The position numbers were made by a program, and so were the translations under genes. From an uncultured Clostridia bacterium (GTDB taxonomy: Bacteria > Bacillota > Clostridia > Oscillospirales > Ruminococcaceae): a stretch of DNA of 64,000 bases. The notes beneath the pieces were generated by a model. The model saw only the letters and a program-made list of their open reading frames with translations. It was not told the DNA's origin and made no database searches. The stretch covers positions 1-64,000 of the forward strand of contig CALXAM010000020.1 in the NCBI GenBank assembly GCA_944386285.1. Reading direction: 5' to 3'. Shown in pieces: positions 1-64,000 of this stretch. How positions within the stretch are numbered: position 1 is the stretch's first letter; every line of letters starts with the position of its first letter.

Positions 1-153
1 AAGGAAGAACTCTATCTTGACTTCGATCTGGCCCACTCCCATGATGTTCCGGCGCTTCTCGATGCTTATGTAGACTTTTTTAATAACCACCGTCCGGCCG
101 CTGCATTGGGTTACAGAAGCCCCGTTCAGTTTAAAACCGAACGGGGCTTCTGA
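1..153 (+). CDS. IS3-family transposase (OrfB, DDE integrase), C-terminal fragment
   Basis: The first 51 codons are open in frame 1 and stop with TGA at 151-153. The residues include YVDFFNNHRPAAALGYRSP, the characteristic end of the rve-type integrase catalytic domain of IS3-family OrfB (N-x-x-R-P...LGY-x-SP). The DDE catalytic core lies upstream of the window, so only the last part of the domain is visible. The gene is truncated by the window edge; nothing here shows that it is broken. Confidence 0.85.
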   Translation, partial: KEELYLDFDLAHSHDVPALLDAYVDFFNNHRPAAALGYRSPVQFKTERGF

Positions 154-194
154 TAAATATTCTTTTTACTGTCTACTTTCTCTTGACAAGTGCA
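1..194 (+). mobile_element. Right end of an IS3-family insertion sequence
   Basis: The window opens inside an insertion sequence. A transposase C-terminus ends at 153, and the 3' flank holds the sequence ACTGTCTACTTT..TTGACAAGTGCA, which ends in CA near 194 and looks like the right terminal inverted repeat of an IS3 element. The left end and the target duplication lie outside the window, so the exact boundary and completeness cannot be judged. The family call rests on the transposase C-terminus; the boundary is inferred. Confidence 0.65.
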
Positions 195-233
195 ATATCA
201 AAATTGATATGCCTATTTTTTAATTCATCTATT

Positions 234-911
234 TCAATTTTGCTGTGTGGGAAAAAAAGGTCGTATTGCTGCGGCAACATCAGAGATCGGCATTGTTTGC
301 AGCCAAATTCGGCCGGGTCCTGTTAAGATGGTATGAAATAATCCTTCTCCGCCGAAGAAAACGTTCTTCGCGCCATGGATTTGCTGGATATCTATCCCTA
401 CACTCGGCTCAAATCCTGCAACGTTTCCTGTACTGACAACAATCTGCTGTCCAGGCGCCAACATATATTCTACTAATTCACCGTCAATTTCAGCAAATGC
501 CATACCACTGCCTGATAAACGCTGCATAATAAAGCCCTCACCGCCAAAAAATCCGGTACCAATCCGTTGGTTGATATGCACAGACAATTCAACACCCATC
601 TCAGACGCAAGAAATGATTTCTTTTGCAGAATCATATCATATCCGGGACTGATTTGGATTGGCATAATCCGCCCCGGAAAACTGGCACCAAAAGCGATTG
701 TTCCATCTCCTTGTGCAGTATAAATGTTTTGAAACAGACTTTCGCCGGAAAATGCCCGGGAAAAAATCCGATCAAGTCCACCGCCTGTGGTTTGCATTGT
801 AATATTCGGCGTCATCCACACCATCGAACCACTTTCTGTAATCATCGATTCTCCGCCCTGCAGATGACAAGTAACAACCGGAAATACTCCTCCTGAAATT
901 TCATATTGCAT
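234..911 (-). CDS. AIM24 / TIGR00266-type protein
   Basis: A 225-aa soluble protein of the AIM24 family (tryptophan RNA-binding attenuator-like beta-sandwich fold). The family is widespread in Firmicutes and its biochemical role is not settled. It has the repeated glycine-rich strands typical of the family, such as GGGLDRIFSRAFSGESLF and GGEGLFHTILTGPGRIWLQT near the C-terminus, and no signal peptide or membrane segment. I chose the ATG at 911 because AAGGAGGGTGATTGT sits directly before it; an in-frame ATG 50 codons upstream lacks a ribosome site and the extra residues do not look like family sequence. It is transcribed away from the URO-D gene at 1079 and ends about 40 bp from the IS end. 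Confidence 0.85.
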   Translation of the reverse strand: MQYEISGGVFPVVTCHLQGGESMITESGSMVWMTPNITMQTTGGGLDRIFSRAFSGESLFQNIYTAQGDGTIAFGASFPGRIMPIQISPGYDMILQKKSFLASEMGVELSVHINQRIGTGFFGGEGFIMQRLSGSGMAFAEIDGELVEYMLAPGQQIVVSTGNVAGFEPSVGIDIQQIHGAKNVFFGGEGLFHTILTGPGRIWLQTMPISDVAAAIRPFFPTQQN

Positions 912-932
912 ACAATCACCCTCCTTATTTTC

Positions 933-961
933 ATTGTAGCATGGGAACATAAAAAAACCAA
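933..961 (-). promoter_or_regulatory. Sigma-A-type promoter of the AIM24-like gene
   Basis: On the minus strand there is TTGGTT (956-961), a 17-base spacer and TACAAT (933-938), about 20 bases before the ribosome site of the AIM24-like gene. Both boxes are close to consensus. Seen by eye only. Confidence 0.55.
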
Positions 962-1004
962 CGATTTTTAAAAAGAAGCGAGAATTCTCCTGCCATAAAA
1001 TCGG

Positions 1005-1033
1005 TTGACATTCCTGTTTGATGGTGATATCGT
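1005..1033 (+). promoter_or_regulatory. Sigma-A-type promoter of the first URO-D gene
   Basis: A perfect TTGACA at 1005-1010, a 17-base spacer and a weaker TATCGT at 1028-1033 precede the ATG at 1079. It is divergent from the AIM24 promoter, about 45 bases away. Confidence 0.5.
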
Positions 1034-1078
1034 AAAGAAAAGGAGCGAACCTGTTTCGCATAGAAAGGAAGAAGACAT

Positions 1079-2020
1079 ATGAATAAAAGAGACCGGGTTA
1101 CAGCAGCGTTGAGCGGTGAAACGCCTGATCGGATTCCCGCTGCATTTTGGTTTCATTTTACGGGAGAAAACACTTCGGGACAGAATGCAATCAATGCGCA
1201 CATTGACTATTTTAAGCAATGCGGCTGTGATATGATGAAGATCATGAGTGACAGCTACTTTGATTATGCTGCGTCAATCGAAGTCAACACAACAGCTGAT
1301 TGGTACAAACTCAAACCGCTTGGCACAGATCACCCGTTCTATGCGGGACAAATTGCGCGGGCGCGGGAGATTGCAAAAGAAGTTAAGAAAGATGCGCTCG
1401 TTTACTACACTGTTTTTGCACCGTTTTCGTCGATTCGTTCGGGTTATGGAAACGCACGTGTGATGCAGATGCTCAAAGAAGATCCTAAAGCGGTACTTCA
1501 TGCACTTGACGTCATTACCGAAGATACGCAAATGTTTATGAAGGCGCTGTTTGATGCAGGTGTAGACGGAATTTACTACAGTGTTCAAGGCGGCGAGAAA
1601 AACCGTCTTTCGGTTGCGGATTACCGCAAGCTGATCACTCCATCTGACAAAGCAGCACTTGACTATGCAAACACCCTTGGAGATTTAAACATTTTGCATT
1701 GCTGCGGCTGGGCAGGCGATCAAAACAATCTTGAGGATTGGAAAGATTATGAGGCAGCAGCAGTCAACTGGGCGGTTTACGTTGAGAAAATGGATATCAA
1801 TGAGGGACGCGCATTCTTTACAAACGTTCGCTGTATTTTAGGCGGACTGGACAATACGACAAACGGTGTACTGTATAAAGGAACAGACGAGGAAGTAAAA
1901 GCTGAAATCCGGCGGTTGTGTGAAGTCAATGGAAACAAAGGATATATGATCGGTGCCGATTGCTCTATCCCCTCTGATACACCATATGATCGTATTCGTT
2001 TAGCTGTATCTTATCGATAA
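1079..2020 (+). CDS. URO-D superfamily protein, methyltransferase-type (MtaA/MtbA-like)
   Basis: A 313-aa cytoplasmic TIM-barrel protein of the uroporphyrinogen decarboxylase superfamily. It starts MNKRDRVTAALSGETPDRIP, the usual N-terminus of this family. It carries LHCCG (His207, Cys209) and a later Cys295 in GADCSIPSDTP, which fit the H-x-C...C zinc site of corrinoid-dependent methyltransferases such as MtaA rather than HemE. It may therefore move methyl groups, for example in demethylation of a methylated substrate, but no corrinoid protein or reductive activase lies next to it. The ribosome site GGAAGAAG precedes the ATG. It is slightly short for the family (usually about 340 aa). The substrate is unknown; HemE is unlikely because no haem genes surround it. 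Confidence 0.75.
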   Translation: MNKRDRVTAALSGETPDRIPAAFWFHFTGENTSGQNAINAHIDYFKQCGCDMMKIMSDSYFDYAASIEVNTTADWYKLKPLGTDHPFYAGQIARAREIAKEVKKDALVYYTVFAPFSSIRSGYGNARVMQMLKEDPKAVLHALDVITEDTQMFMKALFDAGVDGIYYSVQGGEKNRLSVADYRKLITPSDKAALDYANTLGDLNILHCCGWAGDQNNLEDWKDYEAAAVNWAVYVEKMDINEGRAFFTNVRCILGGLDNTTNGVLYKGTDEEVKAEIRRLCEVNGNKGYMIGADCSIPSDTPYDRIRLAVSYR

Positions 2021-2168
2021 TTTAAAACAATATGGAAGGAACACCTAAATATCAGTCATTATTTTTGATGTGTTTCGTGTACGTATTTGTCTTACCTTAT
2101 CGTTTTCGATGAATTATAAAGTGAGTCTTTGACCGCTATTTCTTTTTGAGGTATGACCTATAAAATGA

Positions 2169-2207
2169 AAAGCAGGAATTGTTTTTATAAAACAATTCCT
2201 GCTTTTT
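2169..2207. terminator. Bidirectional rho-independent terminator
   Basis: AAGCAGGAATTGTTTT and AAAACAATTCCTGCTT form a near-perfect 16-bp stem with a very short loop, with T-rich tracts on both sides. It lies between the convergent URO-D gene and EAL gene and can serve both. Confidence 0.85.
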
Positions 2208-2265
2208 ATTTACTAATAAGATTTCGCGTGTTTTAAAACAACATGGAAATGCTGTTTTATTTCCA

Positions 2266-4536
2266 TTATACTTCGTCTTGCATCACTTCCGAATGATCCG
2301 TATACATATATTTTTGACTGAAATCATATGCACTCATCGGCTTTGCATAAAAATACCCTTGACCGTAGTCACAATGTAATGCTGCGACATATTCCTTATC
2401 TTGTTGTGTTTCAATTCCCTCTGCAACAGTAGAAATATTGAGCTTTTTCGCGAATGTAATAATCTCTTTCAATACGATTCGCCGACGTCTGTTATCGTCT
2501 TTATCCGAAACTTCACGCATAAAACCGCGATCCAGCTTTAACTCATCGATTTTAAGGCAATAAAGCATATTCAGCGAAGAATAACCACTTCCAAAATCGT
2601 CCATAGAAATTTTGAATCCCTTAGCATGCAATGCTTCAATTTGACTGTTGATTTGCTGTGTGTCGTTGGTTGCAATTCCTTCAAGCATTTCAAGTGTAAT
2701 GAGGGAAGGGGGAATATCATATTTATTCGTAATTTTTATCAACTCGTCAGGATAGTTTGCATTTGCAAACAAAAGTTTTGATTGGTTAATGGAAATTGGA
2801 ATGGGTGTAAGGCCTTCGTCAATCCAAGAACGAAGCTGCTTACAGACTTGTTCTACCATATACATATCGAGCTTATGACAAAATCCGTTTTGTTCAAATA
2901 ACGGAATAAATTCATTGGGATAACGGAACGTTCCGTCAGAAAGCTGCCAACGCACCAGGGCTTCAGCACCAACAATGCGATCATTTGTTAAATCGGTTTT
3001 CGGTTGAAGAAAAAGTTTAAATTCATTTTTTTGCAATGCCGATTGCATCTGACTTTCAACCAAGCTGATTTGCCGGAATTTATTATGGATTTTACTATCA
3101 TAAAAAGCAACACTGGTGCGATGTGAATTTTGGATACTCCTTAGTGCCAACAATGCCTGTTCGCGCGTACCGCATATACTTAAACCGCTATAAAGTGAAA
3201 TTTCATAACTGTATTCTGCATGTGCAGTTGTATCGCTGATGGTTGTAATGATTTTCATAAGACGGTTTTCAAGTATTTGCTTATCGGTTTCAAGGAGAAA
3301 AATATAGAAAAGATCCGCAGAATCACGGCAGAAGAATTCCTCTTCATTTAGATTTTTTTCAATAATGTCCTTAATATATTGAAGAACTTTGTTGCCGCCG
3401 TTAATTCCAAACAGATTGTTAATCCACTTAAAATTATGCACATTTACCGCCGCGATACAGTAATCTTCATGTTTCTTTTGAATCTCCTGCAAACGCTGAT
3501 CAAATCGCAATGTAGTCATCGCTTTCGTCACATCATCAACATAAACAACATGGAGAAGTAATGCGGAATTTTTACGGAATTTATAGTAACCGTAATACAG
3601 AAGGAAAAACATCAAAATTAAAATAAGGAACAAAAAGCCGCCAGTGAAAATAACAATTTGCCCCATGGAAAGCGTAGGACCCCATAACCGATTGGCACAA
3701 AATAAAGACCAACCGTTGAGTTCGAGTGGCTCAATATAAAAGCGGCACTGTTCCCCTTTATAGTTGAACGTTCCATATATACTATTTTGGTTTTGAAGTG
3801 CTTCCAAAGCCGTTTGCTGCATATCATTATTTAAATATGGACCATCAAAGATTGATTCTACATTTTCTTGAACAATTGTATTGTCCGAACGGACTAAAAA
3901 GTCCCCCTCAGAATCAAGTAAATGGATATAACCCTGTCCTCCCATTACAGTATCACCATTTACGATGTCTTCAAATATTTCAAGTGTATCGCCTGCGGAG
4001 AGCACACCAACGATTTCATCGTCTTGATAAACCGGAACTGCATAAACAAAAACTTTCTGATGATGCACTTCACTATCAAACATTTTTGATACAGCATTTT
4101 CTCCTTGCAATGCCTTTTTGATTACTTCCTGTGCGTATGGATGATAATCTTCTAATTTTACGTCATATTCAACACCATAATCCCGCGTGTCTACAACACC
4201 TGTACCGTTGACTGAAAAATAGGAAAGACTGATAAACGCATTGGCTTTATTGGTTTCAATAATACTGGTCATCAAAGTCTCTTCATCATCCATAATGCGA
4301 CTTATCTCATACGATTTCGATAACGTCGTAAGGATTTGAAAATCCTCATCAAGCTGCTTAAAAATTCGATTCTTGTACTCTTGCGTTTCTATTTTCATTT
4401 GCGAACGATCTGATTCATTGACAGCGTTCACCACATAACCGAAAATGATAAAAACAGCAACACAGACAATGATACTGACTAAAATTACACTGATAGTGAC
4501 CTGCATAAGCTGTTTTTTTATTTTATTTTCGTTCAT
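2266..4536 (-). CDS. Membrane c-di-GMP phosphodiesterase: extracellular sensor, degenerate GGDEF, EAL
   Basis: A 756-aa protein predicted to hydrolyse cyclic di-GMP. Membrane helices at about residues 10-33 and 286-314 flank a periplasm-side sensor resembling a Cache domain (VGVLSAGDTLEIF region). A GGDEF-like domain at about 335-490 has lost the catalytic signature (DSADLF in place of GGDEF), so it is probably a regulatory or GTP-binding domain. The EAL domain at about 505-745 looks catalytically complete: AEALVRW, TLEMLEG, MDDFGSGYSS, KLDRGFM, VAEGIET and GQGYFYAKP. It lies 59 bases downstream of a GGDEF gene on the same strand, and that pair is divergent from a c-di-GMP riboswitch operon, so it probably lowers the signal that riboswitch reads. 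The ligand of the sensor is unknown. Confidence 0.9.
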   Translation of the reverse strand: MNENKIKKQLMQVTISVILVSIIVCVAVFIIFGYVVNAVNESDRSQMKIETQEYKNRIFKQLDEDFQILTTLSKSYEISRIMDDEETLMTSIIETNKANAFISLSYFSVNGTGVVDTRDYGVEYDVKLEDYHPYAQEVIKKALQGENAVSKMFDSEVHHQKVFVYAVPVYQDDEIVGVLSAGDTLEIFEDIVNGDTVMGGQGYIHLLDSEGDFLVRSDNTIVQENVESIFDGPYLNNDMQQTALEALQNQNSIYGTFNYKGEQCRFYIEPLELNGWSLFCANRLWGPTLSMGQIVIFTGGFLFLILILMFFLLYYGYYKFRKNSALLLHVVYVDDVTKAMTTLRFDQRLQEIQKKHEDYCIAAVNVHNFKWINNLFGINGGNKVLQYIKDIIEKNLNEEEFFCRDSADLFYIFLLETDKQILENRLMKIITTISDTTAHAEYSYEISLYSGLSICGTREQALLALRSIQNSHRTSVAFYDSKIHNKFRQISLVESQMQSALQKNEFKLFLQPKTDLTNDRIVGAEALVRWQLSDGTFRYPNEFIPLFEQNGFCHKLDMYMVEQVCKQLRSWIDEGLTPIPISINQSKLLFANANYPDELIKITNKYDIPPSLITLEMLEGIATNDTQQINSQIEALHAKGFKISMDDFGSGYSSLNMLYCLKIDELKLDRGFMREVSDKDDNRRRRIVLKEIITFAKKLNISTVAEGIETQQDKEYVAALHCDYGQGYFYAKPMSAYDFSQKYMYTDHSEVMQDEV

Positions 4537-4595
4537 TTACGATTCCCGCTTTCTTATAAAAACATTCGATCCGTTTAATATATGAATGAAATAAG

Positions 4596-6143
4596 CTATT
4601 TCAAAACAGTTTCCGTTTGGTATTTTTGGGTGAGTGGTTTCTCATAAACACACATTCGATTTTTCCCGATACGTTTTGCACAATAAAGAGCATGATCGGC
4701 TTCACCATAGAGCGTAGCATAACAGTGCGAACCAGATCCAACGGCGGAGATCCCGATGCTGCCGCTAATTCCAACACAAATGCCCTTCCATTCTGCATTG
4801 CACAGCTCAACCAGCAACTCTTCTCCATAGCGAAGAAAATCAGACAGATTTTTGGTGGCAAATAACACAATAAATTCATCGCCGCCAATTCGTCCAAGTC
4901 TTGCGCCCATCGGTGCTTTTTGTCGCATCATAGCAGCTACATTTTTTAAAACAGCATCGCCGGCTGGATGACCAAAATGGTCATTTACGTTTTTAAAGTC
5001 ATCAATATCAAGAATGAGCGCTGCAAGCATTTCATCTTCCTGCAAATATTTCAGTTTGCGCTGTCCATACTGTTCGATTGCTGTTTTGTTAAGTACCTCG
5101 GTGAATTGATCCATTTGGATTTCTTGTTCCAGCTGAGAGATTTTCTCCTTTTGTTCGGTAATATTTGAAAGCATACCTATACCAAAAACGGGAATACCGT
5201 CTTTATTTGACTGGGTAACAACACGCAGATCGAACCAATTATTCCCTCCCGTTTTTAATGGAAGAAACAACTCGTATTTTTGAAAATGTGCACCTTCTTG
5301 TACATTTTTAAGACAATCGATCAAAATGCTCTTTTGTTCTTGTGAAATACCGTTGAGAGAACGAATATACTCGCTGAACTGCGGAATATCACATGGCTGA
5401 CCAAATAAATCGTTCCACTCTTTCGAAAAACGAATCCAATCTTTTTGAATATTCCATTCAAAGGTGACATAATGTTCTTTTTCTAAAATGAGTTCGTGTT
5501 GCTCCGCAGAGAGTTTAAACTCTTGTTTCGTATCCAAAAGCTCTTGTTGCAACGCATTCAGCGATTGTGCCTGGATCATTTCAATATGCCAATGTTTATA
5601 TCGAACTAAGTAAATGATCACACATAATAAAAAGGTAATAGAAAAGTTGATGATCTCACCTGAACCAAACATAAAATGAAGAAATACAACAAACAGCAGA
5701 TATGAAAGTGTGAGATTTACAAGTGCAAACCAAGGGCGAATCATCAAAAGAGCAGAAAAAATCATGAGTGCTGTAGTAATTGTAAAGTTACCAACAGCAT
5801 TTGAACGAATAATATCATAAATATTGAAAAACGTATGCCAGAATAAAAATACACTTCCGGCTATCATATGGATTCGATAATAAGCTTTTACGGAAAAATG
5901 AAAGCAAAATTCAAAAAGAAGAAAAAGTCCACAGCTTAGAAAGTAGAAAAGATAAAAGCCAAAATAAATTTGATTATTGAGCGTTCCCAGTCCAGCGCCA
6001 GAAAAGAACAATACGCGAATCAGGTTAAAGAACTCAAGAAATAATGTGACAAATGCACCAGTACGTAAAACAAGTCTATTGGAAACCACAGCTTGTTCAA
6101 AAAAATTTTGATTAGTACCTTGCAGCGTAACAGGATAAGTCAT
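4596..6143 (-). CDS. Membrane diguanylate cyclase (multi-TM, PAS, GGDEF)
   Basis: A 515-aa protein predicted to make cyclic di-GMP. The N-terminal ~185 residues hold about six hydrophobic helices, an integral-membrane sensory module I could not name. A short coiled coil follows, then a PAS-like domain (about 215-330, with the ITEQK end typical of PAS/PAC) and a GGDEF domain (about 345-500). The active-site loop GRIGGDEFIVLF is intact at about residues 420-424. The RxxD inhibitory site expected five residues before GGDEF is absent (PMGA there), so product inhibition of the usual kind is not expected. The gene is read away from the riboswitch operon and just upstream of the EAL gene. The ribosome site is AAAGGG, 11 bases from the ATG. 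Confidence 0.92.
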   Translation of the reverse strand: MTYPVTLQGTNQNFFEQAVVSNRLVLRTGAFVTLFLEFFNLIRVLFFSGAGLGTLNNQIYFGFYLFYFLSCGLFLLFEFCFHFSVKAYYRIHMIAGSVFLFWHTFFNIYDIIRSNAVGNFTITTALMIFSALLMIRPWFALVNLTLSYLLFVVFLHFMFGSGEIINFSITFLLCVIIYLVRYKHWHIEMIQAQSLNALQQELLDTKQEFKLSAEQHELILEKEHYVTFEWNIQKDWIRFSKEWNDLFGQPCDIPQFSEYIRSLNGISQEQKSILIDCLKNVQEGAHFQKYELFLPLKTGGNNWFDLRVVTQSNKDGIPVFGIGMLSNITEQKEKISQLEQEIQMDQFTEVLNKTAIEQYGQRKLKYLQEDEMLAALILDIDDFKNVNDHFGHPAGDAVLKNVAAMMRQKAPMGARLGRIGGDEFIVLFATKNLSDFLRYGEELLVELCNAEWKGICVGISGSIGISAVGSGSHCYATLYGEADHALYCAKRIGKNRMCVYEKPLTQKYQTETVLK

Positions 6144-6196
6144 GAATAATCACACCCTTTTATGCAAAATTTATAATAAGGGGTCTTCTAAAAATT

Positions 6197-6224
6197 ATGT
6201 TACTAGTCGTACAAATCTCGTCAA
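6197..6224 (-). promoter_or_regulatory. Possible promoter of the GGDEF-EAL pair
   Basis: On the minus strand there is TTGACG (6219-6224), a 16-base spacer and TAACAT (6197-6202), about 55 bases before the GGDEF start codon. The match is moderate. Confidence 0.4.
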
Positions 6225-6281
6225 TAGTGATTGTTGATATGTGATAACAACAGCGGAAAATTGGCGCTATTAATAGATGTA

Positions 6282-6320
6282 ATAAACTATATATGAATAT
6301 ATGTTTTATATATAGTTTAT
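6282..6320. repeat. 13-bp perfect inverted repeat upstream of the GGDEF gene
   Basis: ATAAACTATATAT (6282-6294) and ATATATAGTTTAT (6308-6320) are exact reverse complements separated by 13 bases. The repeat lies in the AT-rich intergenic region between the GGDEF gene and the riboswitch operon and is upstream of both promoters. It could be an operator or a cruciform. No GC clamp or T-run supports a terminator. Confidence 0.6.
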
Positions 6321-6451
6321 ATATAATAAAGTATATCACATTCATTTTTTGATATCAAGCTGTCACAAAAAGAATGGTTCGCTTTTTATAAGACTCTATT
6401 TACGTATTAAGGTAATAAAGAAAGAACGTACATAATCCTTACATTATTCTG

Positions 6452-6481
6452 TTGACAAATCGATCCGGTTCATAATATAAT
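6452..6481 (+). promoter_or_regulatory. Strong sigma-A promoter of the c-di-GMP-regulated operon
   Basis: Perfect TTGACA (6452-6457) and perfect TATAAT (6476-6481) with an 18-base spacer. Transcription would begin near 6488, about 70 bases before the aptamer core. This is the best promoter match in the window. Confidence 0.85.
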
Positions 6482-6547
6482 AAAGCTAAATAAAATGATA
6501 TTCTATATCTGTATTGTGTGTATATATACTGTATAACAATCTATATC

Positions 6548-6635
6548 GTATTGTATTTGGCAAACTTGGTGAAAGTCAAGGACGCAAAGTTTAAGAGGCT
6601 AAGGTGCTATGCTATGCCTGTCTGGCTGCAACTTT
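6548..6635 (+). ncRNA. Cyclic di-GMP-I riboswitch (GEMM-I)
   Basis: The core matches the GEMM-I consensus: GGCAAACTTGG at 6559, a GAAA tetraloop hairpin (CUUGGU-GAAA-GUCAAG), then GGACGCAAAG at 6580, followed by the P3 arm with GGCTAAGG and CCTG...GGCTGC. UUGUA (6551-6555) can pair with UGCAA (6627-6631) as P1. The 3' P1 strand is also part of the terminator stem that follows, so the ligand-bound fold should block termination. That makes it a likely ON switch. Family and ligand are established knowledge; the switch direction is inferred from base overlap. Confidence 0.92.
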
Positions 6636-6668
6636 CAGGAATTTCCTGAATGAGTTGCAGCCTTTTTT
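6624..6668 (+). terminator. Riboswitch-controlled intrinsic terminator
   Basis: GGCTGCAACT...TTCAGG pairs with CCTGAA...AGTTGCAGCC and is followed by TTTTTT. The 5' arm overlaps the 3' end of the c-di-GMP aptamer. No gene ends upstream, so this terminator can only act as an attenuator of the operon that begins at 6810. Confidence 0.9.
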
Positions 6669-6809
6669 GTTCTTATATATTTTTGTATCGCAACACTGAA
6701 CAATCAAACAAATATATGTGTTTTGAAAGAGAATGCCGTTTCATATCACTATGACAGTAACGCTTGTTTTCAGCGCCAATAATCCAAAACGAATGAGGAG
6801 AAGATTTTT

Positions 6810-6995
6810 ATGGTAACGAAAGAACAACTGGAAGAAGCAATTTCAGCATTGATACCAATTCTTGAACAGATTAAAACGTTTGAAAGACAGTATGGAAATA
6901 TTTTAATGGAATATCGAAAAGAACAAGAAATCGCAAATGAAGCAGATCGAACAGATGCTGCAATCAAAATGATTCGCAAGTATTCCAATTTATAA
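6810..6995 (+). CDS. Small 61-aa helical protein, first gene of the c-di-GMP operon
   Basis: The translation is highly charged and predicted almost wholly helical, with EQLEEAISALIPILEQI followed by an EYRKEQEIANEAD segment. There is no signal peptide, membrane helix or cysteine. GAGGAGAAG precedes the ATG, and the next gene follows 17 bases after the stop, so it is very likely translated. I do not recognise a family. Its place directly behind the riboswitch and ahead of a membrane signalling protein suggests a small partner or adaptor of the polysaccharide machinery. That role is a guess. Confidence 0.7.
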   Translation: MVTKEQLEEAISALIPILEQIKTFERQYGNILMEYRKEQEIANEADRTDAAIKMIRKYSNL

Positions 6996-7012
6996 GATGG
7001 AGGTAAATAACC

Positions 7013-9271
7013 GTGCGGAAAAAATCAGCTGCTGTAAAAGAAAAACGGAAATCGAATCCGATAGAACAGGTAAAAAAATCCGGAAGTCGTTCTACAGTGA
7101 CAATCGTGGTAGCGGTTATGCTGTTTTTAATCACTTTTTTGATTCAATTTGTTGCCACCAATATTTTACCTGCTAATCAAGGAGAAATTACCGATTGGCG
7201 ATTTTCAAGCGGTACCGATCCACAAGCCATCAGTGGAGAATTAACCACATATCGTCAAGCAACAGCGGGAGATCGCGTCTCTAAACAGTTTGGTGCACCA
7301 TATGTGCGCCTGCAATATACATTGCCGGCACAGAGTGCAGAGATGCGGCTTGTTATCAAAACGGCATATAACCCCATTCGTGTGGAAGTAGACGGAGAAC
7401 AAGTGCTTCAAAACGGATATGGCGAAAAAACATTTACCGGAAACAGTTATCAAAGCATCCTGCTCCCGGCAGGCGATGCGCGCACGTTGGATTTGTACGT
7501 ATATGCGCCACTGGCTTTTTCAATCAAGGCATATTTGGAACCTGCTCAAATTACAATGGTGCAAAGTTTCACCTATTATATCGGATTCGGAGCATCGATT
7601 GCTGTCATCCTGCTTGGTATTGGTATGTTTTTGTTCAGTATTTTCTTAGCAGCCAAAAGCCGTCATATTCGATGCCTATTACTGCTGTCTATTACGGTTT
7701 GTTTCGCAGGACTCACAGCGCTTCTTTATACCTACAGCAACACTACCATGTTACTGACCGCTTCATATTGGTTTTTTATTCTTTTACTTTCAGAGCTGTT
7801 ATTGATGATGCTCGGGTATATTACCATAGCGGCGTGCTGCAAAAATTCTCTTAAAAATGCGGCTGTTTTCATTCCGGTCGCAATTTTCAGTTTTATTATT
7901 CCATTGTTTGCGACTACATGGGCAGTACGCGCTGCTGCTGTTGTGATGACAGCTGCTCAGCTTTTCCTTGCAATAAAGGCAAACCGTATTTTTGCAAATA
8001 CGACGACACAAGCGGTACCACATATCAAGGTGGTACGGGGGATGCTTATTTACTTTGCCCTCATTAGCATTTACAACACAATCGCATTGTTTTTAGGAAT
8101 AGGACTGTTGTCCGGCTACCTGTTTTCTTGCAGTGTTTTGTTATTATGCGCTGTCATGTTTGTAGTCTATTGCCGTCAAGTTGTGTATTTGGACATTAGA
8201 AATCTAGAACGTGAACATCAGCTGTATGTGGACACTGTTTGGGCAGAAGATGTAAGCGAATTGATCACAAAGATGTTTTCACAAAAGGATGAGACGACAT
8301 TCCTTATTGAAACCGCACATGGATTGTCCGCTATTCTGGAGCGGAATTTAAATGCCATAGGAGAATCTGTTAATGTTCATGTCTGTGTTGGCGTCTATAA
8401 TGGCTCGGAGTTTGTTGAAATTCTTAATGATGGTCCAGTAGAAAATTGCGATTACATATCACTGTATAAACATCTGAAAGATCAGCCTCAAAAACTTTTA
8501 ATTGGTAACACAACCGCAGAGATGCTGTTTCAAGCGAATGACCATAGCGTAATCATTCATTTTGAAAATATTTTATGTGGAATTTCCAGACGCGTAGAAA
8601 ATACAATTCGAACCGTTTATCTTAATTTACTCGCGGTTTTTCAAAATCTAAATCTTGAAAAAGATGTGTCTGATATTCAAGAAGAACTGTTTATCAATCT
8701 TGCAACAGTTGTGGAGCAAAAATATCGCTCTACAAAAAAACATCTTGTTGTCGTAGCGGCACTTTCCTATGAACTTTGCAAGAATCTCGGCATGAGTGAT
8801 GAACGGGCAAATCTGATTTCTTTAGCTGCAATGACACATGATATCGGAAAGATCTTTATCTCAGAGCAGATTCTTGAAAAAGAAAGTCCGCTCACAGAGG
8901 AGGAATTTGAGCAAATGAAGCAGCATACAGAGGCCGGCTTCAATATTCTCTCCCTGCAAAAAGGCGTATTCTTTGAGATGGCGGCAACAATTGCACAGCA
9001 GCACCATGAAAATTTCGATGGAAGTGGATATATCGGCTTGAGCGGTCGCATGATCGCACCTGAAGCACGTCTGGTTCGTGTGATCGATGTCGTAGACGCA
9101 CTGCTTTCCAAACGAAGCTATAAGGAAGCTTGGTCTGCAGAACAAGTGAAGAATTATATTGCACAAGGAAAAAATACGCTGTTTGATCCAACAGTAGTCG
9201 ATGCGTTCCTTTCCTGCGCAGACGATCTGCTTGCATTGCGTACACATATTATAGAGGATGAGAGCATATGA
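7013..9271 (+). CDS. 7TM receptor-like protein with HD-GYP-type phosphohydrolase domain
   Basis: A 752-aa membrane protein. After a signal-anchor helix (about 28-48) there is an extracellular beta-rich domain resembling 7TMR-DISM sensory domains (about 50-180), then about seven membrane helices (185-400), a linker with a possible GAF-like fold and an HD domain (about 555-735). The HD domain keeps HDIGK (His609, Asp610), the later HH pair and the DVVDAL motif. The GYP signature, however, reads GSGYIGLSG: Pro is lost and the loop is one residue shorter than usual. It may be a c-di-GMP phosphodiesterase or a binding-only variant. The start is GTG with GGAGG upstream. Its stop overlaps the next ATG, so it belongs to the operon and could give feedback on the signal. 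Confidence 0.8.
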   Translation: MRKKSAAVKEKRKSNPIEQVKKSGSRSTVTIVVAVMLFLITFLIQFVATNILPANQGEITDWRFSSGTDPQAISGELTTYRQATAGDRVSKQFGAPYVRLQYTLPAQSAEMRLVIKTAYNPIRVEVDGEQVLQNGYGEKTFTGNSYQSILLPAGDARTLDLYVYAPLAFSIKAYLEPAQITMVQSFTYYIGFGASIAVILLGIGMFLFSIFLAAKSRHIRCLLLLSITVCFAGLTALLYTYSNTTMLLTASYWFFILLLSELLLMMLGYITIAACCKNSLKNAAVFIPVAIFSFIIPLFATTWAVRAAAVVMTAAQLFLAIKANRIFANTTTQAVPHIKVVRGMLIYFALISIYNTIALFLGIGLLSGYLFSCSVLLLCAVMFVVYCRQVVYLDIRNLEREHQLYVDTVWAEDVSELITKMFSQKDETTFLIETAHGLSAILERNLNAIGESVNVHVCVGVYNGSEFVEILNDGPVENCDYISLYKHLKDQPQKLLIGNTTAEMLFQANDHSVIIHFENILCGISRRVENTIRTVYLNLLAVFQNLNLEKDVSDIQEELFINLATVVEQKYRSTKKHLVVVAALSYELCKNLGMSDERANLISLAAMTHDIGKIFISEQILEKESPLTEEEFEQMKQHTEAGFNILSLQKGVFFEMAATIAQQHHENFDGSGYIGLSGRMIAPEARLVRVIDVVDALLSKRSYKEAWSAEQVKNYIAQGKNTLFDPTVVDAFLSCADDLLALRTHIIEDESI

Positions 9272-12200
9272 AAAAGTTAAATATCAAAATGTTTCTTAAG
9301 CCTTATTTTTTCATTCCGATTTGTCTGCTGATTTTAGTGGGATTTGCTTTTCTATTTTGGTATCTCACACCGTCTCGGAAACTTTCGGTAGTAGTTGTGG
9401 ACAAAACTGTTCCGGCAACTGCGGCAGATAGCTTTGCGTATCTTGACGATGTATCCAATAACTATCGGAAGCATATCGGCCTTTACTGGCTTATGAACCA
9501 TATGAAGATCGTAAATCCTGAAACAGATCGTGCATATGACTATACAACGGACTATTACGGTCCAAAACTAAATGCAAATAATGAGATTATCGACAGCAAT
9601 TCTATCACAGAACTCGAAACTATTCCGGATTTGCTGTATCTTTCGGATACTTACGGCGTGGAGATCTATGACGGTCACGGAATTTCAGAAGATGAAATGA
9701 ACATGATTTCATTATGTCATTCTTCGGGGTCCGTCGTGATCGGTGAACAGGATATTCTCACCACTGCAACCGATGAGAAAGTCCGCGGTGAGCTTGAGCA
9801 GCTATTCGGCATATCAACGACCGGCTGGGTTGGTCGGTATATTTATGATTTACAGGATTTAACCGATGTACCCTATTGGGCGCCAGATATGTGGCGGGCA
9901 AAATATGGACAAGAATGGAATTGTTCCGGTCCGGGCATCTTACTGGTATCATCAAGCGGTGATATTATCGTATTAGAGGAAAAAACAGATTTTCAGAGTA
10001 AAGATTTACTGACAATTTCTATTGAGGAAGAATATCGCGGCGAATTTGGCAGCAGTTCATTAAATTATTACAACTGGTTTGAGCTGATTGAAGCCGATAG
10101 TTCCACAGAAGTAATTGCGACTTATTCATTTAACGTAAATTCCACCGGCGCTGAAGAGCTGGCAGCAGTTTCAGATACCACAACTTTTGCTGCAGTTACA
10201 CGGCTTCAATCCGAAAATGCGCCAAGTACTTATTATTTTGCAGGAGATTTCAACGACTACACGACACAACTGCAAATCTCCAATTTTATGTTTGCTGACA
10301 TATTCTTTCAACTTTTATCGTTTGACAGAGACGGAGATGTCACTCATTTTTACTGGAGTTTCTATGAACCGATGATGCGCCGCATTATGGGAGATATCTT
10401 AGAAAATCCGGTAACACAAGAAACATATGAGGAACGTCAGATTGCACAAGTAAACGGTGATACCCTTCAGGTGCTAGTTGATGAGGAATGGCAGGATTTT
10501 GATATCAAAGGCTTTAACATCAATGGTGAAGCGCCCGGAGATGAGCAATACACATATACAAGAGATTATTCCTATTATGCGCAGCTGCTGCAATCTCTCG
10601 GAAACATGGGTGGAAACTGTGTTCGCACGTATGATCTACTGCCGCCGGAATTTTATCGTGCTCTCAGCGAATACAATAAATCTGCTGATTCACCCATCTA
10701 TTTGATGCAAGGAATTTTGACACCGCCGGTTATTGATCCTGCTGCAAGTTTCGAAAATATTGCAGCAATCAAGCAAAATATTGCCGCGACCATTCGCGCA
10801 GTACACGGCGAGGGAACGGTTCAAGGCAACGGTACGCGTGAGGAAATGTCCTACTCCTATAACGTGTCACCATATCTGATTGCTTACCTGATTGACCCAC
10901 GTTTCGATGCACAATCGACAGATACTATCTTAAATGGTGTCCATGGCAGTGATCACTATGCCGGAAACTATATCAGCGCAGCCGGGAACGGCGTAGAAGC
11001 GCTTGCAGCAGAACTTTGTGACTACGCACTTGATTTTATGCAGTCAACCTATGGATGCATGCAGCCTGTCAGTGTGTGCGCAGATGCACAGCGATTGACA
11101 GGAGCTTCTTGGATCGAACCGAATCAGAAGACATACAATCTATCCAATCTCACAACTTCTGAAGCAGCGAATGGATTGTATTTCACTTCCTATTCGCTCG
11201 ACTCAGATGATACAGCACTGCTTAACAATGAAGCGCATTTTTCACAGGCATACGCGGATACAACAGGCGCATTTGCTTGGGGAGGATATATTGCGGAGGT
11301 CAAATCTCTTTGCAGTGGTCCGATCTTAATTGACCGCGCCGGCCTTTCAACAAGTTCAAACATGTTTGAGCAAGAAAGCACTGTAAATGGATTGAGTGAA
11401 CGAGAGCAGGGAGAAGGCTTGGTTCGTATGCTTACCGCAGCGAACAATCAAAAATACATGGGCATGCTGATTGCAGATCTCAATGATAACTGGAGCGCTT
11501 CCTCTGAGGAGGCACAAAAGTATACCCTGCCTGCTTCGAACAATGGACTTTGGCAGAATCCTACCGATCGGGCAGAAAATACCGGTGTAGTGGCTGTGGA
11601 ATCGGTTCTGCCGTCTGAGGTGGCAATGCAGCTCAATGATAACAGCGAAAACAGCCTCATGAAGCAGATGCAGATTTCTTACAATGAATCTTATCTCTAT
11701 CTCACCGTACTGCTCAGTGCTGATATCGACTATGATCTCAATGAAATGATCATTGGTATTGACTCTTATCAGCGTAATGACGGTGAATATTTCTACGATG
11801 CAAATTACTATGCAAACAGCCAGTCCGGTATGGAATATATCATCAAGTTTGAGAGTAAAACATCAGCTGCGCTGTATGTAACCAAGAGTTACAATCGCAA
11901 TACTGGAGGTTATGCATCAAAAGAAAGTTACACCGCCGATTATGATCTGGTATCCGTGCTGAATTACGGAAACTTCACAGAATCAAATACACACTTCTAT
12001 CAGGCAGGTGTGACTGTCCGGCTGCGTATTCCTTGGGCAATGCTCAATTTTACTGATCCAGCAAACGCACTTGTAATCAACGGACAAGAAAATGGGGCAT
12101 TAAAAACAACGGAAACCGACGGAATGATCTTTTCGGTACTAATTGGCAGCAAAGAGACGAAGGACACAGCATACATTTTCCCTGAATCCAAAAAGTCTGT

Positions 12201-12309
12201 TGGATATAAACGACTCAATTTAGTACCGTGGACAGCTTCTGATGTAACTTACACCATACGCGATAAAGAGAGCACCGGAATTATTCGTCGGTATTTTATG
12301 GCATCCTGA
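9268..12309 (+). CDS. Membrane-anchored glycosidase-like protein with degenerate active site
   Basis: A 1013-aa protein with one N-terminal signal-anchor helix (about 14-32) and the rest outside the cell. Residues 35-370 form a domain I could not assign; it has a Rossmann or amidotransferase-like feel (VVVDKTVP, SSGSVVIGE). Residues about 390-740 align with the barrel of the two paralogues at 14867 and 17080 (FDIKGFNINGEAPG, NCVRTYDLLPPEFYRAL). The acid/base region is LIDPRF near Ile542 instead of G-x-E-x-DP, and the nucleophile strand reads PILIDRAG, with Arg690 at the position of Glu in IAEFG. It is therefore probably non-catalytic. A C-terminal beta domain (about 770-1000) resembles CBM9. 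The ATG overlaps the upstream stop. A structural or glycan-guiding role is likely. Confidence 0.7.
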   Translation: MKKLNIKMFLKPYFFIPICLLILVGFAFLFWYLTPSRKLSVVVVDKTVPATAADSFAYLDDVSNNYRKHIGLYWLMNHMKIVNPETDRAYDYTTDYYGPKLNANNEIIDSNSITELETIPDLLYLSDTYGVEIYDGHGISEDEMNMISLCHSSGSVVIGEQDILTTATDEKVRGELEQLFGISTTGWVGRYIYDLQDLTDVPYWAPDMWRAKYGQEWNCSGPGILLVSSSGDIIVLEEKTDFQSKDLLTISIEEEYRGEFGSSSLNYYNWFELIEADSSTEVIATYSFNVNSTGAEELAAVSDTTTFAAVTRLQSENAPSTYYFAGDFNDYTTQLQISNFMFADIFFQLLSFDRDGDVTHFYWSFYEPMMRRIMGDILENPVTQETYEERQIAQVNGDTLQVLVDEEWQDFDIKGFNINGEAPGDEQYTYTRDYSYYAQLLQSLGNMGGNCVRTYDLLPPEFYRALSEYNKSADSPIYLMQGILTPPVIDPAASFENIAAIKQNIAATIRAVHGEGTVQGNGTREEMSYSYNVSPYLIAYLIDPRFDAQSTDTILNGVHGSDHYAGNYISAAGNGVEALAAELCDYALDFMQSTYGCMQPVSVCADAQRLTGASWIEPNQKTYNLSNLTTSEAANGLYFTSYSLDSDDTALLNNEAHFSQAYADTTGAFAWGGYIAEVKSLCSGPILIDRAGLSTSSNMFEQESTVNGLSEREQGEGLVRMLTAANNQKYMGMLIADLNDNWSASSEEAQKYTLPASNNGLWQNPTDRAENTGVVAVESVLPSEVAMQLNDNSENSLMKQMQISYNESYLYLTVLLSADIDYDLNEMIIGIDSYQRNDGEYFYDANYYANSQSGMEYIIKFESKTSAALYVTKSYNRNTGGYASKESYTADYDLVSVLNYGNFTESNTHFYQAGVTVRLRIPWAMLNFTDPANALVINGQENGALKTTETDGMIFSVLIGSKETKDTAYIFPESKKSVGYKRLNLVPWTASDVTYTIRDKESTGIIRRYFMAS

Positions 12310-12345
12310 GATGAACCGTAAAGTAAGAAAAACGGGGGTGACTGA

Positions 12346-13446
12346 ATGACAGAGTTTTCTTACGAAATATTAGCAGCATCACTAATTATCGGCTTCCTCG
12401 TATTGCTGTGTGGGGAATATCTCTGGTTATATATTCTTTCAAAGAAAAACGAAGAATCGAATCTGTACAAACACGAGGTCAATGAACGGATCCATTCGTT
12501 GATGGAAGCATTCTTGTATGCACCAACCGAGTCGTCAAGACAAGTCGAATTTGACGCGTTAATCAAATATATCGGAGATGAGCCTGTCAAAAAAGATGAA
12601 GCAGCTGCCCAGTTTATTCAGCTGCTTCATCGTGCAGAGGATATTCCTCCTGAAAAATTCACGGCACTCAATAGCCTTTATGAACGACTTGATCCAATCT
12701 CGTTTTATGTACAAGGTCTTCAAAATGGAAATGTGTATGAAAAAAGTTATGCGGTCAGACGGCTTGCCGATTTTAATGCAACTGACAAAATAGAAGAAAT
12801 CCGCAAACTGCTTTCAAACCGCAATGCTGATGTTGTATATAACGCAGCAATGGCGCTTTCTGAATTGGGAGATACCGATTCAGTGGTGATCTTCTCCAAA
12901 AAATGTGAAACCAATCGTTTTTACTCCCATCGTCTGTTACTTGAGCTGTTCCAAGCTTATACTGGTGACCGTGTTGCATTGGTACATCGTTTAGATGAAG
13001 AATGCAATAACTATATTAAAGCCACGGTCATTAAAGCGTATACCGCAGATTGTCTGGGTGCGTTGGCAGGATTATATATTGACGGCATGTCAAGTCAAGA
13101 TGCAAATTTAAAAATTGCCTGTGTAAAAGCACTGGCGCAGCTTGGAAATCCAGAATATGAGCAGAAGATGGAAATTGCACTCAATGATAAAAACTGGGTG
13201 GTACGGTTGGCAGCTGTTTCGGGGCTTGAGAAAATTGGAACGCCAACCGCATTGGAGGCGCTTGTTACCGCGACACAAGATGAAGAATGGTGGGTTCGTA
13301 CTGCAGCGGCAAGAGCTATTGTCCACATTGATTTTCAACTGGTTTATGTGGAAAAAGTACTCAGTGGATACGATAAATACGCGGCAGACGCAGTGAAAAA
13401 CGCGTTGTATAAACAGATCAATATGAATGGAGGTGGTTTGCAATGA
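12346..13446 (+). CDS. Membrane-anchored HEAT-repeat protein
   Basis: A 366-aa protein with one N-terminal membrane helix (about 8-32) and a cytoplasmic-looking alpha solenoid. HEAT-like repeats are clear from about residue 125 on: AVRRLADFNATD, VYNAAMALSELGD, KIACVKALAQLGN, VVRLAAVSGLEKIG and VRTAAARAIVHID. HEAT solenoids act as protein-binding scaffolds. The stop overlaps the ATG of the glycosyltransferase by four bases, so the two are translationally coupled and probably interact. CGGGGGTG lies before the ATG. It is not a PilZ or BcsB protein; no c-di-GMP-binding motif is visible. Confidence 0.8.
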   Translation: MTEFSYEILAASLIIGFLVLLCGEYLWLYILSKKNEESNLYKHEVNERIHSLMEAFLYAPTESSRQVEFDALIKYIGDEPVKKDEAAAQFIQLLHRAEDIPPEKFTALNSLYERLDPISFYVQGLQNGNVYEKSYAVRRLADFNATDKIEEIRKLLSNRNADVVYNAAMALSELGDTDSVVIFSKKCETNRFYSHRLLLELFQAYTGDRVALVHRLDEECNNYIKATVIKAYTADCLGALAGLYIDGMSSQDANLKIACVKALAQLGNPEYEQKMEIALNDKNWVVRLAAVSGLEKIGTPTALEALVTATQDEEWWVRTAAARAIVHIDFQLVYVEKVLSGYDKYAADAVKNALYKQINMNGGGLQ

Positions 13447-14870
13447 CTTTTTTGAATATCGTTCGAAGCTTTATCCGTTTCTTTAACTATTTCTGTATGG
13501 CCTATACGATTTTGCTTGGTATCATCTATCTGATTCAGCTGTTCACTGCTTTAAAAAAGGTGAGAAAGCAGGAAAAGAGAAAAATTTCTGAGGATCATAT
13601 GCGTTATGCGACATCAAAAAATCTTTTACCCATTTCCTTGATCGTCCCTGCGCATAACGAACAGGAAAACATCGTCCATAACGTAAAAGATTTGCTTCAG
13701 CTTGATTATCCGCAATTCGAGGTTATCGTCGTAAATGACGGTTCTACAGACAGTACACACGATAAAATGATTGAAGCGTTCAAACTTTATCCGATTGAGA
13801 GCGCGATGAAAATCAAAATTCCGACAAAGGAAATTTATCATGTCTATTATAATATCGAATATCCGAATCTCTATTATATTGATAAGGCAAACGGCGGAAA
13901 ATCTGATGCGCTGAATGCTGGAATCAATCAGTCACAGTATCCGCTTTATGCCTGTCTGGATGCTGACTCCCGTATTGAACGCGATGCACTTTTAATTTTG
14001 GGCGAGGAATTTTTGAAGGATACCACCACTGTTGTGGCAGGTGGTTTCGTGCGTATTGCAAACGGCTCCGTTATTGAAGGCGGCGAATGGAAACGATTTG
14101 ATATTCCAAAACGAATGGTAGAACGTTTTCAAATCGTAGAGTATTTTCGTTCGTTCCTTGCAGGACGACTTTCATGGGGAAAGGCGTTGCTCATTGTCTC
14201 AGGTGCATTTGGTGTGTTTAATAAGCAGGTCGTCATCGACGCCGGCGGATATAAAACAAATACCATTGGTGAGGATATGGAAATTGTGGTGCGTGTCCAT
14301 CGTTTCATGCGCACACACAAACGAAAATATATGGTGAAATTCTGTCCCGAGGCAATTTGTTGGACACAGGGGCCAATGAGTTTTACCGATTTGCAGAGCC
14401 AACGGCGTCGCTGGCAGATTGGTCTATTCGACACATTAAAATCACATATTATCATGACGTTAAACCCACGCTTTCGTTCGGTTGGACTGCTCTCCATCCC
14501 CTACAGCTGGTTGTTTGAATTTTTGGGAACCGTGGTGGAAACGCTCGGATACTTCATCATTCCGTTTTCCCTTTTAATGGGAGAGCTCAACATGTATTTC
14601 TTTATCCTCTATTTCTTCTTGTCTGTCATGCTTGGCATTATGCTTTCTGTTGGCGGAATTATTCTTGAACAGAATACGCGAAAAGGATGTATGTCTTCGA
14701 GTCAGGCAATGAAGCTTTCACTTTATGCAATTTTAGAGAATTTCGGTTATCGGCAGGCGATTACACTGTTCCGCTTCGGAGGAATTGTTCGGTATCGCAA
14801 ATATAAAAGCAGTTGGGGACAAATTAAGCGTAGGGAATTTAACACCATGACTGAAAGGAAAAAAGCATGA
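13443..14870 (+). CDS. Processive family-2 glycosyltransferase (polysaccharide synthase)
   Basis: A 475-aa inner-membrane GT2 enzyme predicted to polymerise a beta-linked polysaccharide from nucleotide sugars and move it across the membrane. All signatures of processive GT2 enzymes are visible: VVNDGST, ANGGKSDALN, CLDADSR (DxD), IGEDMEI (ED) and QSQRRRWQIG (QxxRW). One helix precedes the catalytic domain (about 15-37) and two or three follow (about 345-440). The size and layout resemble PgaC/IcaA or the short BcsA-like synthases without PilZ, so c-di-GMP is unlikely to act on it directly; control comes through the riboswitch. It overlaps genes on both sides by four bases. The product sugar cannot be told from sequence alone. 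Confidence 0.9.
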   Translation: MTFLNIVRSFIRFFNYFCMAYTILLGIIYLIQLFTALKKVRKQEKRKISEDHMRYATSKNLLPISLIVPAHNEQENIVHNVKDLLQLDYPQFEVIVVNDGSTDSTHDKMIEAFKLYPIESAMKIKIPTKEIYHVYYNIEYPNLYYIDKANGGKSDALNAGINQSQYPLYACLDADSRIERDALLILGEEFLKDTTTVVAGGFVRIANGSVIEGGEWKRFDIPKRMVERFQIVEYFRSFLAGRLSWGKALLIVSGAFGVFNKQVVIDAGGYKTNTIGEDMEIVVRVHRFMRTHKRKYMVKFCPEAICWTQGPMSFTDLQSQRRRWQIGLFDTLKSHIIMTLNPRFRSVGLLSIPYSWLFEFLGTVVETLGYFIIPFSLLMGELNMYFFILYFFLSVMLGIMLSVGGIILEQNTRKGCMSSSQAMKLSLYAILENFGYRQAITLFRFGGIVRYRKYKSSWGQIKRREFNTMTERKKA

Positions 14871-17077
14871 AAAAATGGTTGCTTTATGTTGGAAGCACCC
14901 TCTTAATTCTCGCCTTTATGGTGCAGATGGGCTGGCTTCAAATAATAGGGATTAACCGCATCTCTTTCGGCGGCGATCGTCCTGATGAGGTCAATCGTGT
15001 TGACACGCAAGACTATGTAATCGAGGACGGTGTAGCCTATCGGATCAAAGCGGAAGGTGAATATTTTTATCAGTATTCCCGTGAAGATGATCAGTGGGAA
15101 AAGGTGTTTTGGAAAGGTGTAAATATCGGCGCAGGCGAACCTGGATTGTTTCCAGGCGAACTGACAATCAGCTATGATGATTATTTGCACTGGTTTGGTT
15201 ATATTTCTGAGATGAACTGCAACTGTATTCGTGTATACACTACCATGCGGCCGCAGTTTTATCAGGCGCTGTACGACTTTAACAGCACCGCAGAAAATCC
15301 GTTGTATTTATTCCATGGTGTCTGGATGGATGAAGATGACATCACAACATATGCCGACGTTTATGCTGAAAACGAAAAGATTAAAAATGAATTCATACAA
15401 GATGCACTCAATTGCGTAGATGTGGTAATGGGAAATGCCGTTCTTCCGGAACGAGCGGGCTTCGCTTCGGGCACCTACACAGCAGATGTATCCAGATGGC
15501 TTGCCGGATGGATTTTGGGCATTGAAAGTGACCCGAAATTTATTCAAAGCACCAACGACTTAAATCCTGATAAAAGCACATATGAGGGAACTTATCTGTA
15601 TACCTATGGCGCTACGCCGTTTGAAGCGTTTTACTGTGAAGCAGGCGATAAAGTAATCTCCTATATGACGGAAAATTATGGGATACAATGTCCTGTGGCT
15701 TTTGCAAACTGGGTAACGACCGATCCTCTTTCCCATCCGCAGGAACCGCATGAAGACGAGGATTTGCTTACATTCAATACAGAAAGCATCAAAAGCCGTT
15801 CATCATATAAGTCAAATCTGTTTGCATCCTATCACGTTTATCCATACTATCCGGACTCAATGAACTATCAAACGGATTATCTTGCGTATATTGATGATGA
15901 CGGTAAAGTAAATCCTTACGAGGCATATTTAAAAGATCTAAAATTGGCACATACTGTACCGATTATCATTGCAGAGTTCGGCGTTCCAACCAGCCGTGGT
16001 ATAACGCATCAGAGCGTTATGGGGTACGACCAGGGCGGCGTTGACGAAACAGAACAAGGAGATATGCTGGCTGACATGTATCAATCTATTTATGACTGCA
16101 GCTATGCGGGAGCGATTGCTTTTACCTGGCAGGATGAATGGTTTAAACGTACATGGAACAATGAAAGCCTTGATATTGCAGACGCCCGTCCTTATTGGTC
16201 CAATATTCAGACTTCAGAACAAAACTTTGGCATTCTGGCATTTGACCCAGGAGAAGAGCAAACGGTATGCGTGCTTGACGGCAATACAAAAGAATGGACC
16301 GAAGATGATTTGATTACTTCGGGAAACTGCGGCGATCTTTATATGATGAGCGACGAACGATACGTTTACTTTATGGTTCAGTTCAGTGAAGATTTTGACT
16401 ATCAATTTGAGAAGGATACCTTGTTAATTCCAATTGATACGATCAGCGAACAGGGCAATACGAAAATGAATGACACAGGAACAACCTTTGATAGTGCGGC
16501 TGACTTTGTCCTGTGGATTAACGGATGGGACAATTCCCGGATTGTTGTGGACTCATACTACGATTCGTTCTATTTTCTTTATGGCGATCAATATGCGATG
16601 ATTCCAAAGGTTTCGGATATTGCAACCAAAGACAGCGGACGATTTAATCAAATGATGATGTGTATGGGATATGAAATGACAATTCCCGGCAGCAATCAGG
16701 TGATTCCGTTTAATAGTTATGAAACGGGAAAACTCGCTTACGGAAACGGTGATCCCAATAGTGACGATTATCAATCACTGTCGGACTTTATTTATAATGC
16801 CCAAGATGGTACATTGGAAATCCGCATTCCATGGCAGCTTCTCAATGTAATGGACCCTTCAACCAAACAGATCATGAGCGATTTTTATACCGAACAGAAT
16901 ATCACACCGACCGACTTTGAGCAGTTTACCGTTGGTTTAGGCGTTTTAACACAAGAAAACCAGAGAATCTCTTTGGATGGAGCATATACATATGATACTT
17001 GGAAAATGCCAACTTATCATGAACGACTTAAGCCTTCTTATACGATATTGCAGGAAGCGCTGAAGGAGTTGAATTAA
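14867..17077 (+). CDS. Membrane-anchored glycoside-hydrolase-like protein with CBM9-like domain
   Basis: A 736-aa extracellular protein held by an N-terminal signal anchor (about 5-25). A clan GH-A-like barrel spans about 50-450: FWKGVNIGAGEPG, then NCNCIRVYTTMRPQFYQALY (strand with conserved Arg). Glu220 in LGIESDP is the candidate acid/base and Glu370 in IIIAEFGVPTS the candidate nucleophile; IAFTWQDEWFKRTW closes the barrel. The C-terminal part (about 465-730) is beta-rich and resembles CBM9. It is a paralogue of the next gene and of the degenerate protein at 9268. The ATG overlaps the synthase stop, so it is coupled to polymer synthesis and may trim or remodel the nascent polysaccharide or transfer it to another acceptor. 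The family number is not certain (GH2/GH5-related). Confidence 0.75.
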   Translation: MKKWLLYVGSTLLILAFMVQMGWLQIIGINRISFGGDRPDEVNRVDTQDYVIEDGVAYRIKAEGEYFYQYSREDDQWEKVFWKGVNIGAGEPGLFPGELTISYDDYLHWFGYISEMNCNCIRVYTTMRPQFYQALYDFNSTAENPLYLFHGVWMDEDDITTYADVYAENEKIKNEFIQDALNCVDVVMGNAVLPERAGFASGTYTADVSRWLAGWILGIESDPKFIQSTNDLNPDKSTYEGTYLYTYGATPFEAFYCEAGDKVISYMTENYGIQCPVAFANWVTTDPLSHPQEPHEDEDLLTFNTESIKSRSSYKSNLFASYHVYPYYPDSMNYQTDYLAYIDDDGKVNPYEAYLKDLKLAHTVPIIIAEFGVPTSRGITHQSVMGYDQGGVDETEQGDMLADMYQSIYDCSYAGAIAFTWQDEWFKRTWNNESLDIADARPYWSNIQTSEQNFGILAFDPGEEQTVCVLDGNTKEWTEDDLITSGNCGDLYMMSDERYVYFMVQFSEDFDYQFEKDTLLIPIDTISEQGNTKMNDTGTTFDSAADFVLWINGWDNSRIVVDSYYDSFYFLYGDQYAMIPKVSDIATKDSGRFNQMMMCMGYEMTIPGSNQVIPFNSYETGKLAYGNGDPNSDDYQSLSDFIYNAQDGTLEIRIPWQLLNVMDPSTKQIMSDFYTEQNITPTDFEQFTVGLGVLTQENQRISLDGAYTYDTWKMPTYHERLKPSYTILQEALKELN

Positions 17078-17079
17078 CC

Positions 17080-19248
17080 TTGTCAAAAAAAGCTGTACTT
17101 ATTTGGTCAATGATCGCGCTTGTCTGTGTGATCGCAGGGATTATCGTTCGTTTGATAGGTCAGCCTTCGGCATCGTTTTCATCGGAGAGTGAAAATCAGC
17201 AAAGCAATATCCTTCCCCTGATTCAAACAAACGGCGTTTCCGTTCGCTTTCGTGCGGTAAATCCATATTTTTATACAGCACAGGATGACGGATTTCATCC
17301 CGTCTATTTAAAAGGCGTGAATATGGGGCTGACGGAGGCAACAACGGACCTTGCAAACCCAAATGTATCATATGAGACATATATGGAATGGCTTGACCTT
17401 ATTGCACAAATGAACGCAAATACAGTACGTGTATTTACGGTGATGCCGCCGCAGTTTTACACTGCGTTATATGATTATAACGCTTCATCCGAAACACCGT
17501 TATATTTGATTCAGGGTATTTGGTTCAATGAGAATGATATGTATGAAGGAGAACACGCCTTCATAGATGACGAAAGAATTGTGACATCATTTACGCGGGC
17601 TGCGCGGGAAACACTTGATATCATTCATGGAAATAGTGACTACACTGACTATGGTGAAATCAAAAATGCAGTATATTCCCATGATGTTTCACAGTATGTG
17701 GTCGGTTATATCTTAGGTCTTGAATGGGACCCTGGTTTTGTACAGCGCACAAATACACAGACTGCATACGCCGGATATGCCGGTGAATATTTAAAAACAA
17801 CAGATGCAGCAACTCCGTTTGAGAGCTTTTTGTGTGAAGTAGGAGATTATCTGATCACATATGAAACAGAAACTTATTCTGCACAGACTCCCGTCGCTTT
17901 TTTAAACTGGGCAACAACTGACACGCTTACTCATACAAATGAACCATTTGAGGAAGAAGATCTGGTTTCGGTAAATACTGAAAACATCATCGGAACAGAT
18001 GTCTATTACTGTGGATTGTTTGCAGCAGTTGATGCATATCCATATTATCCGGAATTTATGAATCATCAACCTGAATATCTTACTGCGCTTGAATCTGGCG
18101 AAGTGAATCCTTATCGTGCATATCTTGCACAGCTGCGTACACAGTATACCGTTCCTGTCATTATCGCCGAGTTTGGCACATCGACCAGTCGAACTATGGC
18201 GCATCAATCTGTCATGGGAATCGATCAAGGCGGATTGACAGAAGAGGAACAGGGAGAAGCAATTGTTTCGATGATGCAAAGTATTGCCTCGGAAAATTAT
18301 GCGGGTTCACTCATCTTTTCATGGCAGGATGAATGGTTTAAGCAGACATGGAATACATTCAAATATGCTCCCGATGACCCTGCCACACGTACGCCGAACG
18401 TACAATCTGCGGAACAAAGTTATGGGCTGTTAGCGATGGAACCGGGTGAACAAACAGCTTGTTTCATCGATGGCTTGGACACTGAGTGGACTGGAACAAA
18501 ACCGATTGTCAATGAAAATGGATATACGGTATCCACGATGTGGGATGAAGCGTATCTCTATTTAAAAATTGAAACATCTGCATTTGACTTTTCGCGTGAT
18601 ATTTTGTTGCTCCCAGTACAAATTACAGGCCTCGGCAGTACAAATGCCGTTGCGTATGATGTATCGTTTTCTGATGCGGTTGATTTCTTACTTGTCATCA
18701 ACGGTGAAACCAAAACGCAGCTGCTCACCGATCCGTATCAAGATCTGTTTTACTACACTTACAGTTACGAAAAAGGCGTATTCCAACGAGATGACGCGAT
18801 GGAACAGCAGCATAGCGGACAGTATACGCCCATTCGTCAATTTATTTCAAATGAAATCGTACTGCCGTTAACAGGGGAAGTTATTCCGCCACAGTATGTA
18901 GAAAGTGGGTTGCTTACCTACGGCATCACGGACCCCGATCATGAACAATATTGTTCATTGGCAGATTTCTATTGCAACGAAAATATGATCGAAGTACGGA
19001 TTCCATGGTATTTACTCAACGTTATGAACAGCACATGCGGCGTGTGCCTGCAAGATTTTTATGATGCGGGCGGTGTAGATGTGATGGATATTGACCACAT
19101 AAAAATAGGTGTAGGTACACCAGACAATGATTCCATTACATTACACGATATTGGCTATACAACAAAGGCGACATCTTCTTTCCATACGCGACTAAAACAA
19201 TCCTATTTTATTGTCCAACGCGGAATGGAAGAATTGATCGTCCCTTGA
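17080..19248 (+). CDS. Second membrane-anchored glycoside-hydrolase-like paralogue
   Basis: A 722-aa protein with the same plan as its upstream neighbour: signal anchor (about 7-27), barrel (about 55-440) with YLKGVNMGL and NANTVRVFTVMPPQFYTALY, candidate acid/base Glu215 in LGLEWDP and candidate nucleophile Glu364 in VIIAEFGTSTS, then IFSWQDEWFKQTW and a CBM9-like C-terminus (about 460-715). Both catalytic acids are retained. The start appears to be TTG at 17080, two bases after the previous stop, with AAGGAG 11 bases upstream; the weak start suggests coupling. The tandem pair looks like a local duplication followed by divergence. The substrate is probably the polymer made by the GT2 enzyme. 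Confidence 0.75.
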   Translation: MSKKAVLIWSMIALVCVIAGIIVRLIGQPSASFSSESENQQSNILPLIQTNGVSVRFRAVNPYFYTAQDDGFHPVYLKGVNMGLTEATTDLANPNVSYETYMEWLDLIAQMNANTVRVFTVMPPQFYTALYDYNASSETPLYLIQGIWFNENDMYEGEHAFIDDERIVTSFTRAARETLDIIHGNSDYTDYGEIKNAVYSHDVSQYVVGYILGLEWDPGFVQRTNTQTAYAGYAGEYLKTTDAATPFESFLCEVGDYLITYETETYSAQTPVAFLNWATTDTLTHTNEPFEEEDLVSVNTENIIGTDVYYCGLFAAVDAYPYYPEFMNHQPEYLTALESGEVNPYRAYLAQLRTQYTVPVIIAEFGTSTSRTMAHQSVMGIDQGGLTEEEQGEAIVSMMQSIASENYAGSLIFSWQDEWFKQTWNTFKYAPDDPATRTPNVQSAEQSYGLLAMEPGEQTACFIDGLDTEWTGTKPIVNENGYTVSTMWDEAYLYLKIETSAFDFSRDILLLPVQITGLGSTNAVAYDVSFSDAVDFLLVINGETKTQLLTDPYQDLFYYTYSYEKGVFQRDDAMEQQHSGQYTPIRQFISNEIVLPLTGEVIPPQYVESGLLTYGITDPDHEQYCSLADFYCNENMIEVRIPWYLLNVMNSTCGVCLQDFYDAGGVDVMDIDHIKIGVGTPDNDSITLHDIGYTTKATSSFHTRLKQSYFIVQRGMEELIVP

Positions 19249-19291
19249 ATACACAACCACCATGTTTCGATAGATTATTAGGAGGTACAAG

Positions 19292-20419
19292 ATGAGTAGT
19301 TTTAAGAAATCTTTCAGAGGCTATCGTGTGTCCGAAGTAAATGCGCGTCTCCAAACACTTGAAACAGAGATTACGTCATGGATGGAGAAATGTAAGACAC
19401 TTGAAAATCAACTGACACAGGCAAAACAAGAAGAAAAAGAAGCGCATGACAAGCTTTTGTTGCGCGAAGAACAACTTTCACTTCGTGAACGAGAATTGAC
19501 AGTGCAAAAAAAAGAAGTTGAAAAAATAAAACGTGAGTATGGGCGTTTATTGCAAGAACAATCACAGAAAAAGGACAGCGCAGAATCCATTGGACGCTTG
19601 TATTTGAAAGCGTTTGAAAGCGGATGTGAAATTGCATATGCACCGAAACCACATGTAGAACAATTTTTAGGAAATATCGAAAGTGCCACAAAGGAAGCAC
19701 AACGCGAATTCTTTGAGGCCAAGCAAAAGTTTTCGAGCATTTCTGCTGAATTTCAAACAATTATTTCACAGATCCAAAGCCAATCTGATTTCTTGCGTCA
19801 AAGGTTCGAAAACCTTTCTGAAGATGTAGAAAAAATCGAAACGGTTTATGCAAAGTTTGATGAGATCAAAGCTGCAACAAAATCCGATATTGAAGGACTT
19901 CAGAAAAAATACGAAGAACTTGTTCATGAATATTCAGAGGATGCAACAACTTCTTCAGAAGCACAATCACAACAAGGTTTTTCATTTGTACCACGTACCG
20001 ACCATAAGTTAGAAAAGACGTCCGCTGCACGTATGGCTTTTTATGTGCCTGAACAACAGGAGGAAATCAAAGAAAATTCTGAGCCTAAAGAAGTTCATGA
20101 AGATCAAACCCAAGTCATACATGAAGAACAACAGGAGTCTAAAAATTCTGTTACTGTAATGGATTCGAAAACACCGATGACCTATGAGGAACAAGAAGAC
20201 AAACAGTTAGAAGAATCAGTACAATCGACACCATCCGAATCTGTTGCACAAGTGTATCCTGATACATACGATGATTTTCGTGATGAGCAGATTGAAGCAG
20301 AAAAGCAGGCCTTTGTTAATGAAATGACGAATGCTGCAGGAGCAGAAACCGCAAAGACCAATGAACTGATACGTGGACAAAACGTATTAAACCTGCTGAA
20401 CAAGTACAAAAAATCATAA
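19292..20419 (+). CDS. DivIVA-like coiled-coil protein
   Basis: A 375-aa soluble protein. The first 30 residues, FKKSFRGYRVSEVNARL, match the FxGYxxxEV membrane-curvature-sensing N-terminus of DivIVA/GpsB proteins. A long coiled coil (about 20-110) and a second helical stretch (about 140-215) follow, then an acidic, Gln/Glu-rich, low-complexity tail ending in a short basic helix. DivIVA proteins gather at poles and septa and recruit partners. TAGGAGG precedes the ATG, and the gene lies 43 bases after the last glycosidase-like gene, with the operon terminator behind it. This suggests polar or septal placement of the polysaccharide machine. It is not the housekeeping DivIVA, which normally sits beside ylm genes. 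Confidence 0.75.
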   Translation: MSSFKKSFRGYRVSEVNARLQTLETEITSWMEKCKTLENQLTQAKQEEKEAHDKLLLREEQLSLRERELTVQKKEVEKIKREYGRLLQEQSQKKDSAESIGRLYLKAFESGCEIAYAPKPHVEQFLGNIESATKEAQREFFEAKQKFSSISAEFQTIISQIQSQSDFLRQRFENLSEDVEKIETVYAKFDEIKAATKSDIEGLQKKYEELVHEYSEDATTSSEAQSQQGFSFVPRTDHKLEKTSAARMAFYVPEQQEEIKENSEPKEVHEDQTQVIHEEQQESKNSVTVMDSKTPMTYEEQEDKQLEESVQSTPSESVAQVYPDTYDDFRDEQIEAEKQAFVNEMTNAAGAETAKTNELIRGQNVLNLLNKYKKS

Positions 20420-20565
20420 GATATAGAAGCAGTCAAATTTAGCTTTATTCCTATAAAGTGTTTGTAAAAAGGGGACTCAGCGAATTTGTTTATTCCGTAA
20501 GCACATCATCTCACTGTTCCTTACATCACCTATTGCGTGTATCCAATAGCCGCTATTAAACGTAT

Positions 20566-20607
20566 AAAAAGAGGCCATTGCAAAAATTTGCAACGGCCTC
20601 TTTTTAT
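20566..20607. terminator. Terminator of the c-di-GMP operon (bidirectional)
   Basis: AAAAAGAGGCC-ATTGCAAA and TTTGCAA-CGGCCTCTTTTT form a stem of about 18 bp with one mismatch, with T-runs in both directions. It closes the plus-strand operon and can also serve the convergent antiporter gene. The remaining ~150 bases between the DivIVA-like gene and this hairpin show nothing I can name. Confidence 0.88.
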
Positions 20608-20677
20608 ATTCAGATATCAAGGGCTTTTATAACAGCGCCCAGATGTACCTATGTGAGATACCCATCGTTTTATATTT

Positions 20678-21907
20678 TTATGATTTCTCCGCCAATTCAC
20701 ACATTTGGGATGATTCTTTTGTGAGCAGTTTTTTGTAAGTCAAATCCATTCCGATTGCGCCAAGCGGTGCAGTAGTCAAAATGGCAAGCACTGCAACAGA
20801 AAGAACAAGTTTTCCGCAGGCAAGACCCGCTGCCAGCGGTACCGATCCGATTGCTGCTTGTACCGTTGCCTTTGGGAGATAGGCAATCATACAGAAAAGA
20901 CGTTCCTTCTTAGAAAGTTTTGTTTTGACTAAGCAAAGAGATACGCCCAATGAACGAAATGCCAACGCAATGAAAATCATCAAAACAGCGGCAATACCAG
21001 CACTTAACGTATAGCGGATATCCACAGCGGCACCAACCAACACAAACAAAAGCACCTCAGCAGCAATCCAAAGCTTTCCGAATTTTTCAGAAAGGCGCTT
21101 AGAAACAAACGAAGGACTTTTTATTTTTAAAACACAGGCCATACTAATGACCGCAAGCAGCCCCGAAATCGGGATAATCCCAGTAAGCCACGTTTCCACC
21201 GAAAGAAATAAAAACGAAATGGCAAGCACCACAATCATTTTGGTACTGTTGCGGATTGTACGGTGATGTGTATAAGCTGTTTCAAAGAACATACTAAGTA
21301 TCCATCCGATTCCGGCGCCAAGTGCGATCCCAAGAATAATAGAAATTGGAATGTTTATAAAGTCCATAAGATGCGCACCTTGTCCTTGTGCCATACTTAA
21401 AAATGTGGAAAACAGCACAATGACAACGATATCATCACATGAAGCACCTGCCATAATCAGCTGCGGAATACTCTGCTGCGTACCGTATTTTCCATCCATC
21501 AGACGCACCATGCGAGGGATCACAACGGCAGGAGAAACAGCACCCAGGACAGCGCCCATCACAGCAGCTTCTATTCGTGTGACAGGCAAAAGCAAGGGTG
21601 CAAACAGAATAAATGCCGCAATTTCAAAACAAGCCGGTACAAACGACATCAACACTGCAGGGCGTCCGACCTTTTTTAAATCAGACAGATTTAAAGAAAG
21701 TCCTGCTTTTAATAAAATGATAATGAGCGCCATCTGCCGCAGCTCAGAAGAAATCGACAGGATAGACGGCGCAAGAAAATCGAGCACATACGGGCCTAAA
21801 AGAATGCCGGTAAAAAGCATTCCAATGATACGCGGCAGTTTAAGTGCCTGACAGATTCCTGCCATAGAGAGTCCGACCAAAAAGATGAGTGCAAGCGATG
21901 TTAACAT
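20678..21907 (-). CDS. Cation/proton antiporter (CPA family), fluoride-riboswitch controlled
   Basis: A 409-aa integral membrane protein with about 12 helices of the monovalent cation:proton antiporter fold (NhaP/KefB-like). Visible landmarks are LGPYVLDF after the second helix, LIIILLKAGLSLNLSDL, the helix VLGAVSPAVVIPRM and GASCDDIVVIVLFS, whose paired Asp residues fit the ion-binding DD of CPA2 exchangers. There is no C-terminal TrkA-N domain. AAGGAGG precedes the ATG. Its leader is a fluoride riboswitch, so the cell makes it when fluoride is high. It could restore pH or ion balance disturbed by HF entry, or export fluoride-linked ions. Antiporters are a known minor class of genes in the fluoride regulon. 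Confidence 0.85.
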   Translation of the reverse strand: MLTSLALIFLVGLSMAGICQALKLPRIIGMLFTGILLGPYVLDFLAPSILSISSELRQMALIIILLKAGLSLNLSDLKKVGRPAVLMSFVPACFEIAAFILFAPLLLPVTRIEAAVMGAVLGAVSPAVVIPRMVRLMDGKYGTQQSIPQLIMAGASCDDIVVIVLFSTFLSMAQGQGAHLMDFINIPISIILGIALGAGIGWILSMFFETAYTHHRTIRNSTKMIVVLAISFLFLSVETWLTGIIPISGLLAVISMACVLKIKSPSFVSKRLSEKFGKLWIAAEVLLFVLVGAAVDIRYTLSAGIAAVLMIFIALAFRSLGVSLCLVKTKLSKKERLFCMIAYLPKATVQAAIGSVPLAAGLACGKLVLSVAVLAILTTAPLGAIGMDLTYKKLLTKESSQMCELAEKS

Positions 21908-21925
21908 AGAAATCCTCCTTCAGAC

Positions 21926-21979
21926 GCAAAAAAGCTGATGCTTTCTGCGACATGTAAAATCACAGAAGTCATCAGCTTT
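21926..21979 (-). terminator. Expression-platform terminator of the fluoride riboswitch
   Basis: On the minus strand AAAGCTGATG-a-CTTCTG pairs with CAGAA-a-GCATCAGCTTTTTT, a long stem followed by a T-run, 20 bases before the antiporter start codon. Its 5' arm is the 3' strand of the aptamer. Confidence 0.85.
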
Positions 21980-22022
21980 AACAAGCGGTTTCGGTTGCCC
22001 GTGGGAGAACTTCATTCCCGTG
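21926..22022 (-). ncRNA. Fluoride riboswitch (crcB motif) with overlapping terminator
   Basis: Read on the minus strand, GGGAATGAAGTTCTCCC (22003-22019), AACCG...CCGC and GCTGATGACTTCTG match the crcB-motif core (GG-n-AUG-n-n-GUUC-n-CC, ACCGC, CUGAUGACUCCU). The aptamer's last strand AAAGCTGATG also pairs with CATCAGCTTT to make a terminator (21928-21979), followed by TTTTTTGCG. Fluoride binding should prevent the terminator and switch on the antiporter gene. Family and ON logic are established knowledge; the match is by eye. Confidence 0.9.
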
Positions 22023-22028
22023 TTTTTT

Positions 22029-22057
22029 ATTGTACGTGGATTCTCATACTTTGTCAA
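22029..22057 (-). promoter_or_regulatory. Promoter of the fluoride riboswitch transcript
   Basis: Minus-strand TTGACA (22052-22057), a 17-base spacer and TACAAT (22029-22034). It sits between the end of the ABC gene and the aptamer, so the antiporter has its own transcript. Confidence 0.8.
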
Positions 22058-22070
22058 TCCTCTTTTTTCA

Positions 22071-23837
22071 TCAATACGTTTCAAACTGCGCATAATAAAG
22101 CTTTGCATAAAATCCGTTCTTTGCCATCAGCTCCTCGTGCGTACCCTGTTCTTCAATATCTCCGTCACGGATCACCAAAATATTATCTGCATTTTTAATC
22201 GTAGAAAGTCTATGTGCAATGACAAAACATGTCTTGTTGCGCATCAATTCACGCATCGCAGCTTGAATTTGCTGTTCTGTTCGGGTATCCACGTTTGAAG
22301 TTGCTTCATCGAGAATCAACATATTACAGTCTAACAGCATTGCGCGCGCGATTGTTAAAAGCTGCTTTTGTCCTTTCGAAATATTGATACCATTATCGCT
22401 GAGAACCGTTTGATATCCCTGCGGCAGACTTTCAATATAATCGTGAATTTTTGCAGCTTTCGCAGCTTCAATCACTTCTTCCGTTGTCGCATTTTCTTTT
22501 CCGTATGCGATATTTTCAAAAATCGTACCATAGAACAGCCATGTATCCTGCAATACCATGGAATATGCACCGCGCAAACTGCTGCGGGTAATTTCCTGAA
22601 TATTATGATCATCCACATAAATGGCGCCGCTGTCTACGTCATAGAATCGCATGAGCAGGTTGATAATTGTCGTTTTTCCTGCGCCGGTCGGCCCGACAAT
22701 GGCAACAAGGCTGCCCTTTTTTGCACGCATACTAAAATCATGAATAATCGTTTTTTGCGGCACATAACCAAATGAAACATGCTCTGCCGTCACTTCACCG
22801 TATACATCGCTTAAGACCGCAGCACCTTCTGCATCTGGTGTTTCCGGCATTTCATCCATCAAGCGAAACACACGCTCTGCTGCCGCAAACGCGGACTGAA
22901 GTTCTCCGATAATATTTGCAATTTCATTGATCGGACCGGAGAACTTACGCGAATACTGTACAAACGAAGAGATATTTCCGAGTCCAATGCTGCCGTTTAA
23001 ATACATGAGTGCACCGAATACACTGACAAAAACAAGCGAAAGGTTGTTGATAAAGTTGACCGAAGGGCCGGTGAGTGTGCCGTAATATTCCGCTTTATTA
23101 TATGCCGAAACGGCTTCTTTGTTTTTTCGATCGAAGCGATCGATCACCTGTTGTTCCTGTCCGTATGCTTTTGTTGTTTTTTGTCCGCCAATCATTTCTT
23201 CCACAAAACCGTTTAATTCTCCAAGTTTTTTTGAACGATTGCGAAACAGCGGACGCACACGCGTTGTAATAAATTTTGTAAATACAATCGAAAGGGGAAT
23301 CGTAACAGCAAAAACCAATACAAGTACGGGTGCAATGCTTAACATCATGACAAGCGAAAAAACCACAATGACAATACTTTGCAAGACCTGAAGCAGATCG
23401 TTTGAAAAGGACTGATTGACCGTATCAATGTCATAGGAAATTACACTGATAATATCGCCGGTCTGATACCGGTCAAAAAATCCAACCGGTAAAATGGAAA
23501 GCTTATTGAATACGTCTTTACGCATTTCGTAAATGACATGACGGCTCAGGCGAATCATAAGCAGTGAAAGAATATAGGACAGAACGCCCGATACAATGTA
23601 GAAGACAAGCATCAAACCCACATAGTAAAATACTTTCGGGAAATCAACATCACCTGCGCCGATTCCCATTGCATCAATCGCATTACCGGAAAGCTTCGGG
23701 CCAAATAACGCCAAGATATTACTGGTAAACATACAGAGAAGTGCAAATACAATCAGCAGCTTATGCCGGCTTAAATAGTGCCACAGACGCCCGATGAGAT
23801 ACGTCTTCTTTTTCTTCTGCATCCGTTTTTCAGCCAT
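22071..23837 (-). CDS. ABC exporter half-transporter, catalytic-Glu subunit of a heterodimer
   Basis: A 588-aa type-IV ABC exporter with six N-terminal helices (about 30-310) and a C-terminal nucleotide-binding domain. The Walker A is GPTGAGKTT and the Walker B LILDEATSNVD keeps the catalytic Glu; the H-loop IAHRLS is intact. The signature motif, however, is SKGQK instead of LSGGQ. The partner encoded just upstream has the opposite pattern, so the two form one competent and one degenerate ATP site, as in BmrCD or TM287/288. I start at the ATG at 23837, which has GAGGAGG upstream and overlaps the partner's stop; a longer ORF reaches 23879. The substrate is unknown, and multidrug or lipid export is usual in this family. 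Confidence 0.9.
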   Translation of the reverse strand: MAEKRMQKKKKTYLIGRLWHYLSRHKLLIVFALLCMFTSNILALFGPKLSGNAIDAMGIGAGDVDFPKVFYYVGLMLVFYIVSGVLSYILSLLMIRLSRHVIYEMRKDVFNKLSILPVGFFDRYQTGDIISVISYDIDTVNQSFSNDLLQVLQSIVIVVFSLVMMLSIAPVLVLVFAVTIPLSIVFTKFITTRVRPLFRNRSKKLGELNGFVEEMIGGQKTTKAYGQEQQVIDRFDRKNKEAVSAYNKAEYYGTLTGPSVNFINNLSLVFVSVFGALMYLNGSIGLGNISSFVQYSRKFSGPINEIANIIGELQSAFAAAERVFRLMDEMPETPDAEGAAVLSDVYGEVTAEHVSFGYVPQKTIIHDFSMRAKKGSLVAIVGPTGAGKTTIINLLMRFYDVDSGAIYVDDHNIQEITRSSLRGAYSMVLQDTWLFYGTIFENIAYGKENATTEEVIEAAKAAKIHDYIESLPQGYQTVLSDNGINISKGQKQLLTIARAMLLDCNMLILDEATSNVDTRTEQQIQAAMRELMRNKTCFVIAHRLSTIKNADNILVIRDGDIEEQGTHEELMAKNGFYAKLYYAQFETY

Positions 23838-25560
23838 TTGATTCCGCCTCCTCTGCCGTACCCATTTGACTTTCGGCAATTTCTTGATAAATCGGACATG
23901 TTTTCATCAATTCATCATGTGTGCCATAACCGATTACATTGCCGCCTTCCAGTACAAGGATGGCGTCTGCACCTTTAATGGAACTGATACGCTGTGCAAC
24001 GATAATCGATGTGGTACCGAAATGGCGGTGTGCCAGCTCGCGGCGTAAGACCGCATCGGTTTTATAATCGAGCGCTGAAGATGCATCATCAAGAATTAAA
24101 ATTTCCGGATGTGCCGCAAGCGCACGTGCAATCAATAGCCGCTGTTTCTGTCCGCCGCTTAAATTGTTTCCGCGTGCGGAAACATGATAATCCATGCCGA
24201 CCGTACGAATAAATTCCGCTGCCTGTGCCGTCTGTGCTGCATCATCAATTTCATCATCAGAAAGCGTCCGGAAATAACGAATATTTTCTTCGATCGTATC
24301 CGCGAACAAGAAATCATTTTGAAAGACAACACCGAACTTTTTCTGCAATTCTTCTGTAGGTATGGTGCGGATATCTTTTCCGTCAATTAAAATTCGTCCG
24401 CTGTCCACATCGTAAAACCGCATAAGCAAATTGATGATCGTACTTTTCCCGCTGCCTGTCGCACCGATAATGCCAAGCGTTTGTCCATGCTTCAATGAAA
24501 AACTCAAATCGTTGATATTGGCTTTCACCTTCTCATACGAAAAGCTTACATGATCAAATACAATATGTGCGTTATCCTTTGGCGATGGTTCTGCATCTGA
24601 TGAGGTAACAATCAAATCCGGTGCAGTCGTGAGTACCTCCGTTACACGCTTTGCGGAAGCCTCGCCCTTTGAACACATGACAAAAATACGTGTGATGCCA
24701 AGCATCGCATTTAGAATGATTGTAAAATAGTTCAAAAACGCAATAATGACACCCGGAGAAGTTTGGCCGGCATTCATACGAAATGCACCAACTGCCACGA
24801 CAAGCGTCAATCCAATATTTAAAATCAATGTTGATCCGGGATTCGTCACCGCCATAATATTGCCGGCATGCTGTTCCATATCAGCAAGTTCATTATTTAC
24901 CTGATCGTATCGTTTTTGTTCATACGACGTTTTGGACAGTGCTTTGATCACGCGCGCACCGGTGATGTTCTCTTGAACCACACGCACCATATGATCGAGA
25001 ATACTCTGCTGTTTTGTGTAAAGCGGAACACTCTTTTTGGTGACAACATAGACGAGGAGTGCAATCACAGGAAGCGTCAAAAGCAAAACCATGGTAAGAC
25101 CCGGGTCCATAATCATCGTGATAATCATTCCGCCAATCAGCAGAATCGGTCCGCGCACCCCCAGACGCTGCATACGGGCAAACATCTGGTTTAGATTATA
25201 TGTATCGGTGGTCAGACGTGAAACCGCAGAGGGAATTGTAAATCCATCAAGCTGTCGGGCAGAGAGAAAGGTAATTTTACAGAATAAATCATGACGGATG
25301 TGTTCTGTAATGCTGCCTGATGATTTTGCTGCCATTCGGTTTGCAATCACATTTCCAAGCAATGCAGTCAGTGCACATGCCGCCATTGCTCCACCCCATA
25401 AAAAAATAGCGCCACGATCACCAGTGGGAACAATATCGTCGATGATGGTCGCAAGAATTGATGGAATCAGCAATTCCATAATCGATGCAATAAATTTGAT
25501 ACATAGCGTAACGGCAATATATCCGAAAAAAGGACGAATGTATTTGACGATATATCGCAC
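23830..25560 (-). CDS. ABC exporter half-transporter, degenerate-site subunit of a heterodimer
   Basis: A 576-aa ABC exporter with six membrane helices (about 15-300) and a nucleotide-binding domain. The Walker A is GATGSGKST and the signature LSGGQ is perfect, but the Walker B ends LILDDASSALD, with Asp in place of the catalytic Glu, and the H-loop is VAQRIS, with Gln in place of His. With the downstream partner this makes the usual asymmetric heterodimer. The start is GTG with AAGGAAG eight bases upstream. A possible promoter lies at 25633-25661 (minus strand TTGTGC, 17 bases, TAAAAT). No adjacent regulator gene reveals the substrate. Confidence 0.9.
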   Translation of the reverse strand: MRYIVKYIRPFFGYIAVTLCIKFIASIMELLIPSILATIIDDIVPTGDRGAIFLWGGAMAACALTALLGNVIANRMAAKSSGSITEHIRHDLFCKITFLSARQLDGFTIPSAVSRLTTDTYNLNQMFARMQRLGVRGPILLIGGMIITMIMDPGLTMVLLLTLPVIALLVYVVTKKSVPLYTKQQSILDHMVRVVQENITGARVIKALSKTSYEQKRYDQVNNELADMEQHAGNIMAVTNPGSTLILNIGLTLVVAVGAFRMNAGQTSPGVIIAFLNYFTIILNAMLGITRIFVMCSKGEASAKRVTEVLTTAPDLIVTSSDAEPSPKDNAHIVFDHVSFSYEKVKANINDLSFSLKHGQTLGIIGATGSGKSTIINLLMRFYDVDSGRILIDGKDIRTIPTEELQKKFGVVFQNDFLFADTIEENIRYFRTLSDDEIDDAAQTAQAAEFIRTVGMDYHVSARGNNLSGGQKQRLLIARALAAHPEILILDDASSALDYKTDAVLRRELAHRHFGTTSIIVAQRISSIKGADAILVLEGGNVIGYGTHDELMKTCPIYQEIAESQMGTAEEAESNG

Positions 25561-25632
25561 AGAACCACTTCCTTACAGAACAAAATTATTTCGTGCGTTT
25601 TGGCATGAAAAAATACGTAAATCAACAATTTT

Positions 25633-25661
25633 ATTTTATCACTTTCATTTTGATCGCACAA
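25633..25661 (-). promoter_or_regulatory. Possible promoter of the ABC exporter pair
   Basis: Minus-strand TTGTGC (25656-25661), a 17-base spacer and TAAAAT (25633-25638), about 70 bases before the GTG start. The match is moderate. The rest of the 298-base gap to the nitroreductase holds only the terminator listed next. Confidence 0.4.
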
Positions 25662-25794
25662 TCCGCAACTGTCACGAAAAATTTCAGATGATTTTTAAGC
25701 GGTTATTCCATATATTCAAGATGCCTTTTTAAAAAATAATTTTTATGAATTATATTCTTCTCTATACAAATGCACTTATACCAAGACAGATCAA

Positions 25795-25840
25795 CAAAAA
25801 AGATAGGAACCGAAAGAAAAGTTCTTTCGGTTCCTATCTA
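25795..25840 (-). terminator. Terminator of the nitroreductase transcript
   Basis: AGATAGGAACCGAAAGAA pairs with TTCTTTCGGTTCCTATCT; on the minus strand the stem is followed by TTTTTTGTTG. It lies about 20 bases after the nitroreductase stop. Confidence 0.85.
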
Positions 25841-25858
25841 AACATGCAAAACGACAAA

Positions 25859-26377
25859 CTATTTCACCCAATGCACATAGTCGTCTTTACGCGGACGCGG
25901 TGCAGGCGTATCTCCATCGGCATAGCCCAAAATGCAGTGGCCAATTCCTTCATAGTCGCCGGTAATACCGAGCGAGGAAAGCAATGCTTTTCCCTCTGCA
26001 CTTTCAAACTCCTCTTTGGCACGATGAATCCAGCAGCTTGACACACCAAGCGCATGTGCAGCATTCATTAAGTTGCCCATCACAAGACTGCCGTCATACA
26101 GATATGTGCCAATCGATTTGTCTGCAAGCACAACGAGCACGACAGGTGCACCATAAAACGGATCGTTGTCCGTGCCCATCACGGCAGCATTCATCTTTGA
26201 AAGCTTGTCACGTGTCGCTTTATCCGTAACTGCCAAAATGATCGGTGACTGTCTGCCCATTCCTGTAGCAGCATACGTCCCTGCCTCAAGAATTTTTAGA
26301 AGGACTTCGTCTGGGATCGGATCAGACTTGTACGCTCTGACACTTCTTCTGGTTAACAAATTTTCCATTGCATCCAT
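25859..26377 (-). CDS. Nitroreductase-family flavoprotein
   Basis: A 172-aa FMN-dependent oxidoreductase. MENLLTRRSVRAYKSDPIPDE is the typical start with the Arg-Arg-Ser phosphate-binding motif, and ILEAGTYAATGMGRQS follows. The C-terminal region has GIGHCILGYADGDTPAPRPR, the usual end of this subfamily. It reduces nitro-compounds or quinones with NAD(P)H in the cytoplasm; the natural substrate is not evident. The ATG at 26377 has CGGAGGAATTTACA before it, while a longer reading frame upstream has no ribosome site. It starts 53 bases after the GH30 stop on the same strand, so the two may be co-transcribed. Confidence 0.88.
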   Translation of the reverse strand: MDAMENLLTRRSVRAYKSDPIPDEVLLKILEAGTYAATGMGRQSPIILAVTDKATRDKLSKMNAAVMGTDNDPFYGAPVVLVVLADKSIGTYLYDGSLVMGNLMNAAHALGVSSCWIHRAKEEFESAEGKALLSSLGITGDYEGIGHCILGYADGDTPAPRPRKDDYVHWVK

Positions 26378-26429
26378 TGTAAATTCCTCCGTTTCTTTTG
26401 GTGTTTTTATTGTTTTGAATTGCGTTTTT

Positions 26430-27752
26430 TCAGATATCTCTTTCCTTATCGAATACAATCGTATTGAATGAATCAGGTGAAAGAGTAAATACTTCTCCGG
26501 CAAACGAGAATGTAAGCGGCCGTGCAAACGGATTTTGTACCGTTAAAACAACAGTACCGTCCGGATTTTTGAATGCGACCGCACTCGAGCAGAGATGCCC
26601 CGATAATACAAGTCGTTTTGCACCTGGGGTCACAAAGCGCGAAAAATGCTTCATCACATAATATTCATGCTCAAACGACACTGTTTTGTCCGCTGAAACC
26701 GTAATCATGCTGTTCTGCTTCCACCCCCATGTACTCTCGCCCTCTTTCGGGAGAACCATATTCCAATAGGTGTAAGCGCACACGCCGCTTGTGATGTAGT
26801 GCACAAACATCTCGAAGATGTAGCGCGCATATTCCCATGTATTCTGGCCGTCGCCGCATTCGTTTTCACTCTGAATGTATTTTTTCTCGGGGAAAGCTCG
26901 ACGTGTCTGTGCGACAGCCGCTTTGCCTGCCCATTGATAACTCACACCCTCGACAAACCGCTCAGCGTCCGGATCGTGGAGAACGAGATTTGCATAATCG
27001 TTAAAGCGGGTATAAAGCATCCGATGATCCGCTTCCGGGCCATTGAGTGTACCGAGCCAGATTTTCGTATCTACCTGCTCTTTTTCAAACAGCGGACCTA
27101 AGTATTTGCCGATAAACCGAGCAAACTCCTCGCCGGTCCAGATGCAGGACGGGAATTTCTGTGTCGACATCGGTTCGTTCTGCACATGTACCTGTGCAAT
27201 CGGTAACCCTTTTTCTTTATATGCCTGCACGAATTTCAAAAAGTAGAGTGCATAGGCGGAAAGGTTCTCATCCGTTTGAATGAGCGTACCGAAGTTGCAC
27301 GCCTTGTGTGTTTTCATCCAGGTGGGCGGGCTCCACGGTGAAGCGAATAATTTAAGTTCCGGGTTGCGTTTTTTAGCTTCTTTAATATATGGAATCAAAT
27401 ACTTTTCGTCTCGTTCAATCGAAAAGTGCTCCATTTTATAGTCGCCTTCTGTTTCGTTGTGCGAATACCAGCGCTCTGCATAGTCGGACGCGCCAATCGG
27501 CAGTCGGCAGAAATCAAAGCGTACGCCGTCTGCATCTTTTTTGAACAGTGCGTCATAAATTTCTTCCTGTGCATCTTTCGGGAGCGTTTCAATGGCGATT
27601 TGGGAAAGCTCATTAAAGCAGCCGCCGAATCCCTCCCAGACCTGATCGGTCTCTCCGGTAAATGAAAGCGTCGTATTACAGGGCGCTTCCGGCATTGATT
27701 CAACACGCTGCCACGGTGTTTCTTTTGTGGTCGTGTACATGGTAAAATTCAT
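26430..27752 (-). CDS. Glycoside hydrolase family 30 (glucosylceramidase-like)
   Basis: A 440-aa cytoplasmic enzyme, with no signal peptide, built as a (beta/alpha)8 barrel plus a beta-sandwich. FGGCFNELSQ at about residue 43, RLPIGASDYA, SPWSPPTWMK, VHVQNEP (candidate acid/base Glu) and YIQSENECGDG (candidate nucleophile Glu) are GH30 marks. Known activities of the family include beta-glucosidase, beta-xylosidase, fucosidase and beta-1,6-glucanase. Being intracellular it probably acts on imported oligosaccharides. The ATG at 27752 is chosen because AGAGGA lies six bases upstream. An AraC regulator sits upstream on the same strand and probably controls it. Confidence 0.87.
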   Translation of the reverse strand: MNFTMYTTTKETPWQRVESMPEAPCNTTLSFTGETDQVWEGFGGCFNELSQIAIETLPKDAQEEIYDALFKKDADGVRFDFCRLPIGASDYAERWYSHNETEGDYKMEHFSIERDEKYLIPYIKEAKKRNPELKLFASPWSPPTWMKTHKACNFGTLIQTDENLSAYALYFLKFVQAYKEKGLPIAQVHVQNEPMSTQKFPSCIWTGEEFARFIGKYLGPLFEKEQVDTKIWLGTLNGPEADHRMLYTRFNDYANLVLHDPDAERFVEGVSYQWAGKAAVAQTRRAFPEKKYIQSENECGDGQNTWEYARYIFEMFVHYITSGVCAYTYWNMVLPKEGESTWGWKQNSMITVSADKTVSFEHEYYVMKHFSRFVTPGAKRLVLSGHLCSSAVAFKNPDGTVVLTVQNPFARPLTFSFAGEVFTLSPDSFNTIVFDKERDI

Positions 27753-27843
27753 GGTCATTCCTCTTTTTCTGTTGAATTTGTGTGCGGTCACATCTTTTAA
27801 AAGCAGTATAGCACCCACTTTTTTGTGTGTCAACGGAAAATCC

Positions 27844-28587
27844 TCATGGAACAATCCATTTGGAACTGCCATATGTACCGGGTGAAATCCCAAACATTTT
27901 GTGAAACGCCCGGCAATATGATTTTGCATCTTTATAGCCGCAGGCATATGCTGTTTCTGTTACGGAAAGCCCCGCTTTAAGAAGATAACACGAGCGATTT
28001 AACCGATAATGAATCAAATACTGATATGGTGAAAGCCCGAACACCTCGGAAAACACGCGAATGAAATATTTTTCGTGATAACCGCACAATGTACTAAGTC
28101 TTTCAACTGTGATTTCCTCGGAAAAATGCATTGCAATATATGAAACCGCTTGTCCAAGCCCTTGGGTGTTTTTGCGAATTTTACCGCACTGATCAGCATA
28201 CGTTAAAAGCACTTCAGACAGCGAATCCACAAGCGGTTGAGCGGAAGATTTTCCACGTACGATCGCCGAATCGATTGCCTTAAATACTGCCTGTACAATC
28301 GGATGTGCCTGACAATCAAATGATACGATTTCGTCGATCAGATCGGGTAAAATGTCGAGATGTAAATAGACGCAGAAAAGCCGGTCGTTCTTGTCCTGCT
28401 CCATCGTATAGGGGATTGCTGTCGGAAACAGGTAAACATGATTTTTCTTTAAAATGGTGCGAGTATGAGCATCCGTGTAAGTCACAGTACCATCAAGCAC
28501 ATAATACACCCGCACAAACAGTGGAGAAGCGGTTTCGCGCACAAACCAATTTTGGTTTACGTGGATCTTATGAAAGTCAAGCAGCAT
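27844..28587 (-). CDS. AraC-family transcriptional regulator
   Basis: A 247-aa protein with an N-terminal cupin-like sugar-binding domain (about 15-110; LFPTAIPYTMEQD) and a C-terminal double helix-turn-helix (about 145-245). ITVERLSTLCGYHEKYFIRVF and SVTETAYACGYKDAKSYCRAF are the two helix-turn-helix units, and FGISPGTYG is the family end. It probably senses a sugar and activates the GH30 gene that follows, perhaps also the divergent URO-D gene 115 bases away. The start ATG is preceded only by a GGGGTGTGGG stretch, so the exact start is less sure; a longer frame runs to 28716. Confidence 0.88.
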   Translation of the reverse strand: MLLDFHKIHVNQNWFVRETASPLFVRVYYVLDGTVTYTDAHTRTILKKNHVYLFPTAIPYTMEQDKNDRLFCVYLHLDILPDLIDEIVSFDCQAHPIVQAVFKAIDSAIVRGKSSAQPLVDSLSEVLLTYADQCGKIRKNTQGLGQAVSYIAMHFSEEITVERLSTLCGYHEKYFIRVFSEVFGLSPYQYLIHYRLNRSCYLLKAGLSVTETAYACGYKDAKSYCRAFHKMFGISPGTYGSSKWIVP

Positions 28588-28701
28588 ACCCACACCCCGA
28601 AATCTTACTTTTTGCGTATATGATACTACTTTCTGCGGTTGTTCGCAAGAGGGAAAGCAGATACAATAAAAAGTAACAAAATAAAAGGAGCGTTTGATTT
28701 T

Positions 28702-29943
28702 ATGCAGATCAGTCAAAACGATATTGCGGTTCTGCGCGAACTTGCAAAGGAATATATGGAGGTTGCATCCTTGCCCGTACAGCGCCAGAAGATGATGCTC
28801 TGGAAATCGTTTAACGCAAACACACCGGGCAGCCGTCCAATGGTGATTATCGATCAGCTGCCGTGGAACGAATTAAACGACGAAGGCGAGCTTACGCTGT
28901 CGGTCGAAAATCCGCTGTTTCGTCAGGTGGAATGGAATCTGCGTTCAACGCTTTATAAATGGCGTCATTTCCCGGTCGACATGGTGGTCGAGCCGTTTAT
29001 TACAATCCCAAGCGCTATTCAAAACAGCGGCTACGGATTAAAAGCCGATGTGGAGCTGCTTGGTGAAGCAGGTACCACCGCATTTTCGCAGCATTTTGAG
29101 AGCGTGTTAAACGACGAGGAAGACGTTTTAAAAATCAAAGATATGGTACTCACAGTCGATGAAGACGAAAACCGTGACCGCATGGAAACCGCGCACATGA
29201 TTTTTGACGGAATTGCACCAGTGGTGCTTGGTCATGGTATTGGTTTTCATCTGGGTGTGTGGGATCGTCTGAGCGAATATATGGGTGTCACAAACGTTTA
29301 CTGCGATCTTTATGACCGGCCGGAATTCCTGCACGCATGCATGCGCCGCATCACCGATGCAACGATTGCCGGCATCAAGCAGGCGAATGCACTGCGCATT
29401 CATGACGATATCACAAACACCTGCCACTGTTCGTATATTTACACCGACAAGCTTTTATCCGATTTCGGCAAAGGACTTGGCAGTACATCGGAAAACTGCT
29501 GGGCGATGGGATTGGCGCAGCTGTTCTCATCGGCGTCACCGCAGACAACCGCAGAGTTTGAGCTCCCGTATATTCAGGAGATGGCAAGCTATTTCGACAG
29601 CATCTACTACGGCTGCTGTGAGCGGCTCGACGACCGGCTCGATGTGATTTTTAATATTCCGAATATCAAAAAGCTTTCGTGCAGTCCATGGAGCAAAAAG
29701 GAATCGTTTGCCCAGCAACTTCAGGGCAGAGGACTTATCATGTCGAATAAACCGAATCCGGCATTTTTGTCGGCTGCATACGACGAAGATGTCATTCGTA
29801 AAGACTTGCGTGAGACGATGGACATTGCCAAACGGTATGGCGTCAACGTAGAACTGATTCAAAAGGATATTTCTACTGTCAACCGAAAACCGGAACGCCT
29901 CACCCGATGGGCAAAAATCGCAATGGAAGAAGCAATGCGCTGA
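28702..29943 (+). CDS. URO-D superfamily protein of unknown function
   Basis: A 413-aa cytoplasmic protein of the URO-D fold. The mid region (VLGHGIGFHLGVWDRLSEYMG) and the C-terminal barrel resemble methyltransferase-like URO-D proteins often found near carbohydrate genes in Clostridia. At the place where methyltransferases have H-x-C-G it reads LSCSPW, so the zinc-ligand His is missing; this differs from the first URO-D protein at 1079. AAAGGAG precedes the ATG at 28702. It is divergent from the AraC/GH30 genes and may share their inducer. It is not HemE. The substrate and reaction are unknown. Confidence 0.65.
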   Translation: MQISQNDIAVLRELAKEYMEVASLPVQRQKMMLWKSFNANTPGSRPMVIIDQLPWNELNDEGELTLSVENPLFRQVEWNLRSTLYKWRHFPVDMVVEPFITIPSAIQNSGYGLKADVELLGEAGTTAFSQHFESVLNDEEDVLKIKDMVLTVDEDENRDRMETAHMIFDGIAPVVLGHGIGFHLGVWDRLSEYMGVTNVYCDLYDRPEFLHACMRRITDATIAGIKQANALRIHDDITNTCHCSYIYTDKLLSDFGKGLGSTSENCWAMGLAQLFSSASPQTTAEFELPYIQEMASYFDSIYYGCCERLDDRLDVIFNIPNIKKLSCSPWSKKESFAQQLQGRGLIMSNKPNPAFLSAAYDEDVIRKDLRETMDIAKRYGVNVELIQKDISTVNRKPERLTRWAKIAMEEAMR

Positions 29944-29959
29944 ATAGCTATATGATAAA

Positions 29960-29997
29960 ATAACCGCCGCCTTTTAAAAAGGCGGCGGTTGTTATTC
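29960..29997. terminator. Bidirectional terminator between URO-D and XRE genes
   Basis: AACCGCCGCCTTTT and AAAAGGCGGCGGTT form a perfect stem of 14 bp. T-rich sequence on both sides suits the two convergent transcripts. Confidence 0.8.
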
Positions 29998-30007
29998 TAC
30001 CAAACAT

Positions 30008-30226
30008 TCAGCGTTTCTCCTTCGTTCTCCCGACAAGGTAGTCAAGCGAAACGTCATAAAAATCGGCAATGCGAATAAGAATAGAAAGCTTTGGTTCTCG
30101 GCGATTCCGTTCATAATTTTGATATGCTTTTTCTGTGATATCGCAAAAGATGTCAACTTCGTTTTGTGTAAGACCTCTTTCAGTTCTGCACTGTTTTAAC
30201 CGTTCAGCCAATACGCCGTTTCCCAT
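30008..30226 (-). CDS. Small XRE-family helix-turn-helix regulator
   Basis: A 72-aa protein made almost only of a lambda-repressor-type helix-turn-helix: LAERLKQCRTERGLTQNEVD, then KAYQNYERNRREPK and ISLDYLVG-like VSLDYLVGRTKEKR at the end. It is the last gene of the glycan operon, starting four bases after the kinase stop; AGGTGA before its ATG overlaps that stop. It may autoregulate the operon. No sensor domain is present. Confidence 0.85.
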   Translation of the reverse strand: MGNGVLAERLKQCRTERGLTQNEVDIFCDITEKAYQNYERNRREPKLSILIRIADFYDVSLDYLVGRTKEKR

Positions 30227-30230
30227 GAAA

Positions 30231-31340
30231 TCACCTACAATTTGCCTGACAGCGTTTTACGATTGCCATCATCTCGTCATATTTTTTCTCCATGTCTGCA
30301 ACTAACTTTAACTGTGTACGGCAGCGGTCTAAATTGTGATCGGGGCGATGAATCTTAAAATAGGTGTCACCATTTAAATAATCAGTCAAAAAGCGCATAC
30401 CACATTCAAATGTCATCAGCTTTGCACCAAACGGCAGATAGTCAATCTCTGTTTGGGTGAGACTTTTTCCACACTCCTCTAAAAAACCTTTACAGAACAC
30501 CTCAAACAGATCGAGCCGTACAAAGACTTTAGACAGATCCGTTTCGTCCTCTGAGGCACTGCTTGCGCCAAAACGAATGCTGTCACCGAAATCATAGTGT
30601 GCAAGTCCTGGCATCACAGTGTCAAGATCGATCACACAGATTCCCTCGCCAGTAGCGATATCAAGCAGAACGTTGTTGAGCTTTGTGTCGCTGTGAGTGA
30701 CGCGAAGCGGAATCTTTCCTGACTCTAATAAATGGAGCAAAATGCCAGCGTCCTGTTCACGGGCTTTGATAAAATCAATTTCCTGCTGTACCAAAGCACG
30801 CCGTCCCACAAGATCGGCGTCAATCGCCGCAAGAAAAGCCTCATAGCGCGCACGTGTATTGTGAAAAGCGGGAATTGTTTCAGTCAGTGTATCAGCCGGA
30901 AAATCGCTCAATAGCTTTTGAAACCGTCCGAATGCTTTGGCGGACTGATAAAAATGTTCCGGCTGTTCGATGTGCTGCAAACAGACGGCATCATCGACAA
31001 ACACATAGGCACGATAATAGCTTCCGTCCTCATCGCGGTAAAACAGCTGATCGTCAGTTGTTTTGACAATCTGGAGTACCTCACGGGCAGGATCACCGCC
31101 TAATTCAGCGACCTTTTTCGCCAAAAACGATGTAACGGCGTCAATATTCTGCATGAGCGCAGGGACATCTTTGAAAATTTGATGATTGATGCGCTGAACG
31201 ATATAGCGCAGCGGGTGTTCAAATTTGCGCTTAAAATAGCAAGCATAAGTATCGTTGATATGTCCACAGCCAAACGATTCACCGAAGATGAATGTCCCTT
31301 TCACCTGAAACTGTGATGCAATCGATTTCAAATCAAACAT
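30231..31340 (-). CDS. APH-fold sugar kinase, N-acetylhexosamine 1-kinase-like (NahK)
   Basis: A 369-aa cytoplasmic kinase of the aminoglycoside-phosphotransferase fold. HSDTKLNNVLLD holds the catalytic Asp and Asn, and CVIDLDTVMPGLAHYDFGDSIR is the metal-binding Asp segment; both strongly recall bifidobacterial NahK, which phosphorylates GlcNAc and GalNAc at C1 in the lacto-N-biose/N-glycan salvage pathway. The N-terminal lobe has FGESFGCGHINDTY, a glycine-rich nucleotide loop. It lies between a propeller glycan protein and an XRE regulator, and a GH85 endoglycosidase is encoded upstream, so a role in GlcNAc-type sugar use fits. The specificity is inference. Confidence 0.78.
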   Translation of the reverse strand: MFDLKSIASQFQVKGTFIFGESFGCGHINDTYACYFKRKFEHPLRYIVQRINHQIFKDVPALMQNIDAVTSFLAKKVAELGGDPAREVLQIVKTTDDQLFYRDEDGSYYRAYVFVDDAVCLQHIEQPEHFYQSAKAFGRFQKLLSDFPADTLTETIPAFHNTRARYEAFLAAIDADLVGRRALVQQEIDFIKAREQDAGILLHLLESGKIPLRVTHSDTKLNNVLLDIATGEGICVIDLDTVMPGLAHYDFGDSIRFGASSASEDETDLSKVFVRLDLFEVFCKGFLEECGKSLTQTEIDYLPFGAKLMTFECGMRFLTDYLNGDTYFKIHRPDHNLDRCRTQLKLVADMEKKYDEMMAIVKRCQANCR

Positions 31341-31375
31341 GGCTAAAACAGTCCTTTCGATATTTGATTGTGTAC

Positions 31376-33202
31376 TTACTTATCTGTTGTTGAAAAGTCG
31401 AATCGGTGAATCGTATAGCAAGCTTCGGTCACCGGTGTATCGCTGCATGGTAACACCTCTTTTGGATATTCTTCCGGATCCATATCGAGTGTAGGCGTAT
31501 GCGGATACGCACCGGTACGCAGCACAAAACGGGAAATACTGTTTGCTGCGCGCATAAACCGAAACTGTCGAATTGATCCGTCTGATTCGCACAGAGGTTT
31601 GCCGTTTATTTCGAGTGTGCAGAAAAATGTTTGACAATCAGCGTGCACTGTAAGTGAAAGTAGCTCATCTGCGTGGTAAACGCCAACAGGAATTTCGGTT
31701 GTCGTGCGCAGATAGATTGTCCCATCATCGCGCAATACAATCCGGATAACATCCGCACCTTGTGCATTACATAGCGTCAAATACAAACAACCGTGCGTTG
31801 TCTGCTTCGGCGTGAGAGAAATGGTGGCGTGAAAACGTGTCGAAGGAATCAGGAGCCGTTCTGCCCGGCAATAGTCAACAGGATCTGCATCGTGCATACA
31901 AAGGCCGTCTGCTGTTTGTTCAGCACGTGCCCATTTGGGACAGTAAAGATTCCATTTCTCCAGTACATCAGGATGCGAAAGGCATTCATGCAGGACAGAC
32001 TCTGTTTCCTCACCGCAAACCGGTGTCGGAATATGTGCAATCCAAATATCTTCTTTATTCACAGAATAGGTAATAAGCAAGCGGTTGTTTGGTTGATCCA
32101 TTCCCTCACAAATGCCTCGCATATACTGAAACCCAAAATCTTTAAAAAGGCCGGGGTATCGTTTGGGCGTTAAATCACCACACACAAGGCGCATCTGATC
32201 GAAAGCGAGTCCATCTGAAGAAGTAGTGATACACAGCGGATAGCGGTGTTGTGTTTCAAGTGTTGGATCATATACCATCGCATATTTTCCGTCTGGTGTA
32301 CGGCAGCCCCATACTTTTTGGCCGCTCATAACAAGAGAGTACGATTTTTGAACAGGGGACCACGTTTTCCCATTATCGTCACTACGGGCACAAAACGAAT
32401 GCTTAAACAGTCCAATTACGGTTTCAGGTCCAATGTGATACCAGCAAAAGGCCTGATAAGATTGATTCTTTCCGTGTTTTATTGTAATGATATCATCATG
32501 ATCGCCATTTTCCTCCGCCCATTGCTGAGTGGCCAGCCGGTCAGCAAGCAATTCTTCACAGGCGGCACGGAATCCATCATCCGAACACTCATCATAGAGT
32601 GGGTATAATAGCTGTTCACGTTTCCACCCAGCCTGCCAAGTGGGATAGATGAAATAGATATCTGAAAGTGTTCCATCTGGATACAGTTCCCGTACCACCC
32701 GTCCAATTCCACGCCGATCCCAAGGACAGATCCACGCTTCAGGTGTAAATCCATAAAATCCAGAAATAAGCATTCGTCCGGACTTTGTTTGATAAAAACT
32801 CATACGCTGATGCATGACGGCAAATGTATCACCTGAAAATTCTGTTGTTACTCCGTCACAATCCGTAAGCGTACAGGCAGGGATTTGATACGGCGGAAAC
32901 GATACAACAAAATGATCCCAGTGCACACCGTCCGCTGAAGATGCGAGAATTGACTGTCCTGCACCCACATGTTCACTTTCCGGATTGCATAGATACTGGA
33001 TATAATATCTGCCATGAAACAGACACAGATCCGGCGCGTGCTTATACGTATATCCTGTGTTGTCATCCCATTCGGGATGCCGCGCGTTTGCACGTGTGAC
33101 TTGATAGCATTTCACACCTCGTACAGGGGGAATCTGTCCATGTACATAGTCACAGTTTGGATGAATTTTTCCAACATAATGGGGAAGAGGTACTTGCTTC
33201 AT
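31376..33202 (-). CDS. Asp-box beta-propeller protein (sialidase-like fold) of unknown specificity
   Basis: A 608-aa protein without a signal peptide, so probably cytoplasmic. The first ~400 residues look like a beta-propeller with Asp-box-type hairpins (ASSADGVHWD, RSDDNGKTWSP, TSSDGLAFDQ). The last ~190 residues form a beta-sandwich that could be a LamG-like or carbohydrate-binding domain (ATISLTPKQT...RTGAYPH). The fold suggests a glycosidase or glycan-binding enzyme; I could not find the arginine triad of GH33, so a true sialidase is doubtful. AAAGGAG precedes the ATG. It is the first gene of an operon with the NahK-like kinase, suggesting it processes imported N-glycan-derived oligosaccharides. 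Confidence 0.6.
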   Translation of the reverse strand: MKQVPLPHYVGKIHPNCDYVHGQIPPVRGVKCYQVTRANARHPEWDDNTGYTYKHAPDLCLFHGRYYIQYLCNPESEHVGAGQSILASSADGVHWDHFVVSFPPYQIPACTLTDCDGVTTEFSGDTFAVMHQRMSFYQTKSGRMLISGFYGFTPEAWICPWDRRGIGRVVRELYPDGTLSDIYFIYPTWQAGWKREQLLYPLYDECSDDGFRAACEELLADRLATQQWAEENGDHDDIITIKHGKNQSYQAFCWYHIGPETVIGLFKHSFCARSDDNGKTWSPVQKSYSLVMSGQKVWGCRTPDGKYAMVYDPTLETQHRYPLCITTSSDGLAFDQMRLVCGDLTPKRYPGLFKDFGFQYMRGICEGMDQPNNRLLITYSVNKEDIWIAHIPTPVCGEETESVLHECLSHPDVLEKWNLYCPKWARAEQTADGLCMHDADPVDYCRAERLLIPSTRFHATISLTPKQTTHGCLYLTLCNAQGADVIRIVLRDDGTIYLRTTTEIPVGVYHADELLSLTVHADCQTFFCTLEINGKPLCESDGSIRQFRFMRAANSISRFVLRTGAYPHTPTLDMDPEEYPKEVLPCSDTPVTEACYTIHRFDFSTTDK

Positions 33203-33363
33203 AAATGACTCCTTTCTTTTGATTTCGTCCTGTTTTTATTTTTGATTATAATCCTGAAAAAAAGAAAAAGCCAGAGAAAAATAGAAGATTAGCGCGATAT
33301 TATCCTTTTACGATTTATTTCTATTGTTGATCTTACTTACATCTTCATTTCATATTGACACAA

Positions 33364-33404
33364 TAAAAGGAGTGGCACAGATCATTGTGCCACTCCTTTT
33401 TAAC
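33364..33404 (-). terminator. Terminator of the GH85 gene
   Basis: AAAAGGAGTGGCACA and TGTGCCACTCCTTTT form a perfect 15-bp stem with an 8-base loop, about 30 bases after the GH85 stop. It separates the GH85 gene from the downstream propeller-kinase operon. Confidence 0.88.
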
Positions 33405-33431
33405 TCAACCACTCATAATGGTTTTGTTATT

Positions 33432-36400
33432 TTAACGTGCATCTCTTCTTTTTTTAAAGAACAAGAATGCTCCTGCCAAAGCCATGAATACGATCGGCAT
33501 CATAAACGGTGTCGAATCACCAGTATCCGGAGATGTTTCTGGCTCTTCAGGTGTCGTCGGCTCAGTCGGAAGAAGTTCCGCTTCACTCAGCGCTTTTTCA
33601 AGTGCTGCATATGCCGCATCAATTTCTTCTTGTGAACCACGTTCAGCGATGACTGCTTCCATCTTTTCAATCGCTGCCAAGATCGCCTGTGCACTTTCCT
33701 CGGTATATTTGCTCAGATCTTCTTGTTTTGCTGTTTCCAACAAACCTTTTGCTGCGCTCTGATCACCTGCAGGAACCAGTGCCTCTACTGCTGCAGTCAA
33801 TGCTGTAATTTGTGCATCAAGCTCTTCTGCTGTAGCTTCATCAACGTTTTCAAGCAATGCTTTTGCTGCATTATAAACATTCATTACTTCTGCCCATGAT
33901 GCTGCTGTCATTTCTTGATCTTCGCCTTCTGCGATTGCTTCATCAACAATCGTAAGCATTGTATACAGAATTGCTGCATTTGCCTGGCAATCTTCTGCGG
34001 CTACCAACGCCTCATATGCTGCATCAACTTCGTCCTGTGTTGCATCTACATTTGCAAGCACTTCTTTTGCTTTATTGAGCGCATCCATGAATGCGGTCGT
34101 AAGCGGGAAGTCTTCTGGGAGAGTTGACGGATCGATATCGACCCTCTCAACCTCATCTGCAAGCTCAGTTTTATCTCCGCGTTTTACCAACGCACCTTTT
34201 GCTTCAAGCAATGCATCATATGCTGCATCAATCACATCCTGTGTTGCATCATCTGCTACTGCTTTTGCTGCTTCCAGTTTTTCACCCAATACAGCCCATG
34301 TTGTAGAAGTATATTCATCTTGATTCAATGCTTCTACTTCTGCAATCAACGCATTGAGTTCAGCTTTATCTCCGCGTTCTACCAACGCATTTTTGGCTTC
34401 AAACAGTGCGTCATATGCTGCATCAATCACATCCTGTGTTGCATCGTCTGCTACTGCTTTTGCTGCTTCCAGTTTCTCTTCCAATGCAGCCCATGTTGCT
34501 ACAGTATAATCACTTTCATCAAGTGCCTCTACTTCTGCAATCAGCGCGTTAAGTTGCGTCTTATCACCCGGTTCTTCAGATACAGTCATGCCGTACAATT
34601 CAATCTCATAAACACGAAGGGTATCTTTCCAAGTCGGATGTGAATCACCATCTGTCACAACAAAGCGATAAAGACGTGCCGCATCTGTTGTTTCAATCGG
34701 ATCATCTGTTACATCAAGTGCATTGTTGTCATATGATTTGATTGTCTTCCAATAGCTGTCGTCATCCATAATGGTTTGACGTTCTGCCGAAGTTTTTGAA
34801 AGGAACTCTGACTCAGAGATCTTATCCGGATCAAGAACTTGAAGCGCAAATGCCACCGTGTTAAATTGTGCACCTTCAGGCACATCCGCGCCATTCGCGT
34901 GAACAACCTTCAAACGATCCGGCACTGCCTTTTCACCAATGTCAAATACAACCCAGTTCGGTGTTGCATCACACCATTTTGTGCTGTAATCGCCATCAAA
35001 CGCATACATTGCTTTTTCGTTGGCTGTCGCTCCATCCGTTTTTACACCCAGAATATCTGCATCCTGTGAAAGCAATACGGATGTCTGAGGGATAGGAGAG
35101 TAAAGCTCAAGCTCGTATACGCGAACACAAGCTGCCCAACCGGTTGTATCTGTTCTGCTGATATTGATTTTAAAGATTCGTCCGGAATTTCCAGTCAAAT
35201 CATTTGTGGTAATATCGTTTGCATTGTCTGTTGTGCTAGTAATCAGCTTCCAATAGCTGTTGTCTGCAAGTAGTGTACAACGCTCTTCATACGATTTTGC
35301 AAGAAGATCCTCAACGGAAATCTTGCTCTCGTCTAACATATAGAACTCATAGTTTGCTGTGTTGATCTTGCCTGCCGGCGTTTCGCCAGCAGCCCCTGCG
35401 TGTACCATCTTCAGTTCTGTGAGTTCACGCTCTTCACCGATGTCAAATGCAACCCACATATTATTGCCGTTTACACACCATTTTCCGGTATCCGGATTTT
35501 CAACATCACCATCAAACAGTTTTTCTGGACCTTGATCAGCGCCCAAGTTATCACCGTTATATGCAATTACGTTTGCCCCAAGTGCTACATTTTCTGTTTC
35601 ACTTTCAGCATTTGCAACAGTCACTGTTGCGGATGCTGATTTCGTCGGATCTACTGTAGAAGTAGCCGTAACAGTAAGCGTTTCTGCTGTTTCATCTTTT
35701 CCGACTGTCAACAATCCTGTATCACTAATCGTTGTAGTTGCCGAAACAGCATTCTCTACTTTCCATGTAACTTCTTGGCTCGGATCATTTTCACCGGTAA
35801 CCACTGCTGTAAACTGCTGGGTTTCACCCTTTTTCACAGTTGCGCGGAGCGGTGTAACAGAAATATCTGTAACGGTTGGAACGTCGCTGTCAGAAGAAAT
35901 TGTAACAGAAACTGTATAAGTCTGTCCTTCTGTGCGAACAATCTTAAGTGCCGTTTCACTGCTTACACGATATCCTTCCGGTACAGATTCACATTTGAGT
36001 GTATATGTACCCAGTGTTACTGTCGCAGGTGTTTCTGTACTTACTTCAGCTACACGATCGCCAGAAGCATTGTATACACCGTATACAACACCCGTCAACG
36101 ACAATCCTGCTTTTGTAAATGCCTTCAATTCAAGTTGTGCTGTTGGCTCTGCAAATTCAGGTGTATCCACTGTGTATTTATCAGAGATTAACTGTCCTAC
36201 ACGTTTTACCTGAAGTGTCAGTTTGCCACCTGCACGCACTACTTTCACACCATCAATCGTAACAGAGGTTTCACCTTCTGCAACCGGCTGCGACATTTTT
36301 GTCCATGTTTCAGAATCAGCTTCATAAACATAAACAACATCACCTTCAGACAGTCCATTTACTGTCATGGTTGTGAAAATATCATCGCCATTCGAAGAAG

Positions 36401-39290
36401 TGGTTGATCCTACCTGTGAATATTTCACAAATGAAACATCTGTTGCAGGTGCTGATTTTTCTATATTTTCCGCCTCAAACGGAGCACTTTGTTTAACGCT
36501 TTCCTCAGAACCAACTGCTGTGGTCGTATAATAAATGCGTCCAGCCTCTGCAGTGCCGAAATCCAGATCTGTAAATGTTACAGTTGAATCCTCTGCAACG
36601 GCAGAAGCGATCTCTGTGTATGTATCACCAGATTTGGTATATACCTTCACAGTTTGACCCACTGGAACATGCGTCAATGTAAATGTATCCGTTGCACCCG
36701 GATTGTTTTGTGCAGTTGCAAAATGCATCATGACTGCTTCTGTCTGCGGGAACTGATCGCTTTCAAACATCTGCCATTCATAAATGCGAATACCGCCCCA
36801 TTGAGAAGATCCATCATCATAAATGCGCAAACGCCATTCCTGTGCAGTAATTGGTGTATCAAGCAGCACATCTGTTACAGCAAGGTGATTGTTTTGAATA
36901 CGTTTGGCCTGAACCCAGTTTCCTCCTGCATCCTTGTACTCAAGTGCAAAATCAAGTGTGTTCATGTCATTCGACTCGCCGCCGTATTCCGCATGCTCGA
37001 CACGCCAACGTTTGACTGTCACTTCACGGCCGATATCAATGTCCATATAGCCCTGATAAATGTTGGTCGCACACCATTTTGAACCGTTTGCAGAAGTACC
37101 GTCAATTGCTTTTACCGCCGGTTCACCGGAGTTTTCATTTGAAACATAGGTTACTTCAGCATTTAAGCAAACATTTTCAAATTCTACTGCTTCATATTTT
37201 TCCGAATCATCATTGCTGTACAACCAATTCAGAGCGATTGTTTTTGCTTCACCGCGCACACCATTTTCGTTGATTGCAACAACTTTCAACGTCACATCCT
37301 GCTCATCTGCTTCGCGAATAACCGTTGGCAGATACAGCGCTGTGTTCGGTGTTGCCATCAGCAAATTGGAAGTGCCATCACTATTTACTTTGTATACTTC
37401 ATAAGAGGAAGCGCCTTCCACTTCGTCCCAATACAATCTGATTTCTGCATCATATGCGTCATGATACAAAATATCATCCAGTGTAATAGATGTCGTTGCG
37501 GACAAAGCTGCTCTCTCTTGCTCAGTAATTGTAAGCTGACCAAGATTTACCTGATAATCAGAAACTGCAGTATCGCTCTCGATCTGCATACCGATTGCAT
37601 AAAGTTTTTTGCCTGCCTGTGCAGAAATATCAACCGATGTGGTTGTCCATGTATCTGCTTCACCTGCAGTCAAATTGTAATAAACTTTGGTGCAATCTTC
37701 ATAGCTTGTCGTTTCGTCATCACCATAATAACCAACAAGCTGCATTTTACCGTCATCATTTTTATAGGTCAGACTCATCTGCATGCCATCTGTGACCGTA
37801 ATATCGGTGCTGTAAAGCATAATATCATTTGGTTTATTGGCATCAAGCGCACCTTCAAATTTGATAGAGTTACCGCCGTTATACGCATCGGTAAAGTCAT
37901 ATTCACCTGAAAGTTTCGAACCTTCCGAATCAATAATCCAAGTCCACGTCGGCATTACATCTTGATTGGATTGATAACTCCACTCTGCATCACGGGACAA
38001 CACGCCGTCTACCCAGTATCCACGACCATGGCCGGAATTAAAGTTTGTTACAAACGGTGCACTGGTAATCGGTGTCTTATCCGCGAAGAAACGGGACATA
38101 CCAACCCATTCCTCGTTTGTTGAACTCGTCGGATCGGATGTTTCCACACGCGGATCGGATGCACTGTTGACGTAGAATGTCCGCTCGTTCTGATGGAAAT
38201 TCTCTCCCGAAGAGGAAATACCCAATGTAGAGTTCGAACAATACAACGCCAACGACAATTTCATCTTACCGTTTTCATCAAGGAGCACATGATCGCGGAA
38301 TTCCGTATTCATACAGTTTTGCTGTACATCAAGGCCCGCAAATGCTTGGAACGGACTGCGTCCAATGGAATTCATCGTAGAAATCGTTGTAGAAACCTGG
38401 CCTTCATACCAGTTATAGTTCATAAAGAACTCATCCACACAATAATTTCCACTTTCATCCGGTTCCATCCACGCCTGATTAGAAGTATTTACTGCATTCT
38501 GATAATACACGCTGCCGCTCGGAAGCATGGAATCATACCAACTGATCAGAATATCCGGACATTTTTGACGCATATACTTGATCATTTCATTCATACGTGC
38601 TGCAATTTCAGCAGTGCATCCATACGATTCCTGATTAAAGAAATAGCCATCAAATCCGTAGTATTCCATGACCTCAAGCAGCTTGTCTGCCACCGGAAAG
38701 CTTCCATCTTCCGCTTTTTGGCAAAAATCACTGACTTCCTCGACATAGCCGGCACCAGTGCCCCATGGAAATCCTAATGTAGCAACAACCGGCACACCGT
38801 TTTTGTGCGCTGCATCTGTAAACTCACCAGTCGGACAGCAAATAAGTCCTTCCTCAGAACCAGACCAGTACACGAATGAATCGACGTATTGCCAGTAATT
38901 GAACGACCAGCTCATAAAGTCTTCCGTACCTTGTGCACTTGTTGTGTCATGTGCAGAGTTGGCAAGGGAGCAGAGCATCAATTTGGCTTCCGGGTTCGCT
39001 TTGGGATTCACAACAAAGCCACCTGTGCGGTTTTCAAGCGCAACGCTTGCTTTGCTGTAGCGCGCATCCGGATCAGACTCAGGCGTCCACTCGAGAAGCG
39101 TATCAACATTAAAAGACGGACCAATCGGCATCAATGACTCATGCGCTGCATACGCTTCATTCATTTCAGCTGAACCGTCATTTCCGACTGCTGCTGCCAT
39201 CGCGGGAAGCGCTGTTCCTACATATGTAGACATTGCTATCGCTGCTGCCAGAACACCAGAGCCGATACGCTTCAGTTTCCTGTTTCGCAT
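33432..39290 (-). CDS. Cell-wall-anchored GH85 endo-beta-N-acetylglucosaminidase, multidomain
   Basis: A 1952-aa surface enzyme that cleaves the chitobiose core of N-glycans. A signal peptide ends near residue 33 (AMAAAVG). The GH85 barrel covers about 45-400; YGFDGYFFNQES carries Asn219 and Glu221, the substrate-assisted pair seen in Endo-D. Next come a jelly-roll (about 420-610), an FN3-like stretch, an F5/8C (CBM32) domain (about 705-850), Ig/prealbumin-like domains, a Big2-type domain (about 1150-1235), two further F5/8C domains (about 1240-1560), about five FIVAR repeats (1570-1900) and a sorting signal SPDTG with a hydrophobic helix and KKRRDAR. The S-P-D-T-G variant replaces LPxTG. GAGGAG precedes the ATG. 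It probably releases host glycans whose products feed the operon downstream. Confidence 0.93.
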   Translation of the reverse strand: MRNRKLKRIGSGVLAAAIAMSTYVGTALPAMAAAVGNDGSAEMNEAYAAHESLMPIGPSFNVDTLLEWTPESDPDARYSKASVALENRTGGFVVNPKANPEAKLMLCSLANSAHDTTSAQGTEDFMSWSFNYWQYVDSFVYWSGSEEGLICCPTGEFTDAAHKNGVPVVATLGFPWGTGAGYVEEVSDFCQKAEDGSFPVADKLLEVMEYYGFDGYFFNQESYGCTAEIAARMNEMIKYMRQKCPDILISWYDSMLPSGSVYYQNAVNTSNQAWMEPDESGNYCVDEFFMNYNWYEGQVSTTISTMNSIGRSPFQAFAGLDVQQNCMNTEFRDHVLLDENGKMKLSLALYCSNSTLGISSSGENFHQNERTFYVNSASDPRVETSDPTSSTNEEWVGMSRFFADKTPITSAPFVTNFNSGHGRGYWVDGVLSRDAEWSYQSNQDVMPTWTWIIDSEGSKLSGEYDFTDAYNGGNSIKFEGALDANKPNDIMLYSTDITVTDGMQMSLTYKNDDGKMQLVGYYGDDETTSYEDCTKVYYNLTAGEADTWTTTSVDISAQAGKKLYAIGMQIESDTAVSDYQVNLGQLTITEQERAALSATTSITLDDILYHDAYDAEIRLYWDEVEGASSYEVYKVNSDGTSNLLMATPNTALYLPTVIREADEQDVTLKVVAINENGVRGEAKTIALNWLYSNDDSEKYEAVEFENVCLNAEVTYVSNENSGEPAVKAIDGTSANGSKWCATNIYQGYMDIDIGREVTVKRWRVEHAEYGGESNDMNTLDFALEYKDAGGNWVQAKRIQNNHLAVTDVLLDTPITAQEWRLRIYDDGSSQWGGIRIYEWQMFESDQFPQTEAVMMHFATAQNNPGATDTFTLTHVPVGQTVKVYTKSGDTYTEIASAVAEDSTVTFTDLDFGTAEAGRIYYTTTAVGSEESVKQSAPFEAENIEKSAPATDVSFVKYSQVGSTTSSNGDDIFTTMTVNGLSEGDVVYVYEADSETWTKMSQPVAEGETSVTIDGVKVVRAGGKLTLQVKRVGQLISDKYTVDTPEFAEPTAQLELKAFTKAGLSLTGVVYGVYNASGDRVAEVSTETPATVTLGTYTLKCESVPEGYRVSSETALKIVRTEGQTYTVSVTISSDSDVPTVTDISVTPLRATVKKGETQQFTAVVTGENDPSQEVTWKVENAVSATTTISDTGLLTVGKDETAETLTVTATSTVDPTKSASATVTVANAESETENVALGANVIAYNGDNLGADQGPEKLFDGDVENPDTGKWCVNGNNMWVAFDIGEERELTELKMVHAGAAGETPAGKINTANYEFYMLDESKISVEDLLAKSYEERCTLLADNSYWKLITSTTDNANDITTNDLTGNSGRIFKINISRTDTTGWAACVRVYELELYSPIPQTSVLLSQDADILGVKTDGATANEKAMYAFDGDYSTKWCDATPNWVVFDIGEKAVPDRLKVVHANGADVPEGAQFNTVAFALQVLDPDKISESEFLSKTSAERQTIMDDDSYWKTIKSYDNNALDVTDDPIETTDAARLYRFVVTDGDSHPTWKDTLRVYEIELYGMTVSEEPGDKTQLNALIAEVEALDESDYTVATWAALEEKLEAAKAVADDATQDVIDAAYDALFEAKNALVERGDKAELNALIAEVEALNQDEYTSTTWAVLGEKLEAAKAVADDATQDVIDAAYDALLEAKGALVKRGDKTELADEVERVDIDPSTLPEDFPLTTAFMDALNKAKEVLANVDATQDEVDAAYEALVAAEDCQANAAILYTMLTIVDEAIAEGEDQEMTAASWAEVMNVYNAAKALLENVDEATAEELDAQITALTAAVEALVPAGDQSAAKGLLETAKQEDLSKYTEESAQAILAAIEKMEAVIAERGSQEEIDAAYAALEKALSEAELLPTEPTTPEEPETSPDTGDSTPFMMPIVFMALAGAFLFFKKRRDAR
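34168..34560. repeat. Near-identical FIVAR-coding tandem repeats, 195-bp period
   Basis: Within the GH85 gene the segments beginning near 34212 and 34407 are almost identical at DNA level over about 70 bases (for example TCATATGCTGCATCAATCAC in both). The 195-bp offset equals one 65-residue FIVAR repeat. Other FIVAR copies nearby are more diverged. Such repeats can recombine and change stalk length. Confidence 0.8.
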
Positions 39291-39342
39291 TCTTACATTC
39301 TCCTCTCTTTCTTAGTAATCTTTTCTTCCTATGATCATACTC

Positions 39343-39367
39343 ATTGCAGTTCGCCAGTCACTGCAAT
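39343..39367. promoter_or_regulatory. Possible operator: 8-bp inverted repeat at the GH85 start site
   Basis: ATTGCAGT (39343-39350) and ACTGCAAT (39360-39367) are exact reverse complements, 9 bases apart, just downstream of the predicted -10 box. The position suits a repressor site. No cognate regulator has been shown; the XRE protein at 30008 is one candidate. Confidence 0.45.
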
Positions 39368-39380
39368 TTCATATACTAAA

Positions 39381-39409
39381 ATCATATCATATCTTGACTA
39401 AAATATCAA
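39381..39409 (-). promoter_or_regulatory. Promoter of the GH85 gene
   Basis: Minus-strand TTGATA (39404-39409), a 17-base spacer and TATGAT (39381-39386), about 90 bases before the ATG. One mismatch in each box from consensus. Confidence 0.65.
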
Positions 39410-39524
39410 TTACTGATTAAAAAAAATAATATAATATATACATACGTTTATGCCGAAAATGTTATTTTGAATAAAAATGACACTTAACAACATGATTTTT
39501 TATAATACTTTATTTTTCAAAAAA

Positions 39525-39568
39525 ATATGCTCTCCTGCTTGCAAACCAAACAAGCAGGAGAGCATATT
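39525..39568 (-). terminator. Terminator of the AI-2E-type permease gene
   Basis: TATGCTCTCCTGCTTG and CAAGCAGGAGAGCATA form a 16-bp stem; on the minus strand it is followed by TTTTTTTGAAAAA. It begins about two bases before the stop region of the permease gene. Confidence 0.88.
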
Positions 39569-39569
39569 C

Positions 39570-40862
39570 CTATTCTTTTGTTTCTTTTTCCATCGGTGGT
39601 TCTGGTGCACCATCTTCGGGAATTCCGCTGCTAGGCCAATAAATCACTTTTTCATCTGGTGTAATATGATCAATGGATTCGTACACTGTCGTACTCACCG
39701 GCATATCACGTTGTGTCAGCCGATTCTTAGCAACCTCTGCTGCCAACGAATAAATAAGTGCAAACAACGGCACACCAATAATCATACCACCAAGGCCAAA
39801 GAATCCGCCAAATACCATGATTGAAAAGATTACCCAAAACGCAGACAAACCAGTCGAACCGCCAACGACCTTTGGTCCCACAAAGTTTGCATCAATCTGC
39901 AAAATAATAAATGCAAAAATCACAAAATAGAGTGCGGTCATTGGATTCACTACGAGAATCAACACCGCAGAAGGGATCACACCGATAAATGGTCCAAAAA
40001 AAGGAATGATATTTGTAACCGCGACAATTACAGAAATAAGCATCGCAAACGGCATATTAAATACTGACATTCCAAGGAACATCACGCCCCATACAATGAC
40101 CGCTTCAATCAATTTTCCTTTGATAAACGAACCAAATACACGATCTGCCCGCCGTGTAACACGCAGCATTTGATTGGTTGCTTTAATCGAAAAAATCGCA
40201 TAACACGTCTTTTTTGTTTGTGCAAAAAACTTTTCTTTGCTAAATAGAATATATACCGATACAATCACGCCCACACAAATGTTGACAACTGTCTGTACCA
40301 ATCCAATCAAACCAACTGTCAAGCCACCTGCCAAGTTCGTGAGCTGGGGAAGAAGATCATTTGTTGCCCAATTGGTTACTGTTTTACTGATATTATCAAA
40401 TTGTGTCTCAAGCATATCCACAATCTCTTGATTTTCAGACGCAAAACCGAGTATCCATTTTTCAATCCGCGCAAAATAAGTTGACAGATTTCCAATAATA
40501 CCGCTGATGCTTTCAAACAGCTGTGGAAATACCATGAAACCAAGTGCAGCAACAACCGCAAATGCCAGTATGAAAGTAACAATCAGTGCAAATACACGCG
40601 CAAGTTTCGGATGTACTTTCCATTTTGTTCGCGAAATGATTGGTCCAAAACAACGCTTTTCAAAAAACTCCATAATTGGATTCAGCAAATATGCGGTAAC
40701 AAATCCAATTAAAAAAGGCATAATGATTGCTGTCAGGAAATTGATTGTGTCCAATACAACATCCATTCGATTAAGCAAAAGATAAAATAAAATGCTCGCA
40801 ACAATTACTAAAAAAGCAGTGATCCCCGCATATAAATATTTCGGGTTCCATCGAAACTTCAT
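39570..40862 (-). CDS. AI-2E family transporter (PerM/UPF0118)
   Basis: A 430-aa integral membrane protein with about eight helices. The pattern fits the AI-2E/PerM family: two helix pairs at the N-terminus (about 10-110), a long soluble middle segment, and a C-terminal bundle with PFFGPFIGVIPSAVLIL and GGFFGLGGMIIGVPLFALIYS. Members have been linked to autoinducer export, Na+/H+ exchange or have no known role. The last 45 residues are hydrophilic with an unusual EDGAPEPPMEKETKE tail. GAGGAGGTG precedes the ATG. It starts 34 bases after the next upstream gene's stop, so it may share a transcript with the membrane protein and aspS-hisS. Confidence 0.85.
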   Translation of the reverse strand: MKFRWNPKYLYAGITAFLVIVASILFYLLLNRMDVVLDTINFLTAIIMPFLIGFVTAYLLNPIMEFFEKRCFGPIISRTKWKVHPKLARVFALIVTFILAFAVVAALGFMVFPQLFESISGIIGNLSTYFARIEKWILGFASENQEIVDMLETQFDNISKTVTNWATNDLLPQLTNLAGGLTVGLIGLVQTVVNICVGVIVSVYILFSKEKFFAQTKKTCYAIFSIKATNQMLRVTRRADRVFGSFIKGKLIEAVIVWGVMFLGMSVFNMPFAMLISVIVAVTNIIPFFGPFIGVIPSAVLILVVNPMTALYFVIFAFIILQIDANFVGPKVVGGSTGLSAFWVIFSIMVFGGFFGLGGMIIGVPLFALIYSLAAEVAKNRLTQRDMPVSTTVYESIDHITPDEKVIYWPSSGIPEDGAPEPPMEKETKE

Positions 40863-40895
40863 ACAGCACCTCCTCTTCTTCTATATGTAAATATG

Positions 40896-41516
40896 TTATC
40901 CTCTCATAGTATAAGGAGGAAAAAACGGTTCCTCCATACGGTTACGAATTGCAAATAGGAAAAACGAGTGGATACCAAAAATGGAACCGCAAATTGCCAA
41001 TGCCATTGCACCTTTTCTGGCATAGCGCATATAAACGGGATAAAGGATAAAACCTTCAAGCACCCGATATCCAATCTGCACCGCCGAAAGGAGAAGAGAT
41101 AAAATACTCAGAAAAAACTGTGCAGGGAGAACCGCAGCTAAAAGCCGTTCCGAATTGGTCGCACCATACAGTGCGATTGTTTGGATCAGCGGAATCAAAT
41201 ACAGCGCAATCGCTAGCACAATCAAAAGCACCTCGCCGCCGATGATAACTGCTATTGCAAGCGGATACCATTTACGCCACGAATATTTGCGGCAAGCCGG
41301 TTGTTTTTCGGGCATCCAATCAGAAAGCTCACCCAACAGCTGCTGTCTTGCAATCGGTACCCATGCACGCCACAGCCCCTGCGCACCTCGCCGCTGTGCA
41401 ATTTTCTGTACGCCGATCGCACCTAAAATATAGGACGTAATCGGCAATGCTAAAAAAATTCCCAACACGATGAAAAACGGAATGACACTAATAAAAATCA
41501 CAGATGGATCCATCAC
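40896..41516 (-). CDS. Uncharacterised multi-pass membrane protein
   Basis: A 206-aa protein with four to five hydrophobic helices (about 7-35, 85-110, 125-160, 170-190) and a basic loop containing LWRAWVPIARQQLLGE, a pattern seen in small Clostridia membrane proteins of unknown function. I do not recognise a family. The start is either GTG at 41516 or ATG at 41513; GAGGAGG fits both. It lies 39 bases after the aspS stop and ahead of the AI-2E-type gene on the same strand. Confidence 0.7.
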   Translation of the reverse strand: MMDPSVIFISVIPFFIVLGIFLALPITSYILGAIGVQKIAQRRGAQGLWRAWVPIARQQLLGELSDWMPEKQPACRKYSWRKWYPLAIAVIIGGEVLLIVLAIALYLIPLIQTIALYGATNSERLLAAVLPAQFFLSILSLLLSAVQIGYRVLEGFILYPVYMRYARKGAMALAICGSIFGIHSFFLFAIRNRMEEPFFPPYTMRG

Positions 41517-41555
41517 AAAACGCCTCCTCTTTGTTATTGCAATGAAGCAGTCAGA

Positions 41556-43343
41556 TTATTCAGCTTCTTCCTCTAAAACTGATGCAATATGAAGTTCTTT
41601 GAGCTGTTCGCTGTCCACAACAGACGGACATTCACTCATGAGCTCACTTGCATTCTGAACTTTCGGGAATGCAATGACGTCACGCAGGCTGTCGGCACCG
41701 CACATGATCATCGAAAGACGATCAAGGCCGATACCCATACCGCCGTGCGGTGGTGCGCCATAGCGATATGCGTTGACTAAGAAGCCAAATTTTGCTTCGA
41801 TTTCCTCGTCAGTAAGGCCCAACGACTCAAACATTTTCTGCTGAAGCTCAAAATCGGTAATACGCATCGACCCGCTCGACAGCTCGGTACCGTTTAATAC
41901 CAAATCATATGCTTTTGCACGCACAGAACCCGGATCGCTGTCAAGGTAAGGCAAACACTCATCAAGCGGCATTGTAAACGGATGATGCATCGCAAGCCAG
42001 GTATCGTTTTCCTCGTCATATTCAAAGAATGGGAACTCTGTGATCCAAACAAAGTTGAACTGCTCAGGAATGATGTCTAATTTTTTCGCAACAGTCAACC
42101 GAATCTGACCCAAGGTCGGCAGGGTAACACGGTCGCGGTCTGCACAGAACAGTGCAACGTCGCCTTTTTCACAGCCGATGTGGGCAAGCAGCGCAGAAAG
42201 TTCTTCCTCACTCATAAATTTCGAGAAGGAGCACGATGGTGCGTCCTCAACCCAGCGAACAAATGCCAAGCCTTTCGCGCCAATGCCGCGTGCCTGCTCG
42301 GTCAGTTTATCGATCTCTTTACGAGTGAGCACCTTTGCGCCGTTTTTCGCAACAATTGCACGAACACTGCCGCCCGCTGCCACTGCACCGGAGAACACAC
42401 CAAAGCCGCAGTCTTTCACGAGTTCAGAGCAGTCAACGATTTCCATACCGAAACGGGTATCCGGTTTATCGGAGCCGTACCGTTCCATTGCATCTTTATA
42501 TGTCATTCGTGGAATCGGCAGTGCGATATCCACATTAAGCACTTCGGAAAACAGCCGTTTGATATAGCCCTCTGTCATCTCTAAGATGTCTTCGACATCG
42601 ACAAAGCTCATCTCCAAGTCGATCTGAGTAAATTCCGGCTGACGGTCTGCGCGCAGATCCTCATCGCGGAAGCAGCGTGCCAGCTGGATATAGCGGTCAT
42701 AGCCTGCGATCATCAGAAGCTGTTTGTAAATCTGCGGAGACTGCGGCAGTGCATAGAATTTGCCCGGATGCACACGAGATGGCACCAGATAGTCACGCGC
42801 ACCCTCTGGTGTTGATTTCATCATCATCGGTGTTTCGATCTCCAAAAATCCGTTTTCATAGAAATAGTCACGGGTCACTTTTGCGATCTTATGGCGCATC
42901 TGGATGTTGCGCTGGAGTTTTTCGCGGCGCAGGTCTAAGTAGCGATATTTTAATGCAATTTCGTCGCCGACTTTACCGTCGTCGTTTACATGGAACGGGG
43001 GAGTCTGTGCCGATGCCAGAATACGAAGTTCGGACACATATACTTCAACCATACCGGTTTTCAATTCAGTATTAACACTCTCGCGGCGGCGAACTTCACC
43101 TTTCGCGATCAGCACATATTCGCTTTTTAGCGATTTTGCTTTTGCGAACACCTCGCGGTCGGTCGTATCATCAAAGGTGAGCTGTACAATGCCGGTGCGG
43201 TCACGCAGATCGACAAAAATGAGGTTTCCTTTGTCGCGTTGGCGCTGTACAAAACCTGCCACCACTACATTGGTTCCTACATCCTGCTCACTCACTTCGC
43301 CGCAATAACGTGTACGGCGCAAATTCCCCATGGATTCTGCCAT
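41556..43343 (-). CDS. aspS: Aspartyl-tRNA synthetase
   Basis: A 595-aa class II synthetase that charges tRNA-Asp. The bacterial layout is complete: OB-fold anticodon-binding domain (about 1-105, QRQRDKGNLIFVDLRD), class II motif 1, motif 2 with FRDEDLRADRQPEFTQIDLE, the bacterial GAD insertion (about 290-415) and motif 3 GIGLDRLSMIMCG at the end. The ATG at 43343 is preferred because AGGAGG lies eight bases before it; the ATG two codons upstream is too close. hisS ends 17 bases upstream, a common Firmicutes pair. Confidence 0.97.
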   Translation of the reverse strand: MAESMGNLRRTRYCGEVSEQDVGTNVVVAGFVQRQRDKGNLIFVDLRDRTGIVQLTFDDTTDREVFAKAKSLKSEYVLIAKGEVRRRESVNTELKTGMVEVYVSELRILASAQTPPFHVNDDGKVGDEIALKYRYLDLRREKLQRNIQMRHKIAKVTRDYFYENGFLEIETPMMMKSTPEGARDYLVPSRVHPGKFYALPQSPQIYKQLLMIAGYDRYIQLARCFRDEDLRADRQPEFTQIDLEMSFVDVEDILEMTEGYIKRLFSEVLNVDIALPIPRMTYKDAMERYGSDKPDTRFGMEIVDCSELVKDCGFGVFSGAVAAGGSVRAIVAKNGAKVLTRKEIDKLTEQARGIGAKGLAFVRWVEDAPSCSFSKFMSEEELSALLAHIGCEKGDVALFCADRDRVTLPTLGQIRLTVAKKLDIIPEQFNFVWITEFPFFEYDEENDTWLAMHHPFTMPLDECLPYLDSDPGSVRAKAYDLVLNGTELSSGSMRITDFELQQKMFESLGLTDEEIEAKFGFLVNAYRYGAPPHGGMGIGLDRLSMIMCGADSLRDVIAFPKVQNASELMSECPSVVDSEQLKELHIASVLEEEAE

Positions 43344-43360
43344 TTTCATTTCCTCCTCTG

Positions 43361-44704
43361 TTATGCGTTTTGACCCATCTGCATGATGCGGGCAAACGCA
43401 TCGCTGCCGATCTGCTCACTGATGGCATCAGCTTCTGCCGCCAACGCTGCGTCGTACAGCACATTTAAAAGCTCTGTTTCAAATTCAATCTCACGCTGTT
43501 CGCCGGTTTTCATATCTTTGATATTTGCTTTTCCGGTGACAAGCTCATTGTCGCCCAAAATCATCGACATCGAAGCACCCAGCTTATTTGCATATTTCAT
43601 CTGTGCTTTGACACTGCGGTCCATGATATCAAACGACACCGAGAAGCCCTCACTGCGGAGTTTATCACACAGTACCATTGCTTTCTCGAGTGCTGGCGCA
43701 CCAATTGCACCAATATATAAATCACAGCCGCGCGCAGCCGGCAGCTCAATTCCCTGTGCGTTTAACAAGAGCAAAAACCGCTCGATTCCCATACCAAAGC
43801 CAAGCGCCGGCGTCGGTTTGCCGCCCAGTTGTTCGACAAGTCCGTCATAGCGGCCACCGCCGATAATCGTACCCTGTGCGCCGATTTCTTCCGATACAAA
43901 TTCGAACACAGTTTTCGTATAATAATCAAGGCCGCGAACAATTTTCGGATCGACGACATACGGAATGCCCAGCTTATCAAGACCGCGTTTAACGGCGGTG
44001 AAGTGTTTTTCGCACTCGTCGCACAAAAAGTCAGTCACAACCGGTGCGGTACGGATGCACTCTTTATCACCATCAACCTTGCAGTCGAGGATACGCATCG
44101 GATTTTTTGAAAGACGCTCTAAGCATGTTTCGCACAGCTCGTCCTTGTGTGCTTCAAAGTGCGCACGCAGCGCCGCATGATAGTCTGCACGGCAGGTCTT
44201 ACACCCAATCGAATTGATGCGCAGAGTAATCCCTTTAACACCGAACAGCTTTAAAATATGCCAGACAAGCGAAATCAATTCCACATCGGCAGCAGGGGAG
44301 GAGGCACCGAACACCTCACAGCCAAACTGGTGAAACTCGCGCAAACGACCTGCCTGCGGACGCTCGTGACGGAAACACGGTGTAATGTAGCATGCTTTCA
44401 GGGGGAGCACGTCGTTTAACAGGCTCTGCTCAAGCGCTGCACGTACAACGCCTGCTGTACCTTCCGGTTTTAATGCAAATACATCGCGGCTTTTTTGTCC
44501 CTTAACTTCAAACATCTCTTTCTGTACCACATCGGTGGTATCACCCACGCCGCGCGAAAACAGTTCTATTGCTTCAAATGTAGGGGTACGAATCTCGCGG
44601 AAGCCAAACAGCGCCGCTGTTTCAAGCAGTGTGCGTTCAATAAACTGCCATTGATAGCTCTGGGCAGGCAAAACGTCCTGCGTGCCTCTTGGGGCTTTTA
44701 TCAC
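43361..44704 (-). CDS. hisS: Histidyl-tRNA synthetase
   Basis: A class II synthetase of about 447 aa that charges tRNA-His. IKAPRGTQDVLPAQS is the usual N-terminus, RTPTFEAIELFSRGVGD is motif 1 region, CFRHERPQAGRLREFHQFG is motif 2, the histidine A-box reads VRGLDYYTKTVFEF, and GFGMGIERFLLLL is motif 3. The C-terminal anticodon domain follows (about 335-430). I start at GTG 44704, ten bases after AAGGAG; GTG 44713 is closer to that site and the open frame continues further upstream. The leader is short and shows no T-box. Confidence 0.95.
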   Translation of the reverse strand: MIKAPRGTQDVLPAQSYQWQFIERTLLETAALFGFREIRTPTFEAIELFSRGVGDTTDVVQKEMFEVKGQKSRDVFALKPEGTAGVVRAALEQSLLNDVLPLKACYITPCFRHERPQAGRLREFHQFGCEVFGASSPAADVELISLVWHILKLFGVKGITLRINSIGCKTCRADYHAALRAHFEAHKDELCETCLERLSKNPMRILDCKVDGDKECIRTAPVVTDFLCDECEKHFTAVKRGLDKLGIPYVVDPKIVRGLDYYTKTVFEFVSEEIGAQGTIIGGGRYDGLVEQLGGKPTPALGFGMGIERFLLLLNAQGIELPAARGCDLYIGAIGAPALEKAMVLCDKLRSEGFSVSFDIMDRSVKAQMKYANKLGASMSMILGDNELVTGKANIKDMKTGEQREIEFETELLNVLYDAALAAEADAISEQIGSDAFARIMQMGQNA

Positions 44705-44792
44705 TCGGATCACTTCTCCTTTTTGTTCTATCGGCCGGCACATCGTACCGCCGCAGCCGGCAAACAGCCGGTAATTTTTTTCATACATCGCT

Positions 44793-44801
44793 ATTATAAC
44801 A
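44793..44801 (-). promoter_or_regulatory. Extended -10 promoter of hisS-aspS
   Basis: Minus strand TGTTATAAT, an extended -10 box (TG-n-TATAAT). No good -35 lies 17 bases upstream, which is common for extended -10 promoters. A short CCGGC-tgttt-GCCGG hairpin sits in the leader that follows. Confidence 0.55.
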
Positions 44802-44841
44802 CATCCGGCTTTTTCACAACAGCCTTTTTCACGAAAAAAAC

Positions 44842-44880
44842 AAAACAGCCTGTTCAAATCACTTTGACAGGCTGTTTTCA
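44842..44880 (-). terminator. Terminator after mgsA
   Basis: AAAACAGCCTGT and ACAGGCTGTTTT form a 12-bp stem; on the minus strand a T-rich tail (TTGTTTTTTTCG) follows. It separates mgsA from hisS. Confidence 0.85.
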
Positions 44881-44891
44881 TTTTTGAATTT

Positions 44892-45290
44892 TCAGCGCCG
44901 GACAATCGAACGCCAGTCGAGATCGCCGCGCTCCAATCCGTGGATGAGCATTTCACCCGTTGCAATATTCGTTGCAATCGGAATGTTGTGAACATCACAC
45001 AGACGAAGCAATGTCATCTCGTTCGGTTCGTGTTCCTTGACCGTATGTGGATCACGGAAAAACAATACCATATCAATCTCATTGCAGGCGATACGTGCGG
45101 CAATCTGCTGATCACCGCCTTGTGCACCGCTTAAAAAGCGTTCTACTTTAAGACCTGTTGCCTCGGAAACGAGCTTACCTGTTGTTCCCGTTGCGCACAG
45201 TGTATGCTTGCTCAAAATCCCGCAATATGCGATGCAAAATTGAATCATCAACTCCTTTTTGGCATCATGTGCAATCAATGCAATTGTCAT
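44892..45290 (-). CDS. mgsA: Methylglyoxal synthase
   Basis: A 132-aa enzyme that turns dihydroxyacetone phosphate into methylglyoxal and phosphate, a bypass that relieves sugar-phosphate stress. [18 protein letters not shown] (phosphate loop), [16 protein letters not shown] and [14 protein letters not shown] are the family marks, including the catalytic Asp and His. The ATG at 45290 has AAAGGG eight bases before it. It lies 45 bases after the minD-like gene, an order common in Clostridia. Confidence 0.96.
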
Positions 45291-45335
45291 ACCGAACACC
45301 CTTTCCTGATTGTTTACCTCACCTGAAAACCATTC

Positions 45336-46061
45336 TCATACCGTTTTCAAAATCAGCGGGATATAGGAGCCGGTTAACCGCGACACAATCGCATCCGCAA
45401 TCCGCATCACCTTTTTTTCGCCGGCGCCGCCTTTATTGACAAGACCTGCAGCATTTTTTACAAACGGAACCACACCCAGCAGTGCCGTTCCGCACAGGTC
45501 CATCGCTTCATCCAGATCCACAAGCCCGCCGCTTTTGACTGCATCACGGTCCACCTTGTTGAATACAAGCCGCGCAGGAACACTGAGCATCGGTGCAAGC
45601 TTCTGCACATCCCGCGCACAGACGATGTCGGGCGTCAGTACCACCACAGCTTCATTCGAAACACTATTTGCAATGTCTGCACTGTTAAAAAGCCCTGCCG
45701 GAAGATCCAGCAGAATCAGATCATATCTGTTTTCGACTCCGCGAAGAAGTGCTGCTTGTTTTATCAATGCAGCATTTGTTTGTCCGCTCTCTTCATGCGC
45801 ACAGCAAAGGGAAAGCCCATCAATGTCGGGATGAGAATAGACCGCACTTTGCATTCGACATTTTCCTGACATCACATCGCCTAAATGAAATACCATTTGA
45901 TCCTGCATTGAAAGCATTAAGTCAAGGGAACAAAGCGGTGCATCAAAATCAGCCAGTAAAACGCGTTTTCCTGCTCTTGCTGCGGCAATCCCTAACATTA
46001 CTGTTACGGTTGACTTTCCGGTGCCGCCTTTACCGGAAAGAACAGAAATGATCTTTGCCAT
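45336..46061 (-). CDS. minD: MinD/ParA-like P-loop ATPase
   Basis: A 241-aa ATPase of the MinD branch. It has the deviant Walker A GKGGTGKST, switch I region LLADFDAPLCSLD (the more usual form is D-x-D-x-G) and Walker B YDLILLDLPAG. MinD works with MinC to keep FtsZ from poles. Here no minC or minE lies beside it, and the C-terminal helix (IVSRLTGSYIPLIL) is a short, only weakly basic membrane-targeting candidate. The place between PBP2/mre and mgsA supports a MinD assignment. The ribosome site is AGGAGATATGG. A promoter lies at 46100-46128. Confidence 0.8.
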   Translation of the reverse strand: MAKIISVLSGKGGTGKSTVTVMLGIAAARAGKRVLLADFDAPLCSLDLMLSMQDQMVFHLGDVMSGKCRMQSAVYSHPDIDGLSLCCAHEESGQTNAALIKQAALLRGVENRYDLILLDLPAGLFNSADIANSVSNEAVVVLTPDIVCARDVQKLAPMLSVPARLVFNKVDRDAVKSGGLVDLDEAMDLCGTALLGVVPFVKNAAGLVNKGGAGEKKVMRIADAIVSRLTGSYIPLILKTV

Positions 46062-46099
46062 CCATATCTCCTGTTTTTGCGAAAATCGCTATGAATCTA

Positions 46100-46128
46100 A
46101 ATATATTATATCAATCATACACAGTCAA
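46100..46128 (-). promoter_or_regulatory. Promoter of the minD-mgsA pair
   Basis: Minus-strand TTGACT (46123-46128), a 17-base spacer and TATATT (46100-46105), about 38 bases before the minD-like ATG. Confidence 0.6.
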
Positions 46129-46176
46129 CGCAAGAGTTAAATAAAAACTTTTTGTGTTTATGACTGTTTTTTCGAA

Positions 46177-48369
46177 CTAATTTCCTGCGTTTTCCGAAAC
46201 TGTGCTCGATTCTGTAGCAGATTGTTCCTCAGCTTGTTCGGTTTCCGACTCTTCCTCAGGATAATTTTCCGGATAGGTTGCTTTATCATACGCCAAAATA
46301 ATATCGCGTAAAAGTCTCTGCGTTGTCGAACCATCATAAACAAGTACGGAAACTGCAAATTCCGGCTCGCCATCTTTTAACACATAAGCAATAAAGCAAT
46401 GATGCGTCCGTGTTGATGTCACCTGTGGTGTACCGGTTTTTGCATATACCTCGTAGCCAAGCTCTTCTAAATCCGTAATCTGATACGGGGAAGGAAAGCT
46501 TTCCGCCAACCGGTTCATACCTTCTGAAACTTCATTATAAGTCGATTCCGACATGGAAATCTCAGAAAGGACAGATGGCTCATACTCTTCTACCACATTG
46601 CCGCTTTCATCAAGAAGAGAATCAAGCAAATGCACCTGATACCGTTTTCCCTTATTGGCAAGTGTCATTGCTTCCACTGCCATCTGAAGCGGTGTAACTT
46701 GTGTATTCATCTGGCCGATTGCTGCCTGAATGGCGTTACCTGCCTGCCAGTTTGGATCGTCTGTGTGCGAAAGGCAGCTGCTTGCCTCTGCATTTGACAC
46801 CTCGATTCCAGTGGATACGCCAAGGCCAAAGCCTTCCGCATATTTATTGAACAAATCAACACCCATACGGCGCCCTAAATCATAGAAAAACGAGTTGCAT
46901 GAATCATACAGCGCGGTAGACGCATCCAAATAGGCACCGCCCTTATGACGCGTACCCACACAATTCGGCGTCCAGTCCGGCGCATAATATGTGTAGTAGT
47001 CGCCGTTGCAATAAAAGGTTGTATCCGGTGTAATATATCCTTCTTCCAAACCGGCAACTGCCACAATCGGTTTAAATGTCGAACCAGGGCGGAACAAACC
47101 GGAAAGTGCCAGATTGTTTAACGGACTGCCCTCGGCCGATTCCACTGCCTTGTAATCGGTCAAATATGTCTCCATATCATAATACGGGTAGGAGATACTT
47201 GTGAGCACACCGCCGGTTTTTGCATCTAAAAGCACCATTGCACCGTTTGTAGAATGTTTATCACTTGTACTGTTATACCAGTCAATATATTCGGCAAAAA
47301 TTGTCTGTAATTCTTTTTGCAGCGCATAATCAATGGTAAGCTGTACTGTCTGTCCCGCAATCGGCGCACTGCTTTCCTGCACTTCAATAATGTCACCTTG
47401 CGCATTTTGCGTCACAGTCATCGTTCCGCGTGTACCACGCAGTTCTTCTTCAAATGCCTCTTCAATTCCGCCGCGTCCTACAACATCATCCAGTTTATAT
47501 TGTTTTCCCGGATTATCAGAAAACTGATCTTTATATTTTGTCTCATATTCGCCGTCGTAAATTTTTGTGACATTTCCGAGCAAGTTGGACGCTACATCAC
47601 CGTTTAAATAAACACGCTCGCTCGTCTCTGAAACCGTGACACCCGGAAGATCGTCAGAAAGTTCCCGCAAAAGCGCTACGGTTGACGCAGAAACGTCCTT
47701 CGCAAATGTATATCGTGTATTATACGCAGAAAAATCTGAAGACAACATCATATATCGCACACCGGCGATTTTTCTCGCATATTCCTCGCTATATCCCTCA
47801 TAGGTACAACTATCATATGGTTCGCCGCAGTGGGTACAGTTTCCGTCTTCATCGCGATATTTTTTGATACCTGTTTCCTGAAAAAGCCATTCCATGCAAT
47901 TTTCCGCGGTTGCATAATCATTGACACCGACTTTCTTCTTAAGTCTTGCGATCTCTGTGTCGCTGTCAGGTAAGAATTCATACGGCGTTTCTAATGTAAC
48001 AGGCAAACTATCTTCCCATATTTCAGAAAGATCTTCAAACAGTCGGATCAATGTGTATATGAGTTTATTTGTTGCATCGTTATCCAGCGTCAAACGATTC
48101 TCTTTCTCCATTGCCAAAAAATCGAATTCGATATTATATGACGCAGCATTATCAACCAAAACCACGCCATTTCGATCTACGATCTTGCCTCTTGCAGCAG
48201 GAACCTCGATTTCAGTCGTTGTTCCGCTTTTCGCTTGTTTTAAATACCCCGCCCCATCCACAATCTGATATTCAAATACACGAATGGATGCTGCTACGCA
48301 CATTACAACACACAATCCAATCAGAATGGCAGTACGCACCCGATGTGTTTTTGCGTCAGAAACGGTCAT
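46177..48369 (-). CDS. mrdA: Class B penicillin-binding protein, PBP2 type
   Basis: A 730-aa transpeptidase for elongation-phase peptidoglycan. After an N-terminal anchor (about 12-31) come the dimerisation/pedestal domain and the transpeptidase domain. The active-site motifs are present: SxxK at Ser430 (GSTFKPIV), SxN at Ser490 (DSCNSFF) and KTG in YAKTGTPQ. The pedestal holds Cys158, Cys178, Cys181 and Cys188, with a C-x-x-C spaced pair, which is unusual. The C-terminal tail is acidic and Ser/Glu-rich. AAAGGAG precedes the ATG. It ends the mreBCD operon and would partner MreC and a SEDS protein such as RodA, which is not in the window. Confidence 0.92.
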   Translation of the reverse strand: MTVSDAKTHRVRTAILIGLCVVMCVAASIRVFEYQIVDGAGYLKQAKSGTTTEIEVPAARGKIVDRNGVVLVDNAASYNIEFDFLAMEKENRLTLDNDATNKLIYTLIRLFEDLSEIWEDSLPVTLETPYEFLPDSDTEIARLKKKVGVNDYATAENCMEWLFQETGIKKYRDEDGNCTHCGEPYDSCTYEGYSEEYARKIAGVRYMMLSSDFSAYNTRYTFAKDVSASTVALLRELSDDLPGVTVSETSERVYLNGDVASNLLGNVTKIYDGEYETKYKDQFSDNPGKQYKLDDVVGRGGIEEAFEEELRGTRGTMTVTQNAQGDIIEVQESSAPIAGQTVQLTIDYALQKELQTIFAEYIDWYNSTSDKHSTNGAMVLLDAKTGGVLTSISYPYYDMETYLTDYKAVESAEGSPLNNLALSGLFRPGSTFKPIVAVAGLEEGYITPDTTFYCNGDYYTYYAPDWTPNCVGTRHKGGAYLDASTALYDSCNSFFYDLGRRMGVDLFNKYAEGFGLGVSTGIEVSNAEASSCLSHTDDPNWQAGNAIQAAIGQMNTQVTPLQMAVEAMTLANKGKRYQVHLLDSLLDESGNVVEEYEPSVLSEISMSESTYNEVSEGMNRLAESFPSPYQITDLEELGYEVYAKTGTPQVTSTRTHHCFIAYVLKDGEPEFAVSVLVYDGSTTQRLLRDIILAYDKATYPENYPEEESETEQAEEQSATESSTVSENAGN

Positions 48370-48390
48370 GGGAATCTCCTTTCTTACTGT

Positions 48391-48912
48391 TCATGCGCGC
48401 GGCGCATGATGGAATGAAAATGCAATTTTTCGTATGAGAAGGTAAAACAGCGGAAACACAACGAGTGTATAAACTGCACAAGGAAGAATCTGACGATAAA
48501 TTACAGAATATGCCCCAGGATATCGCCAAATCAAATAACAAAACAAATAGTCAAGCACTCCCTGGAATAAAAGCGTTGCCGCACAGAATGCGATTGCATT
48601 CAACATACGGGTGTGCAAAAAATAAACGCATAGGATAGAAATGGTCACGCCGCAAAGCAGCAAGATCAATCCGTTGAATCCAAACAATCGATCAGATGAA
48701 ATATCCCATAAGAGTCCAGCGACGCCGCAAAAAATTCCGGATGATACCACATTTTCATACATGGAAACACCGACAGCTACCGCTACTAAAAATACAGGCT
48801 TTATTCCGAAAAATGTTAAAAATCCCGGTATCGTCTGAAGCAAGTACGCCAAAAGCAACAGAAGGGAATAGCAAACCCATTTAAACACTGTATGGAGATG
48901 TCTGTTTTTCAT
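48391..48912 (-). CDS. mreD: Rod shape-determining protein MreD
   Basis: A 173-aa integral membrane protein with five to six helices covering most of its length (about 10-32, 35-55, 60-95, 100-130, 140-165). Motifs are weak in this family; position between mreC and the class B PBP and the hydrophobic profile make the assignment. The ATG at 48912 follows AGAGG with eight bases between; GTG three codons upstream is too close to that site. It lies 18 bases after the mreC stop. Confidence 0.88.
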   Translation of the reverse strand: MKNRHLHTVFKWVCYSLLLLLAYLLQTIPGFLTFFGIKPVFLVAVAVGVSMYENVVSSGIFCGVAGLLWDISSDRLFGFNGLILLLCGVTISILCVYFLHTRMLNAIAFCAATLLFQGVLDYLFCYLIWRYPGAYSVIYRQILPCAVYTLVVFPLFYLLIRKIAFSFHHAPRA

Positions 48913-48930
48913 TGATAACACCTCTCTTGC

Positions 48931-49800
48931 TTATTCACCATCTGCATAATCATCAAGGCGGCTGCCTTGCCCTAAAAACGAAGTAATCACCTGCACGGTA
49001 GAAACCGATTCAATGTCAACATAAGGACGAATGACCGCATAGCGCGTGATTCCATGTGCCTCTGTTTCAATAGACTCAATTTCACCAATCGCAATTCCCT
49101 TTGGATAGAGCCCTGATGAACCAGCAGTGATAATCATGCCGCCGGCCTCCATCGTTACATCTTCAGACAAGATCGAAAGCTTCGTCTTTCCATCCTGCGC
49201 CAATGTATAATCGCCGCTTACAACGCCCAATTGTTCTGTTGTAAGTTCAATTGCACTCACATCAATTTCCGGGCTCAAAATCGTTTTTACCCGCGCACTC
49301 ACCGGTCCTACGTCACTTACAATTCCTACAAGTCCCTCAGATGTAATCACCGGGTCATTTTTTCCGATGCCATGAAGCGATCCGCGATCAATGATAAACG
49401 ATCCCGCGCGATCCGCCGAATCACGGCTTACCACCTGTGCCGGCATCAATTCAAAGTCCTCATTGACTTCCTTAATCTGTGCCGCTTCTTTCAATCGTTC
49501 ATTTTCATCTTTCAGCGCTTCATAATCGATCATCTGTTGATTCAATTCTGCAATTTTCTCTTTGAGCTGTTCGTTCTCCTCTGCGTTTTCACGCGCATTC
49601 ACAAGCGGATCAAACCATCCACCAACCGTGTTGCTTATAAATGCTCCCGCTTTTTGAAACGGTGTCGTAACCATCTGCAAAAGATTCCGCGGAATATTGG
49701 CAATTCCGTCCGTTGAAGCAGAATAAAGCATCATACCGAACATCACAGCTGCCACCGCAAGGATAATTTTAAATTTTTTACTTTTAAAAAATTCCCCCAT
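48931..49800 (-). CDS. mreC: Rod shape-determining protein MreC
   Basis: A 289-aa protein with one N-terminal membrane helix (about 10-28), a coiled coil (about 65-110, ENEQLKEKIAELNQQMIDYE) and the C-terminal double beta-barrel (about 120-275). Family marks are SFIIDRGSLHGIGKNDPVI, GLVGIVSDVGP and GLYPKGIAIGEI. MreC lies outside the membrane and links MreB filaments to PBP2. GGAGGTG precedes the ATG. Confidence 0.96.
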   Translation of the reverse strand: MGEFFKSKKFKIILAVAAVMFGMMLYSASTDGIANIPRNLLQMVTTPFQKAGAFISNTVGGWFDPLVNARENAEENEQLKEKIAELNQQMIDYEALKDENERLKEAAQIKEVNEDFELMPAQVVSRDSADRAGSFIIDRGSLHGIGKNDPVITSEGLVGIVSDVGPVSARVKTILSPEIDVSAIELTTEQLGVVSGDYTLAQDGKTKLSILSEDVTMEAGGMIITAGSSGLYPKGIAIGEIESIETEAHGITRYAVIRPYVDIESVSTVQVITSFLGQGSRLDDYADGE

Positions 49801-49848
49801 GGGACACCTCCGCCTGACTGTTTTGTCTTATTTCTTCACTGTGTATGC

Positions 49849-49911
49849 AAAAAAACAAAAAGCTCCATTTTTCCCCTTGCCGCTTTGAAAAAAGGGAAAA
49901 GCGGAACTTTT
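49849..49911 (-). terminator. Possible attenuating terminator between mreB and mreC
   Basis: On the minus strand AAAGTTCCGCTTTTCCC can pair with GGGGAAAAATGGAGCTTT, an imperfect stem of about 15 bp with a large loop, followed by TTTTTGTTTTTTT. The genes are co-directional, so it would reduce rather than end transcription of mreC, mreD and mrdA. Confidence 0.5.
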
Positions 49912-49937
49912 GTCAAGCGCATCCTGTATGCGCCTTT

Positions 49938-50957
49938 TTAATATTTTACATCATCGCTTGAAACAACACTTGCAAGCTTATCCATATGCTCAAGAATTTC
50001 ACCCGTGCCGAGTGCCACGCAGTCAAGCGGATCATTTGCAGCATAAACTTCCATACCGGTTTCCTGTGCAATCAGTTTATCAAGTCCGCGTAAAAGCGCA
50101 CCGCCGCCAGTCAGCACAATACCCTGGTCAATAATATCCGCTGCAAGCTCCGGCGGTGTTTTTTCAAGTGTTACACGAACTGCCTCAAGAACTTCCTGTA
50201 ACGTATCAATGAGTGCCTCACGGATTTCTGTAGAAGTAACTACAATATTTTCCGGCAAACCGGTCAACAGGTTACGTCCTTTAATCTCTGTGGTCAATTC
50301 TTCATCAAGCGGGAACGCATTACCTACATTGATTTTGATATCCTCTGCTGTACGTTCACCGATCAAAAGATTGTATTTCTTTTTGATATAGTTGATAATA
50401 TCCACGTCAAATTTATCGCCGCCGACACGCACTGATTTTGCAGCAACAATGCCGCCCAATGAAATGACAGCAACTTCTGTTGTACCGCCGCCGATATCAA
50501 CAACGATACTGCCGGTCGGTTCTGCAACAGGCAATCCTGCGCCAATTGCAGCAGCCATTGGCTCTTCAACAATGATGACACGTTTTGCACCGGCACGTTC
50601 TGCCGATTCTTTGACTGCACGGCGCTCCACTTCTGTAACGCCAGATGGAATACAAATGACAACGCGTGCTTTTGTCAGCATCGAGTTGCCGAGCGCTTTA
50701 CGAATAAACTCCTGAAGCATACTTGTCGTAATATCAAAATCTGCAATTACACCATCTTTTAACGGACGCACTGTTACAATAGAACCAGGTGTTCTGCCAA
50801 CAACATCTTTTGCCGCCTGACCGACGCTTTTGACCACGTCATTTTTAATATCTACTGCCACAACAGACGGCTCACGAATGATAATTCCTTTTCCTTTCAT
50901 GTAAACGAGTGTGTTTGCTGTTCCGAGGTCGATACCAATATCCTTTGTAAAAAACAT
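49938..50957 (-). CDS. mreB: Rod shape-determining protein MreB (actin-like)
   Basis: A 339-aa actin-like ATPase that guides lateral wall synthesis. [19 protein letters not shown] holds the first phosphate loop, [18 protein letters not shown] the second and [12 protein letters not shown] the adenosine-binding loop. There is no sign of truncation. The ATG at 50957 follows GGAGGG. Its own promoter lies inside the 3' end of maf. The gene is 137 bases upstream of mreC with a possible attenuator between them. Confidence 0.97.
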
Positions 50958-50997
50958 AAAACCCTCCGTACTACTTTTCAAAACTTTTTTATTGTTA

Positions 50998-51024
50998 CGC
51001 AAAGGCAGAGATTCTGTCTTTGCG
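50998..51024 (-). other. Hairpin in the mreB leader
   Basis: CGCAAAGGCAGA and TCTGTCTTTGCG form a 12-bp stem with one G-U pair and a three-base loop. It lies between the promoter and the ribosome site of mreB and has no T-run, so it is not a terminator. It may stabilise the mRNA or bind a protein. Confidence 0.5.
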
Positions 51025-51047
51025 AATGATTTCATTCATTCTTACTT

Positions 51048-51076
51048 ATTATACCCGCACTTTGCGCGTTTCTCAA
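51048..51076 (-). promoter_or_regulatory. Promoter of mreBCD-mrdA
   Basis: Minus-strand TTGAGA (51071-51076), a 17-base spacer and TATAAT (51048-51053). The -35 overlaps the last codons of maf. Confidence 0.75.
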
Positions 51077-51669
51077 CCGTTAAATTGTGAATTTTCCGAC
51101 TTTTTTCGTGTTTTTTCATTTTCGTAAGATCCTAACACACGCACAAGCCTTGAAACAGGGAGTCCAACGACATTATTATAGTCTCCTTCGATCTTTTCTA
51201 CAAACAGACCGCCTTTTCCTTGAATGCCATAGGCTCCGGCTTTATCATACGGCTCGTCTGTCTTTGCATAGGAAGCGATCTCTTCTTCGGATAACGGATA
51301 AAACCATACACCTGTTTCACATACAAACGTTTTTTCTTCCTGTGCCGTTTTGATACAAACACCAGTAAACACGCTGTGCCGTCTGCCGCTCAACATCGTA
51401 AGTATCCGGACAGCATCATCATAATCTTTTGGTTTTCCAAGTGCTTCATTTCCGACAGCAACAACTGTGTCACATCCAATCACCGTTTCAGATGCATCCA
51501 AAAATGCAGCACGCGCTTTTTGTTGTGCAAGCACCTTGGCAAGTGCACAGGGAGACGGCGCCGAAACAGTACGCTCATCAATATCTGCCGGACGAATCGA
51601 AAACAAGAGTCCCGTCGCACGCAGCAATTCAATTCGCCGCGGGGATTTTGACGCTAAAACAAGATTCAT
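51073..51669 (-). CDS. maf: Maf-family nucleotide pyrophosphatase
   Basis: A 198-aa cytoplasmic hydrolase of non-canonical nucleoside triphosphates (dTTP/UTP pyrophosphatase type in many Firmicutes). LVLASKSPRRIELLRATG is the substrate-binding N-terminus, VIGCDTVVAVGNEALGKP holds the catalytic Asp, and KAGAYGIQGKGGLFVEKIEG is the family C-terminal motif. I start at ATG 51669; a TTG three codons upstream is too close to the ribosome-site-like AAGGGG. It lies five bases after the DUF4321 gene. Confidence 0.94.
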   Translation of the reverse strand: MNLVLASKSPRRIELLRATGLLFSIRPADIDERTVSAPSPCALAKVLAQQKARAAFLDASETVIGCDTVVAVGNEALGKPKDYDDAVRILTMLSGRRHSVFTGVCIKTAQEEKTFVCETGVWFYPLSEEEIASYAKTDEPYDKAGAYGIQGKGGLFVEKIEGDYNNVVGLPVSRLVRVLGSYENEKTRKKSENSQFNG

Positions 51670-51674
51670 CCCAT

Positions 51675-51944
51675 TCAAAGCCCCTTTGAAAAAATTTTAT
51701 AAAGCCACAAACAGAGCAAAATGCTTAAAATTTTAATAATATTCACATCAATCGAGAATCCAAACGACACTGCCGCAATTCCAATATCAATCGTAATCGG
51801 ATTGGGGGAACCCACGCCAATCGTCTGTCCGGCAGTCAAAAACGACAGCCATGGTACTGCTGCACATACCGTCGTCAGAAGTGCACCCAGCACAACACCG
51901 CCCAACAACAGTAAAATGAACACCAATGTCTTTTTAAAATTCAT
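51675..51944 (-). CDS. DUF4321 membrane protein
   Basis: An 89-aa protein with two hydrophobic helices (about 5-35 and 60-85) joined by a loop, typical of DUF4321, a family that sits next to maf in many Clostridia. Its function is unknown. AAAGGAG precedes the ATG at 51944, and the start overlaps the end of dut by 11 bases. Confidence 0.85.
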   Translation of the reverse strand: MNFKKTLVFILLLLGGVVLGALLTTVCAAVPWLSFLTAGQTIGVGSPNPITIDIGIAAVSFGFSIDVNIIKILSILLCLWLYKIFSKGL

Positions 51945-52389
51945 TGTGCGGCACTCCTTTTCCTGTTGAACCGAATCCACCGTTTCCGCGCGCTGTCTCA
52001 TCCAGGGTATCGCATTCAACGAGTTTTGGCAAAAAAACAGGCGCAAATACCATTTGGGCAATTCGATCACCGGGTTCGACTAAAAACGGCGTATCACCAT
52101 GATTAAAAAGCGGCACAATGATTTCGCCGCGATAATCACTGTCAACAACCCCAACACAATTCGCAGGAGACACACCGAATGAAGCTGCGATTCCACTGCG
52201 TGCATAGATAAACGCCGCCACGTCGTTTGCAGGAATTGCGATCGCAATTCCTGTTTTCACCCGTACAATTTCACCAGGTAAAATTTCAGCAAAACAATCC
52301 GCATACAAATCATATCCCGCACTGCCCTGTGTTGCACGTGCAGGAAGACGCGCCGTATCGCTTACCCGTTTCACTTGTATTGATTCCAT
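51934..52389 (-). CDS. dut: dUTP diphosphatase, trimeric
   Basis: A 151-aa enzyme that splits dUTP to dUMP and pyrophosphate, keeping uracil out of DNA. All five trimeric dUTPase motifs are seen: GSAGYDLYA, ARSGIAASFGV, GVVDSDYRGEI, GDRIAQMVF and the C-terminal arm RGNGGFGSTG. AGGAGAAAAC precedes the ATG at 52389. It lies 25 bases after the U32 gene stop and overlaps the DUF4321 start. Confidence 0.96.
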   Translation of the reverse strand: MESIQVKRVSDTARLPARATQGSAGYDLYADCFAEILPGEIVRVKTGIAIAIPANDVAAFIYARSGIAASFGVSPANCVGVVDSDYRGEIIVPLFNHGDTPFLVEPGDRIAQMVFAPVFLPKLVECDTLDETARGNGGFGSTGKGVPHNEF

Positions 52390-52414
52390 TTTGTTTTCTC
52401 CTATTTTTGTAAAG

Positions 52415-54490
52415 TCACACACTGCGATAATACAGTCCTCGCGTATACGGCTGCTCCGACGATGTTTTTTGACAATACGCGCGAATGACCGAGGCGCACG
52501 TCTGCATATCCTCCCGTGTAAAATACAAAAGTCCATAAGAAAGGGAAGAAAGTTCCTGCATTCGATCGGCCATCCAAAGCGGTGTACCGTTTAAAATTTC
52601 TGCACCGTATGGACGGCGGCACATCACATAAAACGGTGTGTTACGCCGATCCGTCAATGTCGGCCATCCATCGCAGGACGCGCATCCCGTCTTTGCTTGA
52701 ACCGGACAATTCCGAACAAGCATCAGCGGCAAATAGCCATAGACAACCGCACCGCATGGAACCGGTACATTGATGCGCACCGCGTCCTGCGCCGCAATCT
52801 CAAAAGACAGCGTCACATGGGAAACGCCCATTTCACAAAGCATACGTGCGCTTTCACTGTTCGTCACATTTAAAAACACGCCGCCCGCTGGTTCCATCCC
52901 AAGATCATTCGCCATCCGCACATGCGCAATATTTTCACAAACAACACGAGAAAGCCCCTGTTCATGAAGCATTTTGAGTGTTTGCTCCACTTCATCTTCA
53001 CGTGAAGCCATCATACGCGGCAATTCAATCAGCAAACGACTGCCATACGGTTTTAATACATCAATATGCGCCGCCACTTCTAAAAAGGGAAGTGAGAACA
53101 GCCCAATATGCTCCATTTGCGAAAACGGTACTTGTGAAATAGATTCAAAGCGTGCAAATAAAAACGGTTCTTTTCCGCTTGTACGCTTTACCGGTTTCTT
53201 ATTTTCCTCAACGGGTTCTGGTCTATGGATTTTCACCGGAGGAATGACACCGCGCTGCTCTTCAATCGCTTCACAAACAGACCGCCGCAGCTCGTTTAAT
53301 TTGGATACCGGAACCATGAGCCCGTCATCGCATGAAACGTGAATTTGATCCGGTACAAAAATCGTACCGCCAAGTTTCTTTAAAATTCGTTCGCCTGCTT
53401 CTACCGAAAATGCTTTTTCACGTGCGATCTCCGGCGGATCAGATTGGCACACGGCTGTATTCCCATCGACATCCGTTCCAGAGAGTGAAACGGGCATATC
53501 TTTCTGTACAGAAAGCGAAAAAGACAGGGGAATACGTCCTTTCTCCGACTGATAAGAATGTTCAAGTGAACGCAAAAGTTTTGGTGTGGCGCGCACGACG
53601 TCATCCCGGCTTCGCACACCAAACATCGCGGCGCCACGTTTTCCGGTCAAATAGCCATCGGTAAATCCGCTGCGCGCAAATACATCACGCAAAAGCGTTT
53701 CATCCGCGGTACCGCCATCAAGTTTTGCGCGGTACACCTGTGCACAAGCCGCTACATATTCCGGACGCTTCATCCGTCCTTCTATTTTAAACGAGGTCAC
53801 TCCGGCCGCAGACAGCTCCTCTAAATGCGAAAGCGCACATAGATCTTTGAGTGACAAATCGTAATCCTCTTTATTTCTCCGATGTGAAAACGGCAGACGG
53901 CAAGTACCTGCACAGCTTCCGCGGTTTCCGCTTCTACCACCGATCATTCCACTGATATAACACTGTCCGGACATTGACATGCAAAGTGCTCCGTGCACAA
54001 ATACTTCCGTTTCGATTGGGACACTTTTTGCAATCTGAGAAATTTCTGCAAGTGAAAGTTCTCTTGAGAGCACAACACGGGAAAGGCCCATAGACAAAAG
54101 GGCTTCTGCTCCTTTTTTCGTATGAACGGACATCTGTGTTGAACCATGAATGCGTACATCCGATGAAATGGATCGAATCAGCGATACAACACCCCAGTCC
54201 TGCACAATAAAAGCGTCAATCCCAGCTTCACATCCGTCTGCAATCACGCGGGCAGCGGTGGAAAGCTCCCTGTCAAAAAGCAAGGTGTTAAGCGTTTGAT
54301 ACACCTTAACACCCCGTACTTTTGCATAGCGCACCGCCTCAGCCAGGTGCGTTTTATCGAAATTTGCAGCATTTTGCCGTGCCGAAAACAACTTTGCCCC
54401 AAGATATACGGCATCCGCGCCGTTTAATACAGCAGCCTTTACGGATTCCATATCGCCGGCAGGCAGCAAAAGCTCCGGTTTATTCGTCAT
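52415..54490 (-). CDS. Peptidase U32-family protein (RlhA/TrhP-like)
   Basis: A 691-aa protein of the U32 family. The N-terminal barrel starts with ELLLPAGDMESVKAAVLNGADAVYLG; the U32 signature lies in EVFVHGALCMSMSGQCYISG followed by the cysteine-rich GNRGSCAGTC. U32 proteins of this kind take part in tRNA or rRNA hydroxylation (TrhP, RlhA) in other bacteria, often with an Fe-S cluster, rather than proteolysis. The second half (about 360-690) is a further barrel-like domain. The ATG at 54490 has GGAGG and overlaps the zapA stop, so the two are coupled. The specific RNA target is unknown. Confidence 0.85.
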   Translation of the reverse strand: MTNKPELLLPAGDMESVKAAVLNGADAVYLGAKLFSARQNAANFDKTHLAEAVRYAKVRGVKVYQTLNTLLFDRELSTAARVIADGCEAGIDAFIVQDWGVVSLIRSISSDVRIHGSTQMSVHTKKGAEALLSMGLSRVVLSRELSLAEISQIAKSVPIETEVFVHGALCMSMSGQCYISGMIGGRSGNRGSCAGTCRLPFSHRRNKEDYDLSLKDLCALSHLEELSAAGVTSFKIEGRMKRPEYVAACAQVYRAKLDGGTADETLLRDVFARSGFTDGYLTGKRGAAMFGVRSRDDVVRATPKLLRSLEHSYQSEKGRIPLSFSLSVQKDMPVSLSGTDVDGNTAVCQSDPPEIAREKAFSVEAGERILKKLGGTIFVPDQIHVSCDDGLMVPVSKLNELRRSVCEAIEEQRGVIPPVKIHRPEPVEENKKPVKRTSGKEPFLFARFESISQVPFSQMEHIGLFSLPFLEVAAHIDVLKPYGSRLLIELPRMMASREDEVEQTLKMLHEQGLSRVVCENIAHVRMANDLGMEPAGGVFLNVTNSESARMLCEMGVSHVTLSFEIAAQDAVRINVPVPCGAVVYGYLPLMLVRNCPVQAKTGCASCDGWPTLTDRRNTPFYVMCRRPYGAEILNGTPLWMADRMQELSSLSYGLLYFTREDMQTCASVIRAYCQKTSSEQPYTRGLYYRSV

Positions 54491-54863
54491 ACGATCCTCC
54501 GTTTTCCGGTTCTTTTTGCTCAAATGTCATCAGTTTCATTTCAAGCATTGCATTTTTTTGACGAAGTGACTCGATCTCTTTTTTCAGTTCGGTAATTTCC
54601 GTACGCGAACGTGTTGCCTCTTCAAGATAATCAATGACTTGTTTTCTTAAATTATCTTTATCGCTCGCAGCTTTAATGCAATCGTCCATTAAGCCAAGCG
54701 CTACAAGCATGCTTGCGCTTGTCATGGAAAGCGCTTCATTTTGCTGCATGAATTCTTCTATTTTCGTGTTCAGGGACTCTGCGAGCTGTTTTACATAACT
54801 TACACTTTCTTCTGTTTGGATGGCATATTCTTTTCCTGCCAGGATAATCTTAATCCGGTTCAT
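54480..54863 (-). CDS. zapA: Cell division protein ZapA
   Basis: A 127-aa protein with the ZapA globular head (IKIILAGKEYAIQTEESVSYVKQLAESLN) and a C-terminal coiled coil (about 65-115). ZapA bundles FtsZ. GGAGGATCAGT precedes the ATG. It begins a co-directional run down to maf and is divergent from the DUF1624 gene. Confidence 0.92.
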   Translation of the reverse strand: MNRIKIILAGKEYAIQTEESVSYVKQLAESLNTKIEEFMQQNEALSMTSASMLVALGLMDDCIKAASDKDNLRKQVIDYLEEATRSRTEITELKKEIESLRQKNAMLEMKLMTFEQKEPENGGSYDE

Positions 54864-54984
54864 ACTGATCCTCCGTTTCCCGCAACGATGCGGCTGTTCT
54901 CTTTATAGGAAAAGTATAATACAATCTGTGCAGTTTGTAAAGGAAAAAGCCTGTCTGGATGACACACGTTTTCCGCAAAATTCT

Positions 54985-55013
54985 TTGACAAAGCACCCAG
55001 TTTCGTGTACGAT
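54985..55013 (+). promoter_or_regulatory. Promoter of the DUF1624 gene
   Basis: TTGACA (54985-54990), a 17-base spacer and TACGAT (55008-55013), about 30 bases before the TTG start. Confidence 0.65.
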
Positions 55014-55045
55014 ACTTTTATGCTGAAAAAAAGGGGGACATTCCT

Positions 55046-55810
55046 TTGATCAAGAAAGATCTTTCCAACCGCGTGCATCTGATTGATGAAGTGCGTGGAT
55101 TTTCTATTTTATGTATGGTTGTTTATCACGCCGCCTATGATCTTGTTGCATTGTTCGGCGTATCCATTCCGTTATTTTTTTCACCGGTGATGCAAAATTT
55201 CCTTCAGCCATTGTTTGCAGGACTTTTTATCTTCATCTCCGGCACAGCCGCAAACTATTCACATTCAAATCTAAAACGCGGTGCGATCTGCTTTTTGCTT
55301 GGTATGGTGCTTACAATCGGTACATGGATTGTCATGCCCAGTCAGTTTATTGCGTTCGGCATTCTCCATTGCTTAGGTGTGTGCATGATGCTTTCTCCGT
55401 TATTTTTATCACTCGCCAAAAAAATTCGGCCAATCGTACTCATTCCGGTTTCACTTGTTTTGTTTTTCTTACTCTATTCATTGCCGCAAGGACAAATCGG
55501 ACTGTTTTCCTTGACCTTTGCTATACCGCATGCATGCTACGATACACCGTTTCTTTTCTGGCTTGGTCTGCCGAACAGCACGTTTTTCTCGTCTGACTAT
55601 TTCCCTCTAATCCCATGGATTTTCGCTTTTTTAGCGGGTGTATCGTTCGGACGGATTGTAAAAGAAAATCGCTGTCCTGCCTTCTTCTACAAAGTGCACT
55701 GCCGCCCGCTCGCATTGATCGGCCGGCACACATTGGTGATCTATCTTTTGCATCAGCCGGTTGTTTACGGCATTTTCTCTCTGCTGGCTTTTTTGTTTCC
55801 GCGCGGATAA
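55046..55810 (+). CDS. DUF1624 / HGSNAT-like membrane acyltransferase
   Basis: A 254-aa protein with about seven hydrophobic helices. VHLIDEVRGFSILCMVVYHAAYDL is the typical first segment of the heparan-alpha-glucosaminide N-acetyltransferase-like family (DUF1624), with the conserved His in YHAAYD. FISGTAANYS and RHTLVIYLLHQPVVYG match family positions near the middle and end. It may acylate a wall or surface sugar; the acceptor is unknown. The start is TTG with GGGGG eight bases upstream. Confidence 0.82.
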   Translation: MIKKDLSNRVHLIDEVRGFSILCMVVYHAAYDLVALFGVSIPLFFSPVMQNFLQPLFAGLFIFISGTAANYSHSNLKRGAICFLLGMVLTIGTWIVMPSQFIAFGILHCLGVCMMLSPLFLSLAKKIRPIVLIPVSLVLFFLLYSLPQGQIGLFSLTFAIPHACYDTPFLFWLGLPNSTFFSSDYFPLIPWIFAFLAGVSFGRIVKENRCPAFFYKVHCRPLALIGRHTLVIYLLHQPVVYGIFSLLAFLFPRG

Positions 55811-56004
55811 CCAGTGCCATATAAACGTGCACTTATAAACACGCATATTGATTGTTATGCGCTTTACTTAAATTTAACGTTGATGTCTCTGTTTTTTGAC
55901 AAAACTACTGGAATATGAATCAAAAATAGTGTAGAATAGCAGTAGAAATTTTAATAGGTAAGAATATATAAAAAAACGCTCAAATCACAAGGAGGTTTCC
56001 CGCT

Positions 56005-57756
56005 TTGAGAAAGACGAAAATTATTTGCACATTAGGTCCAGCATCCGCTTCCGATGAAATTGTTCGGGAACTGATGCTCTCGGGTATGAACGTCGCACGT
56101 TTTAACTTTTCCCACTCAACTCATGCAGAGCATAAAAAACGGTATGATCAGGTCGATCGTATCCGTCGTGAACTTGGTCTGCCGGTTGCTATGTTACTTG
56201 ATACAAAAGGCCCAGAAATTCGCATTGGCTTGTTTGAGAACGACCGTATCACCTTGAAAAAAGGCGATCATTTCACCCTTACAACACGTGATGTCATGGG
56301 TACAAACGAAATCGTTTCGATTTCCTATAAACAACTTCCATTTGATATTTATGACGGATGCCGCATTTTGATTGACGACGGTTTGATCGAAATGCACGTG
56401 CTCTCTCATACCGACACGGATATCGTCTGCCACGTTGACAACGGCGGCCCAGTATCAAACCGCAAAGGCGTAAACGTCCCGGGCGTGCGTCTGTCGATGC
56501 CGTATATCAGCGAGCAGGACCGCCGGGACATCCTGTTCGGCGCAGAGACAGGCTTTGACTTCATCGCCGCTTCGTTTGTCAGAAGCGCAGAGGACATCGA
56601 AGATGTCCGCACCATTTTGAGCACCGTCGACAGAAAGAACATCCGCATCATTGCAAAAATCGAAAACGCAGAGGGTGTCAAAAACATCGACGAGATTCTG
56701 CGCGTGGCAGACGGCATCATGGTTGCCCGCGGCGACATGGGCGTCGAGATTCCGTTTGAAGAACTGCCGGGCATTCAGAAAAAACTCATCAAAAAAGCAT
56801 TCAATGCCGGCAAACAGGTCATCACTGCAACCCAGATGCTCGATTCCATGATTAAAAACCCGCGCCCGACCCGTGCGGAAACGACCGACGTTGCAAACGC
56901 AATCTACGACGGGACAAGCGCCATCATGCTGTCGGGTGAAACGGCGGCCGGCCTTTATCCGGTTGAGGCATTAAAAACAATGGCAATGATCGCAGAGCGC
57001 GCAGAACGCGAAATCGACTATGAAAAACGGTTCCGCGCAAGAGAGATGAGCGAACTGCCGAACATCACAAACGCAATTTCCCACGCAACCGTTACCACCG
57101 CGATGGATTTGAAAGCGGCGGCAATCTTGACCGTCACCACCGCAGGACAGACGGCACGGATGCTCTCGAAATACCGTCCGCAGTGCCCGATCATTGCAGG
57201 CACACCGAATGAACAGGCTTGCCGTCAGCTGAACCTCTCGTGGGGTGTCACACCGATTCTCTTAGAAGAAAAACACCAGGAAGAGGAGCTTTTCTCCCAC
57301 GCAGTCGACTGCGCAAAACAGCACGGCCTCATCGTGGACGGCGACTTGGTCTGCATCACGGCAGGCGTTCCGCTGGGCATTTCGGGCACGACCAACATGA
57401 TGCGCGTGCACATTGTCGGCGATATCTTAATCACCGGCACCGGCATCACCGAAAATCAGGTGCACGCGGACCTCTGCGTCTGCGAATCGGAAGAAGAGGC
57501 ACGCTTGCTTTTTAAGCCGGGTCAAATCCTCGTCATCAAAAAGACCTCGAATGCCATTTTGGATTTGATCAAAGACTGTGCCGGCATCATCACCGAACAG
57601 GACGGCGCAAACTCTCATGCGGCAATCGTCGGACTTGCACTCAACAAACCGGTGCTCGTCGGCGCAAAAGGTGCAACCGAAATCCTGCGTTCGGGCACAA
57701 ACGTCACCCTCGACGCAGAACGCGGCATCGTCTGCAATATGGCGAACAAAACCTGA
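56005..57756 (+). CDS. pyk: Pyruvate kinase with C-terminal PEP-utilising domain
   Basis: A 583-aa glycolytic enzyme that makes pyruvate and ATP from PEP and ADP. RKTKIICTLGPASASDE is the standard N-terminus; FDFIAASFVRSAEDI, IIAKIENAEGVKN (active-site Lys-Glu region) and MVARGDMGVEIP follow. The last ~100 residues add the PEP-utilising mobile domain (EQDGANSHAAIVG), as in many Firmicutes. The start is TTG after AAGGAGG. From about 56430 on, third codon positions become markedly richer in C than before. A possible promoter TGGAAT, 17 bases, TAGAAT lies upstream. Confidence 0.97.
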   Translation: MRKTKIICTLGPASASDEIVRELMLSGMNVARFNFSHSTHAEHKKRYDQVDRIRRELGLPVAMLLDTKGPEIRIGLFENDRITLKKGDHFTLTTRDVMGTNEIVSISYKQLPFDIYDGCRILIDDGLIEMHVLSHTDTDIVCHVDNGGPVSNRKGVNVPGVRLSMPYISEQDRRDILFGAETGFDFIAASFVRSAEDIEDVRTILSTVDRKNIRIIAKIENAEGVKNIDEILRVADGIMVARGDMGVEIPFEELPGIQKKLIKKAFNAGKQVITATQMLDSMIKNPRPTRAETTDVANAIYDGTSAIMLSGETAAGLYPVEALKTMAMIAERAEREIDYEKRFRAREMSELPNITNAISHATVTTAMDLKAAAILTVTTAGQTARMLSKYRPQCPIIAGTPNEQACRQLNLSWGVTPILLEEKHQEEELFSHAVDCAKQHGLIVDGDLVCITAGVPLGISGTTNMMRVHIVGDILITGTGITENQVHADLCVCESEEEARLLFKPGQILVIKKTSNAILDLIKDCAGIITEQDGANSHAAIVGLALNKPVLVGAKGATEILRSGTNVTLDAERGIVCNMANKT

Positions 57757-57815
57757 GTGGATATTTTGAAATCTGAGCGTTTTGCCGAATTGTACGCCGG
57801 CAAAATACAGATTTC

Positions 57816-57844
57816 TTGACTTTAGACAAAAAAGAGCGTAATAT
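57816..57844 (+). promoter_or_regulatory. Promoter of guaB
   Basis: TTGACT (57816-57821), a 17-base spacer and TAATAT (57839-57844), about 36 bases before the ATG. Confidence 0.7.
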
Positions 57845-57880
57845 ATTGTGCAAAAACATGTCGAATAAGGAGCGATGACT

Positions 57881-59392
57881 ATGGCATTTTACTTTGAGGA
57901 ACCGTCCCGCACATTCGGAGAATATCTGCTGGTGCCGGGCTACTCTTCCGCTGAGTGCATTCCGGCAAACGTGAGCTTAAAAACACCGGTTGTCAAATTT
58001 AAAAAAGGTGAAACCTCTGCCATCACGATGAACATTCCGCTTGTTTCCGCGATCATGCAGTCGGTTTCTGGCGAAGAAATGGCAATCGCACTCGCAAAAG
58101 AAGGCGGCATCTCGTTTATCTACGGTTCGCAGTCGGTCAAAGACGAGGCGGCAATGGTTGCACGCGTCAAAGCGTATAAAGCCGGATTTGTTACATCGGA
58201 TTCGAACATCCGTCCCGATGCAACTCTCGCAGACATCCTGGCACTCAAAGAAAAAACCGGTCACTCCACCGTCGCTGTCACAGAGGACGGCACTGCAAAC
58301 GGCCGTCTGGTCGGCATTGTCACAAGCCGTGACTACCGCGTGAGCCGCATGTCGCTCGACGAGAAAGTGTCCTCGTTCATGACACCGCTTGAAAAACTCG
58401 TCTGCGCACCGGACACCACCACCCTCAAAGAGGCAAACGACATCATCTGGGATCACAAATTAAACTCCCTGCCGCTCGTTGACAGCGAGGGCCGTTTAAA
58501 ATACATGGTGTTCCGCAAAGACTATTCGACACACAAAGAAAACGTAAACGAACTGCTCGACGCTTCCAAACGCTATATGGTCGGCGCCGGCATCAACACA
58601 AGAGACTACGCAGAGCGCGTTCCGGCACTTGTTGAAGCAGGCGCAGACGTGCTGTGCATCGACTCCTCCGAGGGCTTTTCGGAGTGGCAGTCCCGCACAC
58701 TCGCTTGGATCCGCGAAAAATACGGCGACACCGTTAAAGTCGGCGCCGGCAACGTCGTTGACCGCGAAGGCTTTTTGTTCCTTGCTAAAGCAGGCGCAGA
58801 CTTTATCAAAGTCGGCATCGGCGGCGGCTCGATCTGCATCACCCGTGAGCAGAAGGGCATCGGCCGCGGACAGGCAACCGCACTCATCGAAGTGGCAAAA
58901 GCACGCGACGAGTATTTCGAAGAAACCGGCATCTACATTCCGGTATGCTCCGACGGCGGCATCGTTCACGACTATCACATGACACTGGCACTGGCAATGG
59001 GCGCAGACTTCCTCATGCTCGGCCGTTACTTCTCCCGCTTTGACGAGAGCCCGACCAACAAAGTCATTATCAACGGCAACTATATGAAAGAGTACTGGGG
59101 CGAAGGCTCCAGCCGTGCAAGAAACTGGCAGCGTTATGACCTCGGCGGCGACAAAAAACTGTCGTTTGAAGAGGGTGTTGACTCCTACGTACCGTATGCA
59201 GGCTCGTTAAAAGACAACGTCGGCCAGTCGCTCGCAAAAGTACGTTCGACCATGTGCAACTGTGGCGTATTAAACATTCCGGATTTGCAGAAAAACGCAA
59301 AACTGACGCTCGTTTCGTCCACCAGTATCGTGGAGGGCGGCGCACATGACGTTGTGCTGAAAGACAACAATGCAGGATACTCTTCAAAATAA
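57881..59392 (+). CDS. guaB: Inosine-5'-monophosphate dehydrogenase
   Basis: A 503-aa enzyme of guanine nucleotide synthesis, oxidising IMP to XMP with NAD+. It has the barrel with a CBS pair inserted (about 95-225), and the catalytic loop [13 protein letters not shown] with Cys319. The catalytic flap contains ARNWQRY. The N-terminus [20 protein letters not shown] and GGG-SIC-I in place of the usual GPG-SIC-T mark the divergent IMPDH branch found in some anaerobes. I start at ATG 57881, eight bases after AAGGAG. Its codon use is C-rich at third positions, unlike the genes on either side. Confidence 0.94.
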
Positions 59393-59405
59393 TAAACTCA
59401 AAGAT

Positions 59406-59441
59406 AAAAAAACAGATGTCCGATGGACATCTGTTTTTTCT
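59406..59441 (+). terminator. Terminator of guaB
   Basis: AAAAAACAGATGTCC and GGACATCTGTTTTTT form a perfect 15-bp stem with a three-base loop, then a T-run. Confidence 0.9.
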
Positions 59442-59469
59442 TGCGTTTTTTTAAAGCTTCTGATATAAT
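59441..59469 (+). promoter_or_regulatory. Promoter of the amino-acid symporter
   Basis: TTGCGT (59441-59446), a 17-base spacer and perfect TATAAT (59464-59469), immediately after the guaB terminator. Confidence 0.6.
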
Positions 59470-59537
59470 AGCTTTATATCGCGCACATTTGTTTTCGTGT
59501 GGCGAACAAATTTTGCTTTTGTTTATGGAGGGTGTGT

Positions 59538-60965
59538 ATGGAAGCGATTTTAAACGCAATTAAGCAAGCGAATGATGTCGTGAACGATTTTGTATGGGGT
59601 CCGCCAATGCTTTTATTATTGTTATTTGTCGGAATCTATTTTTCCATTCGTTTGCGCTTTTTTCAAATTCGGCGGTTCGGTCATGTATTTAAAGAAACCA
59701 TCTGCTCCACTTTTTCAAAAAAGCAGCCAAACGAGCCGAAAAATCATCGTGCAATCACCCAATTTCAAGCGCTGTCTACCGCACTCGCTTCTACGATCGG
59801 CACGGGAAATATTGTTGGTGTCGCCACTGCAATGGCTGCCGGTGGTCCTGGCGCTGTGTTTTGGATGTGGGTGAGTGCCTTCTTTGGCATGATGACACAC
59901 TTTGCCGAAAATGTTCTGGGAATCTTTTACCGCCACAAAAACCAAAAAGGCGAGTGGTGCGGCGGTGCAATGATCTACATTGAAAAAGGTCTTCACTGCA
60001 AATGGCTTGCGGTTTTATTTTCCGTATTTTGTTTGTTTGCTTCCTTTGGCATTGGTAATATTGCGCAGATCAACTCCATTTCAACTTCACTTGAAACATC
60101 GCTTTCCATTCCGCCTATTGTAACAGGAATCGTACTGGCTGCCGTTATGGCAATCATTTTAATCGGCGGTCTCAAACGCATCGCAGCAGTTGCTGAAAAA
60201 TTGGTTCCGTTTATGGCGCTTGTCTATATTCTCGGTGCACTCATCATCATTGGTATGAATGCGCCGCAGATTCCCGCAGCGTTTGCTTCTATTTTTAAAA
60301 GTGCTTTTTCGTTTGAATCCATTGGCGGCGGTATTATGGGATATGGTATTTCACTGGCTATTCGCTACGGCGTCGCACGCGGTGTATTTTCAAACGAAGC
60401 GGGTCTTGGCTCATCCGTCATGGTTCACTCCGCCGCAGATGTAAAAGAACCGGTGAAACAAGGCCTTTGGGGAATTTTTGAAGTTTTTGTCGATACGATT
60501 ATTGTCTGCACTCTGACCGCCTTGGTTATTTTATGTACCGGAGCACTTGACATCGGAGGCGAAGGTGCTGAAATTACCATGAATGCGTTTACAAACGGGT
60601 TTGGTTCTTTCGGCGGCATTTTTCTCTCTTTAGCAATTCTATTGTTCGCTTTTACAACTGCATTGGGCTGGTCTTATTATGGGCAACGCGCAGTCGAGTA
60701 TCTGTTTGGGTCAAAAGCTGTCATCATCTATCAAATCCTATTCATCGGCGTAATCGTGATCGGCTCTATCTCAACGGTTCAGCTCGTCTGGGACTTGTCC
60801 GATACTTTTAACGGGTTGATGGCGCTTCCAAACCTAATTGGTGTATTGCTGCTGTCTCCAAAAGTCATAAAAATCACAAAAAACTATATCGCACGGCGAT
60901 TTAAACAGGAATCAGTAAAACCTGTTCTTTCCGTTTACGATGATGAAGCTGACAAGAAACAATAA
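59538..60965 (+). CDS. Sodium:alanine/glycine symporter (AGCS family)
   Basis: A 475-aa transporter with about eleven helices. The family marks are WGPPMLLLLLFVGIYF near the start, QALSTALASTIGTGNIVGVA (substrate and Na+ site), GGPGAVFWMWVSAFFGM and VARGVFSNEAGLGSS. It imports alanine, glycine or D-alanine with Na+. The ATG at 59538 has GGAGGGTGTGT directly before it; the open frame begins 13 codons earlier without a ribosome site. Confidence 0.94.
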   Translation: MEAILNAIKQANDVVNDFVWGPPMLLLLLFVGIYFSIRLRFFQIRRFGHVFKETICSTFSKKQPNEPKNHRAITQFQALSTALASTIGTGNIVGVATAMAAGGPGAVFWMWVSAFFGMMTHFAENVLGIFYRHKNQKGEWCGGAMIYIEKGLHCKWLAVLFSVFCLFASFGIGNIAQINSISTSLETSLSIPPIVTGIVLAAVMAIILIGGLKRIAAVAEKLVPFMALVYILGALIIIGMNAPQIPAAFASIFKSAFSFESIGGGIMGYGISLAIRYGVARGVFSNEAGLGSSVMVHSAADVKEPVKQGLWGIFEVFVDTIIVCTLTALVILCTGALDIGGEGAEITMNAFTNGFGSFGGIFLSLAILLFAFTTALGWSYYGQRAVEYLFGSKAVIIYQILFIGVIVIGSISTVQLVWDLSDTFNGLMALPNLIGVLLLSPKVIKITKNYIARRFKQESVKPVLSVYDDEADKKQ

Positions 60966-60998
60966 AAAACAGACGCATATGCGTCTGTTTTTTTATTT
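60962..60998. terminator. Bidirectional terminator between symporter and aldo/keto reductase
   Basis: AAAAACAGACGCAT and ATGCGTCTGTTTTT form a perfect stem, with T-runs on both sides, between convergent genes. Confidence 0.88.
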
Positions 60999-61004
60999 TA
61001 TAAC

Positions 61005-62147
61005 TTATAACGAACGAAGTACTTCTTCCACACGTTTGAGCTCACTGCGAATGGACAGGTGCTGCGGACATTTGCGCTCACAATATCCACAGTTTACGCA
61101 GTCTTTGGATGTTGCGCCAGGCGCTTGCTCTTCCGAGCCGTTTTCATACGCTGTGAAATCTTTTTTCGCCGTTTCGGACAATCCATATACATTGTAGTAA
61201 GTATAATCGGCAAAAATCCGCGGAATATTGATTCCTTTGGGACATGGCTGGCAATAGCCGCAACCAGTGCAATAAAGTTCAGAGAACTTGTGAAGTTCTT
61301 CGAGCGCCTTTGTCATCTTATCAAAATCTTCTTTAGTCAAATCTCCGCTTTGTTCAGCAACTGCAACATTCTGCTCCACCATCGAAAGCGTCTGCATTCC
61401 TGAAAGCGCACAGGAAATATTCGGGTTTCCAAGCACAAACCGAAATGCCAGCTCATATGTCGAAAGCGACGCATTGTTCGCAATCTTTTCACCGAGCGCA
61501 GTCGGTGCTGCCAATCGTCCGCCGCCGACCGGTCCCATTGCGACAACGCCGACACCGCGGCTTGCTGCAAACGCAATCATCTCTTCATTTTTGCGGTCGA
61601 GCATGTTGTATTGTACAAGCATCGTTTCCATCTCAGGCGCTTTTTCAAGGATATACTGAATCACCGATGGATCGTCATGGAACGAAAACGAGATATGACG
61701 AATTTTGCCCTCTGCTTTTGCTTTGAGCGCTTCGTCAATCAGCGACAATCCCATAATTTTTTCATCAAACACCTTTTTATTGATTGCCCAGAAGTGATAA
61801 AAATCAATATAGTCGGTGTCAAGCTTTTTTAAGCTGTCCTCAAGCAGCCGGCGGTAATCCTCACGTGAGTGCACATTTTCCATCGGACATTTGGTAGAAA
61901 TATAAACCTTGTCACGGATGGGCTTTAATGCTTTGCCGACAGCGACTTCCGAATCAGCATGACAATAAAAATAAGCAGTGTCAAAATAGTTTACACCGAG
62001 TTCTGCCGCACGGCGCAGCATCTCGTTCGATTTTTCATAATCCACATGGAATGTTCCATTTTCCTCTACTTCCGGCAGGCGCATGCAGCCAAAACCAAGT
62101 GCTGAAATTGAAACACCGGTATTACCGAATTTACGATATTGCATCAT
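61005..62147 (-). CDS. Aldo/keto reductase with C-terminal 4Fe-4S domain
   Basis: A 380-aa oxidoreductase. The aldo/keto reductase barrel covers about 1-275 (LGFGCMRLP, YFDTAYFYCHADSE with catalytic Tyr and Asp, STKCP). A C-terminal ferredoxin-like part has CTGCGYCQPCPKG and CVNCGYCERKCPQ, two 4Fe-4S cluster motifs. Such enzymes are common in strict anaerobes and may move electrons between NAD(P)H and a ferredoxin; the substrate is unknown. GGAGG precedes the ATG at 62147. Confidence 0.92.
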   Translation of the reverse strand: MMQYRKFGNTGVSISALGFGCMRLPEVEENGTFHVDYEKSNEMLRRAAELGVNYFDTAYFYCHADSEVAVGKALKPIRDKVYISTKCPMENVHSREDYRRLLEDSLKKLDTDYIDFYHFWAINKKVFDEKIMGLSLIDEALKAKAEGKIRHISFSFHDDPSVIQYILEKAPEMETMLVQYNMLDRKNEEMIAFAASRGVGVVAMGPVGGGRLAAPTALGEKIANNASLSTYELAFRFVLGNPNISCALSGMQTLSMVEQNVAVAEQSGDLTKEDFDKMTKALEELHKFSELYCTGCGYCQPCPKGINIPRIFADYTYYNVYGLSETAKKDFTAYENGSEEQAPGATSKDCVNCGYCERKCPQHLSIRSELKRVEEVLRSL

Positions 62148-62175
62148 TTTTAAAATCCTCCCTCGACACAATCAA

Positions 62176-62192
62176 ACCGTGTAAAACACGGT
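62176..62192. promoter_or_regulatory. Possible operator at the aldo/keto reductase start site
   Basis: ACCGTG and CACGGT are exact reverse complements separated by TAAAA. The palindrome lies about five bases downstream of the predicted start of transcription. No regulator is known. Confidence 0.35.
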
Positions 62193-62202
62193 ACTCGATT
62201 TC

Positions 62203-62230
62203 ATTATATCATAAGTTTTGCCTGGTGCAA
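62203..62230 (-). promoter_or_regulatory. Promoter of the aldo/keto reductase gene
   Basis: Minus-strand TTGCAC (62225-62230), a 16-base spacer and TATAAT (62203-62208). Confidence 0.65.
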
Positions 62231-62305
62231 GAGGATACGATTTTTCTGTCTTTTAAATATTTGTGCAACTTCATTAAAATTCCAGACCATTTTTCTCATT
62301 CTCTA

Positions 62306-62334
62306 TTGAAAACAGGGAAGTGGAACGGTATAAT
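62306..62334 (+). promoter_or_regulatory. Promoter of the murQ operon
   Basis: TTGAAA (62306-62311), a 17-base spacer and perfect TATAAT (62329-62334), about 40 bases before the murQ ATG. Confidence 0.75.
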
Positions 62335-62375
62335 GAAACCAAAGAAAAAGCGGAAGAGAATGAGGAGGTCTTTGG

Positions 62376-63275
62376 ATGAATATTGATTTTTCTTCCATGG
62401 CAACGGAACAACGCAACCCTAACACAATGGAAATTGACACTTTGTCTACGATTGATATGGTACGGCGTATCAATAACGAAGACAAAACTGTGGCTTTGGC
62501 AGTCGAGAAAGAGCTTGACTCGATCGCCAAGGCAATTGATGTGATCACAGAACAATTAAAAAAAGGCGGACGGCTGTTTTACTGCGGTGCCGGTACTTCA
62601 GGCCGGCTCGGCGTACTCGATGCCAGTGAGTGTCCGCCAACATACGGTGTTTCGCCTGATTTGGTTATCCCACTGATTGCGGGCGGAAAAGAAGCGCTGT
62701 TAAATGCAAGAGAAGGTGCAGAAGATGATTTTTCACTTTGTGAAGCTGACCTGCGCGCACATGATTTCTCAAAAGACGATGTCCTTGTCGGTATTGCGGC
62801 AAGCGGCCGCACACCATATGTATTAGGCGGCATGCGCTATGCCAAAGCTTGCGGCGCTCCGGTGATTTCATTGACCTGCAATGAAAAAAGTCAAATGGCA
62901 GCCGAAGCGGATATCGCAATTTCACCGATTGTTGGGCCAGAGGTTGTGACCGGTTCAACACGCATGAAAGCCGGTACAGCACAGAAACTGGTGCTCAACA
63001 TGCTTTCAACAGGCGTAATGATCAAGCTTGGAAAAGTATATGAAAACCTCATGGTAGATGTGCAGCCAACAAATGAAAAGCTTGTGGCACGTACACGCCG
63101 TATTGTCATGCTTGCAACCGGTGTTTCCGAAGATGAGGCTGAAGCAGCACTTTCAAAGTGCAATCATCATCCAAAAACAGCAATCGTTATGATCAAGCGC
63201 GGTGTAGATGAAAAGGAAGCGGCTATGCTCTTGTTAGATGCAGACGGCTTTGTCAGAAAGGCGATTGAATCATGA
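62376..63275 (+). CDS. murQ: N-acetylmuramic acid 6-phosphate etherase
   Basis: A 299-aa enzyme that removes lactate from MurNAc-6-phosphate to give GlcNAc-6-phosphate in peptidoglycan recycling. It has a SIS sugar-phosphate fold: [34 protein letters not shown], and [26 protein letters not shown] precedes the ATG. Its stop overlaps the start of the sugar kinase, so the two act together in wall-sugar salvage. Confidence 0.97.
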
Positions 63276-64000
63276 ACCGTTATGTGATAGGTGTAGACGC
63301 AGGCGGCACAAAAACAACAGCACAGGCATTTTTAGCTTCCAACGGTACACCGCTTTCCGTTACAGTCGGTGATTTTGGCAATGTAACCGTTGATTTCGAC
63401 AGAGGACTTGCACATATCATTGAAACAACGGATGCACTCATTGCGCAGACAGACGGAACCTGTATCTTTTTGTGCGTCGGCTGTGCCGGTGTAGAAACAG
63501 GGGATAAAAAAGCGCGGATGCAAGCGGCGTTAAACGCCCACTATCCGGATATTTCTGTATTCGTCACGAATGATGCCGTCCTCGCGCTGTACGGTGCATT
63601 AAAAGGTGAAGACGGTGTTCTGGTCATTGCAGGAACCGGTTCGATCGGCTATGCAAAGGTCGGAAAAGAAACCTATCGTGCAGGTGGCTGGGGACATCTT
63701 TTGTCAGACAAAGGAAGCGGATATTCGATCGTGATTGACGCATTTACGCGAATCACACGGGCATTTGATGAACGGCATTCCGATACCCCGTTGGTCCATG
63801 CCGTATTTGACGCGCTCAATATCACAGAACTTCGATCGCTGATTGATTTTACGTACAAAAGTACAAAAGGAGAAATCGCTGCATTGATGCCGCTGATTGA
63901 ACAGCTTGCAAACGAGGGGGACACTGTGTGTCAATCTATTTTAAATGATGCAGCTGATGCACTCGCTGATCTGGCAATTTTACTATGCCGTCAAAACGAT
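63272..64000 (+). CDS. BadF/BcrA-type N-acetylhexosamine kinase, C-terminus cut by window
   Basis: The first 243 codons of an ASKHA-fold kinase run off the window. [16 protein letters not shown] is the phosphate-1 loop, [14 protein letters not shown] and [14 protein letters not shown] the later nucleotide loops. The family includes GlcNAc kinase and the MurNAc/GlcNAc kinase MurK of Clostridium. The ATG overlaps the murQ stop by four bases, which favours a MurNAc or GlcNAc kinase feeding murQ. The C-terminal part is not visible. Confidence 0.85.

Follow-up and report, generated by a model that had tools for sequence, protein, structure and literature searches.

A GEMM-I riboswitch precedes a recurrent operon that probably directs synthesis of a surface polysaccharide in Ruminococcaceae

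The window referred to below is the whole stretch of DNA analyzed, 64,000 nucleotides in length. On its plus strand, a sigma-70 promoter (TTGACA-18-TATAAT, positions 6452-6481) matches the consensus at 12 of 12 positions; it tops the 37 sites of the region and is the sole 12/12 site in 15 kb, while weaker promoter-like sites occur at chance frequency only. Eight open reading frames follow on the same strand, named here A to H, with starts at 6810, 7013, 9268, 12346, 13443, 14867, 17080 and 19292. Neighboring genes overlap by 4 nt at the B/C, D/E and E/F junctions and are separated by 2 nt (F/G), 17 nt (A/B), 36 nt (C/D) or 43 nt (G/H). Promoter-like and terminator-like sites inside the operon are found at chance frequency, a search for an internal terminator within it gave no convincing candidate, and a bidirectional terminator read directly from the sequence at about 20566-20605 closes the unit. 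The initial annotation had proposed one promoter leading into eight close-set genes, with five tight junctions: the promoter, the eight genes and the tight packing are all recovered, but only four junctions measure 2 nt or less. More than chance adjacency is at work, since genes B-C-D-E-F-G keep this order in dozens of loci of other genomes.

Downstream, a Na+/H+-exchanger-family gene (20678-21907) converges on the operon terminator, and a fluoride riboswitch (48.9 bits) lies directly upstream of this gene on the minus strand, at 21956-22028. Further along, the minus strand carries a glycan-foraging gene set (26430-39290) that includes a surface GH85 endo-beta-N-acetylglucosaminidase of 1,952 aa whose C-terminal tail is anchor-like, a sialidase-like/BT_1020-like protein, an APH-type kinase-like protein and a GH30 enzyme. 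A 434-aa protein without a Pfam match is encoded on the plus strand at 28639-29943 and ends beside tRNA-Leu(taa), at 29937-30015.

Between promoter and first gene, a c-di-GMP-I (GEMM-I) aptamer is located on the plus strand at 6549-6633. The Rfam covariance model RF01051 scores it at 56.3 bits, for a cut-off of 35 (E 2.5e-8), in agreement with the riboswitch recognized in the initial annotation. An intrinsic terminator at 6624-6668, consisting of a plus-strand hairpin of -25.5 kcal/mol (stem 6624-6662) and a U tract (6663-6668), starts within the aptamer. The 3' strand of P3 spans 6621-6627 and the inferred P1 pairs 6551-6555 with 6627-6631; the 5' arm of the terminator occupies 6624-6627, four of the seven P3-strand nucleotides, as well as the P1 strand (6627-6631). 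Because this strand is shared, aptamer and full terminator are mutually exclusive, an arrangement from which the riboswitch is predicted to act as an ON switch for c-di-GMP. Folding with P2 and P3 alone enforced still allows the upper hairpin, which lies away from the U tract, so that the switch would depend on stem shortening and on P1. Thirteen Ruminococcaceae leaders, the window among them, have a GEMM-I element upstream of the operon: a clear aptamer-overlapping terminator with U tract is present in 11, and a weaker one in the other two (L009 and L080).

In aptamers of this family, c-di-GMP binders differ from cAMP-GMP binders in having G, not A, at the counterpart of Vc2 G20. The window aptamer has a G there (GGCAAA, alignment A2) and is predicted on this basis to be of c-di-GMP type. 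The aptamers of L097 (a Bacillales bacterium) and L099 (Paenibacillus terricola) have an A at the equivalent position, as do cAMP-GMP-binding variants. Both regulatory signs are documented for the aptamer family to which the window's element belongs: class I elements are OFF switches in C. difficile (PMC6200980), whereas reporter expression is switched on by Bc1, a GEMM-I element of the B. cereus group (PMC11218506). We found no description in the open-access literature of a GEMM-I element upstream of a GT2-HEAT-GH operon.

The riboswitch is surrounded by genes of c-di-GMP metabolism. Divergent from the operon, at 4596..6143 on the minus strand, lies a gene for a membrane-bound GGDEF protein with an intact motif, a predicted diguanylate cyclase (Pfam GGDEF, 101 bits). 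Next to it on the same strand (2266..4536), a protein with a dCache domain, a degenerate GGDEF domain and an EAL domain (Pfam EAL, 212.7 bits) is a predicted c-di-GMP phosphodiesterase. Gene B (7013..9271) encodes an extracytoplasmic N-terminal domain, about seven transmembrane helices and an HD-GYP-type HD domain (HD_5, 90 bits). In B the metal-ligand motifs HD...HHE of HD-GYP phosphodiesterases are kept; the GYP motif has become GYI (HHENFDGSGYIGL), losing its P and one residue in length.

Searching the genome, which is 99.9% complete, we found two GGDEF domains at 2266-6143 and a third elsewhere, and a single EAL domain, a single HD_5 match and a single GEMM-I element, namely the protein at 2266..4536, gene B and the aptamer at 6549-6633. 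PilZ had no match anywhere in the genome in a search that did detect it in five control genomes; a search for c-di-GMP-II gave no match either, yet no positive control gave a match in that search. Nearly all recognizable c-di-GMP genes of the organism, of the types searched, are thus contained within about 18 kb, and point at the operon. This confinement to one island, with one riboswitch and one main output, goes beyond the initial annotation, as do the terminator predicted to make an ON switch and, described below, the catalytic state of C, F and G and the conserved C-terminal tag of A.

Genes D and E encode the HEAT and the GT2 protein. D (12346..13446) is a HEAT-repeat protein with an N-terminal transmembrane helix (HEAT_2, 88 bits). 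E (13443..14870; 475 aa) is a processive-type GT2 membrane synthase (Glycos_transf_2, 81 bits) that combines transmembrane segments with intact D, DxD, ED and QxxRW motifs, the last in the form QRRRW; D99, D173/D175, E277/D278 and Q320xxRW are kept in nearly all of 75 sequences. Its nearest NCBIfam model is PgaC_IcaA, with 125 bits for a cut-off of 422 (E 3e-36), and a further score, of 95 bits, is obtained with TIGR03111, the XrtG-associated glycosyltransferase family. E falls far under every named synthase cut-off, so that these models assign it no sugar. Because of TIGR03111, the exosortase-G gene set was considered as a possible link; the idea was dropped, PTPS-related proteins having been seen only beside divergent E homologues (L059 and L079). 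In Trichococcus and at L040, E measures about 950-1,000 aa and has a weak HEAT-like match at the N-terminus, and weak HMM evidence, from L033, L037 and L040, hints at a HEAT-GT2 fusion in some relatives. Coordinates and protein descriptions given earlier for the eight genes prove essentially right, Pfam backing HD_5 in B, HEAT in D and GT2 in E.

Three further genes, C (9268..12309), F (14867..17077) and G (17080..19248), encode single-pass anchored paralogues, F and G being 39% identical to each other and C about 25% identical to either. None matches a model in Pfam or NCBIfam, and a profile of F searched against PDB sequences returned nothing credible. By fold, the barrel of the AlphaFold model of F (pLDDT 92.7) is nearest to GH157 (Z 32.8), with GH2 enzymes at about 27: it superposes on LaGH157, an endo-beta-1,3-glucanase (PDB 9g4n, 9g5g, 9fz9), over 313 residues at 2.2 A, with 17% identity. 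The link to GH157 is a fold match, no GH157 profile having matched in the Pfam and NCBIfam libraries used; F differs from LaGH157 in its membrane anchor and added beta domains as well as in its sequence, which matches none in the PDB. F and G conform to clan GH-A, a TIM barrel with glutamates after strands 4 and 7: in F these are E220 and E370, both are present in G, and the pair is invariant in 64 of 64 F and G sequences and also in six of six long Bacillales-type homologues. We describe F accordingly as a GH157-like hydrolase or transglycosidase. From the GH157-like barrel one might expect a beta-1,3-linked glucan, bearing in mind that a fold does not fix the substrate.

C is built differently, with an extra N-terminal domain, a GH157-like barrel and a C-terminal beta domain (model pLDDT 85.5, GH157 Z 27.8). 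At its nucleophile position, all 27 Ruminococcaceae C proteins have R, K, G or A. Their acid/base motif is missing or eroded: an E does occupy that column in five of the 27, but outside the GIE context. The Paenibacillus C protein (L035) retains E370 but not E220. As judged from these residues, C is a catalytically dead pseudoenzyme. The N-terminal region of C also aligns with the long Bacillales homologues, in which both catalytic residues are present. This suggests a possible origin of C and F/G through duplication and division of labor.

The first and the last gene of the operon both encode coiled-coil proteins. Gene A (6810..6995) encodes 61 aa ending in ...MIRKYSNL. At first A seemed confined to one lineage, but a coiled-coil ORF of 61-112 aa lies directly before B in 34 of the 36 loci with a full-length B. 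These counterparts end in (L/M/I)(L/I/V)x(K/R)YS followed by one to five residues, an ending present in just two of about 5,850 other ORFs of the same loci. Gene H (19292..20419), a coiled-coil protein with a DivIVA-like N-terminus, ends in ...RGQNVLNLLNKYKKS; in the window and in L001-L006, H bears a related LLxKY motif at its C-terminus, a pattern noticed only after that of A had been seen. We hypothesize that A and H share a docking tag, perhaps for the HEAT protein. This tag also resembles the final helix of REC domains, a likeness that we took to be coincidental. H scores below the DivIVA cut-offs (Pfam 19.8 versus 28 bits, NCBIfam 15.7 versus 22) and is the last operon gene in close relatives only; a polar location of the system, which H might suggest, is for these two reasons unproven.

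The initial annotation had called for a search of other genomes for the HEAT-GT2-anchored glycosidase order. A single scan covering about 85,000 species genomes gave 511 relatives of F, and the family is present in 22 of 398 sampled Bacillota genomes. Loci were collected through F, whose presence is thus given by construction. Of the 80 loci retrieved with F itself, 76 have an E homologue at most 6 kb from the F-family gene; in 55 of 69, D is the gene immediately before E. About 36 loci are of the Ruminococcaceae type, with the order (f5)-A-B-C-D-E-F-G, where f5 is a small anchored protein. A core of HEAT, GT2 and hydrolase genes extends across Clostridium, Paenibacillus and Bacillales: Clostridium and relatives have the order F-(REC or GGDEF-REC)-D-E, and in Bacillales a long F accompanies HEAT and GT2 genes and one for either a GGDEF-REC or a PAS-GGDEF protein, several of these loci also encoding hybrid kinases. 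The system claimed as new is hence not unique to this organism, its core being widespread in Bacillota; no locus described in the open-access literature was found to match it.

Among the 36 loci with a full-length B, a GEMM-I element was detected upstream of the operon in 12; it was not found upstream in the other 24, which include at least one contig (L001) that starts too near. The element also lies upstream in a same-genus sibling (L115, genome G048), in Paenibacillus (L035) and in Lachnoclostridium (L048). With 12 of 36 full loci so equipped, c-di-GMP control of the operon is recurrent and not universal. Within the genus the operon itself is patchy, a close GT2 being present in one of seven same-genus genomes searched. 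In the sibling and several near relatives, f5 follows the riboswitch and precedes A; behind H, the gene for a secreted protein, f6, is under a second GEMM-I element. Neither f5 nor f6 was found in the window's own genome, the sibling's copies being detected with another program; both are accessory to a core formed by A-G.

Copies of f6 stand behind their own GEMM-I element beside the operon in L003 (15585-16547), L009 (15961-19096) and L115 (19023-19901). The copy from L003 had no match in Pfam, and f6 is a candidate matrix protein. In several loci with the Clostridium version of the cluster, the GEMM-I element stands not before the operon but before the gene of another secreted protein without a Pfam match, f10 (L041:10373-11278, L043:14729, L049:15729, L051:14945 and L053:14693), which is possibly a polymer-releasing enzyme.

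We compared the operon with known polysaccharide systems. Like bcs and pga, it has one membrane GT2-type synthase and, as in bcs/ccs, pga and pel, glycoside hydrolase-type proteins are co-encoded and c-di-GMP is implicated in control. It differs from bcs, pga and pel in its RNA switch, its HEAT protein and its three GH157-like anchored paralogues, and in the absence of PilZ, BcsB, GH8, PgaB and Pel parts. The initial annotation had recognized none of these parts, and Pfam and NCBIfam likewise detect none in the eight proteins. For cellulose (bcs/ccs), CelA scores 31.9 bits against 699, and BcsB, GH8 and PilZ are missing from the eight proteins; for PNAG (pga/ica), the eight proteins contain no deacetylase domain and PgaC_IcaA stays at the sub-threshold score given above; for Pel (pelDEADAFG), they contain no PelF, PelG or PelD domain. 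The ydaJ-N genes of Bacillus form a Firmicute c-di-GMP-dependent exopolysaccharide set with GT2 and hydrolase genes, and both the ydaJ-N and pss sets have GH8 and BcsB-like proteins. In a comparison by domains only, no GH8 or BcsB-like Pfam domain was seen here. Listeria pss (PMC4125290) resembles the operon as a Firmicute c-di-GMP-dependent exopolysaccharide locus with GT2 and hydrolase genes. The mixed-linkage beta-glucan synthase RiGT2 of Romboutsia ilealis (PMC10374906) is, like E, a processive GT2 with QxxRW from a Gram-positive gut bacterium; RiGT2 has a C-terminal PilZ domain (PMC10374906), whereas E has none. No polysaccharide locus with the operon's gene set was found in the open-access literature.

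In our preferred reading, the eight genes probably form an operon of an undescribed type, inducible by c-di-GMP, for a surface polysaccharide made by a synthase-dependent route. When c-di-GMP is low, transcription starting near 6490 would end at the 6624-6668 terminator. A rise in c-di-GMP, for example through the divergent GGDEF protein, would let the aptamer hold the 6621-6631 strand, given the specificity for c-di-GMP that we infer in vivo, and RNA polymerase would then read through into all eight genes. E would polymerize and extrude a sugar chain, with D as its cytoplasmic partner; A, joined in this clade by H, would serve as a coiled-coil adaptor. On the outer side of the membrane, C would bind and guide the chain, while F and G would trim, release or transfer it. 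B may sense an external cue and degrade c-di-GMP, thus exerting negative feedback. The REC, GGDEF-REC or hybrid-kinase genes in the clusters of other lineages count in favor of this c-di-GMP-linked explanation; the loss of the GYP motif in B counts against it, as do the C. difficile OFF switches (PMC6200980) against the ON switch. A fuller version, in which the system is a new class of c-di-GMP polysaccharide machine in Bacillota, with a HEAT-scaffolded GT2 making a beta-glucan, GH157-like cutting or transfer, docking of small coiled-coil proteins through the LLxKY(S) tag, a DivIVA-like polar tie in the genus and a single-output c-di-GMP circuit that includes cyclase, phosphodiesterases and RNA sensor, is put forward tentatively, its chances being well under even.

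The operon might instead serve a wall-attached polymer, a glycolipid or the glycan decoration of surface proteins, with F and G transferring the chain to an anchor. We regard this as unlikely: single-pass anchoring of C, F and G, the potential of F and G for transglycosylation, the TIGR03111 score of E (95 bits) and the secreted f6 co-located under its own GEMM-I element in some relatives would all be in keeping with it; however, E carries the QxxRW of processive synthases, Pfam recognized no lipid-carrier glycosyltransferase, flippase or ligase in the operon, and f6 is not found in this genome. Still less probable is a distant PNAG-type system of the PgaC/IcaA kind, producing poly-N-acetylglucosamine. 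PgaC_IcaA is the best NCBIfam model for E (E 3e-36), which presumably resembles PgaC/IcaA in size and transmembrane layout too, but the 125 bits remain remote from the cut-off of 422, the operon has no PgaB/IcaB deacetylase domain, and the hydrolase fold is nearest to GH157, whose solved member binds laminari-oligosaccharides.

Lower again do we place an OFF switch or a cAMP-GMP-binding aptamer, by which the operon would mark a low-c-di-GMP or another state. The class I switches of C. difficile are OFF switches (PMC6200980) and some relatives' aptamers have A at the discriminating position; yet in the window terminator and aptamer compete for one strand, the discriminating position is G, and predicted cyclase and phosphodiesterase genes adjoin the operon. 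That the enzymes mainly forage external glycans and do not act on a self-made polymer is very improbable: a glycan-degrading set (GH85, GH30, sialidase-like) does lie within the same window, but in 76 of 80 loci the F-family gene has a GT2 as neighbor, usually together with a HEAT gene, and it keeps these neighbors in Paenibacillus and Bacillales, besides gut lineages.

If a c-di-GMP-inducible surface-polysaccharide operon is indeed what we observe, a widespread and so far unnamed polysaccharide system would join the few known in Gram-positive bacteria, and C, F and G, protein families without Pfam models, would acquire a context. The near-total confinement of the organism's c-di-GMP set to one island would also provide an unusually simple natural circuit for the role of c-di-GMP in gut Clostridia.
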